Position numbers and translations under genes: made by a program. Under the pieces are notes generated by a model. That model saw only the letters and a list, made by a program, of their open reading frames with translations, was not told where the DNA came from and searched no databases. Positions 1 through 64,000 of a DNA stretch of 64,000 nucleotides are shown piece after piece; positions within the stretch are counted from its first letter, which is position 1; every line of letters begins with the position of its first letter. This stretch comes from Bolinopsis microptera (taxonomy: Eukaryota > Ctenophora > Tentaculata > Lobata > Bolinopsidae). The stretch lies in NCBI RefSeq assembly GCF_026151205.1, contig NC_087074.1:8101726-8165725 (forward strand), written 5' to 3'.

Positions 1-2652
1 GAATTGGGTTTAACAGTCCATGAGCTTAGTTTTGAGTCGCTTGGAGTGAGGTCAATGTGACCCTCTGAAATTTCCTTGAGTTAACGTTAAGGGTATTACA
101 TCAAACATGGGTACATTTTTGCATAAACATTGCACTCACAGAAGGATATATGGCTCCTTAATCTTTCTTGAGGGACCCATTTTGGGGACTGAAATTCGGC
201 AGCTTATTTTATAATACGAAATTAAGGCGACGTGTGGTTCTGAAGAATTGCAGAACCTCTCAAGCTAGGTGAGCCCAGACTCCAATCTCATCAATTCACC
301 CACTTGTATTATGCAGCTTACACCTTGAAAACCTACGACCACGCACATGTTTTGTTGGACGTGTTTTGTTGGACGTGGTTTTATGGACGTTTTCGGGTCA
401 TCGTTGAAATGTCTATTAATCAATCTGGAAATTGATCTTTGCCTAATGCATCAGAGGCCCGTCAATTCCTCGGGTGTCACGGTTTAGCATGGCTGTTGCG
501 TGACGGTAAGGATACCAGGTACTGCAACACCACAAGGGAAAAGGTTGTTTTATTTTGTTTATGCGTTTAGTCACAGGCTGATCCATGTCTTGGAATTTTG
601 TAGCAAAGTAATCAGTCGACTGAAACTATAAATTATTTTTTGGGGCCCAGCACCTAATATTAGAAATAGCAATCGAATCCACTAGCTGTTGATATTTGTA
701 TCCCATTAACATTTTAAATTCAATATAGCTATGTCTACAATTATGTCCATACCCTCAACGCGAGAAGCTGACCTCTAAAAGCTAGCAATTATGATAGAGC
801 TATTACATTTCCAAGAATTGCGACGCAAGCTGCATCTTAAAACTTTAAAAGCTCGAAATTGTGATAGAATAATGGCATAACTCACTGAGCCTCACCAGAG
901 TGTTTCAGCAAAAGACTAATTTTGCAGCAACAACTACCTTAGGGCCAATAAACTACCGTAGGGCCAATAAATTTGGTTCACAATAAATTTGGTTACCATA
1001 ATTTTGGTTACCATAATTTTGGTTACCATAATTTTGGTTACCATAATTTTGGTTACCATAATTTTAGTCACAAATTTCGCAAACTTTTAGTCTACAACAA
1101 TTTTAGTCACATTTTTCGACTTTCGAGACCATTTTCCATTCCATTTACCTTAAGAACGACAAATTTAGTCTACCCCGTCTGAGCATTACAGATTAAGCTG
1201 CGATGCATTACTCAGGAATTTCAATAACATCAGATCCAGAGTTTGCGACTCTGTATCACTAAGTTCTTCAGTACACTGTTCAGTTTCTTGTTCACCCTTT
1301 TTCGACTTTACTATTTTTGTCGGTACGACGTAGTTTATGTCGATATGATCCTTCAGTCGTTTCAACAGAGCATGCATTGGGATGGATCGATTAAAAATGT
1401 AATATCCAAGAGGAGCTCTAACCCTTTAATTGCAATAGGACTTTGGTACAGTTTTGTGCAGTACGAACGGTGATGTCATATATTAATTATAAACAATTTT
1501 AGCTTAATAATATTCATGTCATACTCAGATTTGCTCTACTGAAATTTTGGTCTGCTTTAAAATTAGTCGCCGAAAAATTTAGTCTCAAGAAATTTGGTTT
1601 ACAACAATTTTAGTCAAAAGTTTGACTAAATTTATGGTAGACTAAATTAGTCATTAGTGGTTCTTAAGGTAACAGCGAAAATATCTTCCACAAATTTTGG
1701 TATAGTTTCATAATAAGCAGATATGCAATTTTTCTCTCCAAACCTTTTGACTTGATAAAGCTGCGCAATGAATCCACGAAAGCACTGGAAAGTTTATTTC
1801 CAAAGGTAGCGAGTATTAAGGACCATGTTGAAATGGGGAGGTATCCTAGAATATTCCTCATCACCTCTTCTGTATTCTCATATGAAAGCTTCCTGAAAGA
1901 ATGGAAATTGAAATCAACTTTAATACTTCATAACTTATTTGCGATTAGAAATTGTTACGAAACTGCTATACCTACTTAACTACTATACTTTGATAATGAC
2001 CTTGTATTGTTGTTTATCGACATTATGAAGTTCGTGAGTGAAACTGTTTAAGATTTTAATGAACTAAGATTTTAACGAACTAAATAGGCGTAACATTATA
2101 CCAATACATTAGGGTTAAGTTACCTAATATAACCAATCAAATGTGGAAATCCAGTAACATTTCGTGAACTCAATTATACCTGACATGACATGCGAAATGT
2201 GCAAAAAAGCTATGCTGGGGCTCTAGAAATAGAATAAAAGTGGTTATAATAGCGGTATTGGTAGTGCTTAAACGTTTAGTACAGCTTGACTAGTACAACT
2301 TGACTATAGGGCTGTCATTTTATAATTTAACAAGGAAGGCATTTCTGTCACGGTCGAGGTTAGTTCTCGTTATGCAGCCCGGTGGAGATTAAATCTGCTT
2401 GAAAAACGAGTATTATAGACGAGTTTATTTAATTTTAAAATTACATATCATGACTTTTATTTTTTGTTTAACAATCTGTCAGATCCTATTCCGTCGAAAT
2501 TAATGTCCTGATTTCGGATTTCAAACATTATATCTGTCGCATTTCAATCAGTCAAAAACCATAATGAAAAACCACATTAATATTTACCAGGGAATTTTTG
2601 ATAAACCATATATAAACATGTTGCTTCTGAAAATACACCACCGCATAACGTC
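1..2652. other. No supported gene (left edge)
   Basis: AT-rich sequence with the 15-bp minisatellite and a region bounded by inverted copies of AATTTAGTCTACC-like words (about 1145-1675). A minus-strand frame at 1186-1377 reads like protein (SDTESQTLDLML) but has no partner exon or known motif. If MDN1 continues left of the window this is intron or contains exons I could not see. Confidence 0.5.
991..1065. repeat. 15-bp minisatellite, five copies
   Basis: Five exact copies of GGTTACCATAATTTT. The related word AATTTTAGTC recurs at 1061-1110 and, inverted, at 1555-1650. Confidence 0.9.
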
Positions 2653-4032
2653 TTAAGGGGGGGGGGGGGGGGGGGGGGGTCAATGGGTATTTTTTTGTGA
2701 AACTTGATTTCGAGATAGTAGTTGACCAACAAACTAGGACCAGTGACCGAACTTTTGAGGGGGTCCCGGACCCCAACCGCCAAACGGTGCGCGCAGGGCA
2801 GCCACGCCCATATTTGGTCCAAATTAGGCCCAATTTAGCCAAATACCCTGAACATGCCCAAAACCCAGGTTTATGGTGCTCTACTTGTAGCTAGTGGTCT
2901 CCTGAACTCGTATATGAAATTTCATCAAGATTGGACAAAAAATGACTGAGTTATGAGCCAAAAACCATATGCCCATATTTGGGCATACGCACCAAATTTG
3001 GTAGATTTCGTCCCATAAATTGGTCAAATATCAATATTTTTGGATGAGACTTACTTTATATGAAAGGTAAGCCTAAACTACATATTCTCTGTAAGTTATA
3101 GCTTTATATCTGTTTAAATGTGGATACTAAGGCGAAAAAACCACAAAAAATGAACTAAATTGCCCATATCTCGGTTCGCGATATTCGCGGAATTGATCTC
3201 ACCAAAATTGTAACAACTCAATCAGTTTTCAAAATTTTTGCATGAAATTTTTGAAATCGACTCGAAATCGCATTTCGACCTTATTTTAAGAACGGATTTT
3301 TGATTTAGGCCTCAAAAAAAATTTGGCGGCCAAATTCTGAATTTCTGTAATATAATTTTGGAATTTGGCCGCCAAATTTTTTTTGAGGCCTAAATCAAAA
3401 ATCCGTTCTTAAAATAAGGTCGAAATGCGATTTCGAGTCGATTCCAAAAATTTCATGCAAAAATTTTGAAAACTGATTGAGTTGTTACAATTTTGGTGAG
3501 ATCAATTCCGCGAATATCGCGAACCGAGATATGGGCAATTTAGTTCATTTTTTGTGGTTTTTTCGCCTTAGTATCCACATTTAAACAGATATAAAGCTAT
3601 AAATTACAGAGAATATGTAGTTTAGGCTTACCTTTCATATAAAGTAAGTTTCATTCAAAAATATTGATATTTGACCAATTTATGGGACGAAATCTACCAA
3701 ATTTGGTGCGTATGCCCAAATATGGGCATATGGTTTTTGGCTCATAACTCAGTCATTTTTTGTCCAATCTTGATGAAATTTCATATACGAGTTCAGGAGA
3801 CCACTAGCTACAAGTAGAGCACCATAAACCTGGGTTTGGGGCATGTACAGGGTATTTGGCTAAATTGGGCCTAATTTGGACCAAATATGGGCGTGGCTGC
3901 CCTGCGCGCACCGTTTGGCGGTTGGGGTCCGGGACCCCCTCAAAAGTTCGGTCACTGGTCCTAGTTTGTTGGTCAACTGCTATCTCGAAATCAAGTTTCA
4001 CAAAAAAATACCCATTGGCCCCCCCCCCTTAA
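2653..4032. mobile_element. TTAA-flanked fold-back element with poly-G ends and about 680-bp inverted arms
   Basis: The element 2657-4028 is a near-perfect inverted repeat centred near 3345. The left arm starts with a long G run and the right arm ends with a C run. It is flanked by TTAA on both sides (2653-2656 and 4029-4032), the target-site size of piggyBac-like transposons. No transposase is present. The open frames inside (for example those reading MDQIWAWLPCAHRLAV) are mirrored by the palindrome and look non-coding. Confidence 0.8.
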
Positions 4033-4287
4033 AACATAATATGATCATAACGCGTTGCCATGACATAACGATATAGGTCGGCATGGTTGGCTATATAAGT
4101 ATCGCACCCTATAATCAAACTTGTTTTAAATTCCAAACGTTATAAATTATGCCTATTTCCTCAACCCAATATTAGTTGTCAAATCTCGTCGAGACACTTC
4201 GCACTGGTCCTACCTTGACTGCAGACACGTGAATGTCAAAATGAGTAAACTACGAAGGTTTCGTTTTCATGAGCATCATAATTTTCG

Positions 4288-5080
4288 TACAGGGTGTTTC
4301 AAGACGTGTCAAAAAACCTACTTGTTCGAGGATTCCGTCACCAAAATTGTAAAATTCGATTTTTGGGGGCCACACCCAATCAACATTGAATTGCTTATTT
4401 GGGTAACCTCCTTGGATTCTTCACCAGGAACTTTCGCTAAATCCCACACTAAGAACTCAACCTAGGCCTATCTCTGCATAGAGACATATCTCCTAGGCTT
4501 TGACCTTGCTCGGAAGTCCCTTGTCTGCCCGCAGAAGTACTACAACGGAAGTGGGTTTGCTCTGAGCCAGGTAGCGACAGCTTCAAGACTCCAGGGGTCT
4601 GTTGCATTGATATTTATTATTTTATGATTTCGTATATACTTTGGGAGTCCTGGCGTGCAGCTAGCAGGATTTGCATTCTGTGGGCACGGTGATAATTGGG
4701 CTCTCTGCACGACTCCCATAATGCTGACGCGGATCTAGCCTCAACCCAATCGCCTGATCACACGTAATGAACAAACTCGTTATGTGTCATATCTTGGTCA
4801 TCTGAGAAGCTAAAACTCTCATTTTTTCAGGACAAACGTAATTTAAATGGCCAAACACCATATCAATAAAATTTGGCTCGATCCGACTATCCAAACTATC
4901 AACTAAATGCGAAAATGAACCTTCATTTGAAAAAAATGAACACGAATATGTTTCGATTTGACAAATTCCTCGAACCAGTGGTGGTAGTAAGTCATACCAG
5001 AAAGAATTATTTCAATTGGGCACTCAGTGACTGAGCTATTAAGGCCAACGTATGGGTACTGACTTTTGGCCCACCCTGTA
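4288..5080. mobile_element. Mariner-like MITE, copy 1
   Basis: 789 bases between TA dinucleotides, starting CAGGGTGTTTC and ending ACCCTG. The right two-thirds match the 60-kb element in inverted orientation (for example ATTGGGCACTCAGTGACTGA). The two ends are no longer alike beyond CAGGGTG. No transposase frame is intact. Its right end overlaps the false upstream extension of GPCR 1. Confidence 0.6.
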
Positions 5081-5225
5081 CAACCCAATTGCCCAAAGTG
5101 TACTTACCCCACGTCACAGGACTAGCAGTTTTATCGTTCACAACAGATTGTTTGACCTTTGTTCTATTATCAACACCATTGATTTAACGAAAACTATTCC
5201 ATTAGCAAGATCAAAAGACAATACA

Positions 5226-8200
5226 ATGGAGCCCGAAAAGATGTTCTCGGAGAGTGTAGATGTTTACATTTGCATATCAATCGCTTTACTGGTTGCAGTT
5301 TCCACCTGTCTCAACCTCATGACTGTCACAACAATCAAGAAGATTCTCAGTCCATCCAGTTTTGAGAATCCTACTCTCAACATCATATTCAAGTGAGACT
5401 TTTATTTTTAACCAACTGGGACAGAACGGATCAGCTTTTTTAAGTATTCAATTTGGGAACTGGGCGGGTTTTTCAGCATTTTTCCCCCTTCGAACTGGAT
5501 GGTAGTTTGCACCGGATTTGCTCTTTATTTAAAATATACAAATCTTCAACGCATTTCCAATAAAAATAGTTCATTACTCATACTGCATGACGTAGTGTTT
5601 ATCTCCATAACCTGTTAAATATATAATGGAATAGTTCCATAATAGTCTGTAAAGGAAGTGCAAAAATACTAGAGTTTATGTTTCTAAATTACGTGATGAT
5701 GATCTTATTCTATTAAGTAACGGAACGTAAACCAATGAGCAATTTCAGAATAACCTGAATGCTTTTTTGTCACATCTAATTTTTTTCCCTCAAACTAAGA
5801 CAACAAGTAAAGTTAAATTTCATACCAAAAGGCTAACATTTCCTAATTTTGGCAAACAAAATTTGTCGATTTGCTACAACTGTATAGGCATCCCAAGCCA
5901 ACTCGTGGTTTCTCTATAATGACCGTGCATCCGAAAATAGTATTAATATTATATGAATATTGCCGGCATTACCAGGCAAAATTAAATAGCAACCAGGTAT
6001 CCTGCACCTAGTATAAATCACAGACAGTTGTGGGCAAATTAAATTGTACTACTACCAATATCAAATATGCAGGACATTATAATGATCAGCAGGAAAGTTA
6101 TTAATAGCTCACGGTAACTATCTCACTAGTTCATCCTCTAATTGTGTCTGATTTCAGCACGGCGCTCAGTGACCTCTTCTACACTCTGCTGCCGATGATC
6201 GCAGCATTCGGCAGTATTGCAGCCGGACGAACCATGGGATCTGGTGTTTTCAGTGAGATAATCTGCAACCTCACAGGGTTCACATTTAACGTGACAACAC
6301 GACAAGCCGTGCTTTCTATCCTGGGTGAGTGTATGACGGTACCGTCTTAATCCCTAGTCGTAATTATACTCTATAAGCGTAATGTACGTGATTAAATGTA
6401 AGGGATGACACCTTGTTACGAATGAGACACCTTGTTGGCAGTTATTAACATTACTAACAATATTAAACTTACAGGTCTCAGTGTGGTCAGACTATTTGCC
6501 ATTACAAGGCCAATCCATTTCAAAAGAGTAATCCACAGCTGCCTCATCAAGAAGTTCATAGCAGTCGCTTGGATCCTCCCAATATTGGTCTCGATAGCGC
6601 CCTTCGTGAAGGGAAAGAAGTATGTTTACAGCGAGTACCTTGCAGTCTGTTCCTGGTCTGTTCATGAGGTATGTTTAATGTCCGTCCTAACATTAATGAG
6701 GGACTGTAAAGCGGTATCAGATATTCTAAATCACTGTTTATAACCTAATTTATTCACTTTTGTTCTCGGCATTGGTACATGTTTTCAGTGTTGCAGTCTT
6801 AGATATTATCATCAAAAAATTGTCAACTTAGCTCAGTTGTAGTAGATCTTAGACGCTATTGTTATGTCACGTGATGTATAGCCACCATATTATGTTACTG
6901 TCACCAAGATGTAACCCTGTTAAAGTCCTGAACAGGGTTACATCTTGGTAACAGTTAGATTATAATCACGATTAGGTTATAGTCACTCGTCACTCGACAG
7001 ATCCTCTCATTTATCTTTTTAAACTTGGAGGCTAAAACCAGTTTCTCTACCCAGATCGTGCCAGATGGAAAAATAATCGTATGGGCGCATCTATTCTTCG
7101 TGATCGTGCCTTTCATGGTGCCAGGGATTCTCATCATCGTCATGTACATCGGCATTGTTTCAACAATGTGTAAGATACGCCAACGTAGGAAGGCTTTTAC
7201 AATGGTGAGTTAAACCTAAAATCCTGTTTACAATCAATATGATAACTAGGAATCTATTCGATTTCATCATTTTAGTATGACGGACTTCAAAAGAGTGCCT
7301 TATCAGTTATCAAGACCTCTAAATTTCAGGCTCGTTCTGCATTACAGATGGAATCTGTATCGCAGTCACAAACTGATAACAAGGGAACGATAACAAACGA
7401 GTCAGCTATCTTGACTAAAAAGAGGTAAGTCCAGGATCACCCACAAAGAAACCTTATTTCGCCATGATTACTAATCTGTTGACCATTAACTATCTTCACG
7501 TTAAAATAGGTTATAATACTAAATACAGACAAGTTGAAGTATATGAAGTCGTATATTATTTTTATCTTTTCAATTTTATTAAAGCCTCACGATGATGCCT
7601 AATAATTTTACTGATTTGTAGGGAAAAGGACGAAGAAAAGAAGTCGCCCGAGAGTGACGGACGAGGCAAATGGCTGAAACACGCAACCATGACGACTATC
7701 CTGGTGATGTCGCTCTTTTTCATCTGCTATATATCATACTGGTCCATTTGCGTGGAAATATTGATAAAATACATCCAACACTTTTACTTGAACAAACAGG
7801 TCGGTTGGACATTTAATCAAATTGGTGGATTTTTTATAATAGTCAGTAGGTAGGGTAGTTAGTTAAGGGTAGTTTAAGGGTAGGTTTAAGTGCATCCTTC
7901 GTAGACACATAACATGACTACATCATAGATAATTTAATTATTTTATGCTCCATTTTTTCCCTGCTCTTGCCGAAGGCAAAAAGATCGTAGGGAATAAGTA
8001 ATCGGGTTTGGATATATGAGGTGGCCCGACGGTCCTACGTTGACGACAAAAGTCTGCTCCTTCGCAATATAGACCACTAACCTATAATTATATGTATAGG
8101 AAGCATCTGTTATGCTGCGCGCGACGCTAGCCATGTGTTAATTAATTACACTTACAGTGAAGTTCCTCCTTCGCAAAGTTATTTTCCACAATTTTCTGGA

Positions 8201-8895
8201 TTCATTTATTGTTGATGCGCGGCTCTACATTGGTCAAATAAATCGTCATTTTTTACCATGCACGAATCCCACTCATTTATTAAAAAAATAGTGTGTAAAT
8301 ATGTTGCACTTCTTTTCCAGTCACACTTTTGACTCAAAAGAATTAATGGTACAAGTACATCGTAGGGCCGGGAAAATTGATCGTGGGTGGTTTAACCGCA
8401 GCGAAATTCTTGTTTAGTAAGAAGATTTACTCGAACACCTAAAATAATCTTGATGAGCTTCCATTTTCAGATTACATCAACGTTTAACTTCTGGTTTCTC
8501 ACCAAACTGCAATTTAATGGTAAGGATTTTTTACCAATTGTTTCAATTAAATAAGTCTTAGTCCACAAATCGTGAAAGTTCTTTATATAATAAGATATAA
8601 TAAAGTCGATTTATTTACTTGCTTTAATATGTGAAGCAAAATTATACTTTTTTAAACCAAGTTTTCTTCGACAGATTTCTGCTACTGTACGATTGGAAGC
8701 TACGTGATGATCCTGCTAAACGGTCTGATCAACCCCTTCATATTCCTTCTCTCCAACAACCGCAAACTCAGTGAGGCCAATAAGGAAAAGACATTCCCCA
8801 CACTCGATGACAATGTGCGAGGCTCGCGATCTTCCCCTAAATTTAGGGTCCGAGGAATTGCGTTTCCTCGCAGTCCCCGACTAGGGGGAGGTTGA
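5226..8895 (+). CDS. GPCR 1: class A rhodopsin-like receptor, eight exons
   Basis: Exons 5226-5392, 6158-6324, 6475-6668, 7001-7204, 7330-7424, 7622-7799, 8471-8519 and 8675-8895. All junctions are AG/GT, phases match, and the sum is 1,275 bases (424 residues plus stop). The spliced protein shows seven TM segments. TM2 carries ALSDLFYTLL with Asp 2.50, formed across exon 1/2. TM3 has Cys in EIICNLTG, the ECL2 partner is in AVCSW, and TM5 has a central Pro. TM6 reads FFICYISYW, so the usual CWxP Pro is gone. TM7 is LLNGLINPFIF (an NPxxF form of NPxxY). The DRY site reads VVRLFAITRP. Ligand is unknown. The frame also runs upstream to 5052, but that part is transposon end; ATG 5226 gives a normal short N-terminus. 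It lies beyond the last MDN1 exon seen. The exon 6 donor (GTCGGT) is weak. Confidence 0.85.
6897..6955. repeat. 25-bp-arm inverted repeat in GPCR 1 intron 3
   Basis: Arms ACTGTCACCAAGATGTAACC... and its complement (about 24 of 25 bases) are separated by nine bases (AAAGTCCTG). It would form a strong hairpin in the pre-mRNA 46 bases before the exon 4 acceptor. Confidence 0.8.
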
Positions 8896-10903
8896 TTGAC
8901 GTTCCTTGATTAAATATCTCGAATATTTCACCCCCCTCCCCCCCGGGGTAGGCGGGGCCCTTCGTTACGTCACCGATCCGGAGTTTCTCAAATATTTCAA
9001 GACGACAAGCCCATTAGTTGCTATTATTTACATTATTTGCCTATTTGGTTTGATATTTATAGTTGATTATTGGTTGCAATGTTGCGATAATATCGGTTAT
9101 CGGCGATAAATGAAGTAATATTTGTCTGCACGCTGCGTACTTGAATTATGCTCCTTTGATATGTTACATTGTTAAATCGTCATTTTAAAGTTAAATTTAA
9201 AGTTGAATTTTCAAAAATGAAACATTGAGTCATGACAAAATGCTGGGGGACCTTTTACTTAGGAGTTTCTGGTATTTTTCAATTTAAGGCTGAGTCTAAA
9301 TGATAATGAAATGTTTGATTTAATTCTGAAGAAGTGGAAGTTTATCACAGAACTGAGGGTTTTCACGTTTTTATGTCGGCGCCATTTAAAAAAACTTTAA
9401 ACAAAGCAATATTTGAATATTACATAATACGATTTTCTGCTCTATGCATTGACGAACTACGGTTTATCAGATAAGAGATCGTTCACAAATGACACCACAA
9501 CGATTATGTTAAACTAAATAGATCTGTACTCTGGCGGAGAGGCTAAACATATTTTTCCTTACACGTCACAGCGATTCAATTTCCTGAATCACTGTCAAAT
9601 GTTTCACCTCCTCGCCAGAATGCAAAGATCTATAGAGCCATTCTTAATTAGTCGACGTCTTTTTTTAGCTTGACATCTTTCTAGCATCACTAAAAATCTT
9701 TTTAAGTGGTGTCACTTGTGATCCTTTTCTAATTGAATGTTTTGTACCTTTAGGGGTCTCTCTCAGATATTATTAATCTGTAAGGAAACATCATTCAGAG
9801 TTCACAGTGTGTTCTTTAGATAAATTATACTGTTCGTGTCTCGGACAGGAAATAGTTAGTTAGAAACAGTTACCAAGGATTTTTTTCTACTTGACATTAT
9901 TTTCCATTATGAGCAATGGGAGTATGTAAAATGTACATTAGGGGTGATATAAATAAATTGTATTAATTCGCTAAATTTGAATAAGCCTTAATTTTATTTT
10001 TGATTGTCAGATTTATTTCTATCTTCATTTATTGCAGCCAGTATCTCATGTATCATTTTGACACTGTGTCTTGACATTTCACCGTTGTTTTCATTTACTT
10101 CATTTATCATCAGATACTCCAGATAATTTTATCGATTTACAGAGCATTTAAAAAAAATTTAAACAAAATATTTGAAATTATAATAATTTTCTGTTAATGG
10201 CGCTCGGCTATCGATAGGATCGTTCCTCACACACATTCTGTAACTAAAATCACCAAGGTAAACAATTTTCCTTACAGAACTTTTCAATTTTGAATACGTC
10301 AAAGTTTACTCATCAGAATGCAAAACAAAGCCATTCTTAGATATTTACTGTTAAGTAACCTATATTCTGGCGTCACGTAAGATTTAAGTTGGTAACTGTG
10401 ATTTTTTTTGATGGTTTTGTAACCTAAGGGTTCAAATATACAGAACATATCATAATTATCAAGGACTTTTGTTTTTTGAAACGCGTTCTCTAACATAGTA
10501 TTAGAACGTCAAGATTCTACTTGACATTATTTCATTCGAATAGATGAAATCTAAATTTAAAGGGTATATAAATAAATTATATGTCTAATTTGAATAACTT
10601 AATTATTTTATGTCAATTAATCTCAATTATAGTCCAGGTAAGCCTCTCAGATATGAAATAGTGCAATATGTTAATATGGAGTGAATATCACAAATTGTAT
10701 ATTGTTCAACGATTTCTCGGATCGTTTTTGTTACTGTGATTAAATGTTAAACTTATCATATTATTATCTTATTGAATAAAATTGTATAACTTCTACGGCT
10801 TCTAATAAATTAAGATTTTTCAATCGCAAATATGAAATTTGATATTTTCGCTGTCGTACCAATCTTGCTGGAAGCACATCATCAACAATCAACATGTCCT
10901 TAC
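8896..10903. other. Stretch between GPCR 1 and MDN1 exon 43
   Basis: Very AT-rich, holding the degenerate duplication and GPCR 1's presumed 3' UTR. No MDN1 linker-type coding sequence was found on the minus strand. Confidence 0.6.
9350..10620. repeat. Degenerate approximately 0.7-kb direct duplication downstream of GPCR 1
   Basis: Blocks near 9390-9990 and 10140-10610 share words in the same order, for example AAAAACTTTAAACAAA-like text, CTACTTGACATTATTT, and TATAAATAAATTGTATT-like text. AT-rich, no coding frame. Confidence 0.5.
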
Positions 10904-13900
10904 CTTAACAAATGACAATAGAGGTTAACATTGAAAGCGGCTGAGTTCTCTGGGAGAAGGCGGGGTTGATGATTATTTCTGATTTGATAATCACAGTCAA
11001 GATATATCTCAACTCCTCGGTTCCTCATCGGCCTGGACAGCTCACTGTACCGGGGGTCCATTGTCATAAACAACCTGCGGGATCAGATTGTCAATAAAGG
11101 TCGAAGTTAACGTCCGGGCGAGGTCGGGGAGGGGGTGTCAATGACCTAAAATGGCATAAAGTCTGGTCACTGCAACTGGTCACATAATTTTAAAAGCGTC
11201 CGTTATTCTGAAATATTCTTTACAGCATCGTAATCAGCTTGGAGGGACTAAACATTTACTACCGAATTTATTAAATTGGTACAAAATTTATACAAGAGGG
11301 ACCGGAGACCCATGTGGTGTTCGAGCTGGGAATTTTTTTAAGTTCATATTTCATTTTTGTGTTCAAAATGATATTTAGATTCTAGATGAATATTGAATTA
11401 CATTTTTATCATTTTAATTCTTTAATGCTGAAACTTTGTACAAAGATTGGTTTTTCCAAATTTTAAATTTCTAAATAGCATAAAATGTCATGAAATTTTA
11501 TGAAGCATAATAGATATTTATGCCATTTTAGGTAATTGGCTAACCATCATTCATTTCAACGTGACTGAAGGTAATCGTTTTAGTTCACATAATAAATAGG
11601 CAGTTTGCAATATCTTTAATCGTGACTGAAATTGATCTTAATTCTTACCCGTTTACATGACAGCCTTCACCTCTGCGACTACTCAATTATTACTATCAAA
11701 CATTTTAACTTACGCTTTTAGATACCAGATCTAAATGAGCTATTAGTATATGACATGAGGCAGCGAACATTTGAAGAAAAACTGGGGGATATAATATGAG
11801 TTACCTGAAAGCTGGGTGGGGAGTTATGACCGTAGCTTCACCGTTAACATACCCCCTCTCATCCAGTACAAGGACACCCTTCTGTTCGAGGAGTGGGTTA
11901 AGTCGGTCTAGGACGCTCGGAGATATTAAGTTGGCGTTATCAAGCACTACCCATCTACCTGTTAAATTGAGATTTACCGGTCCCGAGAAACAGTTATGAA
12001 AAGGGATTTTAGATTTAATTGTAGTAAGTATGTCGATCCCCAAAAGCTTGAAATACTAGACATAAAGTGCCATCCATAAAATTATCATAGTGAAGGTAGG
12101 ATCTTACAAAGGTCCTGAATTACACACTATTTGCTTGGTCCATCCTTCAATAATGCCCACTTAGGAAGGTGTTTTGGCTCCAATTCGGAGATAAAAACGC
12201 CAAAATAGCGGTAATTTCCTATGTTGTTCTAAATTGTACCTTCGATAAGGGCGTCCACAAAGCGACTGTTTTTCCATTCAAACGTCCCATCAGTACTTTT
12301 CTCAATTTTACGGATAACGGTTAAGATTCGTTCCAAAATGAGATTCACTTTTACGGGGAACACTCCTGAAAAGGTTGTAAGTGAACTGTGTAAAACATAC
12401 TCCATTTAAATAATAACACAAACATCCTCTCCCTTTTGATATTTCTCAAATTAACACAGTGATAGATTTGAGAGGCGATGATTGGTTCTTTAGCCAACAC
12501 TACCTATGCTAGGGTTAAACTAATGAACGAAGAAGACAATACGAACCAGTAGATAGAATTTTAAGAATTTTCCGGACATTTTCTTCGAATTTATCGTCGT
12601 TCTGCAATCTCGGGCAAGCAGCCAAGAGAGGGGCGAGATGGTCGTGTTGAACAACGATTAGCTCCTTCACCAAATCATCTACTAACTGTCGAATTATTTC
12701 AAAATACGCAGATTTGGATACCTGAAACATTTCAAATATTAGTTCACTGCTGAAAATTTGTTATGTTATTTAATGTGATCAAGTTGCTCAACAAATAGAA
12801 CATTCGATTTAGCTATTGCTCATGTGGTGGGTAGTGAAGGAGCAGTGCCAATCTCAAAACACAAATCATGACTGTTGTGGGGCAATAAAGTATTTTCTGG
12901 TACAGTTTAGATTCGTTGTCAGATTGTGTCAATTTTGAATCTTCGTAAAAATTGCCATTGTTGTCACACTAGCAAATAATTGAGTATTTTCTCATAGCTG
13001 TGATAGTGATTAGAATTAGAACTAGAATTAAATTTACACAGCAATACAATAAGAATAAAAATAATTTAAAGATGCTTCAAACTGCTGTGCAGGACATTCA
13101 AGTTAGTCAGAAACCGTTAGAAGAATACCCTTCTAAGGACATAGAGGACATAAAGAGTTTGTATTGGTTCCTACCGATAAAGCTAAAAATAATATTACTA
13201 TTGTTTGTAAAAAGTTCTATATTTAATAAGTATGATTGAAAAAAAATTATCATCGAATACACAATCATATCCCCACATTTACTAAAGTTGCATTGATCGT
13301 TCAGAAGATTATATAATTAATGAGCATAAAGCGTTTCTACTTAAACATCGTATTAAATTTGACGAAGATAATAGTAAATTACCTTATTTATATATTACAC
13401 CAAAACAGCATAAAAAGCCAGTCAGAGTTAGATATATAACGTCTGGTAGTGGAAGAAGTTTACAACAATTATCAGTCTATCTTAGCATTTGTATTAAATC
13501 TATGCTTCACTCAGCTAAAAATAATTATATATATGATAATACATTTTACGTTAGAAATGATTATTTTGTTATTGATAATAATGAACCTATATAAATTTTC
13601 TTAGTATCCACTATATTCAACAAGCACTGAGTTATATCTTTCACATAGAGTTAGTCTCATTAAAAATATTGAAATTTTATCGAATTTGGGCAAAAGCGAA
13701 TTTGGGCAAAAGGGTATGCCCAAATATGGGCATATTTTTTAAAGCTCATAGCTCAGTCAATTTTTGACCAATCTGGATGGAAATTCATGTACTAGTCCTA
13801 AAACAGGCTTATCTTGCGAATCTGAGTGAAAAATATAGTTCATCATGTAAATCTTAACGAAGAATATAAATCTTCTAATTGTAGGTATATTAAAGTATAT

Positions 13901-16816
13901 TAAAATGTAGGATTTTTTCCGATTTTGACCCGGGGATATACTTTAATATACTTTAATATGGTTGGCCCCCCCCCCCCCACATTTACTAAAGTTGCATTGA
14001 TCGTTCAGAAGATTATATAATTAATGAGCATAAAGCGTTTCTACTTAAACATCGTATTAAATTTGACGAAGATAATAGTAAATTACCTTATTTATATATT
14101 ACACCAAAACAGCATAAAAAGCCAGTCAGAGTTAGATATATAACGTCTGGTAGTGGAAGAAGTTTACAACAATTATCAGTCTATCTTAGCATTTGTATTA
14201 AATCTATGCTTCACTCAGCTAAAAATAATTATATATATGATAATACATTTTACGTTAGAAATGATTATTTTGTTATTGATAATAATGAACCTATATAAAT
14301 TTTCTTAGTTATGATAACACCCAGAAGGGTTTAAAGTCTGTCAGTACATATGATTTTTCAACTTTATATACATATATTCAAAAATTTATTCATGATGTTA
14401 AATTAGTAATTGATAAACTTACCCAGAATTTTGAACGGAAGATCTTACATAGATATCTTAAACATGTTAAATTATTTATTAATAGTCAGCCAACTTTATC
14501 CTCAGACACTGGCATAATTTCACAGTTAATGACTTCGTGTAATTATAGTGTGTGTTACTGTTAGGCCTCCTTCTAATTCCTTATGCATGTTTCCTTTTGC
14601 GAGAGATATTTGGTTTTATCGGAATAGTTTTATTTACGTTAACCACTCTTTCACAGTTTACTATTAAGCTTTCAAGCAGTAGACTATTATGTTTTTTATA
14701 TTCTATTAGTTTGGTTTTATCGGAATAGTTTTATTTACGTTGACCACTCATTCAAATAAATGTCAATCAGTATAATTTTTAAGATTTCTGGGAATCTCTC
14801 AACCGGTAAGGTTCTGATAACATTGTTTAATACTGAGAATATCATTTTTACGGTAGCGAGTTTTCAGGCGACCAACGCCCCACAATATTAATTTTTAGAG
14901 ACAATTTTGGTCAGATAGTTAAGGAATCACTCAACGAGTTTTATTGACAAAGCTTACTTGAAGACCCGAAGTATTCCTGACAATATTAGTAGTAGTGGTA
15001 GCACACGTAGAAAAAAATGCTTAACCTGGTAACCTTGTAGCCTGCACAGAGCAATTCTACTTGCATATTAAAATTTCTCAATGAGATCACACACAGTCAC
15101 TGCGTGACGCAGTGATAACCATTTAATTGTTCAGAAACAATAAACCATGGGAACTTCCAAAGATATTTCTCGGCTAACTGTGCAGTTACGCCATCTGCAC
15201 TGCAGCTAAATGATATACGGTGCACCCCTCTGAAGCTAAGGTATCTGCAGTGAGGACTGAGGGGCCAATTAAGGGGGGGGGGGGGGGGGGGGGGTGGGGT
15301 GGGGGATTCACCCTGATTTTTTGTGAAACTTGGTTTCGAGATCGCAGTTGACCAACAAACTAGGACCGGTGACCGAACTTTTGAGGGGGTCCCGTACTAC
15401 ACATTCTTTATGATTATCAGCTCAGTATCTACCTAACTGTGGATTCTATGTTCAAATAATCGCAAAAATGACCAAAATCGACCTCAATAGGGTTTCAATA
15501 TTTGTTCATGAAATTTTCAGAATCAACGAAGAATCGCATTTCGACCTTAAGTTTTAATATGGAATTTTGAGTAAGGCCTTTAAAATGGTTAGGCCTTTAA
15601 AATGGCGGCCAAATTCTGAAAAATGCCAGGCAAATTTCAGAATTTGGCCGGCAAATGAAAATTCATATACGAGTTCAGGGGACCACTAGCTACAAAGTAG
15701 AGCACCTAAAATCTGGGTTTTGGGCATGATCGGGGTATTTGGCTAAATTAGGCCTAATTTGGATCAAATATGGGCGTGGCTGCCCCGCGGGCACCGTTTG
15801 GCGGTTGGGGTCCAGGACCCCCTCAAAAGTTCGGTCACCGGTCCTAGTTTGTTGGTCAACTGCTATCTCGAAACCAAGTTTCACAAAAAACCAGGGTGAA
15901 CCCCCCCCCCCCCCCTTAAGTTGGATCGTAGATGTTGAGAAACGATCACTTGTGAGCTATTTATAGTGTCCTGTTGCTGGACATTGATAGGTGAGAGCAT
16001 CTGCAGTGCAGTTAGACTTATAGTATTACATAATCCGTACTATGAACTTAGTCCGTACTATGAACTTAGTCCGTACTATGAACTTAGTCCGTACTATGAA
16101 CTTAGTCCGTACTATGAACTTAGTCCGTACTATGAACTTGTTTCTACCTGGCTGAAGCCTCCAAGGAGATCACTTATATCAAACACGGAACTGCACCCTA
16201 TCTCCAGTACATCTCTACCGCACATCGCCGCAAACGTTCTTAGAGTGGTCGACTTCCCTGAGTTGCTGGGTCCAATCTGAGATAAATAAGTTCTTGTAGA
16301 GTGAATATATAATTTCATAAACCACTTAAAGACTTAAGTACTTCAGTTGAAGTTCTAGAGAAAGCGATTGCCAACTTCTACCAATATTTTATTTTGACAG
16401 TTTAAACTGATATGAGGATAATTAGTCTAGTTGTTGGCTGAAAGCTAATCAGACAACTGTTACTAGTGACCTGTCAAAAAAAGCACTATCTTATCTTCCA
16501 ACTACTACAACTACTACAACTACTACAACTACTACAACTACTACAACTGTACTACAACTATAAACTACTAATACTATTAACCACCGAACAACCTGAACCT
16601 CCTTCTTACCAATATCGACATCCAGTTCATTTTGACAGCATGTGCCAGAGTCTCCATGGCAACAAGCTGAGGACTGTAGATGTGAGAGGTTGTAGGAACG
16701 CTTGCGCAGTGTCTGGTGAGAACAGTCGGACCAATTTGAACCTTGTCGCTGCTCATAAGGAGAGGAATTGGTCGGGAAATTTCACCAGGAAAGTTCAGAG
16801 ATCGAAGTTTCCTAAC
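10904..16816 (-). CDS. MDN1: MDN1 exons 38-43: AAA6 module
   Basis: Exons 16610-16816, 16148-16276, 12547-12721, 12240-12365, 11805-11958 and 10904-11074. Exon 38 ends AVKMNWMSIL. Exon 39 opens with the P-loop GPSNSGKST and continues to DISDLLGGFSQ. Exon 40 is the helical insert. Exon 41 has STDGTFEWKNS. Exon 42 has the degenerate Walker B WVVLDNANL and PSVLDRLNPLLE, with Asp-Asn in place of Asp-Glu as in other midasin AAA6 modules. Exon 43 has MTMDPRYSELSRPMRNRG (sensor 1 and arginine finger). The exon 43 donor (TTAAG/GTAAGG) keeps an open frame but lies in poorly conserved sequence, so its end is provisional. Intron 39 (12722-16147) holds the Penelope-like element and one poly-G fold-back element. 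Confidence 0.9.
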
Positions 16817-19800
16817 CTGAAGATTATCTGTATTGAGTTTAAATTCATGACTTTACCGCGCCGAAACGTTTAAAATTAAACTGTTACGGAGTTATATAAT
16901 AGCGAATTTTGAGATTTCGGAACTTGGGTTATGGCGTCTCGGATTGTCGGTAGGTTGTTTATAAACGTCAACCACTTTTATCGACTGTGACGATATTAGG
17001 TTTCTACGTGGTTCGGCTCATTAAATCGTTATAGAACAAACGTAGAAATCAACCCGAAAAGGAGGACAATTTGTGTCAACCCGTTTAAATCTTTAAATGA
17101 GCGCTAAGGTCTAAGATAATAAGTTGTATGAGAACTTCAAAATCAACGAACTACGCTCACGACTGGTTATCTTACAATATCTACAAAAATGGCCCGACAA
17201 TGCAGTTGTATGATATACCTTCTCCCGGTCGACTTCACATCTAAACTTTGAGGTATAGACAGTATCGATAAAGTAGGGGGGTGGAACATTGGGATATGCT
17301 GAGATGAGATCGCACCAACGTCTCGTGTCCCGCAGGTTAAACTCCCAGGGTGAACCTCGCTTCCCCCATTCTCCACGAACACATACCTGGTTGGTAATAA
17401 TAACAATTTATTCATCAATAACATTTATTCATCGCTTTATAGCTGAAAAAGTTACTTTTTCAAAAATATTCAAAAAATAAAGATCCAGTTCAAGCCATCT
17501 AATAATTTTGTTCCATTCAATCATGTCTCAAGACATGGTGAAATATTGATATGGATTGAAAATTAGTAATGATCTTATTTTGGTAAAATGTTCTAAACCT
17601 GTTCATGAATACACCAGTTGAAGGATATTATCTTGCCCAGAGTTTCGGAGGGGATGTGCGGGTGTGTGTTCGATAATACCAGGACCATGTCTTCCTTAGT
17701 CAGCATCTCTATGTAAACCTGATATACAGAAGTCATTATTAAACTATTTACTAGGCTGTATAACTGTAAACTTACTGGTCGGTTAGTTTCTTCTCCCAAC
17801 AAAGTGCGGCACGAACGTGAATAGCAGATTGCGACACGCGTTACTATTACTTAAGAGAGACACTGAATTCAGGCTACTGCAGAGGACAGTTCTAAACAGT
17901 TGATAGGTAACTTGAGCTTAAGTCTCACTTCGTAACAGCTCGCAACTGTGAACTTATAAATAAGTATTACGAGAGATTTCAAATGAGGTGAAGTATGACC
18001 TAAAGAGTAAAGGTTGGTGAAAATGTAATAATTTCAAAGGCTTATGTTTGGCAGTGGCAGGGTAAAAACATTCTGATGAATTATTTTATCGAAATTGAAA
18101 CTGTAACATTTTGACTTAAATAAGGTATGAAAGGTCTTTAATTTTTTTGCATCCGAACCTTGACAAATCTGTTGAGGAAGGACTTGGGGAGACCTTTCCT
18201 TCCGCCACCCTGCTCCACCGGGTTCATACAAGCAATGAAGCGAGTTTTGTTGTGGCTGTTTCCAATGGTGAATGTTTTGGAGAGCTCAGGGACATATAGC
18301 TCCCCTCGGTGATCAAGACAAGCGTTTAGACCTGAATATTTGCTCGTTTAATTAGAGAAACTGTAAGCTGCTTCATTGAGGACGTATTACAAATTAGATT
18401 ATTCGTTTCACAATTATAGTGCGTCAAGAGAATATATTACTCTACCAAAAATATAATATCAAAATTTACATGAACGATTTCATACCTTCAAGAACAGCTT
18501 GGCTAGCTAGATTCATTTCATCCAATAGAACCCAATTTCCAAGTTTTAAAGCTTTTAGTAGTGGACCGTCCCGCCAACAAAACCCAGATCCATCCTCACT
18601 TGGCAAATCACAACCGAACAGATCGGACATGTCCTGCAAAGAAGATTTGGTATTAATAAATGTGAAGAATACAACTGAAAAAAAAAACACTCTGAATAAA
18701 AGACATGATAGGTGATAACTTAAAACAATATCAGTGTAACCGTTACCGTTTGCTCGGAGAGGTTGATTCTAGTTAACCGATATCCTAGCAGCTTAGCCAA
18801 TGCACTGGTTAAACTGGTTTTACCGACTCCAGGATGTCCCTTTCAAAAGAATGGGCTTGTCGACCTGAATAGAAAATTAAAAACTAAACAGCCAACAATA
18901 CATTTTCGTTCTGAGCAGTGCATATGGGAGTATGGGTCACGTGGCTAATGTTCAGAACTTCTGAACACGCTAGATGGATAGATGCTAAAATTAAGCCACT
19001 ATCGTCGAAAACGCTATTTTTTTTGTTTAACAACATCCTCAAACTTCAATGAACGTGTCCATACTCCATATAATTAATTTTTGCCATCTTTTAGAAAAGC
19101 AATCAGTAAAATTTTCTAAATCAATTTCAAAATTCGCTCAACGTGTCTAATTCTCAAAACTCACTTGCAGACCACGAGTAATCCTGAGAATATTAGCGGT
19201 AGTTGTTGGGCCTCCCAAAGAATAACCGTCCAAGTCAGGACACTCTAAGGATCCACGCTTCACACGAAGGGATCCGAAATCTACCCAAGTTGCTGCAACA
19301 CGCACTTCACAGGCGAGGTCCAGGACCTCCCCGCACTGTTCCACCAGGTAAGATCGACAGTGGTGTTTGAGTGCCAGGTCAGATAACCCGTCCACCAGGA
19401 CCAAGTGAGCACCGTGAAGGTATCGCTGAACTAAGGGGGTCGGTAGTTCTGAGGTGTTCTTCAGGAATGTCGTCCATGTTAGGGCATCACGTACTGAAAG
19501 TAGTCCTGTTAAATGCGGAAAACTTCGGCAATTTCTGGGATTTTCTGATTTTTGGTTCTCGAATAGTACGTTAGGTTTAATTCAACAGCATTGACTGAAA
19601 CTTAAACATCGTCTTGATTTATCATCCAGACATCAAATAACTTAAATGCTATTTAACTTCAATGTCAAAATAAGTTTATCAGATAAATTATTACGACAAT
19701 TTCATCGTGGGTTACGCTGTTATACTTATTTTCATGTAAGTGGATTTAGTTCTCGAATAATAAGTCAGGTTTAATTCAGTCAGCATCGACTGAAACATAA

Positions 19801-22800
19801 ACATCGTCTTGATTTATTGTCCAGACATCAGATAACATAAATACTATTTAGCTTCAATGTCAAAATAAGTTTATCAGATAAACTATTACGACAATCTCAT
19901 CGTGGGTTACGCTGTTATACTTATTTTGAGCGACAATGATAATTTTGAAAGGTTATCAGAGGATAAGTCACCTGTTATAATCTGTTTCCCAGAAGTATGC
20001 TCCTGAAACCACCCAATAAACTGAACCATCATATCACTTATCTTATCCCGGTTATCCTCATGGGTCAAATGATGGTGGATGATAGCCCTCATCTCAGCTA
20101 GTGTGTCACCCGCACTGCACCAAATCTCGGTAAACCTGTTTCTCAGAGCGGGAGAGAGCTGGAAATATTAATAATATTACAATTATATTGTGATTTCAGA
20201 GCAAAAGAAGAGGATAAAACCACTATAGTTCGATAGATGATCGAAGAGAATAAACGAATCAGAAATGACTTTAGAGACAGGAACTGACCTCCTTTTTACC
20301 GTAGTCCCCTCCAGGGTTCATGGTGGCAATAATCCTGAAGTTTGAGTGAGCAGTGAGGGTGAGAGACTCACTACTCTCCGCCAGGGTCAGTTGTCTCTCC
20401 ACCTCCAGGACACTGTTTAGTCGCTCAAGCACTGAGTCGTCCGCTAGAGAGATCTCATCCAGTAGGATCATATCCCCCTTTTTCATTGCCTCGATCAGTG
20501 GTCCATCAACCCATTCGAAGAGCTTATCTCCCTTAATAAAAAAAAAGAATTACGACAATCGATTTCCAATTCTGGATACCAATAACAGACAACTATAATT
20601 ATTACCATATCCGATCTATTCAAAATCAAGCATCAGCAATGTTTAATGTTTCTCACCAAACGATCGCGCACTGGTCTAAGACTCCCAATAAAGTCCGCTG
20701 TGTCAGAATGCATGTGACAGTTGAGTATGTGAAGTTTCAAATTCTTCAGGGCTGCCATCACTTGACAGATTGTGGTTTTACCGCACCTGAGTTGGTTTCA
20801 ATTAATTAGAGCTTTTGACATTAAAACATAATATTAAATATTCACCCTGTGTAGTGTGCGTGGAACAATCAGATAGGTTTTCCCCTGCAAAGCTTCATGA
20901 TGTTCAAACTGTTCATCCGACGTAATGACGTATACTCTTAGCATTTAGTTCTAAATATATTGTAGCCCGTAGTTGAAATGCAGCACTACTAAATACTTCC
21001 CAGACCTATCATTGACGACATCTTGATGGCAAATTTTATTTGTGAACTGGTACAAACGGTTTAATGTGCTGATGAAATGCGAAAGTAGCGCCCATGTCTG
21101 TTGAGTCAGTTTATAAACTACAAATAACTACAAATAAGGGCTAATAAATTGTAAAGTATAGTAATAATTACCCTGTTTCTCCAATGAGAAGTACCGGCTC
21201 CTGAAACTCCAGACTACGATTAACCAGGGTCAGCAGTCGTAACATACTGGGTGTCCACACTATACCAATGCTCTCCTGATAATTAAAATACTGGTTTTAA
21301 TACGTGCAAAACTTCCATACTGAGACTTAAACTGGAATTTTTATAAGTAAAATATATAATCTAGTCTAGATAAGCTCCAATACCGCGAAAACAAGATAAT
21401 TATACGACCAAAGGAACGCAAGTCTACTGTCTACCAGCATTTATTACTCACGGTCATAGACAAGAAATCTAAAGAGACCAGTGACCCATCAAAGAAACTG
21501 TTCGTATCTATTTTTCGCTTAAAGACTTTTACAAGGACATCCTTTATGATTTCTTCTTCATCGCACCGCCTGACTTTTCCCGTCAGTAACATGTATCCTG
21601 AGAACAAATTTTACGATCATTATAACGGTATTTTTCTAGTTAATATCGTTGCTAGATGAGACAATCGTAAACTATTAACGGATATTTTTACATTGTATAC
21701 GATTTTTATACAAGCCCACGCTGACAGAATTGACTAAACTATTAGCGTATCTGTTGCCAAACTGACTACTGAATAGTATTTATTCTCAGCTCAAGCTGGT
21801 GTGCAGCATACCATCGTTAGCTAGCAATTGGTCCCAGTCAGTGAAGTTGTCGTTTTCAGCACTCAGCCTGTATCTGTCTGCCCATCTAAAAAGGTCTCGC
21901 AATGTTATCAGACCGTGTCTTCCAGCAAATATTCCCGATTTTGTCCGGCTGCTCTGAGGGAGAAAAATATGGGAATTTGTAACGGATCAATGCAGTTGGG
22001 AGGGGGATATTAAAGTTGGTCACGAGCGTCTCGTTCCTGATGTTGTTTGTTTAGTTGCTAAGGTGACATTCGCGTTAGGTATTTTACGTGGTTTCCGGGT
22101 TTAATCACCGTCTTAAATGCGCGGAGTTAAAATTAGGACGAAAAATCGCTAATTAGAACTTGCTTAAGACTGAGAGATAAAAATGGGATGGATAATGTCT
22201 GGAACGCTGTGGATCAGGAAATCGAGCGGTTGCCCAAAAAAGAAATGCGGCCGAATTTATCGTTGAATGTGGGGCTTGAGTGTGGCGTAACGTTAGTGAA
22301 ATTGGAGCAAGACCTGCGGGAAAGTACGGAGAATGATTTTCGAGTGTGGTTGCACTTCCTCTAAAATGTTAGGAAATTGCGGTGGTGGACAGTAACTATT
22401 GTACGAAATACTATACGCTCCCTTCTTTTTATAGATATTAGTCATCTTAATGATAAAATTACTTGACTAGACATGACTGATAACTGGAGTAAAGAACTTA
22501 CTGATTTGCAGTATAAATTTAAATGACATTAATTAATTAATTTCGCTGATTTCTTCAACCAGTTCCAAACATTACATTGTAATGTTTAGAACTGGTTGAA
22601 GAAATCAGTTATTAGAATATATATTCGCATATATCCACACTATATTTACATTACACGTTCAACGTGATATCATTATCAGTGCAGTGTGTACAACACCAAC
22701 TACACCGATCAATTGCCAATCTGCGAAACATTTAATTATTATTATCACTTCGAGATGGCAGGGCCTACTCTCATGCTGTCTATAGGTGATGATTAATTCT

Positions 22801-25800
22801 GAAAAACTAGGGACAACTGGGGAATGATCCCAGAACCTCGACATTTCGCGTGTCTTGCTCTACCAATTGAGCTACTGACCCTGATTCTCAGAGCGAAATC
22901 ACCACTCATATACAGCACAATTTCATGCTTTGTGCGGAATATCATTTATCAGTTATTAGAATATATATTCGCATATATCCACACTATATTTACATTACAC
23001 GTTCAACGTGATATCATTATCAGTGCAGCGTGTACAACACCAACTACACCGATCAATTGCCAATCTGCGAAACATTAAATTATTATTATTACTTCGAGAT
23101 GGCAGGGCCTACTCTCATGCTGTCTATAGGTGATGAGTTGTCCCTAGTTTTTCAGAATTAATCATCACCTATAGACAGCATGAGAGTAGGCCCTGCCATC
23201 TCGAAGTGGTTAAAGAAATCAGCGAAATTAATTCTGCAAGCGCAAGCGAGTAGAGATGTTCTTGCAGAAGTCGAAGTACAAAATTATCGTGAATATTTTA
23301 ACTCAATTTCGATTAAGCAGTTTTCTATTTATTTCTGATTATTATATAATATATTAATGCCCAATTAATGCAGTGAAACCTTTTATTTATTATTAGATAA
23401 TCTGTATCTAAGTCAAGGATTTATTAGCTGAAAATGAGAAATGTAAACAATTTAACAACAATTTTCTTTGCAATCCATTTCCAAATGTTTTGTCTTTCCA
23501 ATTAGGCGCCTAGAAAATATTCGACCACTCTTCAGTAAAAACTTAAAAAGTTCATCTTGAAAAAACCAAGTTTCCGATGTCAGATATTATTGACAGCATC
23601 ACCGTCAAGACATTAACAGAAGGTCTGTACGATGCATTGCTTTCTTGATTTGAGAATGCTGCGCGTTCTCACAGCCCACAGCCGCATTTTTACCGAATTT
23701 TCCGCGCATTTCTTGGCAAATTTAACAGCCCTAAAGATTAAAACTTGAAGTAGTAAATTGGCAAATTATTCGCGTATTTTTTGAAAACTCTAAATGCACC
23801 GTATTTTTTTACGAAAGCCTTATTTATGTTAATGTTTATCAAAACTTCCGTGGGTGGTATTATTTAGATTGCGATTTGTTTGGACTTTGGGGCTGTGATT
23901 TTTAGACCCTAGCTAAACGGTGCTACCTATTTTAGTCAATCGAGTGCAGTCTCCGTCCTAAATAAAGTGCATTAGTGCGGCAATTTTAAATTGGTAGTTT
24001 GAATAGAGATTTCCAGTAAGGTTGCTCAATAAATTTCAAAATATCCATGAAAATCAGTTCAATTATATCGGACGACTTTTAATCTCTTTTAATTGTAATT
24101 ATCCATGATTTCAACCGCCAGTTAGTTTGTGCAGACAATTAAAAATTAATATAAATATGACACTTACAAGGTGATATTTGAGAGACTTTTGTACAAAGAA
24201 GCTATGAAAAGTAGTAATTTCAACAGTGTCAAATGCTAAAATATATTAGGATAAGACGAGTAGAAGTTAACATTCAGTTGGCATCCGTCCAAGGCAAAAA
24301 TCGCAAAAACATTTTCGCCATTAATAATGATCAAATCATCGATTCCAACATGACGTTGATACAACACCCAACGCACGACGCCCCGAAATTGTACGATGTT
24401 CCAGACTGCAATGTCCCTTTGTAATCATGTCTGATTGTTTTTTGAAGATGGAGTCGTGTAGAAATGTCCATTGCATTGATATTTAATATTTAAAAATCGG
24501 GATTATCTCAGATTATTGCAATGGCAGTTGAATGTTACAAATTGCCACAAAATTCATTTTCAATAAAATATTAGTTCCTAATAAAACTGAAATGAAAAAA
24601 ATAAGACGAGAATTATATTTATTGACAACACATAGTTGGCATCACTGTGTCACCACAAGGCCCAAATGTTTATAATCATTAAGCCTGCTGACTCGACTAA
24701 CATGCGACCCAACGACGTCTGGAACTGTAAAACGCGTCCTTTCAACTACTAAAGAGTTAAACGTTACACACGACCTGTTAACATTTGAAATCCCAGCCCC
24801 CTTCGAAATATTAACCATCCTCCTCGCTGGTCGTGGAGATCGAGGGAGAGGAATGTTCTTAAAGGTATCAGTCACGTGAGACCTCATTCCAGAAATACGC
24901 AGAAAATATACGACAGGGTTTATGGCAGCGTTCAGGATTACACAAAGGGGATTGAGAAATATCCCGAGGTACATATCAAAGAGGCTGAAGGTGTACGGCA
25001 TGATGAGATTGTAGGTTAGATAAACCCAGTAAGGGATATTCAGAATGATATAAATCCCGGTTATGATGAGGATTGTGACTGTGGCTCGATGTTTCAGCCT
25101 ACTTTTCACGACCGAAGACAGCTGACTCAGTCGAGGAGCAACACTGAGCCGTTTTTTCTTGACAGGCGCGGCGCCAGAACTACAACAGAGTTTGTTTAAA
25201 ATGCGATTAGAGACAGTGATTTTAGGAGAAATTTCCATCCCGGGAATGTCTGGAACTGGATAAGTTCTGATGAACGTGATTGAAACCCCACAGCTGATGA
25301 GAACAGGCACTGCGGGAAGTAAGAACGGCAAAATAAGAGTCAAGATGTACAGAACATTATACATTTTACTTTCTGGTTTGCAAATATCGTCCAAATACCA
25401 CAGGCACAGCGTCCAGTGCGAGTTGAACTCGTATTTCTTCCACCAAAGATAGGGTAAACTGGCCTGGAATACTTGTATCGCTGCCATTACACTGACAATT
25501 ATCAAAACATATCTTGAACCAGTTTTCTTAAATGGGTAAACGAGGGAATAACTACGAAGAATGCTTTGAAGTGCCACAATAAAGACAGATAACCGGGATG
25601 AGATGTTGTATAGAAATCCAAATATGTTGCACAGAATCCCAGCTGCAAGATACTTAACCCCAAATGCTGGATATATCCTGGCCACTCCAAAATGAAACAA
25701 GGAAACGCAGGTTACCACATCTATTCCGATCATCCAAAGGTAGAGCATGTTGGACACTTTCTTTCGTTCTCGAGCAAAGTATCGTATACTGAGTAAATTC

Positions 25801-28800
25801 CCTACGGTTCCAGTAAGAGATCCAAGTAGGCTGACTCCTCCGTACACATTATCTAGCCAGGGAATGAGGTAGACGAGGGTGTCTGTCGTGTTGTGTGCTG
25901 ATATTGTAGTTGTGCTGTTCATTCTGTTTGGAGGGAATATTAAACGTAATGCATTACCACGATTACATTTACACAGAATTACAGGACAACAACAAATCTG
26001 AATAGCAGTTTAACCTCGAAACCAACCTGTGATAAATATTCAAAACTTTAGCCGGAAATCAGAGTTTTACAAAACACAAAAAAAAACAAACGAAAGCTAT
26101 GTGCAAAACACACGCTGGCCTGTACGTGTGGATAACATAGTAACGCAGCTCAGGTGCTCCGTGTCAACAATCACAACCAAAGGCGAGTCAACAGAGCGAT
26201 AAACGGGGGGAATGATTAGATGAGGGTGCGAACGTGGGTATTCCCGCTGTGACGGTGGAGCAACAATTTTCATTCAATTTCATTAATCAGGATCCCTCAC
26301 TTGCCATTACTTAGTAAACGGTCCACAGTTGTGAAGTGAATTAGAACTGTGATGCCATGTGCCACTGACGAAGGTGAAGTTAATTCGGAAATAAACAAGC
26401 ATGAAACATCGCCGTGCACTTTTGCCGTACGCGGTAGTAGTCTGGTAACTATGGTAACTGGAATGAAAGTATAAGAAGCACTCTAAGTTCAAGCAGTTAG
26501 CAGAATACATGCTTCCGTTTCTATGGGAATGATGGGCCATGATCATGATCAACAATTACACTTTGATTATGATTGATTAGTTTCTGCCGTATTAAGTACG
26601 ATCTAAAATGGTGGCTGCCGGACAACTTCACACAGTGTATAATTGAGAGACAAAACGGAGTCAATATATTAATAATGTAACTTTTAACAGGTAAAATTGT
26701 AGTATATAACCACAGTGCTGGCTAGCACGGTCGACCGGGGTGGCCGGTCGAGTCACTGGTAATGGTATTTTTAAGAGGAAAATATGTCGTAAATTGTACT
26801 GCAAACAAAAATTCAACTCTGGGATCTGTCTTCAAATTCTTTAAGTATTTGTACATGATTTTTAAATGAATCTAATTATGGTGATTTTTTACGAGTGACA
26901 GAATACGTCGTGCTGCCGAGTTTTCTAAAAGACGATACTATCGATGCGTGTAGTCCGTGGGAAACTCGATATCGTGAAATATCGTGAATTGAAGTCAAAA
27001 CATCAATTATCATTTAATAATATTTCGGCAATTTTTCATAAAATTGAATGGTGTTGTTTCAAGAAGCTATGTTGAGAGTTAAATTCCAAAATGTAGTTCG
27101 ACCTTTAAATTGTACCTATTATCTTAGGACAAAGGCAAAAGAATTCGCAACGAAATGTTCATAAGCAGTACCGTAACAAATTACTAATGGTATTAGTAAT
27201 GGTCATCTGTATTCTGTATGCATGTTAACTTTCAGATTATAGCTTTATACTGCATCACTCATCATATTACAGTGAAATTGGCAACAGTATTATAAACAAA
27301 TAATTTTTCAAGCTATAGTCTCAAGTCTCAACATGCCGAATGGTAGAAATTAACTGCGTGCTAGTAACTTAATAATTGATCATTGTGCTTTGTAAACCAT
27401 ACGAAGAGGAGACGAGGAAAAAGCTGATGACGAGGCAAATTATTGCAACAAATTATAATTATGGGATTTTAATATTAGTATAACATTTTAATATTAGTAT
27501 AACATTATATTAATAGTACAACATTATATTAGTATTGAGTCGATTAATGAATGACATCCGATGCGAGTTTGCGACCAATGCTATTGTACAGTGTACACAC
27601 ACAGTATATGGCCACAACATATCAAGAAACTCTATCTATACATTTTTATCCACCGCCCACTCCCTGTGCAATCATAAACATGAAGTTCAAATTAATTTGT
27701 AAATCTTATTATTGATAAACTTACAACAATTAGTAAAGGAGTTTGTCAGACTTAGCACTAGCAGCAAACAATAACTGCACTCCCAATCTGTGGTGCAGAC
27801 TCGAATTGTGCGTGGAGATTGGATATTCAGCCGTTCAATGTCTTGGGTAAGCCAGAATAGGGGAGTTTAATACAATCTACTAGAAATGCAGCGCCTTATT
27901 AATCTAAAACTAACTCGGCACGGCGAGAGCGATGATATAATTGGACGCAACATCAACCTCTCTCTGATCAATGACCGGCGTTTTGGAAGCTTTATCACAC
28001 CTATGAAAAAACAAAACAGACGCGTGGTTACTTCGAGATTAATATGAAGACGTTGACTCATGAGATGCACACACACGCCGAATCAAGTGATTAGTGAACC
28101 CAGAAAATTCGCAAATATTTAAACTCTGCCAAACTGTGCACTGCTCAGTATGCCAGTATTACGCGTCCGGCTGCTTCACGGTGGTTTAGCGTAAGGAAAG
28201 CGAAGGAAGGCACAGTAAGGAATTGAGGAAACTAAAAATAGAGCTGTTATGAAGTAATTTCCGCTTTTTGAGTATTGTAAAACTATTAATAACCTGTACA
28301 TGATAATGATATTAATTTTAAAGATATTAATTATAAAGATATGGTAATGACTATGATTAAGTTTTTGGAAATAACGATCGTTTTTCAAGAATCGTAATTT
28401 GGAACTATTGATTACAAACTTCGGCAGCAAAACAACGGATCGTGGAGTGGCTTGCGTAGACGAATAATGCAAAAAACTGCAAATTTTCTGTTGGATAACG
28501 CCCGACTGCGGCTCAGTGTTCATAAAAAAATTAGACTAACGCATGCGTTGTTTCACAGTGGTTTCATGATTATAAATCTTGGCTTCGAGACGGCTGATTA
28601 ATGAGTAATACCGATAATAGGATTTTGTATATTTTATATATTTTGTATATTATGTACGCCGTCACGCACAATTTAATCAATATGCTGATTTCCATGCCAG
28701 GTACATGTTTACCTTGTAATTAGACAATTTTAGCTGCTGGTAAACTCTCAATTTTAAAATGAGCACACCATATATAATACCTGGAGCTTTTCCATCACCG

Positions 28801-31800
28801 AGATAATCTTTTTACTGTAAGAAGGAGGAAGTTGGCATCGTTCTTCTATGATTGTCTTTATCTCAGACAAGGGCAAATCTTCATAATGTAACTCAATGAA
28901 CCGATTCCTAAAGGCTCGTGAGAGAGTTTTTCTGCCTCCATAGCTACCTGGAATGTAATGTTCAACGTTTAAACAATGAAATCACAAAAAAGAATAACCG
29001 GGTCCGTAAGAGGGAATTATCACCCGTATCGCCATCCACGTTTTGTAAGTTTCCAGGATGAAGCGCAAAGCAATCCACCAAGGAGCGAATGGCGGTCCAT
29101 TTTTTTATATAATGGAAAGGAATACTTTCAGCGAAATTGCGAATACCAGTTATCCCAAATCATAGTTGCTTCGTGCGCACTAAACGCACTTTTAAAACCG
29201 AACGCACTTTACGCACGAAAACTTTTTACAAACGCACTTTTAAATCTGTTTCTAACAAATCAGTGCGTGGGCACGGAAAAAGTGGAGAAACTTGTACATA
29301 TCCACGGTAATCTGCGCAATATCAGTGCATCTGAAAAGACTGGTGCAGCTGCACGTGGTAGTTCTCTTTTACACTACCTTAGTAAGATGTAGGAATGAAG
29401 AATTTTGACATTTTTTAATTCGTAAACCTCGTAATGTAAAGGCAGACACACTTTACCGCACTTAAACGCACGAAAAAATCTTCACGAACCAAACGCACTT
29501 TTTCTGGAAAAGTAACGCACGAACCAACTATGTCCCAAATTGAATATGTCTAGCCGCCTCTCACTCACCAGCTGGGTTCTGTGTCGCAAACAACATGAAA
29601 TGAGGGTGAGCTTTTACAGTTATCTGAGTCTCTGCGATGAAAAGCTCTCTATTGTCATCGAGGACTCTGTTCAACGCTTCAAGAACGTCAGTTGGTGCCA
29701 GGTTCAACTCGTCCAGGATCAACCAGTGTCCGGCTCTCATTGCTTCCACCAGAAGACCTGTCATGAGGAAAGAAATGTCAGGAAAATCTGTCCATAAAAG
29801 TAACTATTGCTCAAAAATAGCTTATTTATAATTTGGAAAAAGTAATATGTAGATCTTCCCAAACCTTCTTTAAAGACGAGTTTGTCGTTCTCCCCGACAC
29901 AGTAACTACCCACGTACTCCTGTAGGTCCGTGTGTTCGTGGTTATTAATCCGGATAACTGTTGTCCCAGCTATACCGGCCAGGTACTTTACCACAGACGT
30001 CTTTCCTGTGATTTAGAGGTTATGATATTACTACCTTTACAAGTTCTACAACTAGTGAGACCGCAAGATCAAAGATAATTAATTGAGAGGATATCGAAAC
30101 CTGCAGTATATAACATAAAGGTAACTCTGTAACACTACTGAGTGTACTGACCTGCGCTGGTAGGACCCTGCAGTAATACAGGGTACTCAGCCGAGCTCAC
30201 AGCACGTGCTAGGTCGTGCAGGTTCTCCTTTACAGTTTGAGTAAGGATGTAACCTGGCGTGGTGACCGGTTCCAGGTCCCCCCTCTCAATCCAGTACCCT
30301 TCTACTAACACATGACTGAGGGGAGGCTTGGTTAGTGGTTTCGAATTTGTATTAATCCTGGAGTCATGGGCCAAGTTCATGAATATTGGAAAAAGAACGT
30401 AAGAACTCGAAGTGAAGATATAAATAATCGATATACCAAGTACAAGTATGTAATTTAGTTTCGTTTAACTAATTATAATAACAGTGGCTATTTTTATCCA
30501 TTATTCATAGAAATATATCAACGCATTATTATATTAAGCACAACAAGTTATATAGTTATATAACTAACTTAGTTCCAGGTTGTGGAAGTTTGTGTCGGAT
30601 AATCTCGGATGCAGTGTTCTCTGGTAACAAGTGCTGGGTGATGAGTTTTCTTACTCTGGGGTAGCTGGATCTGTCGAGCTGAGTGAGGAAGCTGAGGGAG
30701 AACCCTTCGTAGAGTGATCGTAATGTATTACCACACGGGTTACGACCTGAAAACACAGTAAATATCAGCATCAACTTTAATTAGAATTTGTAGTTTTTCT
30801 CACAGTCGTACAAATGATAGGGAAAAACAGATCTGAATTTTATTTTTTTATACCGACGACTGTTTTGGAGTTATCGGATTGATTTACTGTGAGTTGCATA
30901 TAAGCGGGCGATTGTTATTTCTTAGACTTAAGCTCCAAAAGAAAGGAGATAATCATGATTGATCCTTGAGCAAATTTCCCACTCGGAAGTCTAAAGCATA
31001 CTTTCTATGAAATGAATTTCTACGACTGCTCGCTGGGATTGGGTCCACATTGATAATTATTATCTGTGTGTATTTTTCATATACTTCTTTGTCATACTGA
31101 TACGTTATAAAACGTAGCTCTGAAAATAAACCCATTTTGTACAATATTTTCTATGATTTGATGTGGGATATTGCCATAAGTCATTTGCAAAATTTGCCAT
31201 GCAATAAGTTTATAATGACATTTTCCTTGTGAGACAACTCCTCACCGGGATTTTAATCAATCAACCGGCCAAACATTATAAATTACTCTTAAAAATGATC
31301 GAGTTTGTATTAACATTAACATGTCCGGGCACAGCTGGCTTACAACAGCACGCCATTCTTTCACCTTAATTTCAGCACAAAATACAAATAAAGACATTGC
31401 GCTGGGAGAATGGTCAGTATCAACGTATATTGATCAACATAATATTCATACAAATCATTATAGGACCTATTATAGGACTTATAGATGTTTTGCCACAATG
31501 ATCATACAGTTACCATTATTAATAGCATTAACTCATTGACCTATTCGGCATTCCAAAATTACGACGAGTGAAAGAAGGAGAAACAGGAAATGGTGCAAAC
31601 CAGATATATCAGAGTTAGAAAAGGTAATCTGAAATTTGAGGGAATGGCAGCTGGAATGTATGCTGAACCAGCTTTATGTCCGCGGCAGCGTGATGAGAAT
31701 AGAGAATCCGACCTAAACAGAAGATGTACGGGAAACTCAAAACTCTGTAATATTAGTTTCGATAGTGGGCATTTCGTCCAGATAAAGTTCACCAATCAGC

Positions 31801-34800
31801 AAATAATTGACATCAATTTTAATATCAGGAGAACATATTAACCAGTAGAAATTCTGATCTTTTTCATCCTGACAACATTGATCTTTCGCTTTTGCATTCA
31901 TTGAAATACATAAGTTCGCATTATTTACTTATTATTTACATTGTCTACATATTGTCTACATATTGTCAACATATTATTTACATAATATTTTTGTTCTCAT
32001 ATTTTATGCTTGTTATTTCGTTTGTTACGTTTATCAATGAACGCAACGTATGCCTATAAACAACGCTTACTACAAGATTGAAGACAGTAACTGTAAGGCG
32101 GCAGCAGGCCCGGTCAAAATACAAATAAACGGGTACCTATTTTTTGTTCCAACTGCTTACCACTGAATTTACCCCTCTCTACAAAGCTATATCACGAGAT
32201 TAGTAGATAGTAGATACTCGATATCAGAGAAATAGCGTAATAAACTTTTGGGCTTCTCCCACCTTGCACAGACTCTCTACATATATGTTATATCTTCACA
32301 AGCTCATACGTTCATTTCATTACTCTGGGTTCATTTTGTTACTTTACACATGTTTAGCTTCTATCCAGATCCTTTATGTACATTGTCACTGTGTCGAGGT
32401 AGAACGATAAGTTACTGCAGAGGTAGAAGTTGGTCATTTTACAATTTAGACACTGTCCGAGAAGCTTTGACACAGCTCTGTGGAATTCATTAATTAGGGA
32501 TAGGGTGGAATTCCACCGTAACATGCTTTCGTTGGAATTCCATTTCCACACAGCTGGTCAATTGACGGTTTGATCATGGTCGGGAATAGGATATAAGGTA
32601 AATTATCAGCCAGTAAATTCTGTACTTTACTAATTAGATAAGAATACGTTACGCATAATAGCTCATTGTATTTAAGAATAATCACATTCACTGAGCATTC
32701 ATCACCGCGCTACGTTAATTTCCATTCAGTTAACAAGTTATTAGCTGCTGCTACGTGTTGAAATCTTAATCTGAAATATTGCAATTCCTTACGAATCATT
32801 TGATCAGGTGTGTTATTTGTTGGTGGCAAGAGATTTCTTGGTGGCAAGAGATTTCTTTGGTGGCAAGAGATTTCTATAATCTCAGGAAATAGTGATCGTG
32901 TAACTTATAACCTCTCCTATTTCAATGACCATAGTACACCCTTTACGAGGTGCCACTATTAAGTACAGTAATCTGTTCTGGGTGATTCCAGTTTAAACAG
33001 ATGAGGTGCAACAAAAAACTATGGATCTAGACCAGTAAAGGTCGACAAAAAACTACCAGGTTCGAGGGGCCAGCTACCCTTCAACCTTAAAATAGCTACT
33101 GAAACATCAATGAATAACCAAAAGTGGAGTGACTCTCGGAGTTCAAGGAGGGGTGTAGCCAGGATGAAGTGCTCTGGGCAAAGCCGCAAGGACCCCAGTG
33201 TGCAGATGAGAACAAAGAAGTCGCCTTATTTCAACAGTGTTATTAGTTCACAGCATATCACTCATGTGGACCCGGAGAAGGGGAGAGCACTCCCGTGCAA
33301 CTTTATCAAACACAGCATTAATGTGGGAACGTGGAATGTGTTATCATTGGAGAGCAGTTCCTCAAAGCTGTATGAATTGTCACAGAATATGTCAGCATAT
33401 AAAATGGATGTCTTGGGGCTGACAGAGACGCACAGACCCGGCACTGGTGAGGTTACCTTGGATGATGGGTCCCTCTTTATTAACTCAGGAAGAAGTGATG
33501 GGTACAGACGACAAGGGGTAGGTTTAGTCCTCTCGAAGAAGACTAAAAATTCATTGATTTCATACAGTCCGATATCAGAACGTATTCTTGCAGCGAGGCT
33601 GCACAGTCGACATATCAACATTTCGATTGTGATAGCTTATGCTCCAACTGAGGATGCAGCAGTCGGGGTAAAGGATGACTTTTATCAGCAGCTATCTGGG
33701 GCATTTGATGAACTACCAGCTCATGACGTGAAGTTTTTACTTGGAGATCTAAATGCTCGCATTGGCCAAGATAACTCAGCTTGGTCCGGTGTGATTGGTA
33801 AGCATTCCCTTCACGTTTCATCAAATGACAACGGCCTTCGACTATTAGATTTCTGTGCATTACATCAGTTGACAATCGGTGGGACGCTTTTCCAGCATCG
33901 TGATATTCATAAAGGAAGTTGGAAGTCTCCAGATGGCCGCACAGTAAATCAGATTGACCATGTCTGTATTTCTACCAAGTGGAGTCACTCTCTACTTGAC
34001 GTAAGATCATGCAGGGGTGCAGACATTGGCTCCGATCATTATTTGGTTCGGGGTCAATTTAGAGTCAAACTTATGGCAGTTCAAAAAATGAACGCCTCTC
34101 GTAGGATATCTCCAGCAATTGAGAATCTTAGAGATCAGTCCAAGGTTGAAGAGTACTGCATTGCTCTTCAAAATCGTTTTAGCTGCCTACCAATGGAGGA
34201 GAATCTTGATGGAGAATGGACATTAGTTAAGGATACTATTAAAGAAGTGTCTATGGAGGTACTGGGTGAGCGCCCCCGGCGCAGAAAGCAGCAGCATTTG
34301 TCTCAGGAGACAAAAACCCTTATTGCAGAACGCAGTAAGATTAAACAAATGGCGCCTAATGACAACAACAATAGGAGCGAGTATTCTCGGGCCAACAAAC
34401 TTGTCAAAAAGAGCTGCAGGAAAGACGACGAGAATTGGGCTCTTAGAGTTGCAGCAGATCTGGAAACAGCTGCTGTCCATGGCCGTCAAAGGGAAGTCTG
34501 GCAACGGATAAAAACACTGTCCGGTAAGAAGAATCGAAAATCAACTGCTGTAAGAGACAAATCCGGGAAGTTGATTGCTGATCCCTCTGCTCAGAGAGAG
34601 AGAGATGGGGAGAACATTTTTCGGAGCTATTAAACCCTCCTCCCACGAATGCGGATATGTCTGACCTGGACCATCTTGAAGTGGTTCCATGCTTTCCTTA
34701 TCTTGGTGATGGTGATGGTCCCCCCACAAGACTTGAGATTTTAAACTGTCTCAAAAAATTGAAGAATCACAAAAGTGCTGGGATTGACGAAATCTCTAAT

Positions 34801-37800
34801 GAGCAGTTAAAGTATGGGGCAAGTGGTCTTGTGGATAGGATGGAGAAATTGTTCTCTAAAGTTTGGAATTCAGAAGCAGTGCCTGACGACTGGTTGAAAG
34901 GCATCGTGATAATTGTACCAAAGAAGGGTGATACCTCTCATTGCTCCAATAATAGGGGGATCACTCTAAGATCTACAGCATCTAAACTGTATCAAATCAT
35001 CATATTACAACGCATGAGTGACGGTTTAGAAAGTCTGCTACGAGACAATCAGTGTGGGTTTAGAAAGAACAGATCATGCATTGATCAGATTTATTCACTC
35101 CGCACTATTATACATAACTGCATTGAATATAATCTCCCCCTGTATGTAAATTTTGTGGACTTCAAGGCAGCTTTTGATTCCATCGACAGGAATTATATTT
35201 GGAAAGCTTTCAGTCATTATGGCCTGCCATGTAAATACATTCGAATAATACAGGCATTCTTTAATGGAACTGTTAGTGCTGTTAGACACAATGGTGAACT
35301 ATCAGAATGGTTTGAAGTAAGTTCAGGCAGTGGCCAAGGAGACATTCAGGGTCCCCCACTTTTTAATGTCTGCCTCAATGTGGCTGCTGAGAGAACAGAA
35401 AGCAACAAAGTGGTGTCCCACGGAGCGGTTCTTCAAAGATCTATCAGTCCGCTCGTTGATGATATCACTGTGTTAGATACAGATTATGCAGATGACATGG
35501 CTGTACTGGATAACAGCGAGGAAGGTCTTCAAGAAACAACTGACCTTTTGTGTATGTATGGTGCCCAGGGAGGTCTTAGAATCAATGGTAAAAAGACTGA
35601 GGCTATGGTCATTGGTAAAGCAACCTCTCAACGGCCATACACGAAAGAAGCCACAGTGAACATCACTGTTGAAGACACGCCAGTGCAGCAAGTTAGTGAC
35701 TTTACGTACTTAGGTACAATTATTTCCAGCGACGGTACTATCGACCGTGAGCTGTCAGCTAGGATTCAGAAAGCTTCCGGAGCCTTCAATCAACTGAGTA
35801 ATATATGGAAAAACCGCAACATCCAGTCTTATACAAAGATCAGGATTTATAAGGCAGCGGTTTTGACAATATTGTTATATGGTAGTGAGGTTTGGAACAC
35901 AACCAAAAAGCAGCTACATCGCTTTGAGGTGTTCCATCAGCGTTGCTTGAGGAGAATACTTAGGATAAGATGGCTCGATCGGGTTAGAAACACTGAAGTG
36001 CTGGAGCGTGCAAAGATAAATCCAGTAGAGACGTACATAGGAGCAAACCGCCTGCGTTGGTTTGGCCATGTCACCAGAATGCCAGACACTAGGCTTCCTA
36101 AGTACCTGCTTAACTGGACCCCTGCCCATGGGAGAAGATCTAGGGGCCGTCCAAGAAAGAACTGGAGGAAATGTTTGCTGGAAGATGCTGCATCGTTTAC
36201 AGGAAACACTGACATAGACCTAGAAGGAGCGAGCGAGATGGCTAGTGACCGAAAACTTTGGAGGGAGATGATACGTCACAAACGGGAGTTCATTGGTGCA
36301 GGCCACTCGAATGATTGAGGAGACCTAATCAAGTACAAGTAAGTAAGTTATTTGTTGTTAATAAACCGTACAGATGCAAATTGCCTTGAAGTAACCGTCC
36401 ATCTAATCACCATTATATAAGCAGCTGATACCACAGAATTTTGATACCCATCAAAGATCTTTAGTCTAAGCCCTAGTTTGAGCATGGCCTAATAATGAAT
36501 AATAATTTGCTTCAGGGCAAGATTTTACACGGAGCTGTGATCACTATTCAAGCGCTGTTGATGAGCACAAGCCATGCATAAGGAACCAGGAGATCAAAGC
36601 TAGGGCACACGTAACCCACTATCGCATATACAAGTGGTCCTGCATACTGGTCCTATATTTATACTGGTCATGACCTTATAACACTGTTGGGTTAGGGGTC
36701 GTTCACATATTACGTAATTAGCTGAGGGGGGGGGGGGGGGGGTTTCCGAATGATTACGCTAGTGTAATTTTGACACAATAGCTATGTGTAAAACTGATTA
36801 CGATGGGGGGGGGGGGGGGGGGGGGGGGTAAACATGTTCCAAAAAAGGGTTACGTAATATTATGTGAACGACCAACTATCTCTCAGTATCTTAATGAACA
36901 CGTTTCCTTGGCAATTATAATTCGTTTCCAAGACAGTGCTCCGTACGGCATTTTATTACTTTCCTTTTTACTTCATTAGCTCTCCAGGCTCCAGCCATTC
37001 CTTCTCTCGGCGTCGAGTAACACGCCAGTATTTTGCAAGCTCGATAGATGTGTAATTTGTTGTCTTCATTACGATGCTGGCAATTTACTTTCGGTCTTTA
37101 AAGAGAAAAATGCCTCTTCGAATTGTTTCATCTCATCAGTTGTAACAGTTTTTCGGTATATTATGTTTTCTTGGTAGTGCAACCTGTTGTTTAATGCTGC
37201 TTTTGATTTGGCTCACTATTGTAAATAGGACGGATCGCAGACCGGTCGCCGCTATGTCGAAAAATAGCTTATTTGTGCTCGTTATCACTACCAGGAAATA
37301 AAAGGGGACTTCCGATCACAGTGCCGCCCGAAACTGGACTGGCTCAATTTGTTTAAACGAGTTCCATACTAATAAGGTAATCAGATGTTAAATGTGTTGT
37401 GTAACTAGGTTTTAAATGCTGGTGATGCGGTGCTCTCTCCAGAGCAAGTGGTCATTAACATTTCAACCAGATCAAAGTTATTTCTAGGCAAGTCAGTCTG
37501 TTCGGTAGTAAGTCGGACTCCGTTCACTTGCCGTCTATTCTTCAGAAGCTTGCGATGCATATGTTATATGTAATTAGTTTGCTGATGTCAACCCGATCTC
37601 AATATAACATCAAATTACCATTTTGTGACTGCACTTCAGGACCGTGTCGACACTAACCCTTCCATCTGATGACCTCATTTGAGGCTTCTTAATGCTGCCT
37701 TTCAAAATAAGAATGATCTGCCTTAAAAATAATTAGCTGCAGGATGTGATCGTCACTGGCCAATTGTAGTTATTAATCATCAAAATGCATGATCTCTTAC

Positions 37801-40800
37801 GTCAACCTAAATATTTTAGGCATAATTCTGATGACGGAACTTGTTTTGGAACAATTACAGCTCATTTTCAATCTGAATAGTTGCTCGGGTTCAATAAACG
37901 TTCTATAAATACAAGCTTTAGTCGCGGTTTATGGTTTGACACTTTTCATTCGATTTGTCGATTCTTCTATAACAATTTCAACTTCTCACCCTTACAATTT
38001 CGTCTTGTCAGCCCTATGGTTTATGGTTTGACACTTTTCATTCGATTTGATAATTCTTCTATAACAATTCCAACTTCTCACCCTTACAATTTCATCTAGT
38101 CAGCCCTACGGATGACGATAGAATCCAATGATAAGACAATCTATGGGATCAAGACTGATGCGGAAAGATACTTCTGGATCGGATATCTATCTACAGTTGT
38201 CATCTCATCGCTCGTCGGCGATGTCGTCATATTGGTGGCTTCCAAAAAAGCAGACGTTTTTAAGCTCAACGGCTTCCTGATTGGCCTGATACAACACATA
38301 GCTATCAGCGATTTGATCATGTCAGTTGGCTACATATCTCCAATTATTGTGTCATTGGTGTTGGAAAAGTGGGTTTTTGGGGACTATATTGCGTACACCC
38401 ACGAGTTCTTTGCTTATTCAGTGTTTCCAGTAACCAACATCCTGGTCTGCGCTCTGACAACAAGCAAGTACCTCATGATAAAATACCGGTTACAAGTACC
38501 ACGGTGGACTGAAAAGAAGGCTCACCTGGCCTGTGGTTTTCTTTGGATTTCGTGTGTTGTATTTTCATTTTCCCTGCTCATCATCAACAAGATGGACCTC
38601 ATATTTGACTACACCAGCTATGAAGTTGATTTTGTTCGGTCTAAAAACTATGTCTGGACATATGCTGGGTTGAGTGTGGGCTTGCTGTATTGTATTCCTA
38701 TAGTTGCAGTGGTTCTATCCTCCGTGCTAACTTTCAAATTTTTGGTAAAAGCAAGAAAGATATCCCGCCGTGGAGGAGGAACTCTGAGATGGCAGGGTAT
38801 GATGGCAGTCCTGCTAACTGGCATTGTGTACTGTGTTTCTTCGCTCCCATACACCGTCTACAAGATGAGGAGACCATTCGTTCCAGAGACTCCACCGGGT
38901 TACTTTCACATACAATTCAAAAGACATTCCGAGTACATGACACTCCTAAACGTGATGGCGAACTTTTACATTTACAGTCTTACTGTTCGTAGCTTCAGGA
39001 GGTTCATATGGTCTAAGATTACTATGGTAACATCGCATTGGCTTTCTTGTCGTAAAAATGATTTAAAAACGTCAACGGCTATACTAAATAGAAATGAAAC
39101 AGACAGTCACCCAAAACAGACTAATTTGGACGATATCACCACCGAGCGGTTACGAACATACCCGTTGGAAACGACGATATGACAGCCTCGAGTTTAGTTC
39201 TTCAATGAATCTAAGGGTGAATATTTCGAACCGAATTTTCCACCTTTTTTCAGCACAGTTTTTGAAATCTTGTCGGGATATCAATGAGCTTGAGACAGAA
39301 CAGATTACGGTTTAATTTTATTTAATTTTTAGAAATTATGGTAGGGGTTGTACGTAATTTGCAATGACCATGATTATTCAAAACTGTACGCCCAACCATT
39401 TAGGTCTATTTGGCTAGATGATTATAGTCGATTATGTATGCAGTCAGGCATATTCATGAACTAGTGTGAGACCTTTCAGCAGTTTGGTAATCCCAGTAAA
39501 TTAAAAAGATTATTAAAGCGTCATTAAACTGTCTTCATCTCCTCATATCCCTCACTCTCGAAGAGCGAGCCTCGCATCATCAGTTGGTCTTGGGGATAGA
39601 ACTGACGGCCAAAAGACAAAAAAAATCATCATATCAGAAATAGTAACATTTTTTTAGTTAATATTATCTCATAGTGAATATTATTAATAATGACATGAGT
39701 GTTTACTTTGTGATGTAGTAGGTTTTAACGTCGAATTAATTGGTTTGTTTTTAGATGTACTATCATATTCTTGATCTTAGTTCATATTAAGTTTAGTATT
39801 TAGTTTTCGGAGTATTGTGATTTTTGGAGTATTGTGATAACCGCTTTGACATAATCAATTTTTATTTTTACTTAGATTGCTGATACAGTACATAAGCGGG
39901 AAAAAAATATTATTTTTTTGAATTTAAAATTAAAATCTGTATTATCACTTAAAATTGATATCCCAATGTGCTACTTTCAGTGATTTCGGGAACCAATTTC
40001 GACTTACAAAATCACAAACTTACCGATGTATTTACATACAAAATCACAAACTTACCGATGTATTTGAGGGCCCTACAAAGTGTTCTGATGCTGTAACAGG
40101 GCCTATGTCCTCGACCATCAGTCAAAACATCCGCTGCTTGTTTTCTTAGGTCGGTGTACAGAGATACCTGAGCGACAAGCTACATTTAAAGGAGGATTTA
40201 ACTCAATGAGCTATTTAATTATTTATTTAATCATTTTTGAGAAGAATAGTATGCTATAATTGAGATATTTATCTCATTTAAGTAAAGACCAGTTGCAGTT
40301 TTAGGGTGAAATTTAAAATGTTGATGTAAATAAATTAGTTTCCAAGAAAAATTCAAAAATGAAAATCTACAATAATTAAAAACAATAATATGACGTACAA
40401 TTTTAGTGATCATAACGGACGGCAAGTTGAGGTGGTGAAGATAAGCAGCTGTCAAAGTTCGTAAATCTCCAGCCTCCGTCAGCTCGTCTACAAATATCTC
40501 TGTAAACCTGTCGAAATAAAATCAAATATTGACATACCAGGTGCAGTTAACCATTAATAATTAAACTGATAAATTTAACCAGACTGAAAAATATAATTTA
40601 AATCTCCGATCACATAAAGTGATAACGTGGAAGGCAAAAGAAAATAATTAAATGCATTCTGAATGTATGAAGGAAACCTATTCTTTATTCCCACGGGTAA
40701 ATCTTTTTTCCCAATGTCAGTAGACGGATTCATAGCGGCGAACAAACGGAAGTTCGGGTGCTTTTTAACAACATCCATGTTCCTGAAAATGAAATCCTTC

Positions 40801-43800
40801 GCTGAATGAACTGGCTTATAAAATACATGGTACCTTTAATAACAGCAAAAATAAACATGTCAGTATCATGAGGTCTAGTGTCTGATTTCAGAAACAACAC
40901 TAGGCTACTGAGAAAAACTCTGGCAACTTTCTACCCACCCTGATTCTACGACAAGAAATCCGGATCCGTCTAGAATACAGTTCAAACTCTCCAAAACTTC
41001 AAGAGGGGCCAGGTTTATCTCATCTAGTAGAACCCAGTCTCCGTTCCTTACCGCTTGAACTAGTGAACCCTAGATACGACATTTGTTATGTTTGTTATTA
41101 CACAAAATAGAGCTGGGAACCAGCGGAGGAAAGACTCAGGGGGACTGTATTCACATCGAACATGTCTCACGACAGGAAGTTATTAGGAAAAGACATCACC
41201 TACCAAATCAAAAAAAAATGTATGATTAAAAGTGGCAACTTAAAGTTTTCCTGTCACCTCTTAATGACACCAACAAATCAAAATTATAAACGAAATTTAC
41301 CTCAATAAACGCAAAAGCAAAGGAGTTTTCAATCTGGTTTATCTGCTTGCTTATCTTATTCGCCTCGGCACCAAGTTTGCACCACTGCTTTGACGCTGGC
41401 ATCTTCTTGCTAATGTGAAGAATCGCTTGCAGAAGGGTGCCCCATTCCTTTTGTCTCCAACAAATCTAAAGGATGTATTATTACATAAGATCTCAAAGCC
41501 TCGACGACAGAACTGTAATTAAGAGCCAGATGTCAGATGTGATGCAAGACAGACACGCGTTTCTTCCTCCGGTAATTCATTAATCTTCTTTATCCAGTAA
41601 ATTACATCACACACACACACCTGAACTTTTTGAAGGAAGTTTGCGTTTTTAGTGACAGAGAAGGAATCTTTAAAAAGGAGCTCGAAGGTGGTGTATAGTG
41701 GTTTCATGAGCTGGACTACATCAAGTGGCTTAAATCTGAAATAAAATTGTTGATTAGAAACTGTTCTATCGTCATTGGTTTGTTTTTTTGCTAAAAACGC
41801 GACGTTCGATGACCTTGTGTAACTGCTAACTTTGAAACTCAGCCAATTATGGCGTCTGGCTGGTTTCTCATGCGGTCCACTAATAAAATAAATTATTAAA
41901 ACATATAGTATTATAACAACACATTAATCTAGACTCCTCACCCGCCAATAAGATCGGCTGCATCACTCTGTTGAGACATGTTTATCACGACCAGGTTGTT
42001 GCCCGTTCTTGCTGCTAGATGCTGGACTGACGCCGTTTTACCGTTACCTGCGAGGTTTAATGTTGTCAGTAAAATTAAAATTAAATTGTTAAACTATAGT
42101 ATGTAAATTTAGATGATAGAGAAAAGGGAGTAGGAATAGCCGCGTTTTTCCTTTGTCGGACTAAGCAATATATTGCAAGCAGCTGTGCTTAATAACCCCT
42201 TCTCGGCTTCTCCCTCGACCAGTAACCACTCTGGTCTTCTTCAGTTACCAGGTTCGATTGTTATGGGAAGCTGAGACAGGACGTTGAAGCATTACACATC
42301 AAACAAATTCGGAAAGCCCCTGCACTCTTCAGTCTTCATGATAGGGCGATGATAATAACGAATTGACCTGGCAGCTACGCGTACGGCAGCTACCACTTAA
42401 TTTCTTTGATTTGGTTATAAAAGCAGCTACAACCGAAATCCAGTCGAGCATCTGCTACCTAAGACTTACAATTGAATCTAGCTATAATCATCATAATGTA
42501 ATGATCAGAACATTTATCCTAACCTTTAAGATTTAACAAGCTATAAATATAATAATTATAATAATATTAGTCCCAACCCCGGCCCTAGCTAGACGCTACG
42601 TCAGGTTATCAGTCAGGTCTCCAATAATTGTCTCTCAATAATTGTTCTTCACACGTCCACTGTAACTGTCCAGTTGTCTTGTTATTTCGTTAAACTGATT
42701 CTGTCTATTTCAGCCATTGTTTTAATTGTTTAACTGTACACGTGACACGACCCCCAGACCGATATCAACTTAGAAAATCATTCAGTGCGATACTTTATAG
42801 TTGAAACACCTGTCTCTACTATATTTTATATAATACTATCGTACCATTAAGTTTTCTCGAGAATGTGCCAACCTTTTAGCCTTTTGTTAAACCGAATAGA
42901 ACTAACTCGTTTGACTTTGGATATTAACTAAAATCTCGGTAGCACATAACAGTATTGTAATTGGTTAAGTTTTCGTTTTGAAAGATTTTAATTGTTTCAA
43001 CCGATTTGTGTTCGAAGCTGAAAGGTCTGGTATACCTGGTATACCTGGTATACAATATACAGTGAAAATCTTAAGTCCTAACTACGGACCATCTTATCAC
43101 AGACCAATTTATTATAAGACCAATTTTAATTCCTGCACTTGGCCCTATCTAAAATTGAATTAGAATACCCGACCATCTGAACTTAGTCGAACATAACATC
43201 CGATATCTACGTATTTGCGGTAGTCGGAAGATTGTAGTTTGTTTGTAACTATTAACTGCAATTATTCGAGACATCAAAACATTGTATCTCGCTGGAAAGT
43301 TGAAACCCATTTTTACTGCTAAGTCATATCTGCCTTCATACCAGTATTTAATAATTAAGGATCCCTTCCGTTAAATGTTTCCACAGAATATCTCAACCGT
43401 GCAATCAGCAATTAAGATATTATTATCCAGTAACCACTTTATTGGTATTATGCGGCCGCTTATCTTTTGTGGATGAAAAATTACGCTTTTTATTGTCAAA
43501 GATTACAAATCTGAGCCAGGTTTGTCAGCTGCAAATAATTTGCTACAGAGACCTTTAATTAAGCGAGAGTTCACGAAATATACTACTTGTTACTGTATTA
43601 GTATATGTATATTTGTGATGGCAACAAAATCAAATATATTATATTTATGGCATGCCTATTCTGCTGTTAGGAGAGAAATCATTGGATCGATTTAATGATC
43701 GAATTTAAAAGGCAATTTGAGCAGGTGCTTGTTTACTCATACTGGGCCGCGCTCAGCCTGTCATTCCGCCAATCTTTATTCGTATAGTATACAGTGGGGT

Positions 43801-46800
43801 GACATATGTTTTCGTCACTTCTGAATGTGCGCATTTTAGCGCGCGAGTTTGCGTGCACGTCACGTGATATTGTTAGCAGTGAGTGTAATCACGAGTCTGG
43901 AGAATTTGTCTAGTACAAGGCCCAGACCCTTTAGCGTATCTGTAGTAAATTTTGTGGCGATGTAATATCTATGACACCACTAAAAATTGAGGAATAGGGA
44001 AGTGTTCACAATATCCAACTTAGCATGGTAAACTTATGATATCTCTGGCTGAAGATGAACAACTCTAACAGTATTTATTTTTTCATTTTTTTATTTTTTT
44101 ATTTTTTTTTTCAGTATTTATTTTAATCAGCTGAGAAACATTAATTGGTATTGTTACCTTATCAATATGTATACGTCATATATATATATATATGTCGTCT
44201 CGCTTTATATATAGTAAGATTACTTCGAAATTGAGACCGATATACGTACAGTACTTTCAGGTGAGAGGTCGCATAGAAAAATCTATTAGAAAATTATATA
44301 GCAATTATCTTACAGTATAATTATTACATAACACCCAATATAAGGTCTCAATATGGGAAATTTATAGAACTGGAACTGCTGTTGAGAAATATCATATTAA
44401 AAGTCTCGGTAGCTTTCGCAGCTGTAACCTATTACCAATGCTAAGATTGGACCAGATCGCATTAACTTGCTATAAAGTTCAAAGATAAAACTAGAGTTTC
44501 AATTTAAAGTCCACCTGTTACCGGTAAGATAGGTTTAATTGCTGGTCAGGGCTATTTTTAGTTAAAGTCAGCGAAATCGTAGGATTTCAAAGGAACGGAA
44601 TATTTCGTCACTTTGTAGACCCTTAAACATTTATCTTGTTTACCCTTTAGAATTAGAATGATCTAATATTTACAAATCGTAGCGTCAGCATAATGTGACA
44701 TGAGCCGACGATAAGACGATCAAAGAGCTACTTCACCAATTTCTGGAACTAAAATAGTCACAACAATAGGGAAAACTCCTGGACTGCCTGATGGAGTACG
44801 ATCACCTTGGAGATACAATCCTAGGTGACATCACCCTGGTTATCACCACAATAGGTCTACTCAGCAACCTCATCCTCTTCTCATACTTCCTCTGCAACCG
44901 AGCCTGGAGAAGACTCAGTGACACGCTCTACTTCCTCACCTGCCTGGTCGACATTGTCATCATCGTGTTCCATGTGCCGGTATCTCTGAGTCTCACTGCT
45001 AAGAGAGAGCCAGCAGTGTGGTTTCAGGGTGGGGTGGGATGTGGGGTCTGGGGTGTGGTTTGGAATACTGCCATGAGGCTCTCCATCTTTATCATCATGG
45101 CTCTCACGGTCAGTAGGATGATGATGTTACTCCACCCTTTTAGAAGGATAAGCAAGTTTTATATCCTGGTTTTTATTGGGGTATATTTTGCATGGGAGAT
45201 GGCACATTCTTTAATTCCTTTCTATTTTGGCCTGAAATACAGCTACCTGAAACAGATCGTCATGTGTATTTGGCCGGAGGATATCGTCTTTGGTTACCCC
45301 ACTAGCGGATTCTACGTCTGGTTTTTTTACAGGGCAATATTCGAGTTTGCGACCCCATACTTTGTCATCATAACCTGTTGTATCATCTCGATAGTATCTC
45401 TCCGTAAATCCAAACGGACTCACAAACATAACCCACCAGACTGCGTAAACACAAAAAACAACGCAACCACGACCATTATTCTGCTGGCATGCGCTTACAT
45501 TGTCTGCAACACACCAATCGTTATCTACAGCACGATCAGTTTCTTAGACTCATCTATCGACCCCAACAACTCGGTGTTTGCTTCCTGGGATGCCAGCAAC
45601 TACAACTACTGCTTCATAATCTCCTGCATCAACAGTGTGCTGCTCAATGCTGTAGTTAATCCCGTGCTCTTCTGTACCAGAGTAACAGCCATCAGAGCAT
45701 GGGTTAGAGGCTGCTTTGTGAAGAGGAGGAGGACGAAACAAGGACAGATAAGATGTGAATCTAGAGTTACAGCACCTACATTTCAACAAGCAAGTACCCA
45801 GCTATAGGTGGAAAGTTGGAAAATGTTGCACTCAGAAGAGCAACATTTTGACGTTAACCAGATTAACATAAATATTCAAATCTTTAAGAGACGGCCTGAT
45901 TAGTGATCTGCAATAAACCAGAATGTTCAGTTATTGCTTTATTGGGGGAGGACGCTAGATTCTCGTCCACTCCCTGATCAATTTATTTATTGCTTGTAGT
46001 GAATGCTTTCAGAGGAAAACATATTTTATAATCTTAAAGAGTCTTGACTTGAAAACGACGCCCTTGTCTACCCACCGATATAATATTTTGTTGTACAATT
46101 TATCGCGAATAGACTACAGAGATATTAATACCTTTCATGGAGCGGTTGGGCGAGGCCTCAATAGTAAAACAATTAAATTCATTCCTCAAGATGTGAGTTA
46201 CGCCCCTTATTTTATCTTTCATCTGAAGTCCATTAGAGAAATTGTAAGACTGTAATATCTCGAACTTACAATTATATTGATAAGGTGGACAATACCTTAA
46301 GAGATCACTGAAAACTATAACTTAGAGCGTCACGTTATCAAGATAATACATTGAATATGTAATTGTTCACCGAATAAGTTGAAACTAAACACTGTTACCA
46401 AGAAACTGAAGAACATGAATAATACATGATCTTATGATGTTTGGAGATCGTTCATGTTATTTACCTAATTAGGCAGTTAATCGTGTCAAAAAATCGAAAA
46501 AAACCAAGAATATGCCTCGTTATACGGTTCCGTGAAATATGTCTACGAATTCGCACACGACAAACTCAGACCAATGAGCGCAAGAGAAACTACTTAACAA
46601 TCATCAATCCGTGAGAAGTAAGAAGTGAGGGTAACTTACCAGTCTCGCCAGTGAGAAGCACAGGTTCACAGTGCAGGACAGCGCAGGCAAGCTTCTCCAG
46701 CAACACCACAGTGTGCCGAGTGTGGGCGAAGAGTGGGGTGGGGTGGGGTGTTCCCCCACATTGAAGAGTGCACCGCCCCACCGTGTAGTGGGTTCGGGAG

Positions 46801-49800
46801 GCAGTCACTACTGGCTGGTAGCTCGTCAGATAGCTCTCTACCTTGAGTGATTCGAGTTTTAAAACTGAAACTAAAAGAGAAAATATTTTGATATTCATTA
46901 CTAGCATGATGCTATACTTTCTGTCTTCAATAAGTCGAATTTAAAATATTCAAAATCATTTTGTTGATTTTGAATAAATTAATGATTGTTACCTTCGATT
47001 TTGGCATGCTGAGAAAAGTTCCGATCTTGTAGGCTGTCTCAGTGCGCTTTTGAGGGCAAGACTGCCAGCTGCAAAAACAATCAACTGCCTGCAACAGTTA
47101 AAATCGTTCATTTCGGAGCAATCAGGACATGTCGAAATTTCCTCTCAGTCAATTTATATAAATTCTAAGGTTCTACTTCATATTACAATGTCTTATTATA
47201 CGTAATATTAAGTACTGCAAGGAACATGGTTAAAAACTGCCAGCACGAACCTCCAAGAACACCTCTTTAGTGACGACAGTGAGGTTGTGAGTGAGGTGCC
47301 CCTGCACCCTGCTCGACCATTTCATTAATTGTCTGAGGGTAGAGTTAGATAGAGAGTTGTAGAGGTGAACCAGGCGCTCCGAGCAGCCGGCCAGTGCTGG
47401 GAACTTCCCTGATATAACCTGACAAGGGTGCTGATCAGACGATAAAGTTTGTTTTTAAAACAAAAGCTCTGTTTAGAAGCGGCCGATTATGCAGCAGACT
47501 AATGCGACTACGACTAATTAGACATTTTACAAATCCGTATTATGAGTTACCATCATAATATGCTTCTGATTACTCATAGATTACCATAAAATTTGGAGCC
47601 ACGCAATGACTAGTCGTTTCATCCCCACTATTTATGCAAGTAAAAGTTACGGCTCATATTTCTAGTTTTGCTCAATAATATTACTCTAGGAAATGCTGGT
47701 AACTTTAATTCCGTTCAAGATATAGACCTGCTTCAGTTGGATATCGTCGTAAAATTTCAGTCTGACTTGAATGAAAGTGTTGTCCAGCATAGCCAGTACA
47801 GGGTTATGTTTGTAACTGAAACCATTGTCAGTGACCCGCTGAGTAAGGAATATCGTAAAGTTGGGGTGGGTTGGAAGTTCCACTACCGGGGTCTGGATAC
47901 GACGAGTCTCTGTTACAGACTTTATCAGGGCTATCTGAGGAGGCGATGGAGTTGGTTAATGATTTCTGAGATTAATTATGCCAATATTTAGGAAATACAA
48001 ACCAAACTTTTTTACCTTAACTTTCATTAAAGACGCAGCTGGTACAAAAATAGGAGATCTGAAAATTGATCAAATTTGAAAAGTAAACACACGATGTCGG
48101 AGGGAGCGTGGTCGATATCCTCGAATATAATCCACTTCCCGGTGGAGGCTGCCCGAGTAATGATACCAGGCTGCCAGACATACTGTCCCGGCACTTCACT
48201 GCATACGTAGTTCCCTATCAGGATCTACAATTGGGATGAGAGTTTTTGTTATTGTCGATCTTACGTTGGAGGAAAAAAGATAAATACTTTTCCGGTTATG
48301 AAATGATATGAGAATCGTTTAGAATGCTGTTCACATGCAATTACTTTTAAAAATAAACAAATTAAAAGTTAAAACAAACAATACCCTCCACCCAATTGGG
48401 CATAGCTTGAATATCGTCAAAGGTAAACAATAAATTAAATTAATTAATAGGGTAAACATAAGAAAGGAGATTTTGTTGGACGATATCAAATGGAAATATC
48501 AATGAGATGATTGCTTGCATGGTCCACAAATATGGTTCCAATGTGAACAAAAGAAACGTGATCGAAGTGGTTTAGTCCCATAAAATATGTCACAAAATCA
48601 GTAATTTAGGAGAACAAAGTATTTAAGTATGTTGTTTAAATTACAATAGGAGAAACAGATAGCAGAAAGTGACCAACTTGTTCTCCCCTAGGCCTACCTT
48701 GCTATCAGTCTGTTCGTCCAATTGAACCGACAACACATCCTCCTGACTGAGCCCGAACAACGAAGCAAAATGCTCCAAGACGCACGTTTTTCCTGGAAAT
48801 TGAAACGGTTGAATGGCGAGACCGAACAGAGATTTAATCAAAGCAACCATTTTAGGTTTCAATAATTAGCAGGAACTCCTAAAATCAACTAAAACGAAAG
48901 GTATAATGACAAGATATAGTTTACCTGACCCTATTTGACCCTGTAATAAAACTGGCTTTCTAGCATCATATGCTTCGCCGATATGTGCGATTGCTTCTTC
49001 AACATTTGATGTGCGGACGAGTTCTTTAACTGTACCCTGAACATTGAGCTGCGTTATTTAAAGTAACCCAACGGACACGGGTAAAGGTGGTGCAAGTTTA
49101 TTTGACACGTGACAGTGGTAATCCAATCAGCTTGTAGAACCAACCTATCTATTTCATACTTACTGTTTGATTCTGAACAAACTTGTGACATCTCCTTACC
49201 ACACGTGTTTGAGTTAGCAGAAAGCAATATGACAAACCCTTTTATGGTGTCCCAAGTGGATTTACCTACCATGTAAGCACCTAAGAGCGTTTCTCCTTAA
49301 AAAATGGATGGTATGGCTAAAATTGTAAGTTTGAATGTAAAGAGGTTTTGATCCGCAAGCAATGCACATTGCACTACTCACCTTCTTTTGCTTTATATGA
49401 AGGGTACCGCCACAAGTGTCAAATATGGAATGTGACAATCTCTCCAGATACACTGGTTCTGAATCATCCATAACTGCGTCACCAGTACCGTCTTCCTTCC
49501 TGACAAAACAAGGAAATGAAAAGTGATAAAGGCCAGGCAGGTTATGATTACAACATGTTCAAATATTAAAAAGCTGAGGGGATTTTCTATTAATTTGCTT
49601 CTGCCGTCCTACCCGTGGTGCCAGATTAACAATGAGGAAATAAGTGGTGTTTCTTTCAAACCTCTTTTTTGCAACTCTAGTATTACCTGATAGTTAATAA
49701 TGGGACAACAAAATTTGAGAGTTTACCAAAGATCCCCGGGGTAATCCACAGGTGTCGAGGTACCAAACACGTCGTCATTCAGACCATTGCACAGTGTCAG

Positions 49801-52800
49801 CAAGTGCTCTGCACTCCTGGGTGAGAGTTGTTTTAAAGGGGGCACTGTATTATAGCCGTACTTCAAGCAAACTTTACGCGGCACCTCCAAACTGCAGTGA
49901 CGCGAATGGGCACTCACGTGCTATGCGCATGCCGTAGAATTGGCGCGCGGCGCGTAAAAACCTAAAATTCGTCGCTTAGTCAAGGAAGTTGTCATGACTT
50001 TGTGCCATCGCGCCGTACACAACCTACTATTTCACAGTGCTCCGTTTGAGCACATGTGGCAAAAGAGTGGTCCTACCTGCTTATTTCAGCATCACCGGAT
50101 TTCCTTAACCTCAGCAAATCTTCTTTACAGATAAGATCTTTGCATTGGGGAACACTCTTGACAATGCTGAAATTTAAGAGTCAAGAGTTGAGAAAATATC
50201 TTGCACACCCATAGTTAGCAAATTTAGTTCCGTAAATTCCTCTTTTTTTGGAACGGTGGGATTAGAATTGAATGAAAACTGCACATTCTTTGTAAATAGT
50301 GTACCTTGTTATTCCTGACAATATGTTAAGAGTATCTTTCGAGGACAGATCATCTTTGAGAATTCCCACCTTTGATATCATAAAATTGTAGCATTCTCTG
50401 AAAGTTGTCAGATTAATTTGAGTATGTCATCATAATGTCATGGTGGTCAGAAGATGTGATGGCCCCGTCAAGTCTTGACGAAACTCAACATAGGTCACAT
50501 GTAATTTGAGTATTATATATGAAATAGGAATGAAATTAACTCATCACGTTTAAACATACGACACACGTACTCGTGTTCTAGATATTCTGTCAAATTGAAA
50601 ATGTCACGAATGCTTATTTAAACAGTACAAAGTTAGACTTAACGGGCGGCAGAGCTTTTGGCAGACTTACACGGATATGTTGGTATGCGCTGCAGTCTTT
50701 CCTAAGGCATGCACATACTCCACATGTTTCGTCTGGTCCTCACTTCCTCGCACCACGAAAACCTGGACGGAAAGAGATCAGTTATCAGGCGGATTTGAAA
50801 ACGTTTCTTAAGAAATTATTAATTGTGTTGGGGACAATTCACTAGAGGTACAGGAATTAGATTTGACTTGAGAAGTTGACAACACAGTGATTGGAAGCAG
50901 TACTGAAAACATGGCGCCCATCCTCTGCCAAATGAAGACCGATGACTCAGTCAATCACTAGTCACTACTACAAGATAATGTAGGTAGCTGCAGTGGCGTA
51001 ACGAAGGGCCCCGCCGACCCCCATCTTAGGGGGGCGCCAAATCGTCGTTTGAATGTGGGACAATTTGGAAAAAGTTTACAGGTTTACTACGGACTACGGT
51101 ACTAGCAAAACTGCCCGTTTTGCTCTAGAAACTCACTTTTTAGAGATTTTACCGGCGTATCCTCTAAAATCATCTAATTTGTTCAATTTCAGGGAGGGGC
51201 GCCAAAAGAGGAAAGGGCGCCAACAGGCAACGTTACGCCACTGGGTAAGTGATCACAGACTAAAAGACTAAACCCGAAAAACTTACTTTGCAAAGGGAAC
51301 GACAGGTGGAAGCAACATGATAACATATCTCAGGTACTAGCCAGCATGTGTAGAGATAATCTACTATCTTTTCAGCATTGTTCAACTCCTTCAACCCCTG
51401 AATTGGAAACAAATGAAAAAAAAGTGTGTTACATATTAAAGGGTCATGACGCTGGAGATTTGGTATCAAAAAATATTTGAATAGTGATAAAAATAGTATT
51501 TATAATATAAAATGCAATCACTATGTGAAAGAACGGACTTTCTAACTGATTCAATTACCAAGTTACAGCCCCATATCACTAATTTCATGTAGCGTCACGG
51601 CAGCCCTCTCCATGACATGCTTGGTTAAAATAACACAGTACTAGGGCACTTTGTGTTCCCACTTCCTTTGCTTGTGGTGTTTTGAGTTTTGACTTAGCTA
51701 TATTTAGTTACTTTTTATTGCAGCAGTTCAGAATCAGCTGTGTACTCAATGTAAACATCAATACTTCATGCTTATAAAATTATAACATAACTAAAAATCA
51801 AATTGTATTCATAAATTTTACAACCGTGGAAACAGTTTCAAGAAATATGCAGCTTATTCGAGACGGGAGAAAAATTGAGACTCCTTAATGGCTGTGTATT
51901 GGTCTGAAGGATACAGTCTTCTTATTTCCCCGATTACACACAGCCCATTCCGAAGGCACACAACTCCAGTAGACCAGTACCTCCTGATTTCCAATAGCCG
52001 TTTTGAACAGTTCGTACTCTGTCACACATCGTATACCTTTGTCTTCCAAAATCGAAACCATGAGACACATGCTTTCTCGACAGTAGTAGTTCTCTATCTT
52101 GATGGCAGTCTAATACACAGACCACATGAGCACCAGCTTTCAATCGGTACTAGAGCTGGTAGAGCACTGAGGCGAGATCCTTCCGGGATGTATGATCCTT
52201 CTTCGTCTGTATCAGTATCGCATGATCCATAGCCTTGCTGGCTAAGCTCGGGTGGGCGACAATTGACCCCCTCCCCCCGACAATTGACCCTAACCCTGAC
52301 CCTGACCCTGACCCTAACCCTAACCCTGACCCTAACCCTGACCCAGGACCCTAACCCTGACCCAGGACCCTGAGCCTGAGCCTGACCCTGACCCTGACCC
52401 TGACCCTGACCCTGACCCTGACCCTGACCCTGACCCTGACCCTAACCCTGACCGTGACCCAGGACCCTGACCCTGACCCTGACCCTGACCCTGACCCTGA
52501 CCCTGACCCTGACCCTGACCCTGACCCTGACCCTGACCCTGACCCTGACCCTGACCCTGACCGGTACTAGAGCACTGAGGCGAGATCCTTCCGGGATGTA
52601 CGATCCTTCTTCGTCTGTATCAGTATCGCATGATCCATAGCCTTGCTGGCTAAGCTCGGGTGGGCGACAATTGACCCCCCCCCCCGACAATTGACCCTAA
52701 CCCTGACCCTGACCCTGACCCTGACCCTAACCCTAACCCTAACCCTAACCCTGACCCTGACCCTGACCCTGACCCTGACCCTGACCCTGACTCTGACCCT

Positions 52801-54471
52801 GACCCTGACCCTGACCCTGACCCTGACCCTGACCCTGACCTTGATCCTGACCCTGACCCTGACCCAGGACCCTAAGTCCTAACCCTGACCCTGACCCTGA
52901 CCCTGACCCTGACCCTGACCCTGAACCTGACCCTGACCCTGACCCTGACCCTGACCCTGACCCTGACCCAGGACCCTGACCCTGACCCTGACCCTGACCC
53001 TGACCCTGACCCTGACCCTGACCCTGACCCTGACCCTGACCCTGACCCTGACCCTGACCCTGACCGGTACTAGAGCACTGAGGCGAGATCCTTCCGGGAT
53101 GTACGATCCTTCTTCGTCTGTATCAGTATCGCATGATCCATAGCCTTGCTGGCTAAGCTCGGGTGGGCGACAATTGACCCCCCCCCCCCCGACAATTGAC
53201 CCTAACCCTGACCCTGACCCTGACCCTAACCCTAACCCTAACCCTAACCCTGACCCTGACCCTGACCCTGACCCTGACCCTGACCCTGACCCTGACCCTG
53301 ACCCTGACCCTGACCCTGACCCTGACCCTGACCCTGACCCTGACCCTGACCCTGACCTTGATCCTGACCCTGACCCTGACCCAGGACCCTAAGTCCTAAC
53401 CCTGACCCTGACCCTGACCCTGACCCTGACCCTGACCCTGACCCTGACCCTGACCCTGACCCTGGCCCTGACCCGGACCCTGACCCTGACCCTGACCCTG
53501 ACCCTGACCCTGACCCTGACCCTGACCCTGACCTTGACCCTGACCCTGACCCTGACCGTACCGAGGACCCTGACCCAGGATTCTGACCTAGGACCCTGAC
53601 CTAGGACCCTGACCTAGGACCCTGACCTAGGACCCTGACCCTAACTCGATCAATTGACCCCAGTGTAATTACACGGGGGGTCAATTGTCGGGGCTCAATT
53701 GTCGGGGGGTCAATTGTCGTACTAAGCCCTAGATTTCCGGACAATTGACCCCAGTGCAATTACATAAGGGGTCAATTGTCGGGGGGTCAATTGTCGTACT
53801 AAACCCTAGATTTCGCGACAATTGACCCCAGTTTAACTACCTAGGGGGTCAATTGTCGGGGGGTCAATTGTCGTACTAAACCCTAGATTTCGCGACAATT
53901 GACCCCAGTGTAATTACATAAGGGGTCAATTGTCGGGGGGTCAATTGTCGGGGGTCAATTGTCGCGGTACCCTAAGCTCTTGGTCACCTGGAGAGGGGTC
54001 AACCTAATTTATGTCAGAAACAACAGAAACAACCTTATTATAGCTGTAGGAGCAGTGTTATTTTAACCAAGCAAGGTGGGCACAAACGTGACGTCACAAG
54101 CTCGGTGGGGAGCATAATTAGATCTCCCAATATCTCGGGATAGGAAGCAGATAGAAAGGTCCGGTTTTGACTAATCTTAGTTATATGTTACATAACAACA
54201 ATATATTAAAATATAAGGGTGGGTTATTTTTGGGCGTCATGAACCTTTAAGATATTATTGGTGAGAGTTCTATGAAGGTTTAGCTATAGATTACCTCCTA
54301 TCTTAATTACGGAAGTTTGACCATCATCTTTCCTAAAAACAGGATATTACTTACCTCATCTTTAGGTAGATGTAGCAACAGATCATCATTTAAAGAAGAG
54401 ATAAAGTTGTTGTAGATCGAGCGAACGTTGATATTTGTACTCTTTTTATCGCTTGAAATTGCTCCTAGCAT
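10904..54471 (-). CDS. MDN1: Midasin (MDN1/Rea1), 5' part: N-terminal domain and six-AAA ring, 43 exons, incomplete at the 3' side
   Basis: Midasin is the dynein-like AAA+ ATPase that removes assembly factors (Ytm1/WDR12, Rsa4/NLE1) from pre-60S ribosomes in nucleolus and nucleoplasm. I see 43 minus-strand coding exons in the order of the protein: N-terminal domain, then AAA1 to AAA6, each with a P-loop, a Walker B segment and mostly a sensor/arginine-finger block. Exons are bounded by AG/GT and their phases chain from the ATG at 54471-54469 to a donor at 10904/10903, except at two places (exon 12/13 junction; one extra base in exon 33). The total is about 2,140 codons, close to the AAA-ring half of the roughly 5,600-residue animal protein. 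The linker, Asp/Glu-rich region and MIDAS domain are not seen and presumably lie left of the window. Exon details follow by module. The identification is secure; exact ends of exons 12, 13 and 43 are less so. Confidence 0.95.
13000..14570 (+). mobile_element. Penelope-like element remnant, internally duplicated
   Basis: Broken reading frames carry Penelope-type RT motifs. At 13167-13220 a frame reads PTDKAKNNITIVCKKFY. At 13294-13597 a frame gives LPYLYITPKQHKKPVRVRYI and then NTFYVRNDYFVIDNNEP. Just after 14310 a frame gives VSTYDFSTLYTYIQ (motif A). The second block is present twice (13276-13608 and 13979-14311), essentially identical, separated by about 370 bases of poly-C-ended fold-back-like sequence. 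Stops and rearrangement mean it is dead. No GIY-YIG domain is seen. It lies in MDN1 intron 39. Confidence 0.7.
13276..14311. repeat. 332-bp direct repeat flanking a poly-C-ended insert
   Basis: Both copies begin CACATTTACTAAAGTTGC after a run of C and end CCTATATAAATTTTCTTAGT. The spacer (13609-13978) includes TATGCCCAAATATGGGCATA and text matching the interior of the 2.66-kb fold-back element, and ends in a run of C. Confidence 0.85.
15269..15919. mobile_element. Second TTAA-flanked poly-G fold-back element, shorter copy
   Basis: TTAA at 15269-15272 and 15916-15919 encloses 643 bases starting with a G run and ending with a C run. Both arms carry the same sequence as the 2.66-kb copy (GTTGACCAACAAACTAGGAC and its complement), but much of the arm interior is deleted or replaced. 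It lies in MDN1 intron 39, 0.7 kb from the Penelope remnant. Confidence 0.8.
16033..16140. repeat. 18-bp minisatellite, six copies, next to the MDN1 exon 39 donor
   Basis: TCCGTACTATGAACTTAG repeated six times, ending seven bases downstream (in gene sense) of the exon 39 splice donor. Confidence 0.9.
16497..16553. repeat. CTACTACAA microsatellite-like run
   Basis: About six copies of CTACTACAA, in intron 38 of MDN1. Confidence 0.85.
17219..19493 (-). CDS. MDN1: MDN1 exons 32-37: AAA5 module (one apparent frame break)
   Basis: Exons 19165-19493, 18747-18864, 18486-18633, 18159-18331, 17599-17718 and 17219-17386. Landmarks are GPTTTANILRITRGLQ (exon 32), the P-loop HPGVGKTS and INLSEQT (exon 33), WRDGPLLKAL and Walker B WVLLDEMNLASQAVLEG (exon 34), RGELYVPEL and MNPVEQGGGRKGLPKSF with NRF arginine finger (exon 35), and SPWEFNLRDTRRWCDLI (exon 37). 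Exon 33 measures 118 bases where both flanking phases demand 117. The surplus base is in a CCC/GGG run at about 18838-18840, just before the P-loop, and read literally it ends the frame. A sequencing or assembly error is the likeliest cause, but a real null allele cannot be excluded. Confidence 0.92.
19556..19928. repeat. Diverged tandem duplication, about 190 bp, in MDN1 intron 31
   Basis: The blocks from TTCTCGAATA (19556 and 19751) to GTTACGCTGTTATACTTATTTT match with scattered substitutions. No coding content. Confidence 0.8.
19972..21597 (-). CDS. MDN1: MDN1 exons 27-31: AAA4 module
   Basis: Exons 21452-21597, 21172-21275, 20657-20786, 20289-20531 and 19972-20158. Exon 28 ends inside the P-loop, GETGCGKTT, split in phase 2 in the Gly codon four residues after the first Gly. 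Exon 29 continues with CHMHSDTADFIGSLRP. Exon 30 holds Walker B MILLDEISLADDSVLERL and sensor 1 IIATMNPGGDYGKKE, which are almost invariant in midasins. Exon 31 begins LSPALRNRFTEIWC (arginine finger). Frames are continuous throughout. AAA4 is one of the catalytically important modules in yeast Rea1, and all nucleotide-binding residues are present here. Confidence 0.95.
21812..30746 (-). CDS. MDN1: MDN1 exons 21-26: AAA2 lid end and AAA3 module
   Basis: Exons 30569-30746, 30152-30357, 29865-30005, 29569-29757, 28781-28947 and 21812-21953. Exon 21 (NPCGNTLRSLYEGF) closes the AAA2 lid. Exon 22 gives VLVEGYWIERGD and the first half of the AAA3 P-loop. GPTSAGKTS is split by intron 22 in phase 1 in the Gly codon before Lys, the same place and phase as in AAA1. 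Exon 23 has INNHEHTDLQEYVGSY. Exon 24 has Walker B WLILDELNLAPTD and sensor 1 FMLFATQNPAG. Exon 25 has YGGRKTLSRAFRNRF (arginine finger). Exon 26 has the lid motif GLITLRDLFRWADRYR. Intron 25 (21954-28780) contains a GPCR gene on the same strand; intron 24 contains a hAT-like MITE. Confidence 0.95.
22537..23231. mobile_element. Composite TIR element with hairpin, direct repeats and a tRNA-like SINE
   Basis: The ends are TTAATTTCGCTGATTTCTTC and its complement, 23 of 24 bases matching. Inside are a 61-bp palindrome (about 22548-22608), two direct copies of about 180 bp (22610-22791 and 22953-23136), a tRNA-like head (22810-22881, minus strand), and an inverted copy of the SINE body (23142-23206). 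It lies in MDN1 intron 25, about 1.4 kb downstream of GPCR 2's 3' end. Confidence 0.7.
22810..22881 (-). repeat. tRNA-derived SINE head (tRNA-like, not a functional tRNA)
   Basis: The 72 bases fold as a full cloverleaf. The acceptor stem is GGGTCAG against TTGTCCC with one mismatch. The D arm is GCTC...GAGC with the A box TAGCTCAATTGG. The anticodon stem is GACA/TGTC with loop CGCGAAA, and the T arm is CTGGG/CCCAG with loop ATCATTC. The base before the anticodon is G instead of U and the T loop departs from TTCRANY, so it is a SINE promoter region or tRNA pseudogene. The SINE body continues leftward with CAGAATTAATCATCACC. Confidence 0.65.
24618..24623 (-). promoter_or_regulatory. Poly(A) signal for GPCR 2
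   Basis: AATAAA on the minus strand 19 bases after the end of the receptor stop codon. Position and strand suit 3'-end formation of the nested receptor, which would need its own signal inside the host intron. Confidence 0.5.
24642..25922 (-). CDS. GPCR 2: class A rhodopsin-like receptor, intronless, nested in MDN1 intron 25
   Basis: One open frame of 426 residues starting at ATG 25922. It has seven hydrophobic segments. TM1 contains GTVGNLLSIRYF (Asn 1.50). TM2 has MIGIDVVTCV (Asp 2.50). TM3 begins with Cys in AGILCNIFGF and carries SSRLSVFIVAL; the DRY site reads ILRSYSLVYPF. ECL2 has Cys in WTLCLW, TM5 has ILPFLLPAVP, TM6 has LNIPYWVYL and TM7 has AAINPVVYFLRI (intact NPxxY). ICL3 is long and basic; the tail has a Pro/Arg-rich start. 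Two NxT/NxS sites near the N-terminus fit an extracellular end. It is on the same strand as MDN1 inside its 6.8-kb intron. It resembles receptors 1 and 4 in the TM3 and TM7 signatures. The ligand cannot be told. Confidence 0.9.
   Translation of the reverse strand: MNSTTTISAHNTTDTLVYLIPWLDNVYGGVSLLGSLTGTVGNLLSIRYFARERKKVSNMLYLWMIGIDVVTCVSLFHFGVARIYPAFGVKYLAAGILCNIFGFLYNISSRLSVFIVALQSILRSYSLVYPFKKTGSRYVLIIVSVMAAIQVFQASLPYLWWKKYEFNSHWTLCLWYLDDICKPESKMYNVLYILTLILPFLLPAVPVLISCGVSITFIRTYPVPDIPGMEISPKITVSNRILNKLCCSSGAAPVKKKRLSVAPRLSQLSSVVKSRLKHRATVTILIITGIYIILNIPYWVYLTYNLIMPYTFSLFDMYLGIFLNPLCVILNAAINPVVYFLRISGMRSHVTDTFKNIPLPRSPRPARRMVNISKGAGISNVNRSCVTFNSLVVERTRFTVPDVVGSHVSRVSRLNDYKHLGLVVTQ
25923..28780. 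other. Rest of MDN1 intron 25 upstream of GPCR 2
   Basis: No frame with recognisable content. It should contain the GPCR 2 promoter; I see no convincing TATA or initiator. Confidence 0.5.
29153..29540. mobile_element. hAT-like MITE with 8-bp target-site duplication
   Basis: TCCCAAAT at 29153-29160 is repeated at 29533-29540. The 372 bases between begin CATAGTTGCTTCGTGCG and end with the complement of CATAGTTGGTTCGTGCG. Subterminal AACGCACTTT repeats occur near both ends. The 8-bp duplication fits the hAT superfamily (P and Merlin elements also make 8). It lies in MDN1 intron 24, its right end 29 bases from the exon 24 donor. Confidence 0.75.
30747..32817. other. MDN1 intron 20, part left of the LINE
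   Basis: Short spurious frames only. A small TATTGTCTACA tandem lies near 31937-31985. Nothing else seen. Confidence 0.5.
32818..32876. repeat. 20-bp tandem repeat, three copies
   Basis: TTGGTGGCAAGAGATTTCT repeated three times just left of the LINE leader. Confidence 0.85.
33110..34633 (+). CDS. LINE ORF, 5' part: apurinic-like endonuclease
   Basis: 507-residue frame with the exonuclease-endonuclease-phosphatase motifs: NVGTWNVLSL, GLTETH (catalytic Glu), FLLGDLNARIG (Asp/Asn) and IGSDHYLVRG (Ser-Asp-His). This enzyme nicks the target for target-primed reverse transcription. The frame stops just after an AGAGAGAGAGAG run at about 34596-34607. The sequence then carries on in another frame with the residues expected between endonuclease and RT, so it is one ORF broken by a slip in that microsatellite. 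Confidence 0.85.
   Translation: MNNQKWSDSRSSRRGVARMKCSGQSRKDPSVQMRTKKSPYFNSVISSQHITHVDPEKGRALPCNFIKHSINVGTWNVLSLESSSSKLYELSQNMSAYKMDVLGLTETHRPGTGEVTLDDGSLFINSGRSDGYRRQGVGLVLSKKTKNSLISYSPISERILAARLHSRHINISIVIAYAPTEDAAVGVKDDFYQQLSGAFDELPAHDVKFLLGDLNARIGQDNSAWSGVIGKHSLHVSSNDNGLRLLDFCALHQLTIGGTLFQHRDIHKGSWKSPDGRTVNQIDHVCISTKWSHSLLDVRSCRGADIGSDHYLVRGQFRVKLMAVQKMNASRRISPAIENLRDQSKVEEYCIALQNRFSCLPMEENLDGEWTLVKDTIKEVSMEVLGERPRRRKQQHLSQETKTLIAERSKIKQMAPNDNNNRSEYSRANKLVKKSCRKDDENWALRVAADLETAAVHGRQREVWQRIKTLSGKKNRKSTAVRDKSGKLIADPSAQRERDGENIFRSY
34657..36318 (+). CDS. LINE ORF, 3' part: reverse transcriptase
   Basis: 553-residue frame with the RT motifs in order: CGFRKNRSCIDQIYSLR, VDFKAAFDSID (motif A), GSGQGDIQGPPLFN (motif B) and the catalytic YADDMAVLD (motif C). 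The C-terminal domain has RLRWFGHVTRMPDTRLP and GRRSRGRPRKNWRK. No internal stops were found. Apart from the upstream frameshift the element looks young. Confidence 0.88.
   Translation: MSDLDHLEVVPCFPYLGDGDGPPTRLEILNCLKKLKNHKSAGIDEISNEQLKYGASGLVDRMEKLFSKVWNSEAVPDDWLKGIVIIVPKKGDTSHCSNNRGITLRSTASKLYQIIILQRMSDGLESLLRDNQCGFRKNRSCIDQIYSLRTIIHNCIEYNLPLYVNFVDFKAAFDSIDRNYIWKAFSHYGLPCKYIRIIQAFFNGTVSAVRHNGELSEWFEVSSGSGQGDIQGPPLFNVCLNVAAERTESNKVVSHGAVLQRSISPLVDDITVLDTDYADDMAVLDNSEEGLQETTDLLCMYGAQGGLRINGKKTEAMVIGKATSQRPYTKEATVNITVEDTPVQQVSDFTYLGTIISSDGTIDRELSARIQKASGAFNQLSNIWKNRNIQSYTKIRIYKAAVLTILLYGSEVWNTTKKQLHRFEVFHQRCLRRILRIRWLDRVRNTEVLERAKINPVETYIGANRLRWFGHVTRMPDTRLPKYLLNWTPAHGRRSRGRPRKNWRKCLLEDAASFTGNTDIDLEGASEMASDRKLWREMIRHKREFIGAGHSND
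36346..37925. other. MDN1 intron 20 between the LINE and GPCR 3
   Basis: Contains the poly-G MITE at 36697-36873; otherwise no gene or strong repeat seen. Confidence 0.5.
36697..36873. mobile_element. Small MITE with two poly-G runs
   Basis: Inverted ends GGTCGTTCACATATTACGTA and the complement of GGTCGTTCACATAATATTAC enclose two long G runs (about 36726-36742 and 36805-36829). No clear target duplication could be fixed. It is in MDN1 intron 20, 0.35 kb right of the LINE. Confidence 0.6.
37926..38109. repeat. 92-bp tandem duplication directly upstream of GPCR 3
   Basis: Two copies beginning GGTTTATGGTTTGACACTTT and ending CTAGTCAGCCCTACG or CTTGTCAGCCCTATG. The second copy ends two bases before the receptor ATG, so the pair covers the likely leader or proximal promoter. 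Confidence 0.85.
38112..39182 (+). CDS. GPCR 3: divergent class A-like receptor, intronless, nested in MDN1 intron 20
   Basis: Open frame of 356 residues with seven hydrophobic segments. TM1 has SSLVGDVVIL (Gly-Asp in place of Gly-Asn). TM2 has HIAISDLIMSVGY (Asp 2.50 kept). The TM3 end reads TTSKYLMIKYR, so DRY is replaced by SKY. The usual TM3 Cys is not in place (YIAYTHEFFAY). TM6 has VYCVSSLPYTVYKM with a kept Pro. TM7 reads VMANFYIYSLTVRSFRRF, so NPxxY is NFYIY. The C-tail is Ser/Thr-rich. It is antisense to MDN1 and lies 1.8 kb downstream of a LINE in the same intron. A tandem 92-bp duplication ends two bases before the ATG. Loss of the TM3 Cys and of NPxxY suggests atypical folding or signalling; the family beyond class A-like is not recognised. 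Confidence 0.85.
   Translation: MTIESNDKTIYGIKTDAERYFWIGYLSTVVISSLVGDVVILVASKKADVFKLNGFLIGLIQHIAISDLIMSVGYISPIIVSLVLEKWVFGDYIAYTHEFFAYSVFPVTNILVCALTTSKYLMIKYRLQVPRWTEKKAHLACGFLWISCVVFSFSLLIINKMDLIFDYTSYEVDFVRSKNYVWTYAGLSVGLLYCIPIVAVVLSSVLTFKFLVKARKISRRGGGTLRWQGMMAVLLTGIVYCVSSLPYTVYKMRRPFVPETPPGYFHIQFKRHSEYMTLLNVMANFYIYSLTVRSFRRFIWSKITMVTSHWLSCRKNDLKTSTAILNRNETDSHPKQTNLDDITTERLRTYPLETTI
40006..40065. repeat. 28-bp direct duplication containing the MDN1 exon 20 splice donor
   Basis: ACAAAATCACAAACTTACCG... occurs at 40006 and 40038, identical over 28 bases. Each copy has a complete donor (CG/GTAAGT on the minus strand). Only the 40055/40056 donor keeps the phase needed by exon 21. Confidence 0.85.
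40056..47088 (-). CDS. MDN1: MDN1 exons 12-20: AAA2 module
   Basis: Exons 46993-47088, about 46640-46866, 41942-42047, 41621-41735, 41301-41465, 40939-41069, 40678-40782, 40399-40507 and 40056-40167. The P-loop GETGNGKTA is split by intron 13 (phase 1). That intron is 4.6 kb long and contains an intronless GPCR gene. Further landmarks are NMSQQSDAADLIGG (exon 14), Walker B WVLLDEINLAP (exon 17), sensor 1 FRLFAAMNPSTDIGKK (exon 18), arginine finger GIKNRF across exons 18/19, and GRGHRPCYSIRTLCRAL (exon 20), all typical of AAA2. The exon 12 to exon 13 junction is one base out of phase with canonical splice sites. The exon 20 donor lies in a 28-bp tandem duplication. Confidence 0.9.
42048..44790. 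other. MDN1 intron 13, part left of GPCR 4
   Basis: No supported coding frame. A T-rich run (44085-44112) and a short TA repeat (about 44178-44192) are present. It should include the GPCR 4 promoter. Confidence 0.5.
44791..45807 (+). CDS. GPCR 4: class A rhodopsin-like receptor, intronless, nested in MDN1 intron 13
   Basis: Open frame of 338 residues from ATG 44791. TM1 has IGLLSNLILFSYF (Asn 1.50). TM2 has FLTCLVDIVIIV (Asp 2.50). TM3 starts with Cys in GVGCGVWGVVWN and contains AMRLSIFIIMAL; the DRY site reads VSRMMMLLHPFRR, keeping Arg 3.50. The ECL2 Cys is in IVMCIWPED. TM6 has VCNTPIVIYS with its Pro. TM7 has LNAVVNPVLFCTR (NPxxF). ICL3 is short and basic. It is antisense to MDN1, between the two halves of the AAA2 P-loop. 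The TM3 motif and the Pro-Phe after it match GPCR 2, so the two are probably related by duplication. Ligand unknown. Confidence 0.9.
   Translation: MEYDHLGDTILGDITLVITTIGLLSNLILFSYFLCNRAWRRLSDTLYFLTCLVDIVIIVFHVPVSLSLTAKREPAVWFQGGVGCGVWGVVWNTAMRLSIFIIMALTVSRMMMLLHPFRRISKFYILVFIGVYFAWEMAHSLIPFYFGLKYSYLKQIVMCIWPEDIVFGYPTSGFYVWFFYRAIFEFATPYFVIITCCIISIVSLRKSKRTHKHNPPDCVNTKNNATTTIILLACAYIVCNTPIVIYSTISFLDSSIDPNNSVFASWDASNYNYCFIISCINSVLLNAVVNPVLFCTRVTAIRAWVRGCFVKRRRTKQGQIRCESRVTAPTFQQASTQL
45912..45917 (+). promoter_or_regulatory. Poly(A) signal for GPCR 4
   Basis: AATAAA about 105 bases past the receptor stop codon on the coding strand, the first such hexamer I see there. Confidence 0.4.
47251..49036 (-). 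CDS. MDN1: MDN1 exons 7-11: AAA1 module
   Basis: Exons 48925-49036, 48698-48792, 48093-48224, 47728-47934 and 47251-47418. The P-loop GQIGSGKTC is split by intron 7 in phase 1, inside the Gly codon before Lys. Exon 9 holds the Walker B-like WIIFEDIDHAPSD, with the Glu-Asp order known from AAA1 of midasins. Exon 10 holds the sensor-1 block HPNFTIFLTQR, where the last Arg-rich part resembles the human FFATRR. Exon 11 (LRQLMKWSSRVQ) is the small-domain helix block. The donors of exons 10 (GTCTAT) and 11 (GTTCGT) are weak but required by frame. AAA1 is usually a low-activity site, and the missing classic DE Walker B agrees with that. Confidence 0.88.
49382..54471 (-). CDS. MDN1: MDN1 exons 1-6: N-terminal domain
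   Basis: Exons on the minus strand: 54355-54471 (start ATG, begins MLGAISSDKK, phase 0), 51287-51397, 50671-50762, 50077-50166, 49727-49891 and 49382-49499. All have AG acceptors and GT donors, and every junction keeps one frame. This part is alpha-helical in known midasins and weakly conserved, so it is assigned by frame continuity with AAA1 rather than by clear similarity. Intron 1 (51398-54354) carries the telomere-like satellite array. Intron 2 carries a 253-bp MITE ending 44 bp from the exon 2 donor. The start fits because the ATG opens a 39-codon exon ending exactly at GAG/GTAAGT and no coding sequence is seen upstream before the next gene. Confidence 0.75.
50991..51243. mobile_element. 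MITE with CAGTGGCGTAACG ends
   Basis: 253 bases, terminal inverted repeats CAGTGGCGTAACG on both ends, near-matching 8-base flanks GGTAGCTG and GGTAAGTG. hAT-like by end and flank size. It lies in MDN1 intron 2. Confidence 0.6.
52148..53645. repeat. Higher-order telomere-like satellite (CCCTGA/CCCTAA) in MDN1 intron 1
   Basis: Long runs of CCCTGA with clusters of CCCTAA (TTAGGG on the other strand) are divided by three copies of an approximately 130-bp spacer. The spacers start at about 52148, 52562 and 53065, contain GAGCACTGAGGCGAGATCCT, and end in GACAATTGACCCC plus a C run. CCCTAA clusters come directly after each spacer and CCCTGA follows. The repeat is open in several frames, giving spurious Pro-Asp or Leu-Thr proteins. 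Confidence 0.9.
53646..53966. repeat. 77-bp tandem repeats built on the ACAATTGACCCC palindrome
   Basis: Four units start at about 53651, 53742, 53819 and 53896. Each has CAATTGACCCCAGT, then GGGGTCAATTGTCG two or three times, then CTAGATTTCGCG. The same ACAATTGACCCC motif closes the telomere-like spacers upstream. Confidence 0.85.
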
Positions 54472-54960
54472 CTACTGCTAAACAATTCTCGTAATACTAT
54501 TAGGATTATAAGATAGGAATATGATAACAAACAACAAATGATTGAATATTGTAGCATCAATCTTAAATAATTCAAATTTAAACACAAACGAGCTCGTGAT
54601 ATAACAGCAACGAGGCTTACATAGTTACATTGAATTTTGGTGGGTAGGCGAAGCAAATTTTTTGGCATCTGTTAGTTATTCTAGGGTTTGATTGGTCAAT
54701 ACTCAATAGTGGTAGAAGCTTAATTGTTGTCACGTGTCAAATAAATATGTTTCACCTCCCCACATCTATGATTTCAGCAATTTTATCGGCAATGAAACAA
54801 AGTTTTAGAGAAATAGATCTCAATCTGTAAAATAAATAAAATTATGACGGTAAAAGCAGCCGCAGTCATGGACATTGAAGTTCAAAATTTTTGATCATAG
54901 AATCTAAATATGGAAACAATTTTCTTGATTGGCACATAAAAGTCATAGAACGATTTGTCT

Positions 54961-55920
54961 TCAGAGATCATCAAATCCAGCTCCCATATCACCCATATCA
55001 GGCAGTCCGCCGCCGCCGCCACCGCCGCCGCCCATGCCTCCCAACATGCTAGCCAGGTCACCCATTCCTCCCATGCCGGGCATGCCGCCCATACCTCCCA
55101 TACCAGGCATGCCGCCCATACCTTCCATACCAGGCATGCCGCCCATACCTCCCATACCAGGCATGCCGCCCATACCTCCCATACCAGGCATGCCGCCCAT
55201 ACCTTCCATACCAGGCATGCCGCCCATACCTCCCATGCCAGGCATTCCACCCATACCACCACCAGGAGCTTCACTGGCTTCACCTCCTTTCTTGTTCTGT
55301 GCTTCGTACATTGACTTCGCAATATTTCTCTTCATATCATCGTCCCCTGATTCGTACATCTGTTTCATCAAACTCATCAAGCCTGCACTGGGATCGGCAT
55401 CTTTATCCATCTTTGGTATGTCTTCTTTCTTCTCCTCCTCCCCCTTCTTGAGCTTCAGATCAGTCCACATTGAGTTTTTAACCTTGAACAGATGAACAGA
55501 CAGCCCGGTCTTAGTAACAACTACCTTGCAATCGTCAGGGCTGATGTCCTTGTTGAGGTTGCAAATAGCAAGAGAATAATTCAGAGCCTTTGGTCCGACC
55601 TTCCTTACGATCACATTAAAAGACCTGTCTTTGAAAGTGGCTTCGATGTTTTCCTCATCAATCACGTCCTCAGCACTTTTGATATCACGAACATGAACCT
55701 TCACATACTTCAGGTTCTCCTCCCATGAGTAAAGGGTGATTTTCTTGGTCCTGGTCCCAGACTTAACAATCACTTTCTTCTCTGGGGGAGATGTTGTCTT
55801 GAGAAGTGCGTTGTGTTTCTGAATCTCACCTTCCAACAAGCTGCGTACAGCTGCTTGCTTGCTTTGACTCAGTAGGAACTGGAGCTCGTCAATGTTTGCT
55901 TTGATATCGGCGTAAGACAT
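54961..55920 (-). CDS. CACYBP: Calcyclin-binding protein (CacyBP/SIP) with a Gly-Met-Pro repeat tail
   Basis: Intronless frame of 319 residues. CacyBP links Siah1/Skp1 ubiquitin ligase parts and S100 proteins and acts in beta-catenin turnover and as a co-chaperone-like factor. Domain order fits: an N-terminal helical hairpin (residues 1-45), a CS domain (about 65-155, with YSWEENLKYVKVHV) and an SGS-like segment (about 170-215) with the family hallmark SGDDDMKRNIAKSMYEAQ. Vertebrate proteins stop soon after that. Here about 95 residues follow, made of GGMGGMPGM-type repeats, some with Glu for Gly, then a run of nine Gly and a Leu-Pro-Asp-Met, Asp-Asp-Leu end. The tail recalls the GGMPGM repeats of the Hsp70 partner Hip (ST13). 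The ATG at 55920 starts the conserved helix directly. It lies upstream of and in tandem with MDN1. The identity is firm; the tail's role is inference. Confidence 0.92.
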   Translation of the reverse strand: MSYADIKANIDELQFLLSQSKQAAVRSLLEGEIQKHNALLKTTSPPEKKVIVKSGTRTKKITLYSWEENLKYVKVHVRDIKSAEDVIDEENIEATFKDRSFNVIVRKVGPKALNYSLAICNLNKDISPDDCKVVVTKTGLSVHLFKVKNSMWTDLKLKKGEEEKKEDIPKMDKDADPSAGLMSLMKQMYESGDDDMKRNIAKSMYEAQNKKGGEASEAPGGGMGGMPGMGGMGGMPGMEGMGGMPGMGGMGGMPGMGGMGGMPGMEGMGGMPGMGGMGGMPGMGGMGDLASMLGGMGGGGGGGGGLPDMGDMGAGFDDL

Positions 55921-56326
55921 GTTTTCAACTGGGAAGTAATAATTAGGATTAGTTTGATTAATATTGATATCATTGTATCACCGAGGGGTAATATTGGGGA
56001 ACTCATTAACAGAATAATTGCACAATATTTTGAAATGCGAGCTAATATTGCTTCTTAGTTCATTTTTCCATATAGATTTATTCATGATACGATTAAAACA
56101 CCAAAATATTAGAAACATTCACACACATTAAAAATAAATCATTAACATTTCACAATAATTGATAAATTTCGATACAACAAATTATGCATAATTAATCTTT
56201 ACTGAAACATGCAGAAACCTTTTCTCAAAAACTGATAAAAAACATAAAAATATTAAACTGTATAAAAAGGTCTTGAAAATTGGCAAATAATCATTTTAAT
56301 CGAGTCCAGTTGTTGGAGTTCTTTCT

Positions 56327-56965
56327 CTACATCCATGATGGCTGTTTGTAACTGAGATATTCCGTAACATTCAGATGTTTTGTGGCTCCTCCAAAGTAAT
56401 CAATCACGTAGATATTCTTTATGTTCAATTTGTAGAACGTGAATCCATGTCCGATAGGCCAGTCCTTTGTATCAGGATGCCGTGCAAATATCCCATATTT
56501 AGCCCACGCCACCTCATCAACGTCAGTAACCTTCTCCATCAGGCCAGACAACATGGCTTTACCGCAAGTTGGACTGTCGTTGTCAATACCTTGCTCCTTG
56601 CAGTAGTGTGTGAACCCAGCGCTGTATGTGAATGTTACTCTTGGGTCCTTTAAGAAATCGTGTGTAAGAGTAGACATCGGAGAATCGTAGATGATAGGAA
56701 TCCCAGTGCTGAGGGTCTCATTGTACAGCCCATCCGCAACATCCTTGTTCTGAGCAAAGGGGTAACCATCCATAAAGGAGGAGTGAGTAGAGACAATGCT
56801 GACATTGGTGTACTTTACCATCCATCGAGCATTTCCCACCAGGTCCTTGTAATCTGGAGGTGCAGGTTCATGGAATGCAGTGGTACAGCTCAACAAGGCT
56901 AGTAACACCACGAGTTGTAGGTTTAGAGGTCGCATTTTCAGAGGTGATTTTAGTAATGAGATCAT
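56327..56965 (-). CDS. CREG1: CREG-family secreted/lysosomal glycoprotein
   Basis: Frame of 212 residues, intronless, close to the 220 of human CREG1. CREG proteins are secreted or lysosomal glycoproteins with a flavin-reductase-like split barrel that lacks the FMN-binding residues; they affect growth and differentiation. The sequence shows KDLVGNARWMVKY near the start, FTHYCKEQGIDNDSPTCGKA in the middle, and HPDTKDWPIGHGFTFYKL and IYVIDYFGGATKHLNVTEY at the end, matching the family in order. Residues from Met11 give a clear signal peptide (hydrophobic VVLLALLSC, then TTAF), so the true start may be 56935 rather than 56965. NxS/T sites are at NVS, NET and NVT. It sits between CACYBP and the repeat-protein pair, all on one strand. 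Confidence 0.88.
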   Translation of the reverse strand: MISLLKSPLKMRPLNLQLVVLLALLSCTTAFHEPAPPDYKDLVGNARWMVKYTNVSIVSTHSSFMDGYPFAQNKDVADGLYNETLSTGIPIIYDSPMSTLTHDFLKDPRVTFTYSAGFTHYCKEQGIDNDSPTCGKAMLSGLMEKVTDVDEVAWAKYGIFARHPDTKDWPIGHGFTFYKLNIKNIYVIDYFGGATKHLNVTEYLSYKQPSWM

Positions 56966-57627
56966 GACGTTGTCATATCAATCCTGAGCGAAGTTGGCTG
57001 TTAGTAAGTTACATTTCATGCTCTCTTTTTTATAATGATGAGAGGAGTCTTTAAATATTTAAGTTGTTTGAGCATTGACTGTTTTGTTTATGAGCATGAC
57101 AATGATTGGATTTTAAAAATTTTACCCTTAGATACAACGAAACACTCTGTATGTTAAAATATTAGAGTAAAAATAATTGAAATTAAAAGAAGTCAACTGT
57201 CTGGATTGGATGCAAGGTTAGTAAGGATACAAATATAGATCATATAATAATTTACAACTGCATTCACCAATTCAAGAACTTCTCCTTTGACTATCAAAAA
57301 AATGAATATTAAAAAGCAGAAATCCACTTTTAAAAAACTATCTAAAAAATATGAATCATTCCATAGTAAATAAAATATTATAATTACATGCATGGATGAT
57401 AGATAAGATCCACGCAAAACGTTAAAACTTTTAAAAACCCGAAACAAAACTCCAAAAACAAAATTCTGACTTCTAATGCATAATCATTATTGTAAGGCGA
57501 AAAACAGCATTAGAATAAGTTAAGATAGCTGGTTGATTAAACAGGTGAACAGTTCTGCACGAAATGTTTATCTGCATTTTATAGTAAACAGCTATAATCG
57601 ATTTTGCTGTAAAAGTTGATGAGCCAT
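56966..57627. other. Spacer between CREG and paralogue A
   Basis: AT-rich; a minus-strand frame at 57193-57447 has low-complexity composition and no motif. Likely 3' flank of paralogue A and 5' flank of CREG. Confidence 0.5.
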
Positions 57628-59952
57628 CTAGCTGTAGTGCAAATTGTTTATAAACTTCTTGACATTTTCAATGATTGTTTTGTTGTTCTGGTCCTCCAAC
57701 AGGCCCAGACAAGGTGAAACTAAGTCCTCTAAATGATACAAGACAGTGTCACATTGTTCTTTACAAGGAATGGAGATAAGGAATTGAGTAATTCTTATCA
57801 GCATAGATATTTTATAGTTTAATTTTCTTTCGAAGACTTCTTTTATTTCAGCTAAAACATATTTCAGGACTTGTTCCTTCATTTCCTCCAGAGTTGCTAC
57901 TTTAGTATTCTCTTCTGTTTCTGACAGAGCCTCGAAAAGATCCTTTATGAGTTCATCTGGACCATGTTCTGTAATATACCAAATATGGGGTAACACACTT
58001 GATTTGAAGCAGTTTACTTTTGCCATCTTTTTAATCATAAACGGTCCAGGATAAGGTAACTCTATCGGAATCTTGCCCTCCTGGATTTCCGTAAAGTTAC
58101 GGTGAAAATGATCATCCAGTGACTTGAACTTTGTATCCTCTGTGAACTTACAGGATATACCAAGCGCAGTTATCACAAAGGCAATCGTCTGCATTGTCTT
58201 TTCCTTTCCATTTTTCCGAGCCAATTCTTCACCATTTGGACAGATAATATAACTCCCGTATAGGGCGAGAAGGGTATTGTATAGTCCCTTCCCGAAATGT
58301 GAAAATCCGCCTGTCTCAGGTACCTTGAGAATAACAAAATACAGTTCAAAGAAGAGTTCATTCAATTCACAGACATGGTGAAGATGATCACGAAGTTTAG
58401 CCAGTAACGGCATCAATCCATGGTCGATGAGATGCTTTACTTCTTTCTTATTCCCTCTCTTGACAGCCTGGGAACAAATTGTGGCTACGATTTGAGCTCT
58501 GTCTAAATGATTGGAAGCATCTTCATTGAATGATTTAAGAATTGGGAACAGAGCGGGAGCAATCACTGTTCTATCTGGTTCGACAAAAATCATCTTGCTG
58601 ATTGTATAATAACAATTATGAACGAGTCCATAAGCACTTCTTTTGAAATCATCATCTCGAAGTATGAAACGTATGATAGGAACTAGTTCTTTTATTACTC
58701 CATGTTCTGTCACGGTCTTTAAGTCAAGGTTAACTAGTTCCCTATTTTTTGCATATTCTGTCACCGTCTTGCAATGAATACGTGTGTTTAGTCTATCGAT
58801 AAGTATCGACAAAAGTTGTACAGCTTCTTCAAGAGCTGCAATAGCTGCAATTTTATCTAGAGATTTGTGCTTTGTCAGATCAGTAGTACAATTTTCGATG
58901 ATCTTAAGAACTTCTTCAGTAAGTATCGGCACGTCACATTTGTTCAAGATATCTGATTTTGCCTCCACAACTGATGAAATAGATTGACAAAGTAAAGTCC
59001 AAATGAAAACTACATCTTCCATTGGCACGTCATCTTTCAATTTTTGACATTTGCTTAAAACTTTGGTAGCATAGGGCACCATTCCCAATTTGAAAATTTC
59101 TAGCATTAAATCTTCGGAATCTTGAAGAAGAGAAATGTTGTGAATCAATTTAACACCTGCTTGTAGGACTTCGAAACTGATGTTCTTCCCTCCCACCATA
59201 TCTTTAAATTGTACAGCAAACGGAAGAATTAGCTTTGCAAACTTGATATCTTTTTTTCTGATTAAAAGCTGCTTTAGTATGTTTGCACACATAACTTGTG
59301 CCAACTCAGAGCCCCTTTTAAACACTATTTGAAAAGCTTGAATAAAGTTATTTTTTGAAACAAATAAACCAACACTTTCTTCGTTTCCATAGAAAGAAAT
59401 GGATTCAACAACACGTAATACTAATAACATTATCTTATCAGTATCACCCTTTTCCAGACGTTTCCAGTGCTTTTTAGCAAAGACGATTTGACTGAAAATG
59501 ACGCCTAGTACCTCCCGGTCATCACAAAATGGTGATTCAAAAATATTCTTCAAAACAGTGATCAATTTCATCCATTCATCTTTGGCGAGATGGCTATTAA
59601 TTAGCTGATGCATTCCCTTGAAGTTTTCTTTATCATTAAAGTAGCCAGGTGTGGAAAAAGGAGACGAAGTCAAGGCATCGCATAGAGGAGATACACCTGA
59701 AATATAGCACCATTAATAATAATTCATCTTAATCCGGCCAAGAAATAGATATTTTCTAAAGATGTCTGCAGTTAAAATTTATTGCAATTCGGCAATGATA
59801 AGGGTACTTCAAATAACAGTCCTAACAGCTTGGAAAACTTAAAACATCTTGACATAATATCGCTACTTTAAGCCTTGAAGATAAGACAACAAATACTTAG
59901 GAATTAAAACATCCTATAAACTACCTTCTTGAAGATTTGAATGATGCCCCAT
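57628..59952 (-). CDS. Helical-repeat (ARM/HEAT-like) protein of unknown family, paralogue A
   Basis: Two exons: 59925-59952 (ATG, nine codons plus one base, begins MGHHSNLQE) and 57628-59696, joined at G/GT-AG in phase 1. The product is 698 residues with no signal peptide or TM segment. It is rich in Leu, Lys and Glu with repeated amphipathic helices of about 40 residues, such as LQAGVKLIHNISLL, consistent with an armadillo/HEAT-type solenoid. I do not recognise the family. The C-terminal part contains a block from GKIPIELPYPG through HIWYITEHGPDELIKDLF, nearly identical in the neighbour gene. The same two-exon structure in paralogue B supports the tiny first exon. A cytosolic scaffold role is a guess. 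Confidence 0.75.
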
Positions 59953-61642
59953 TCTTTTACCCTTTTACTATCAACGACTTTATACCACACAGTTCATGCA
60001 GCTGAGATGAATTGAAACTAAATGAATGAACAACAAATAACACCACTTGAATATAATATATTATATTATTATATACAGGATGGGCCAAAAGTCAGTGGGC
60101 ATACGTTGGCCTTAATAGCTCAGTCACTGAGTGCCCAATTGAAATAATTCTTTCTGGCATGACTTACTACCACCACTGGTTCGAGGAATTTGTCAAATCG
60201 AAAAATATTAGAGTTCATTTTTTTCAAATGAAGGTTCATTTTTGCATTTATTTGATAGTGTGGATAGTGGGATTGAGCTAAAATTTAATTGAATTGTGTT
60301 TGGCCATTCGAATTACATTTGTCCTCAAAAAAATTAGAACTGTAGCTTCTCTGATGACCGAGATATGAAGCAAAACGAGTTTATTCATTACGTGTGATCA
60401 GGTGATTGGCTTACCTAATCACGTGATTAAGTGACCCCGTTATTATGGGAATTGTTAGGAGTGCCCAATTAAGGTGTCGTGTCACGGTGTCACATAATCA
60501 GTATCACCCAGTCAATTTTGTTAACGAGATACAGAAAATAACTTCGTCATTTCTAATCCGTTTTGCCTCATGTTTTTTAAGTCTCATGTTCTTTAAGCGG
60601 GCAATTCCAGTCCAAACCCTGGAAACATGACATAAAAGATTCGTTTTTCCTTGTTTGAATGAAAAGCACTAATATGCAACATTTAATAATCTACCGTCTC
60701 TGAAAAAATTAGGCGTTCAGCATGTTCAGAGAATACAATATAGGTGTTTTAATATTGAATGGGCGTGGTCTAAAATATTCGAATTTTCAAATTATGACGA
60801 CGGAACCCTCGAACCAGTAAGTACAGTGTGCCATCTGCAGGAAAACAGCTCTCGAATATAAAACACGCGGAGCTATTAAGGCCAACGTATGCCCACTGAC
60901 TTTTGGCCCACCCTGTATATATATATTATATCGAAAGGAAGATCTGTCTTCCGAAGGCCAATGAAATGGTGATATACATCACTAATCACAATCATAGAAC
61001 AGTCAACATATTCTTAGAACAATGAATTTTGAGTTTGCGTGGAGCTTGTGTTTTTATTCATAACAGGATTATAGGATCCTAATTGCTTAATTGAGATATT
61101 GTTTGTAAAATATGCCGGGAAAGTGTCAGAAAGATTTTACTGAGATGAAATGAGTTTGAGAGTCACAAAACAATTGTTGGATTGAATAAATTAAAATACA
61201 GTAATAAGTTAACAAAACAAAATATTATTTATAATATAAGCTTATAAGTAAAAGTGATAAAAAATGAGTGAAAAGTATAAAGTTAGTTTTAAAAATACTG
61301 ATTTCATTTGAGTAGGTACCTCATATTTATAAATAAACATCAAAATATAAAGAATCGACATCATATTTTGCCAAAAACGACTGGAAAGTATGGCCTACTA
61401 TACGCTGTTATTCAATACTCTTATAATTTAATAATTAAATAATGTTCAATAAATGTGAAATGAATTTGTCAAAATAGGCAAGATTCGCATCTCTCGTCAA
61501 GAATTTATGCTGAAGTTAAGAACAGCTTCCACAAAAAATTCAGGAGGCTCAAATAGACTTAAGAGTTAAGAATCATAACACTTAAAATCAATCATAACTA
61601 ATGACTGTAATCTTAGAAGAGAAATTGATTCAACTTATAAGC
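59953..61642. other. Spacer between the two helical-repeat genes
   Basis: Half is the mariner-like MITE (60074-60917). The remainder is AT-rich without a frame and includes the 3' flank of paralogue B. Confidence 0.6.
60074..60917. mobile_element. Mariner-like MITE, copy 2, between the two helical-repeat genes
   Basis: TA-flanked element of 840 bases with terminal inverted repeats of about 46 bases, CAGGATGGGCCAAAAGTCAG on the left and the complement of CAGGGTGGGCCAAAAGTCAG on the right. Only one mismatch is seen in the TIRs. There is no coding capacity. CAGGGTG ends and a TA target fit the Tc1/mariner group. Confidence 0.75.
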
Positions 61643-63847
61643 CTAACTGTAGTGCAAATTGTTTATAAACTTCTTGACATTTTCAATGATTATTTTGTCG
61701 TTCTGGTCCTCCAACAGGCCCAGACATGGTGAAACTAAGTCTTCTAGGTGATACAACACCGTGTCACCTTGCTCATTGCAGGGGATAGAGGTGAGGAATC
61801 CGGTAATTCTTATCAGCATAGATCTTTTGTATTTTAATTTCCTCTCAAAGACTTCTTTTATTTCAACTAAAACATAAGTCTTCAGGACTTGTTCCTTCAT
61901 TTCCTCCAGAGTCGCTACTTTAGTTTTCTCTTTTGCTCGTGGCAGTGCCTCAAAAAGATCCTTTATGAGTTCATCTGGACCATGTTCTGTAATATACCAA
62001 ATATGGGGTAACACACTTGATTTGAAGCAGTTTACTTTTGCCATCTTTTTAATCATAAAAGATCCAGGATACGGTAACTCTATCGGAATCTTGCCCTCCT
62101 GGATTTTTGTAAAGTTATGATGGAAATGATCATCCAGTGACTTGAATCTATCATCATCAGTACACATGCTTGAAATACCAAGCGCCACTATCACATAGGC
62201 AAGCTTTATCTCCTTTCTTTCATTTTCTTTCAGATCCTCCTGTCCACAATTTGAATTAAGACAGCAAATAATACTCCAATATTTAGAGATTAGGGTATCG
62301 TAGAGCCTCTTTTCGAAATGAGAAAATTCTTCAGTCTCAGGTACCTTGAGGATCACAGAATACAGAGCTGAAACAAGTTCAAATAATTCACGGACAATTT
62401 CAAGATGAACCCCAAGTTTAGCCAATAATGGCATCAATCCACGGTTTATAAGGTGCTTTACTTCTTTTTTATTCCCTCTCAAAACAGCATGATAACAAAT
62501 AGTTGATATCAAAGTAGCTTCGCTCGAATAATATAATGGATCCTCATTGAAAGAATTAAGAATTGTGAGCAGAGCAGGCGCAATTACTCTTACATCAGGT
62601 TCAATAAACATCATCCAGCTGGTTAACAAGTAACAATTATGAATCAATCCGCGATGACTACGTTTAAGATCATTGTCTCGAAGTATGAGCAGCATGACAG
62701 GAACTAGTTCTTTAATTATCCCGTATTTTACTACGGTCTTCAAATCAGGTGTTGTGACTAGGTGATCAGTATATAGCACTAAAACTCGTACAGCACTGTC
62801 AACGGCATTAATTTTTAGAGATTTGTGCTCTGTCAGATTAATTGTGCACTTTCTGATGATCTTAAGGACGGCTTCAGTAAGGATTGGCACGTCACATTTG
62901 TTGAAGATATCTGACTTTGCCTTTATGACCGCTGCTGAAATGGTGTCACAAACCGAGTTCCAAATTAGAATTACACGTTCTATTGGCACATCTTCTTTAA
63001 ATTTTTGACATTTGCTGAAAACTTGGATAGCATAGGGCACTATCCCCGATTTGAAAATTCCTAGCATAAAATCTTCGGACCCGTGAAGAAGAGAAAGGTT
63101 GTGGATCAATGTAACACCTGCTTGTAGAATTTTAAAACTGATGTTCTTCTCTCCTCCCACTATATCTTTAGATTGTACAATGACTGGAAGAATTAGCTGC
63201 ACATACTTAACATCATTCTTTCTGCATAAAAGCTGCCCGAGTATATTAATACAAATAACTTTTTGCAACTCAGTGCACCGTTTAAAAAGGTTCTTTAAAG
63301 CCTGGATGCCGTGATTTTCTGAGAAACATAAAGCTACACTTTCTTCGTTTCCATGGAAAGTAATGGCTTCAACGATACATAAAAATAATCTCAAATGATC
63401 GGGATTACCTTTTTCCAAAAGTTTCCAGTGCTTTTTATGAAATACGATTTGACTGAAAACGTTGCCTAGTACATCCTTGTCACCACGGAATGGAGATGTA
63501 AAGATATTTCCCAAAACAATGTCCAATTTAATCCATTCATCGTTGGCAAGATAGCTATTTATTAGCTGATGCATTCCCTTGAAGTTTTCTTTGCTGTTGA
63601 AGTAGTCAGACTCGGAAAAGGGGGACAATATCAAGGCATCACACAGTTGGGAGATAACACCTGAAATATAGCACCATTATAGAAATAGTGATCTAAATAG
63701 TCTTATTTCTTTATTTATTGTGGATAACGGTTGTTTCAGCACGGAAAACTTAAAAAGTTTTGATAATAATACTACTGAAGGCTTTTACAACAAATACTTG
63801 GGTGTTAACACATCCTGCTTACTACCTTCTAGAACAGCTGAATCCAT
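61643..63847 (-). CDS. Helical-repeat (ARM/HEAT-like) protein of unknown family, paralogue B
   Basis: Two exons: 63826-63847 (MDSAVLE plus one base) and 61643-63660, with the same intron position and phase as paralogue A. It is 679 residues, co-linear with A over the full length, and ends with the same residues (NLHYS). The main indel is around residues 270-310, where A has an extra segment (LNTRIHCKTVTEYAK). Identity is uneven: moderate in the N-terminal half and almost complete, also at synonymous sites, over 61955-62100 against 57945-58080. That points to gene conversion. The acceptor surroundings (TGAAATATAGCACCATTA on the plus strand) are shared too, so the duplication unit included intron sequence. 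Function unknown. Confidence 0.75.
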
Positions 63848-64000
63848 TCTTTTACTATCCGTTCAAGTCGTTACCGTTCAGTTCATGCAGCTGCAATAAA
63901 TTGAAACTAAATTAAATACCACAAATAACAAATTCATTCTACTTTTCGAAGGGCAAATGAAAATAATATTGTGATATGTCACCTTCATAGAACTATAAAG

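Follow-up and report, generated by a model that had tools for sequence, protein, structure and literature searches.

Among the exons of MDN1 (midasin) in the ctenophore Bolinopsis microptera several class A receptor frames are found, and the locus raises the question of whether these are independent genes lying in the introns of one host gene, and whether their position matters to the host. The window, i.e. the whole stretch of 64,000 nucleotides that was analysed, corresponds to positions 8101726-8165725 of its contig in a genome of 264.65 Mb and 232 contigs. Positions are given in window coordinates, and negative numbers denote window-equivalent positions in the left flank. The receptors are referred to as R44, R38, R24 and R5.

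The midasin gene within and beyond the window

The exon map of the host gene was obtained by spliced alignment with a human midasin sequence as guide:

10904..49030, minus strand: MDN1 (midasin), AAA1 to AAA6; 37 modelled exons from spliced alignment, merged by hand and then checked

The two MDN1 runs of the spliced alignment scored 670 and 1572, compared with 37-46 for the controls (reversed reference or plus strand). The AAA6 part was realigned with a repeat-bearing stretch masked, and the merged set comprises 37 exons and 36 introns. Modelled exons 15146-15256 and 13175-13281 were dropped because of the repeat-bearing stretch and 12547-12721 takes their place, while a modelled exon at 8715-8880 was dropped because it falls on the last exon of R5. 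For exon 10904-11074 the low end was taken from the first chain only, as the masked realignment stopped at 10999, where the alignment ended. Splice scores are weak at several modelled boundaries, e.g. 40678, 17599 and 47728. When joined, exons 1-29 of the 37 give 1466 codons with zero stops.

The identity of the host was assessed by comparison with solved midasins, which we take to be yeast proteins. From the letters of the window alone, the exon peptides match these in order (E 1.5e-201), and a spliced model of the part of MDN1 that spans R44, R38 and R24 is collinear with a solved midasin (E 3e-281); the human guide also set the exon boundaries in this model. In a Pfam scan AAA_5 was found on both of the two midasin exon peptides scanned and MDN1_4th on one. 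Exon peptides of the AAA domains align in order along the solved midasin, AAA6 via its Walker A peptide only, and the numbering AAA1-AAA6 was read off from this order. The repeated AAA domains also cross-match one another in this comparison. The N-terminal ~300 residues of MDN1 were not found, nor were most of the linker exons (human residues ~2331 to ~3710) in the window and the left flank.

Left of the window, the MDN1 strand matches human residues ~3710-4232 at positions -20153 to -26422, where the best of the single tblastn pieces reaches E 2.7e-7. A chain of 19 exons was obtained there by spliced alignment with a whole-chain score of 438, compared with 122 and 97 for controls, and only the block from -20153 to -26422, where tblastn matches too, was used. 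One 5-base exon within this block is not credible. The chain pieces at 1277-1395, -5809 to -6556 and -16849 were weak and left out, and those at -48914 and -49410 lie in low-complexity sequence and were not counted. The C-terminal MIDAS domain was located by tblastn with a human C-terminus at -70851 to -73555 on the MDN1 strand (best piece E 3e-33). MDN1 resumes ~20 kb left of the window, ends ~71-74 kb left of it and spans at least 122 kb. The linker exons between the exon blocks are not reliably mapped, so that the intron holding R5 is delimited only by the blocks on either side of it.

Receptor frames and the introns that hold them

Four receptors were identified, three as uninterrupted frames and one as a gene of eight coding exons:

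44791..45807, plus strand: R44, class A receptor frame, uninterrupted; 338 aa; 7tm_1 48.4 bits; antisense to MDN1
38112..39182, plus strand: R38, class A receptor frame, uninterrupted; 356 aa; 7tm_1 44.0 bits; antisense to MDN1
24642..25922, minus strand: R24, class A receptor frame, uninterrupted; 426 aa; 7tm_1 33.4 bits; on MDN1's own strand
5226..8895, plus strand: R5, class A receptor, 406 aa; eight coding exons in one frame; 7tm_1 75 bits; antisense to MDN1
5226-5392, 6158-6324, 6475-6668, 7055-7204, 7330-7424, 7622-7799, 8471-8519, 8675-8895, plus strand: exons of R5

All four pass the Pfam 7tm_1 cut-off of 30.5 bits, R24 by only 3 bits. Chance origin of the frames was ruled out, the longest stop-free stretch in 100 single-base shuffles of 11001-51000 being 186 codons. 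The frames and strands of R24, R38 and R44 given in the preliminary description are borne out. The joined exons of R5 form a frame of 406 codons with its sole stop at the end. The third-position G+C of the receptor frames (0.46-0.57, compared with 0.357 overall in sampled introns) is raised, which fits kept coding genes.

Regarding receptor hallmarks, several hydrophobic stretches were detected by hydropathy in R24, R38 and R44, though at TM7 of R38 none exceeds the threshold. Seven helices of at least 26 residues are present in the structure model of R44, but the model is poor, with a mean pLDDT of only 46.5. Class A GPCRs usually, but not universally, carry an arginine in the (D/E)R(Y/W) site that follows TM3. 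By eye, this arginine is kept in R24 (LRS), R44 (SRM) and R5 (VRL), R38 reads SKY, and a complete DRY is present in none of the four. An NPxxY-like end of TM7 is likewise absent from R38 by eye.

Candidate polyadenylation signals were found at 24618-24623 (AATAAA, 18 bases beyond the R24 stop and within the MDN1 intron) and at 45912-45917 (AATAAA, 104 bases beyond the R44 stop). In the ~870 bases after R38 there is no AATAAA, only ATTAAA from about +320. As a possible 3' splice site lies one base before the R24 ATG, this frame may carry an upstream noncoding exon and would then not be strictly intronless.

The longest introns mapped in MDN1 are the following:

42048..46639, minus strand: MDN1 intron with R44; 4592 bp, phase 1; spliced alignment, protein alignment continuous across the junction
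30747..40055, minus strand: MDN1 intron with R38 and a LINE-like element; 9309 bp, phase 1; spliced and protein alignment
33110..36318, plus strand: LINE-like element in the intron of R38; two frames (endonuclease, then reverse transcriptase); Exo_endo_phos, RVT_1
21954..28780, minus strand: MDN1 intron with R24; 6827 bp, phase 0; spliced and protein alignment
12722..16147, minus strand: MDN1 intron with repeat copies, no receptor found; 3426 bp

None of R24, R38 and R44 overlaps any modelled MDN1 exon. The junctions around R38 and R24 are covered by one 526-bit alignment to a solved midasin (query residues 123-670 at least), and the R44 junction is covered by a 74.6-bit alignment without a gap at that point. 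Within the AAA2 Walker A motif GETGNGKT, the R44 intron falls behind the first base of the codon for the second G, and the motif is therefore assembled only by splicing across R44. The placement of the three receptors between MDN1 exons whose phases join across them, as proposed beforehand, was thus confirmed, and the flanking exons belong to one gene: the frame is kept and the alignment to solved midasin is unbroken. The same reasons led to the rejection of a model in which the exons to the left and right of a receptor come from two genes. The preliminary description placed a fourth receptor beyond the last MDN1 exon seen. R5 falls between the exon blocks of the window and of the left flank, and because these later exons enclose it, it sits inside MDN1.

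The median MDN1 intron measures 222.5 bp (n=36). The three longest introns hold R38, R24 and R44, the fourth longest holds the repeats, and three given introns would take the top three ranks among 36 with a probability of 1.4e-4. The three receptor introns also make up 64% of the mapped MDN1 intron bases, which renders the placement in long introns unremarkable (length-weighted chance about one in four). Long introns hold most intron bases, insertions are expected to land there or to lengthen them, and nothing more is read from this pattern. In a search with seed 16, no repeat of at least 60 bases linking the receptor introns stood out.

Kinship, origin and rival explanations

The three uninterrupted receptors have only weak matches among solved proteins. 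R24 matches melanin-concentrating hormone receptor 2 best (E 8.5e-7), R38 the uracil nucleotide/cysteinyl leukotriene receptor (E 6e-5) and R44 neuromedin-B receptor (E 3e-6). For this reason no ligand can be named for them. Among the receptors themselves, R24 and R44 proved related when three proteins were compared (23-25% identity, E 3e-17 and 2e-20), and R5 shows kinship to each of the two (E 7e-13 and 7e-7). R24, R44 and R5 are thus distant relatives at 22-28% identity, to which R38 is not close. In a comparison with eight receptor loci of the same genome, R38 found matches in L007 (E 8e-13, 28% across 125 residues) and L005, and R5 a weak one in L002 (E 1e-5); at 1e-3 there was none for R24 or R44. 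No further relatives were found by tblastn in the 100 kb left of the window.

A six-frame 7tm_1 scan of the genome yielded 1680 candidate stretches, 147 of which were scored. Of these 147, 136 span 230 or more of the profile's 260 positions in one frame, and five of the 136 carry internal stops. The scored stretches are a partial list, from which R24, R38, R44 and R5 are absent. The genome thus contains many uninterrupted receptor frames, although such frames are the ones that six-frame scanning tends to pick up. The candidate density of about one per 158 kb, compared with four receptors in 122 kb, makes MDN1 somewhat dense in receptors; both are rough counts, and receptor genes tend to cluster.

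With a probability of roughly 0.88, the anatomy of the locus points to R24, R38, R44 and R5 being independent nested genes that are spliced out of MDN1 transcripts and have promoters and ends of their own. The in-frame exon joins suggest that MDN1 is transcribed through the receptors on the minus strand, with splicing taking them out. Each receptor would start from a promoter of its own and end at its own poly(A) site, probably in few cell types. Ordinary gene duplication probably brought the copies into the introns of MDN1 long ago, perhaps by way of retroposition for the uninterrupted ones. No positive sign of retroposition was found in the form of A-runs: none of eight or more is present in the stretches searched after R24 and R44, and a single run of eight A occurs ~435 bases after R38. 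Because splicing would remove the receptors, nested copies were probably tolerated. Three of the four receptors are antisense to MDN1. R24, in sense orientation, would be the most able to affect the host: its AATAAA, if used within the MDN1 pre-mRNA, would bring about early cleavage and a shortened transcript.

An artefact of assembly, in which receptor-bearing segments were misjoined into MDN1 introns, could account for receptor introns that are far longer than most others. It would, however, take several independent errors, each falling exactly inside an intron, and the MDN1 frame is intact across the three mapped receptor introns. The window contains zero N, for which reason an assembly gap was rejected, and the contig measures 21.3 Mb; a misassembly is hardly credible. 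The idea that a subset of the receptors consists of nonfunctional, decaying copies deserves somewhat more weight, given the low 7tm_1 scores of R24 and R38 and the lack of an NPxxY-like TM7 end in R38, yet it is unlikely. The open frames of 338-426 codons are well outside what the shuffles produced, R5 is open through all eight exons, and the third-position G+C is raised.

The preliminary description had also suggested that the receptors could benefit from the open chromatin of MDN1 or disturb the transcription of their host. Such effects are possible, and the hints in the sequence are suggestive only. In its wider form, this explanation takes the four receptors as a co-regulated set, whose transcription tunes MDN1 or which is driven by the open chromatin of MDN1. 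It draws on four receptors, three of them relatives, within a single gene, on interference by nested genes reported elsewhere (PMC3192792) and on the co-regulation of GPR52 and its host proposed in PMC4372774. These relatives nonetheless share only 22-28% identity, R38 is no close relative of theirs, the genome is rich in receptor genes, and most nested genes are functionally unrelated to their hosts according to PMC4394429; co-regulation is accordingly judged improbable. The strongest version, in which the receptor set is conserved and co-regulated and its transcription in certain cells, that of R24 above all by way of the poly(A) signal on the sense strand, lowers MDN1 and hence ribosome production, is very improbable.

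Comparison with known nested genes

Read as independent nested genes, the receptors of MDN1 are a real but ordinary case, and nesting itself is well known in animals. Nested genes make up ~10% of fly and ~1% of human genes, with two-thirds lying opposite to the host strand, and are mostly unrelated in function to the host (PMC4394429); ~6% of fly genes are given in PMC3786989. The examples in PMC4394429 include hosts that contain 3, 4 and 13 nested genes, with RNA genes and pseudogenes counted. In human genes, nested genes are reported to lead to retained introns, exonization and cryptic polyadenylation (PMC3192792).

For annotation, the locus adds four receptor genes that gene finders might overlook or merge with midasin, as well as a midasin gene of at least 122 kb with much of its length in a few long introns. 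With three antisense receptors and one sense receptor, MDN1 could also serve as a test case for how nested genes interfere with a housekeeping host. Conservation of the arrangement in related species would suggest selection for placement. No reports of genes nested in midasin were found in the open-licence literature, and a literature search for an expansion of intronless receptors in molluscs gave photopigments only. LPAR6 in intron 17 of RB1 was set aside as a precedent, as no paper on it was found.

Like nested genes in general, the receptors of MDN1 appear as independent genes in introns, with three of four antisense compared with two-thirds (PMC4394429). MDN1 differs in that four receptor genes share one housekeeping host. 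Among the nearest parallels, GPR52 in an intron of RABGAP1L is likewise a class A receptor within a larger gene; there, a single receptor is involved and a functional link was tested, whereas the four receptors in MDN1 are known from sequence (PMC4372774). In the human MED12L locus, P2RY12, P2RY13, P2RY14 and GPR171 lie within an intron of a MED12L isoform, and, as in MDN1, several class A receptor genes occupy one large host (PMC7754106). MED12L is a Mediator gene whose locus is called very complex and unusual in that source, while the host described here is midasin, and its receptors lie in separate introns and are only distantly related (PMC7754106).

CS-domain, CREG-like and tandem frames

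Features predicted in the window
22808-22882, minus strand: tRNA-Ser (cga), called by ARAGORN
54961-55920, minus strand: CS-domain protein, single frame (CS 21.9 bits against a cut-off of 21.3)
56327-56965, minus strand: CREG-like beta-barrel protein, single frame (E 6e-39)
57628-59673 and 61643-63634, minus strand: two long frames in tandem

Towards its C-terminus the CS-domain frame carries a run of GGMPGM-type repeats, encoded by a 27-bp tandem array at 55061-55257, and the SGS score of this protein lay under the SGS cut-off. The two tandem frames were 72-90% identical to each other within the reported repeat blocks, and the Pfam search of both yielded nothing over any family cut-off.

Simple, tandem and inverted repeats

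The 6-bp unit TGACCC is repeated about 220 times (75% matches) at 52285-53642, and the G+C content at 52001-54000 was 58%. An inverted repeat of 675 bp (98% complementary, spacer of 9 bases) is located at 2670-4028. Beside the receptor frame at 38112-39182, a 92-bp tandem duplication (37926-38109, plus strand; copies 92% identical) stops two bases upstream of the ATG.

Repeat-derived and mobile-element-like sequences

The tRNA-Ser site lies within the intron of the midasin gene MDN1 that holds the receptor frame at 24642-25922, and inverted repeats adjoin it. No part of the window reached the cut-off of any Rfam family, so the site is perhaps a tRNA-derived repeat. Two identical 300-bp copies (13271-13570 and 13975-14274) were observed in another MDN1 intron; the frame in them was without a Pfam family match and looks, by eye, like a piece of a Penelope-type reverse transcriptase. 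Past the 3′ end of MDN1, the flanking DNA left of the window (L015, 5298-9680; window-equivalent -94702 to -90320) contains an open frame of 1461 codons, which on visual inspection resembles an LTR retrotransposon.
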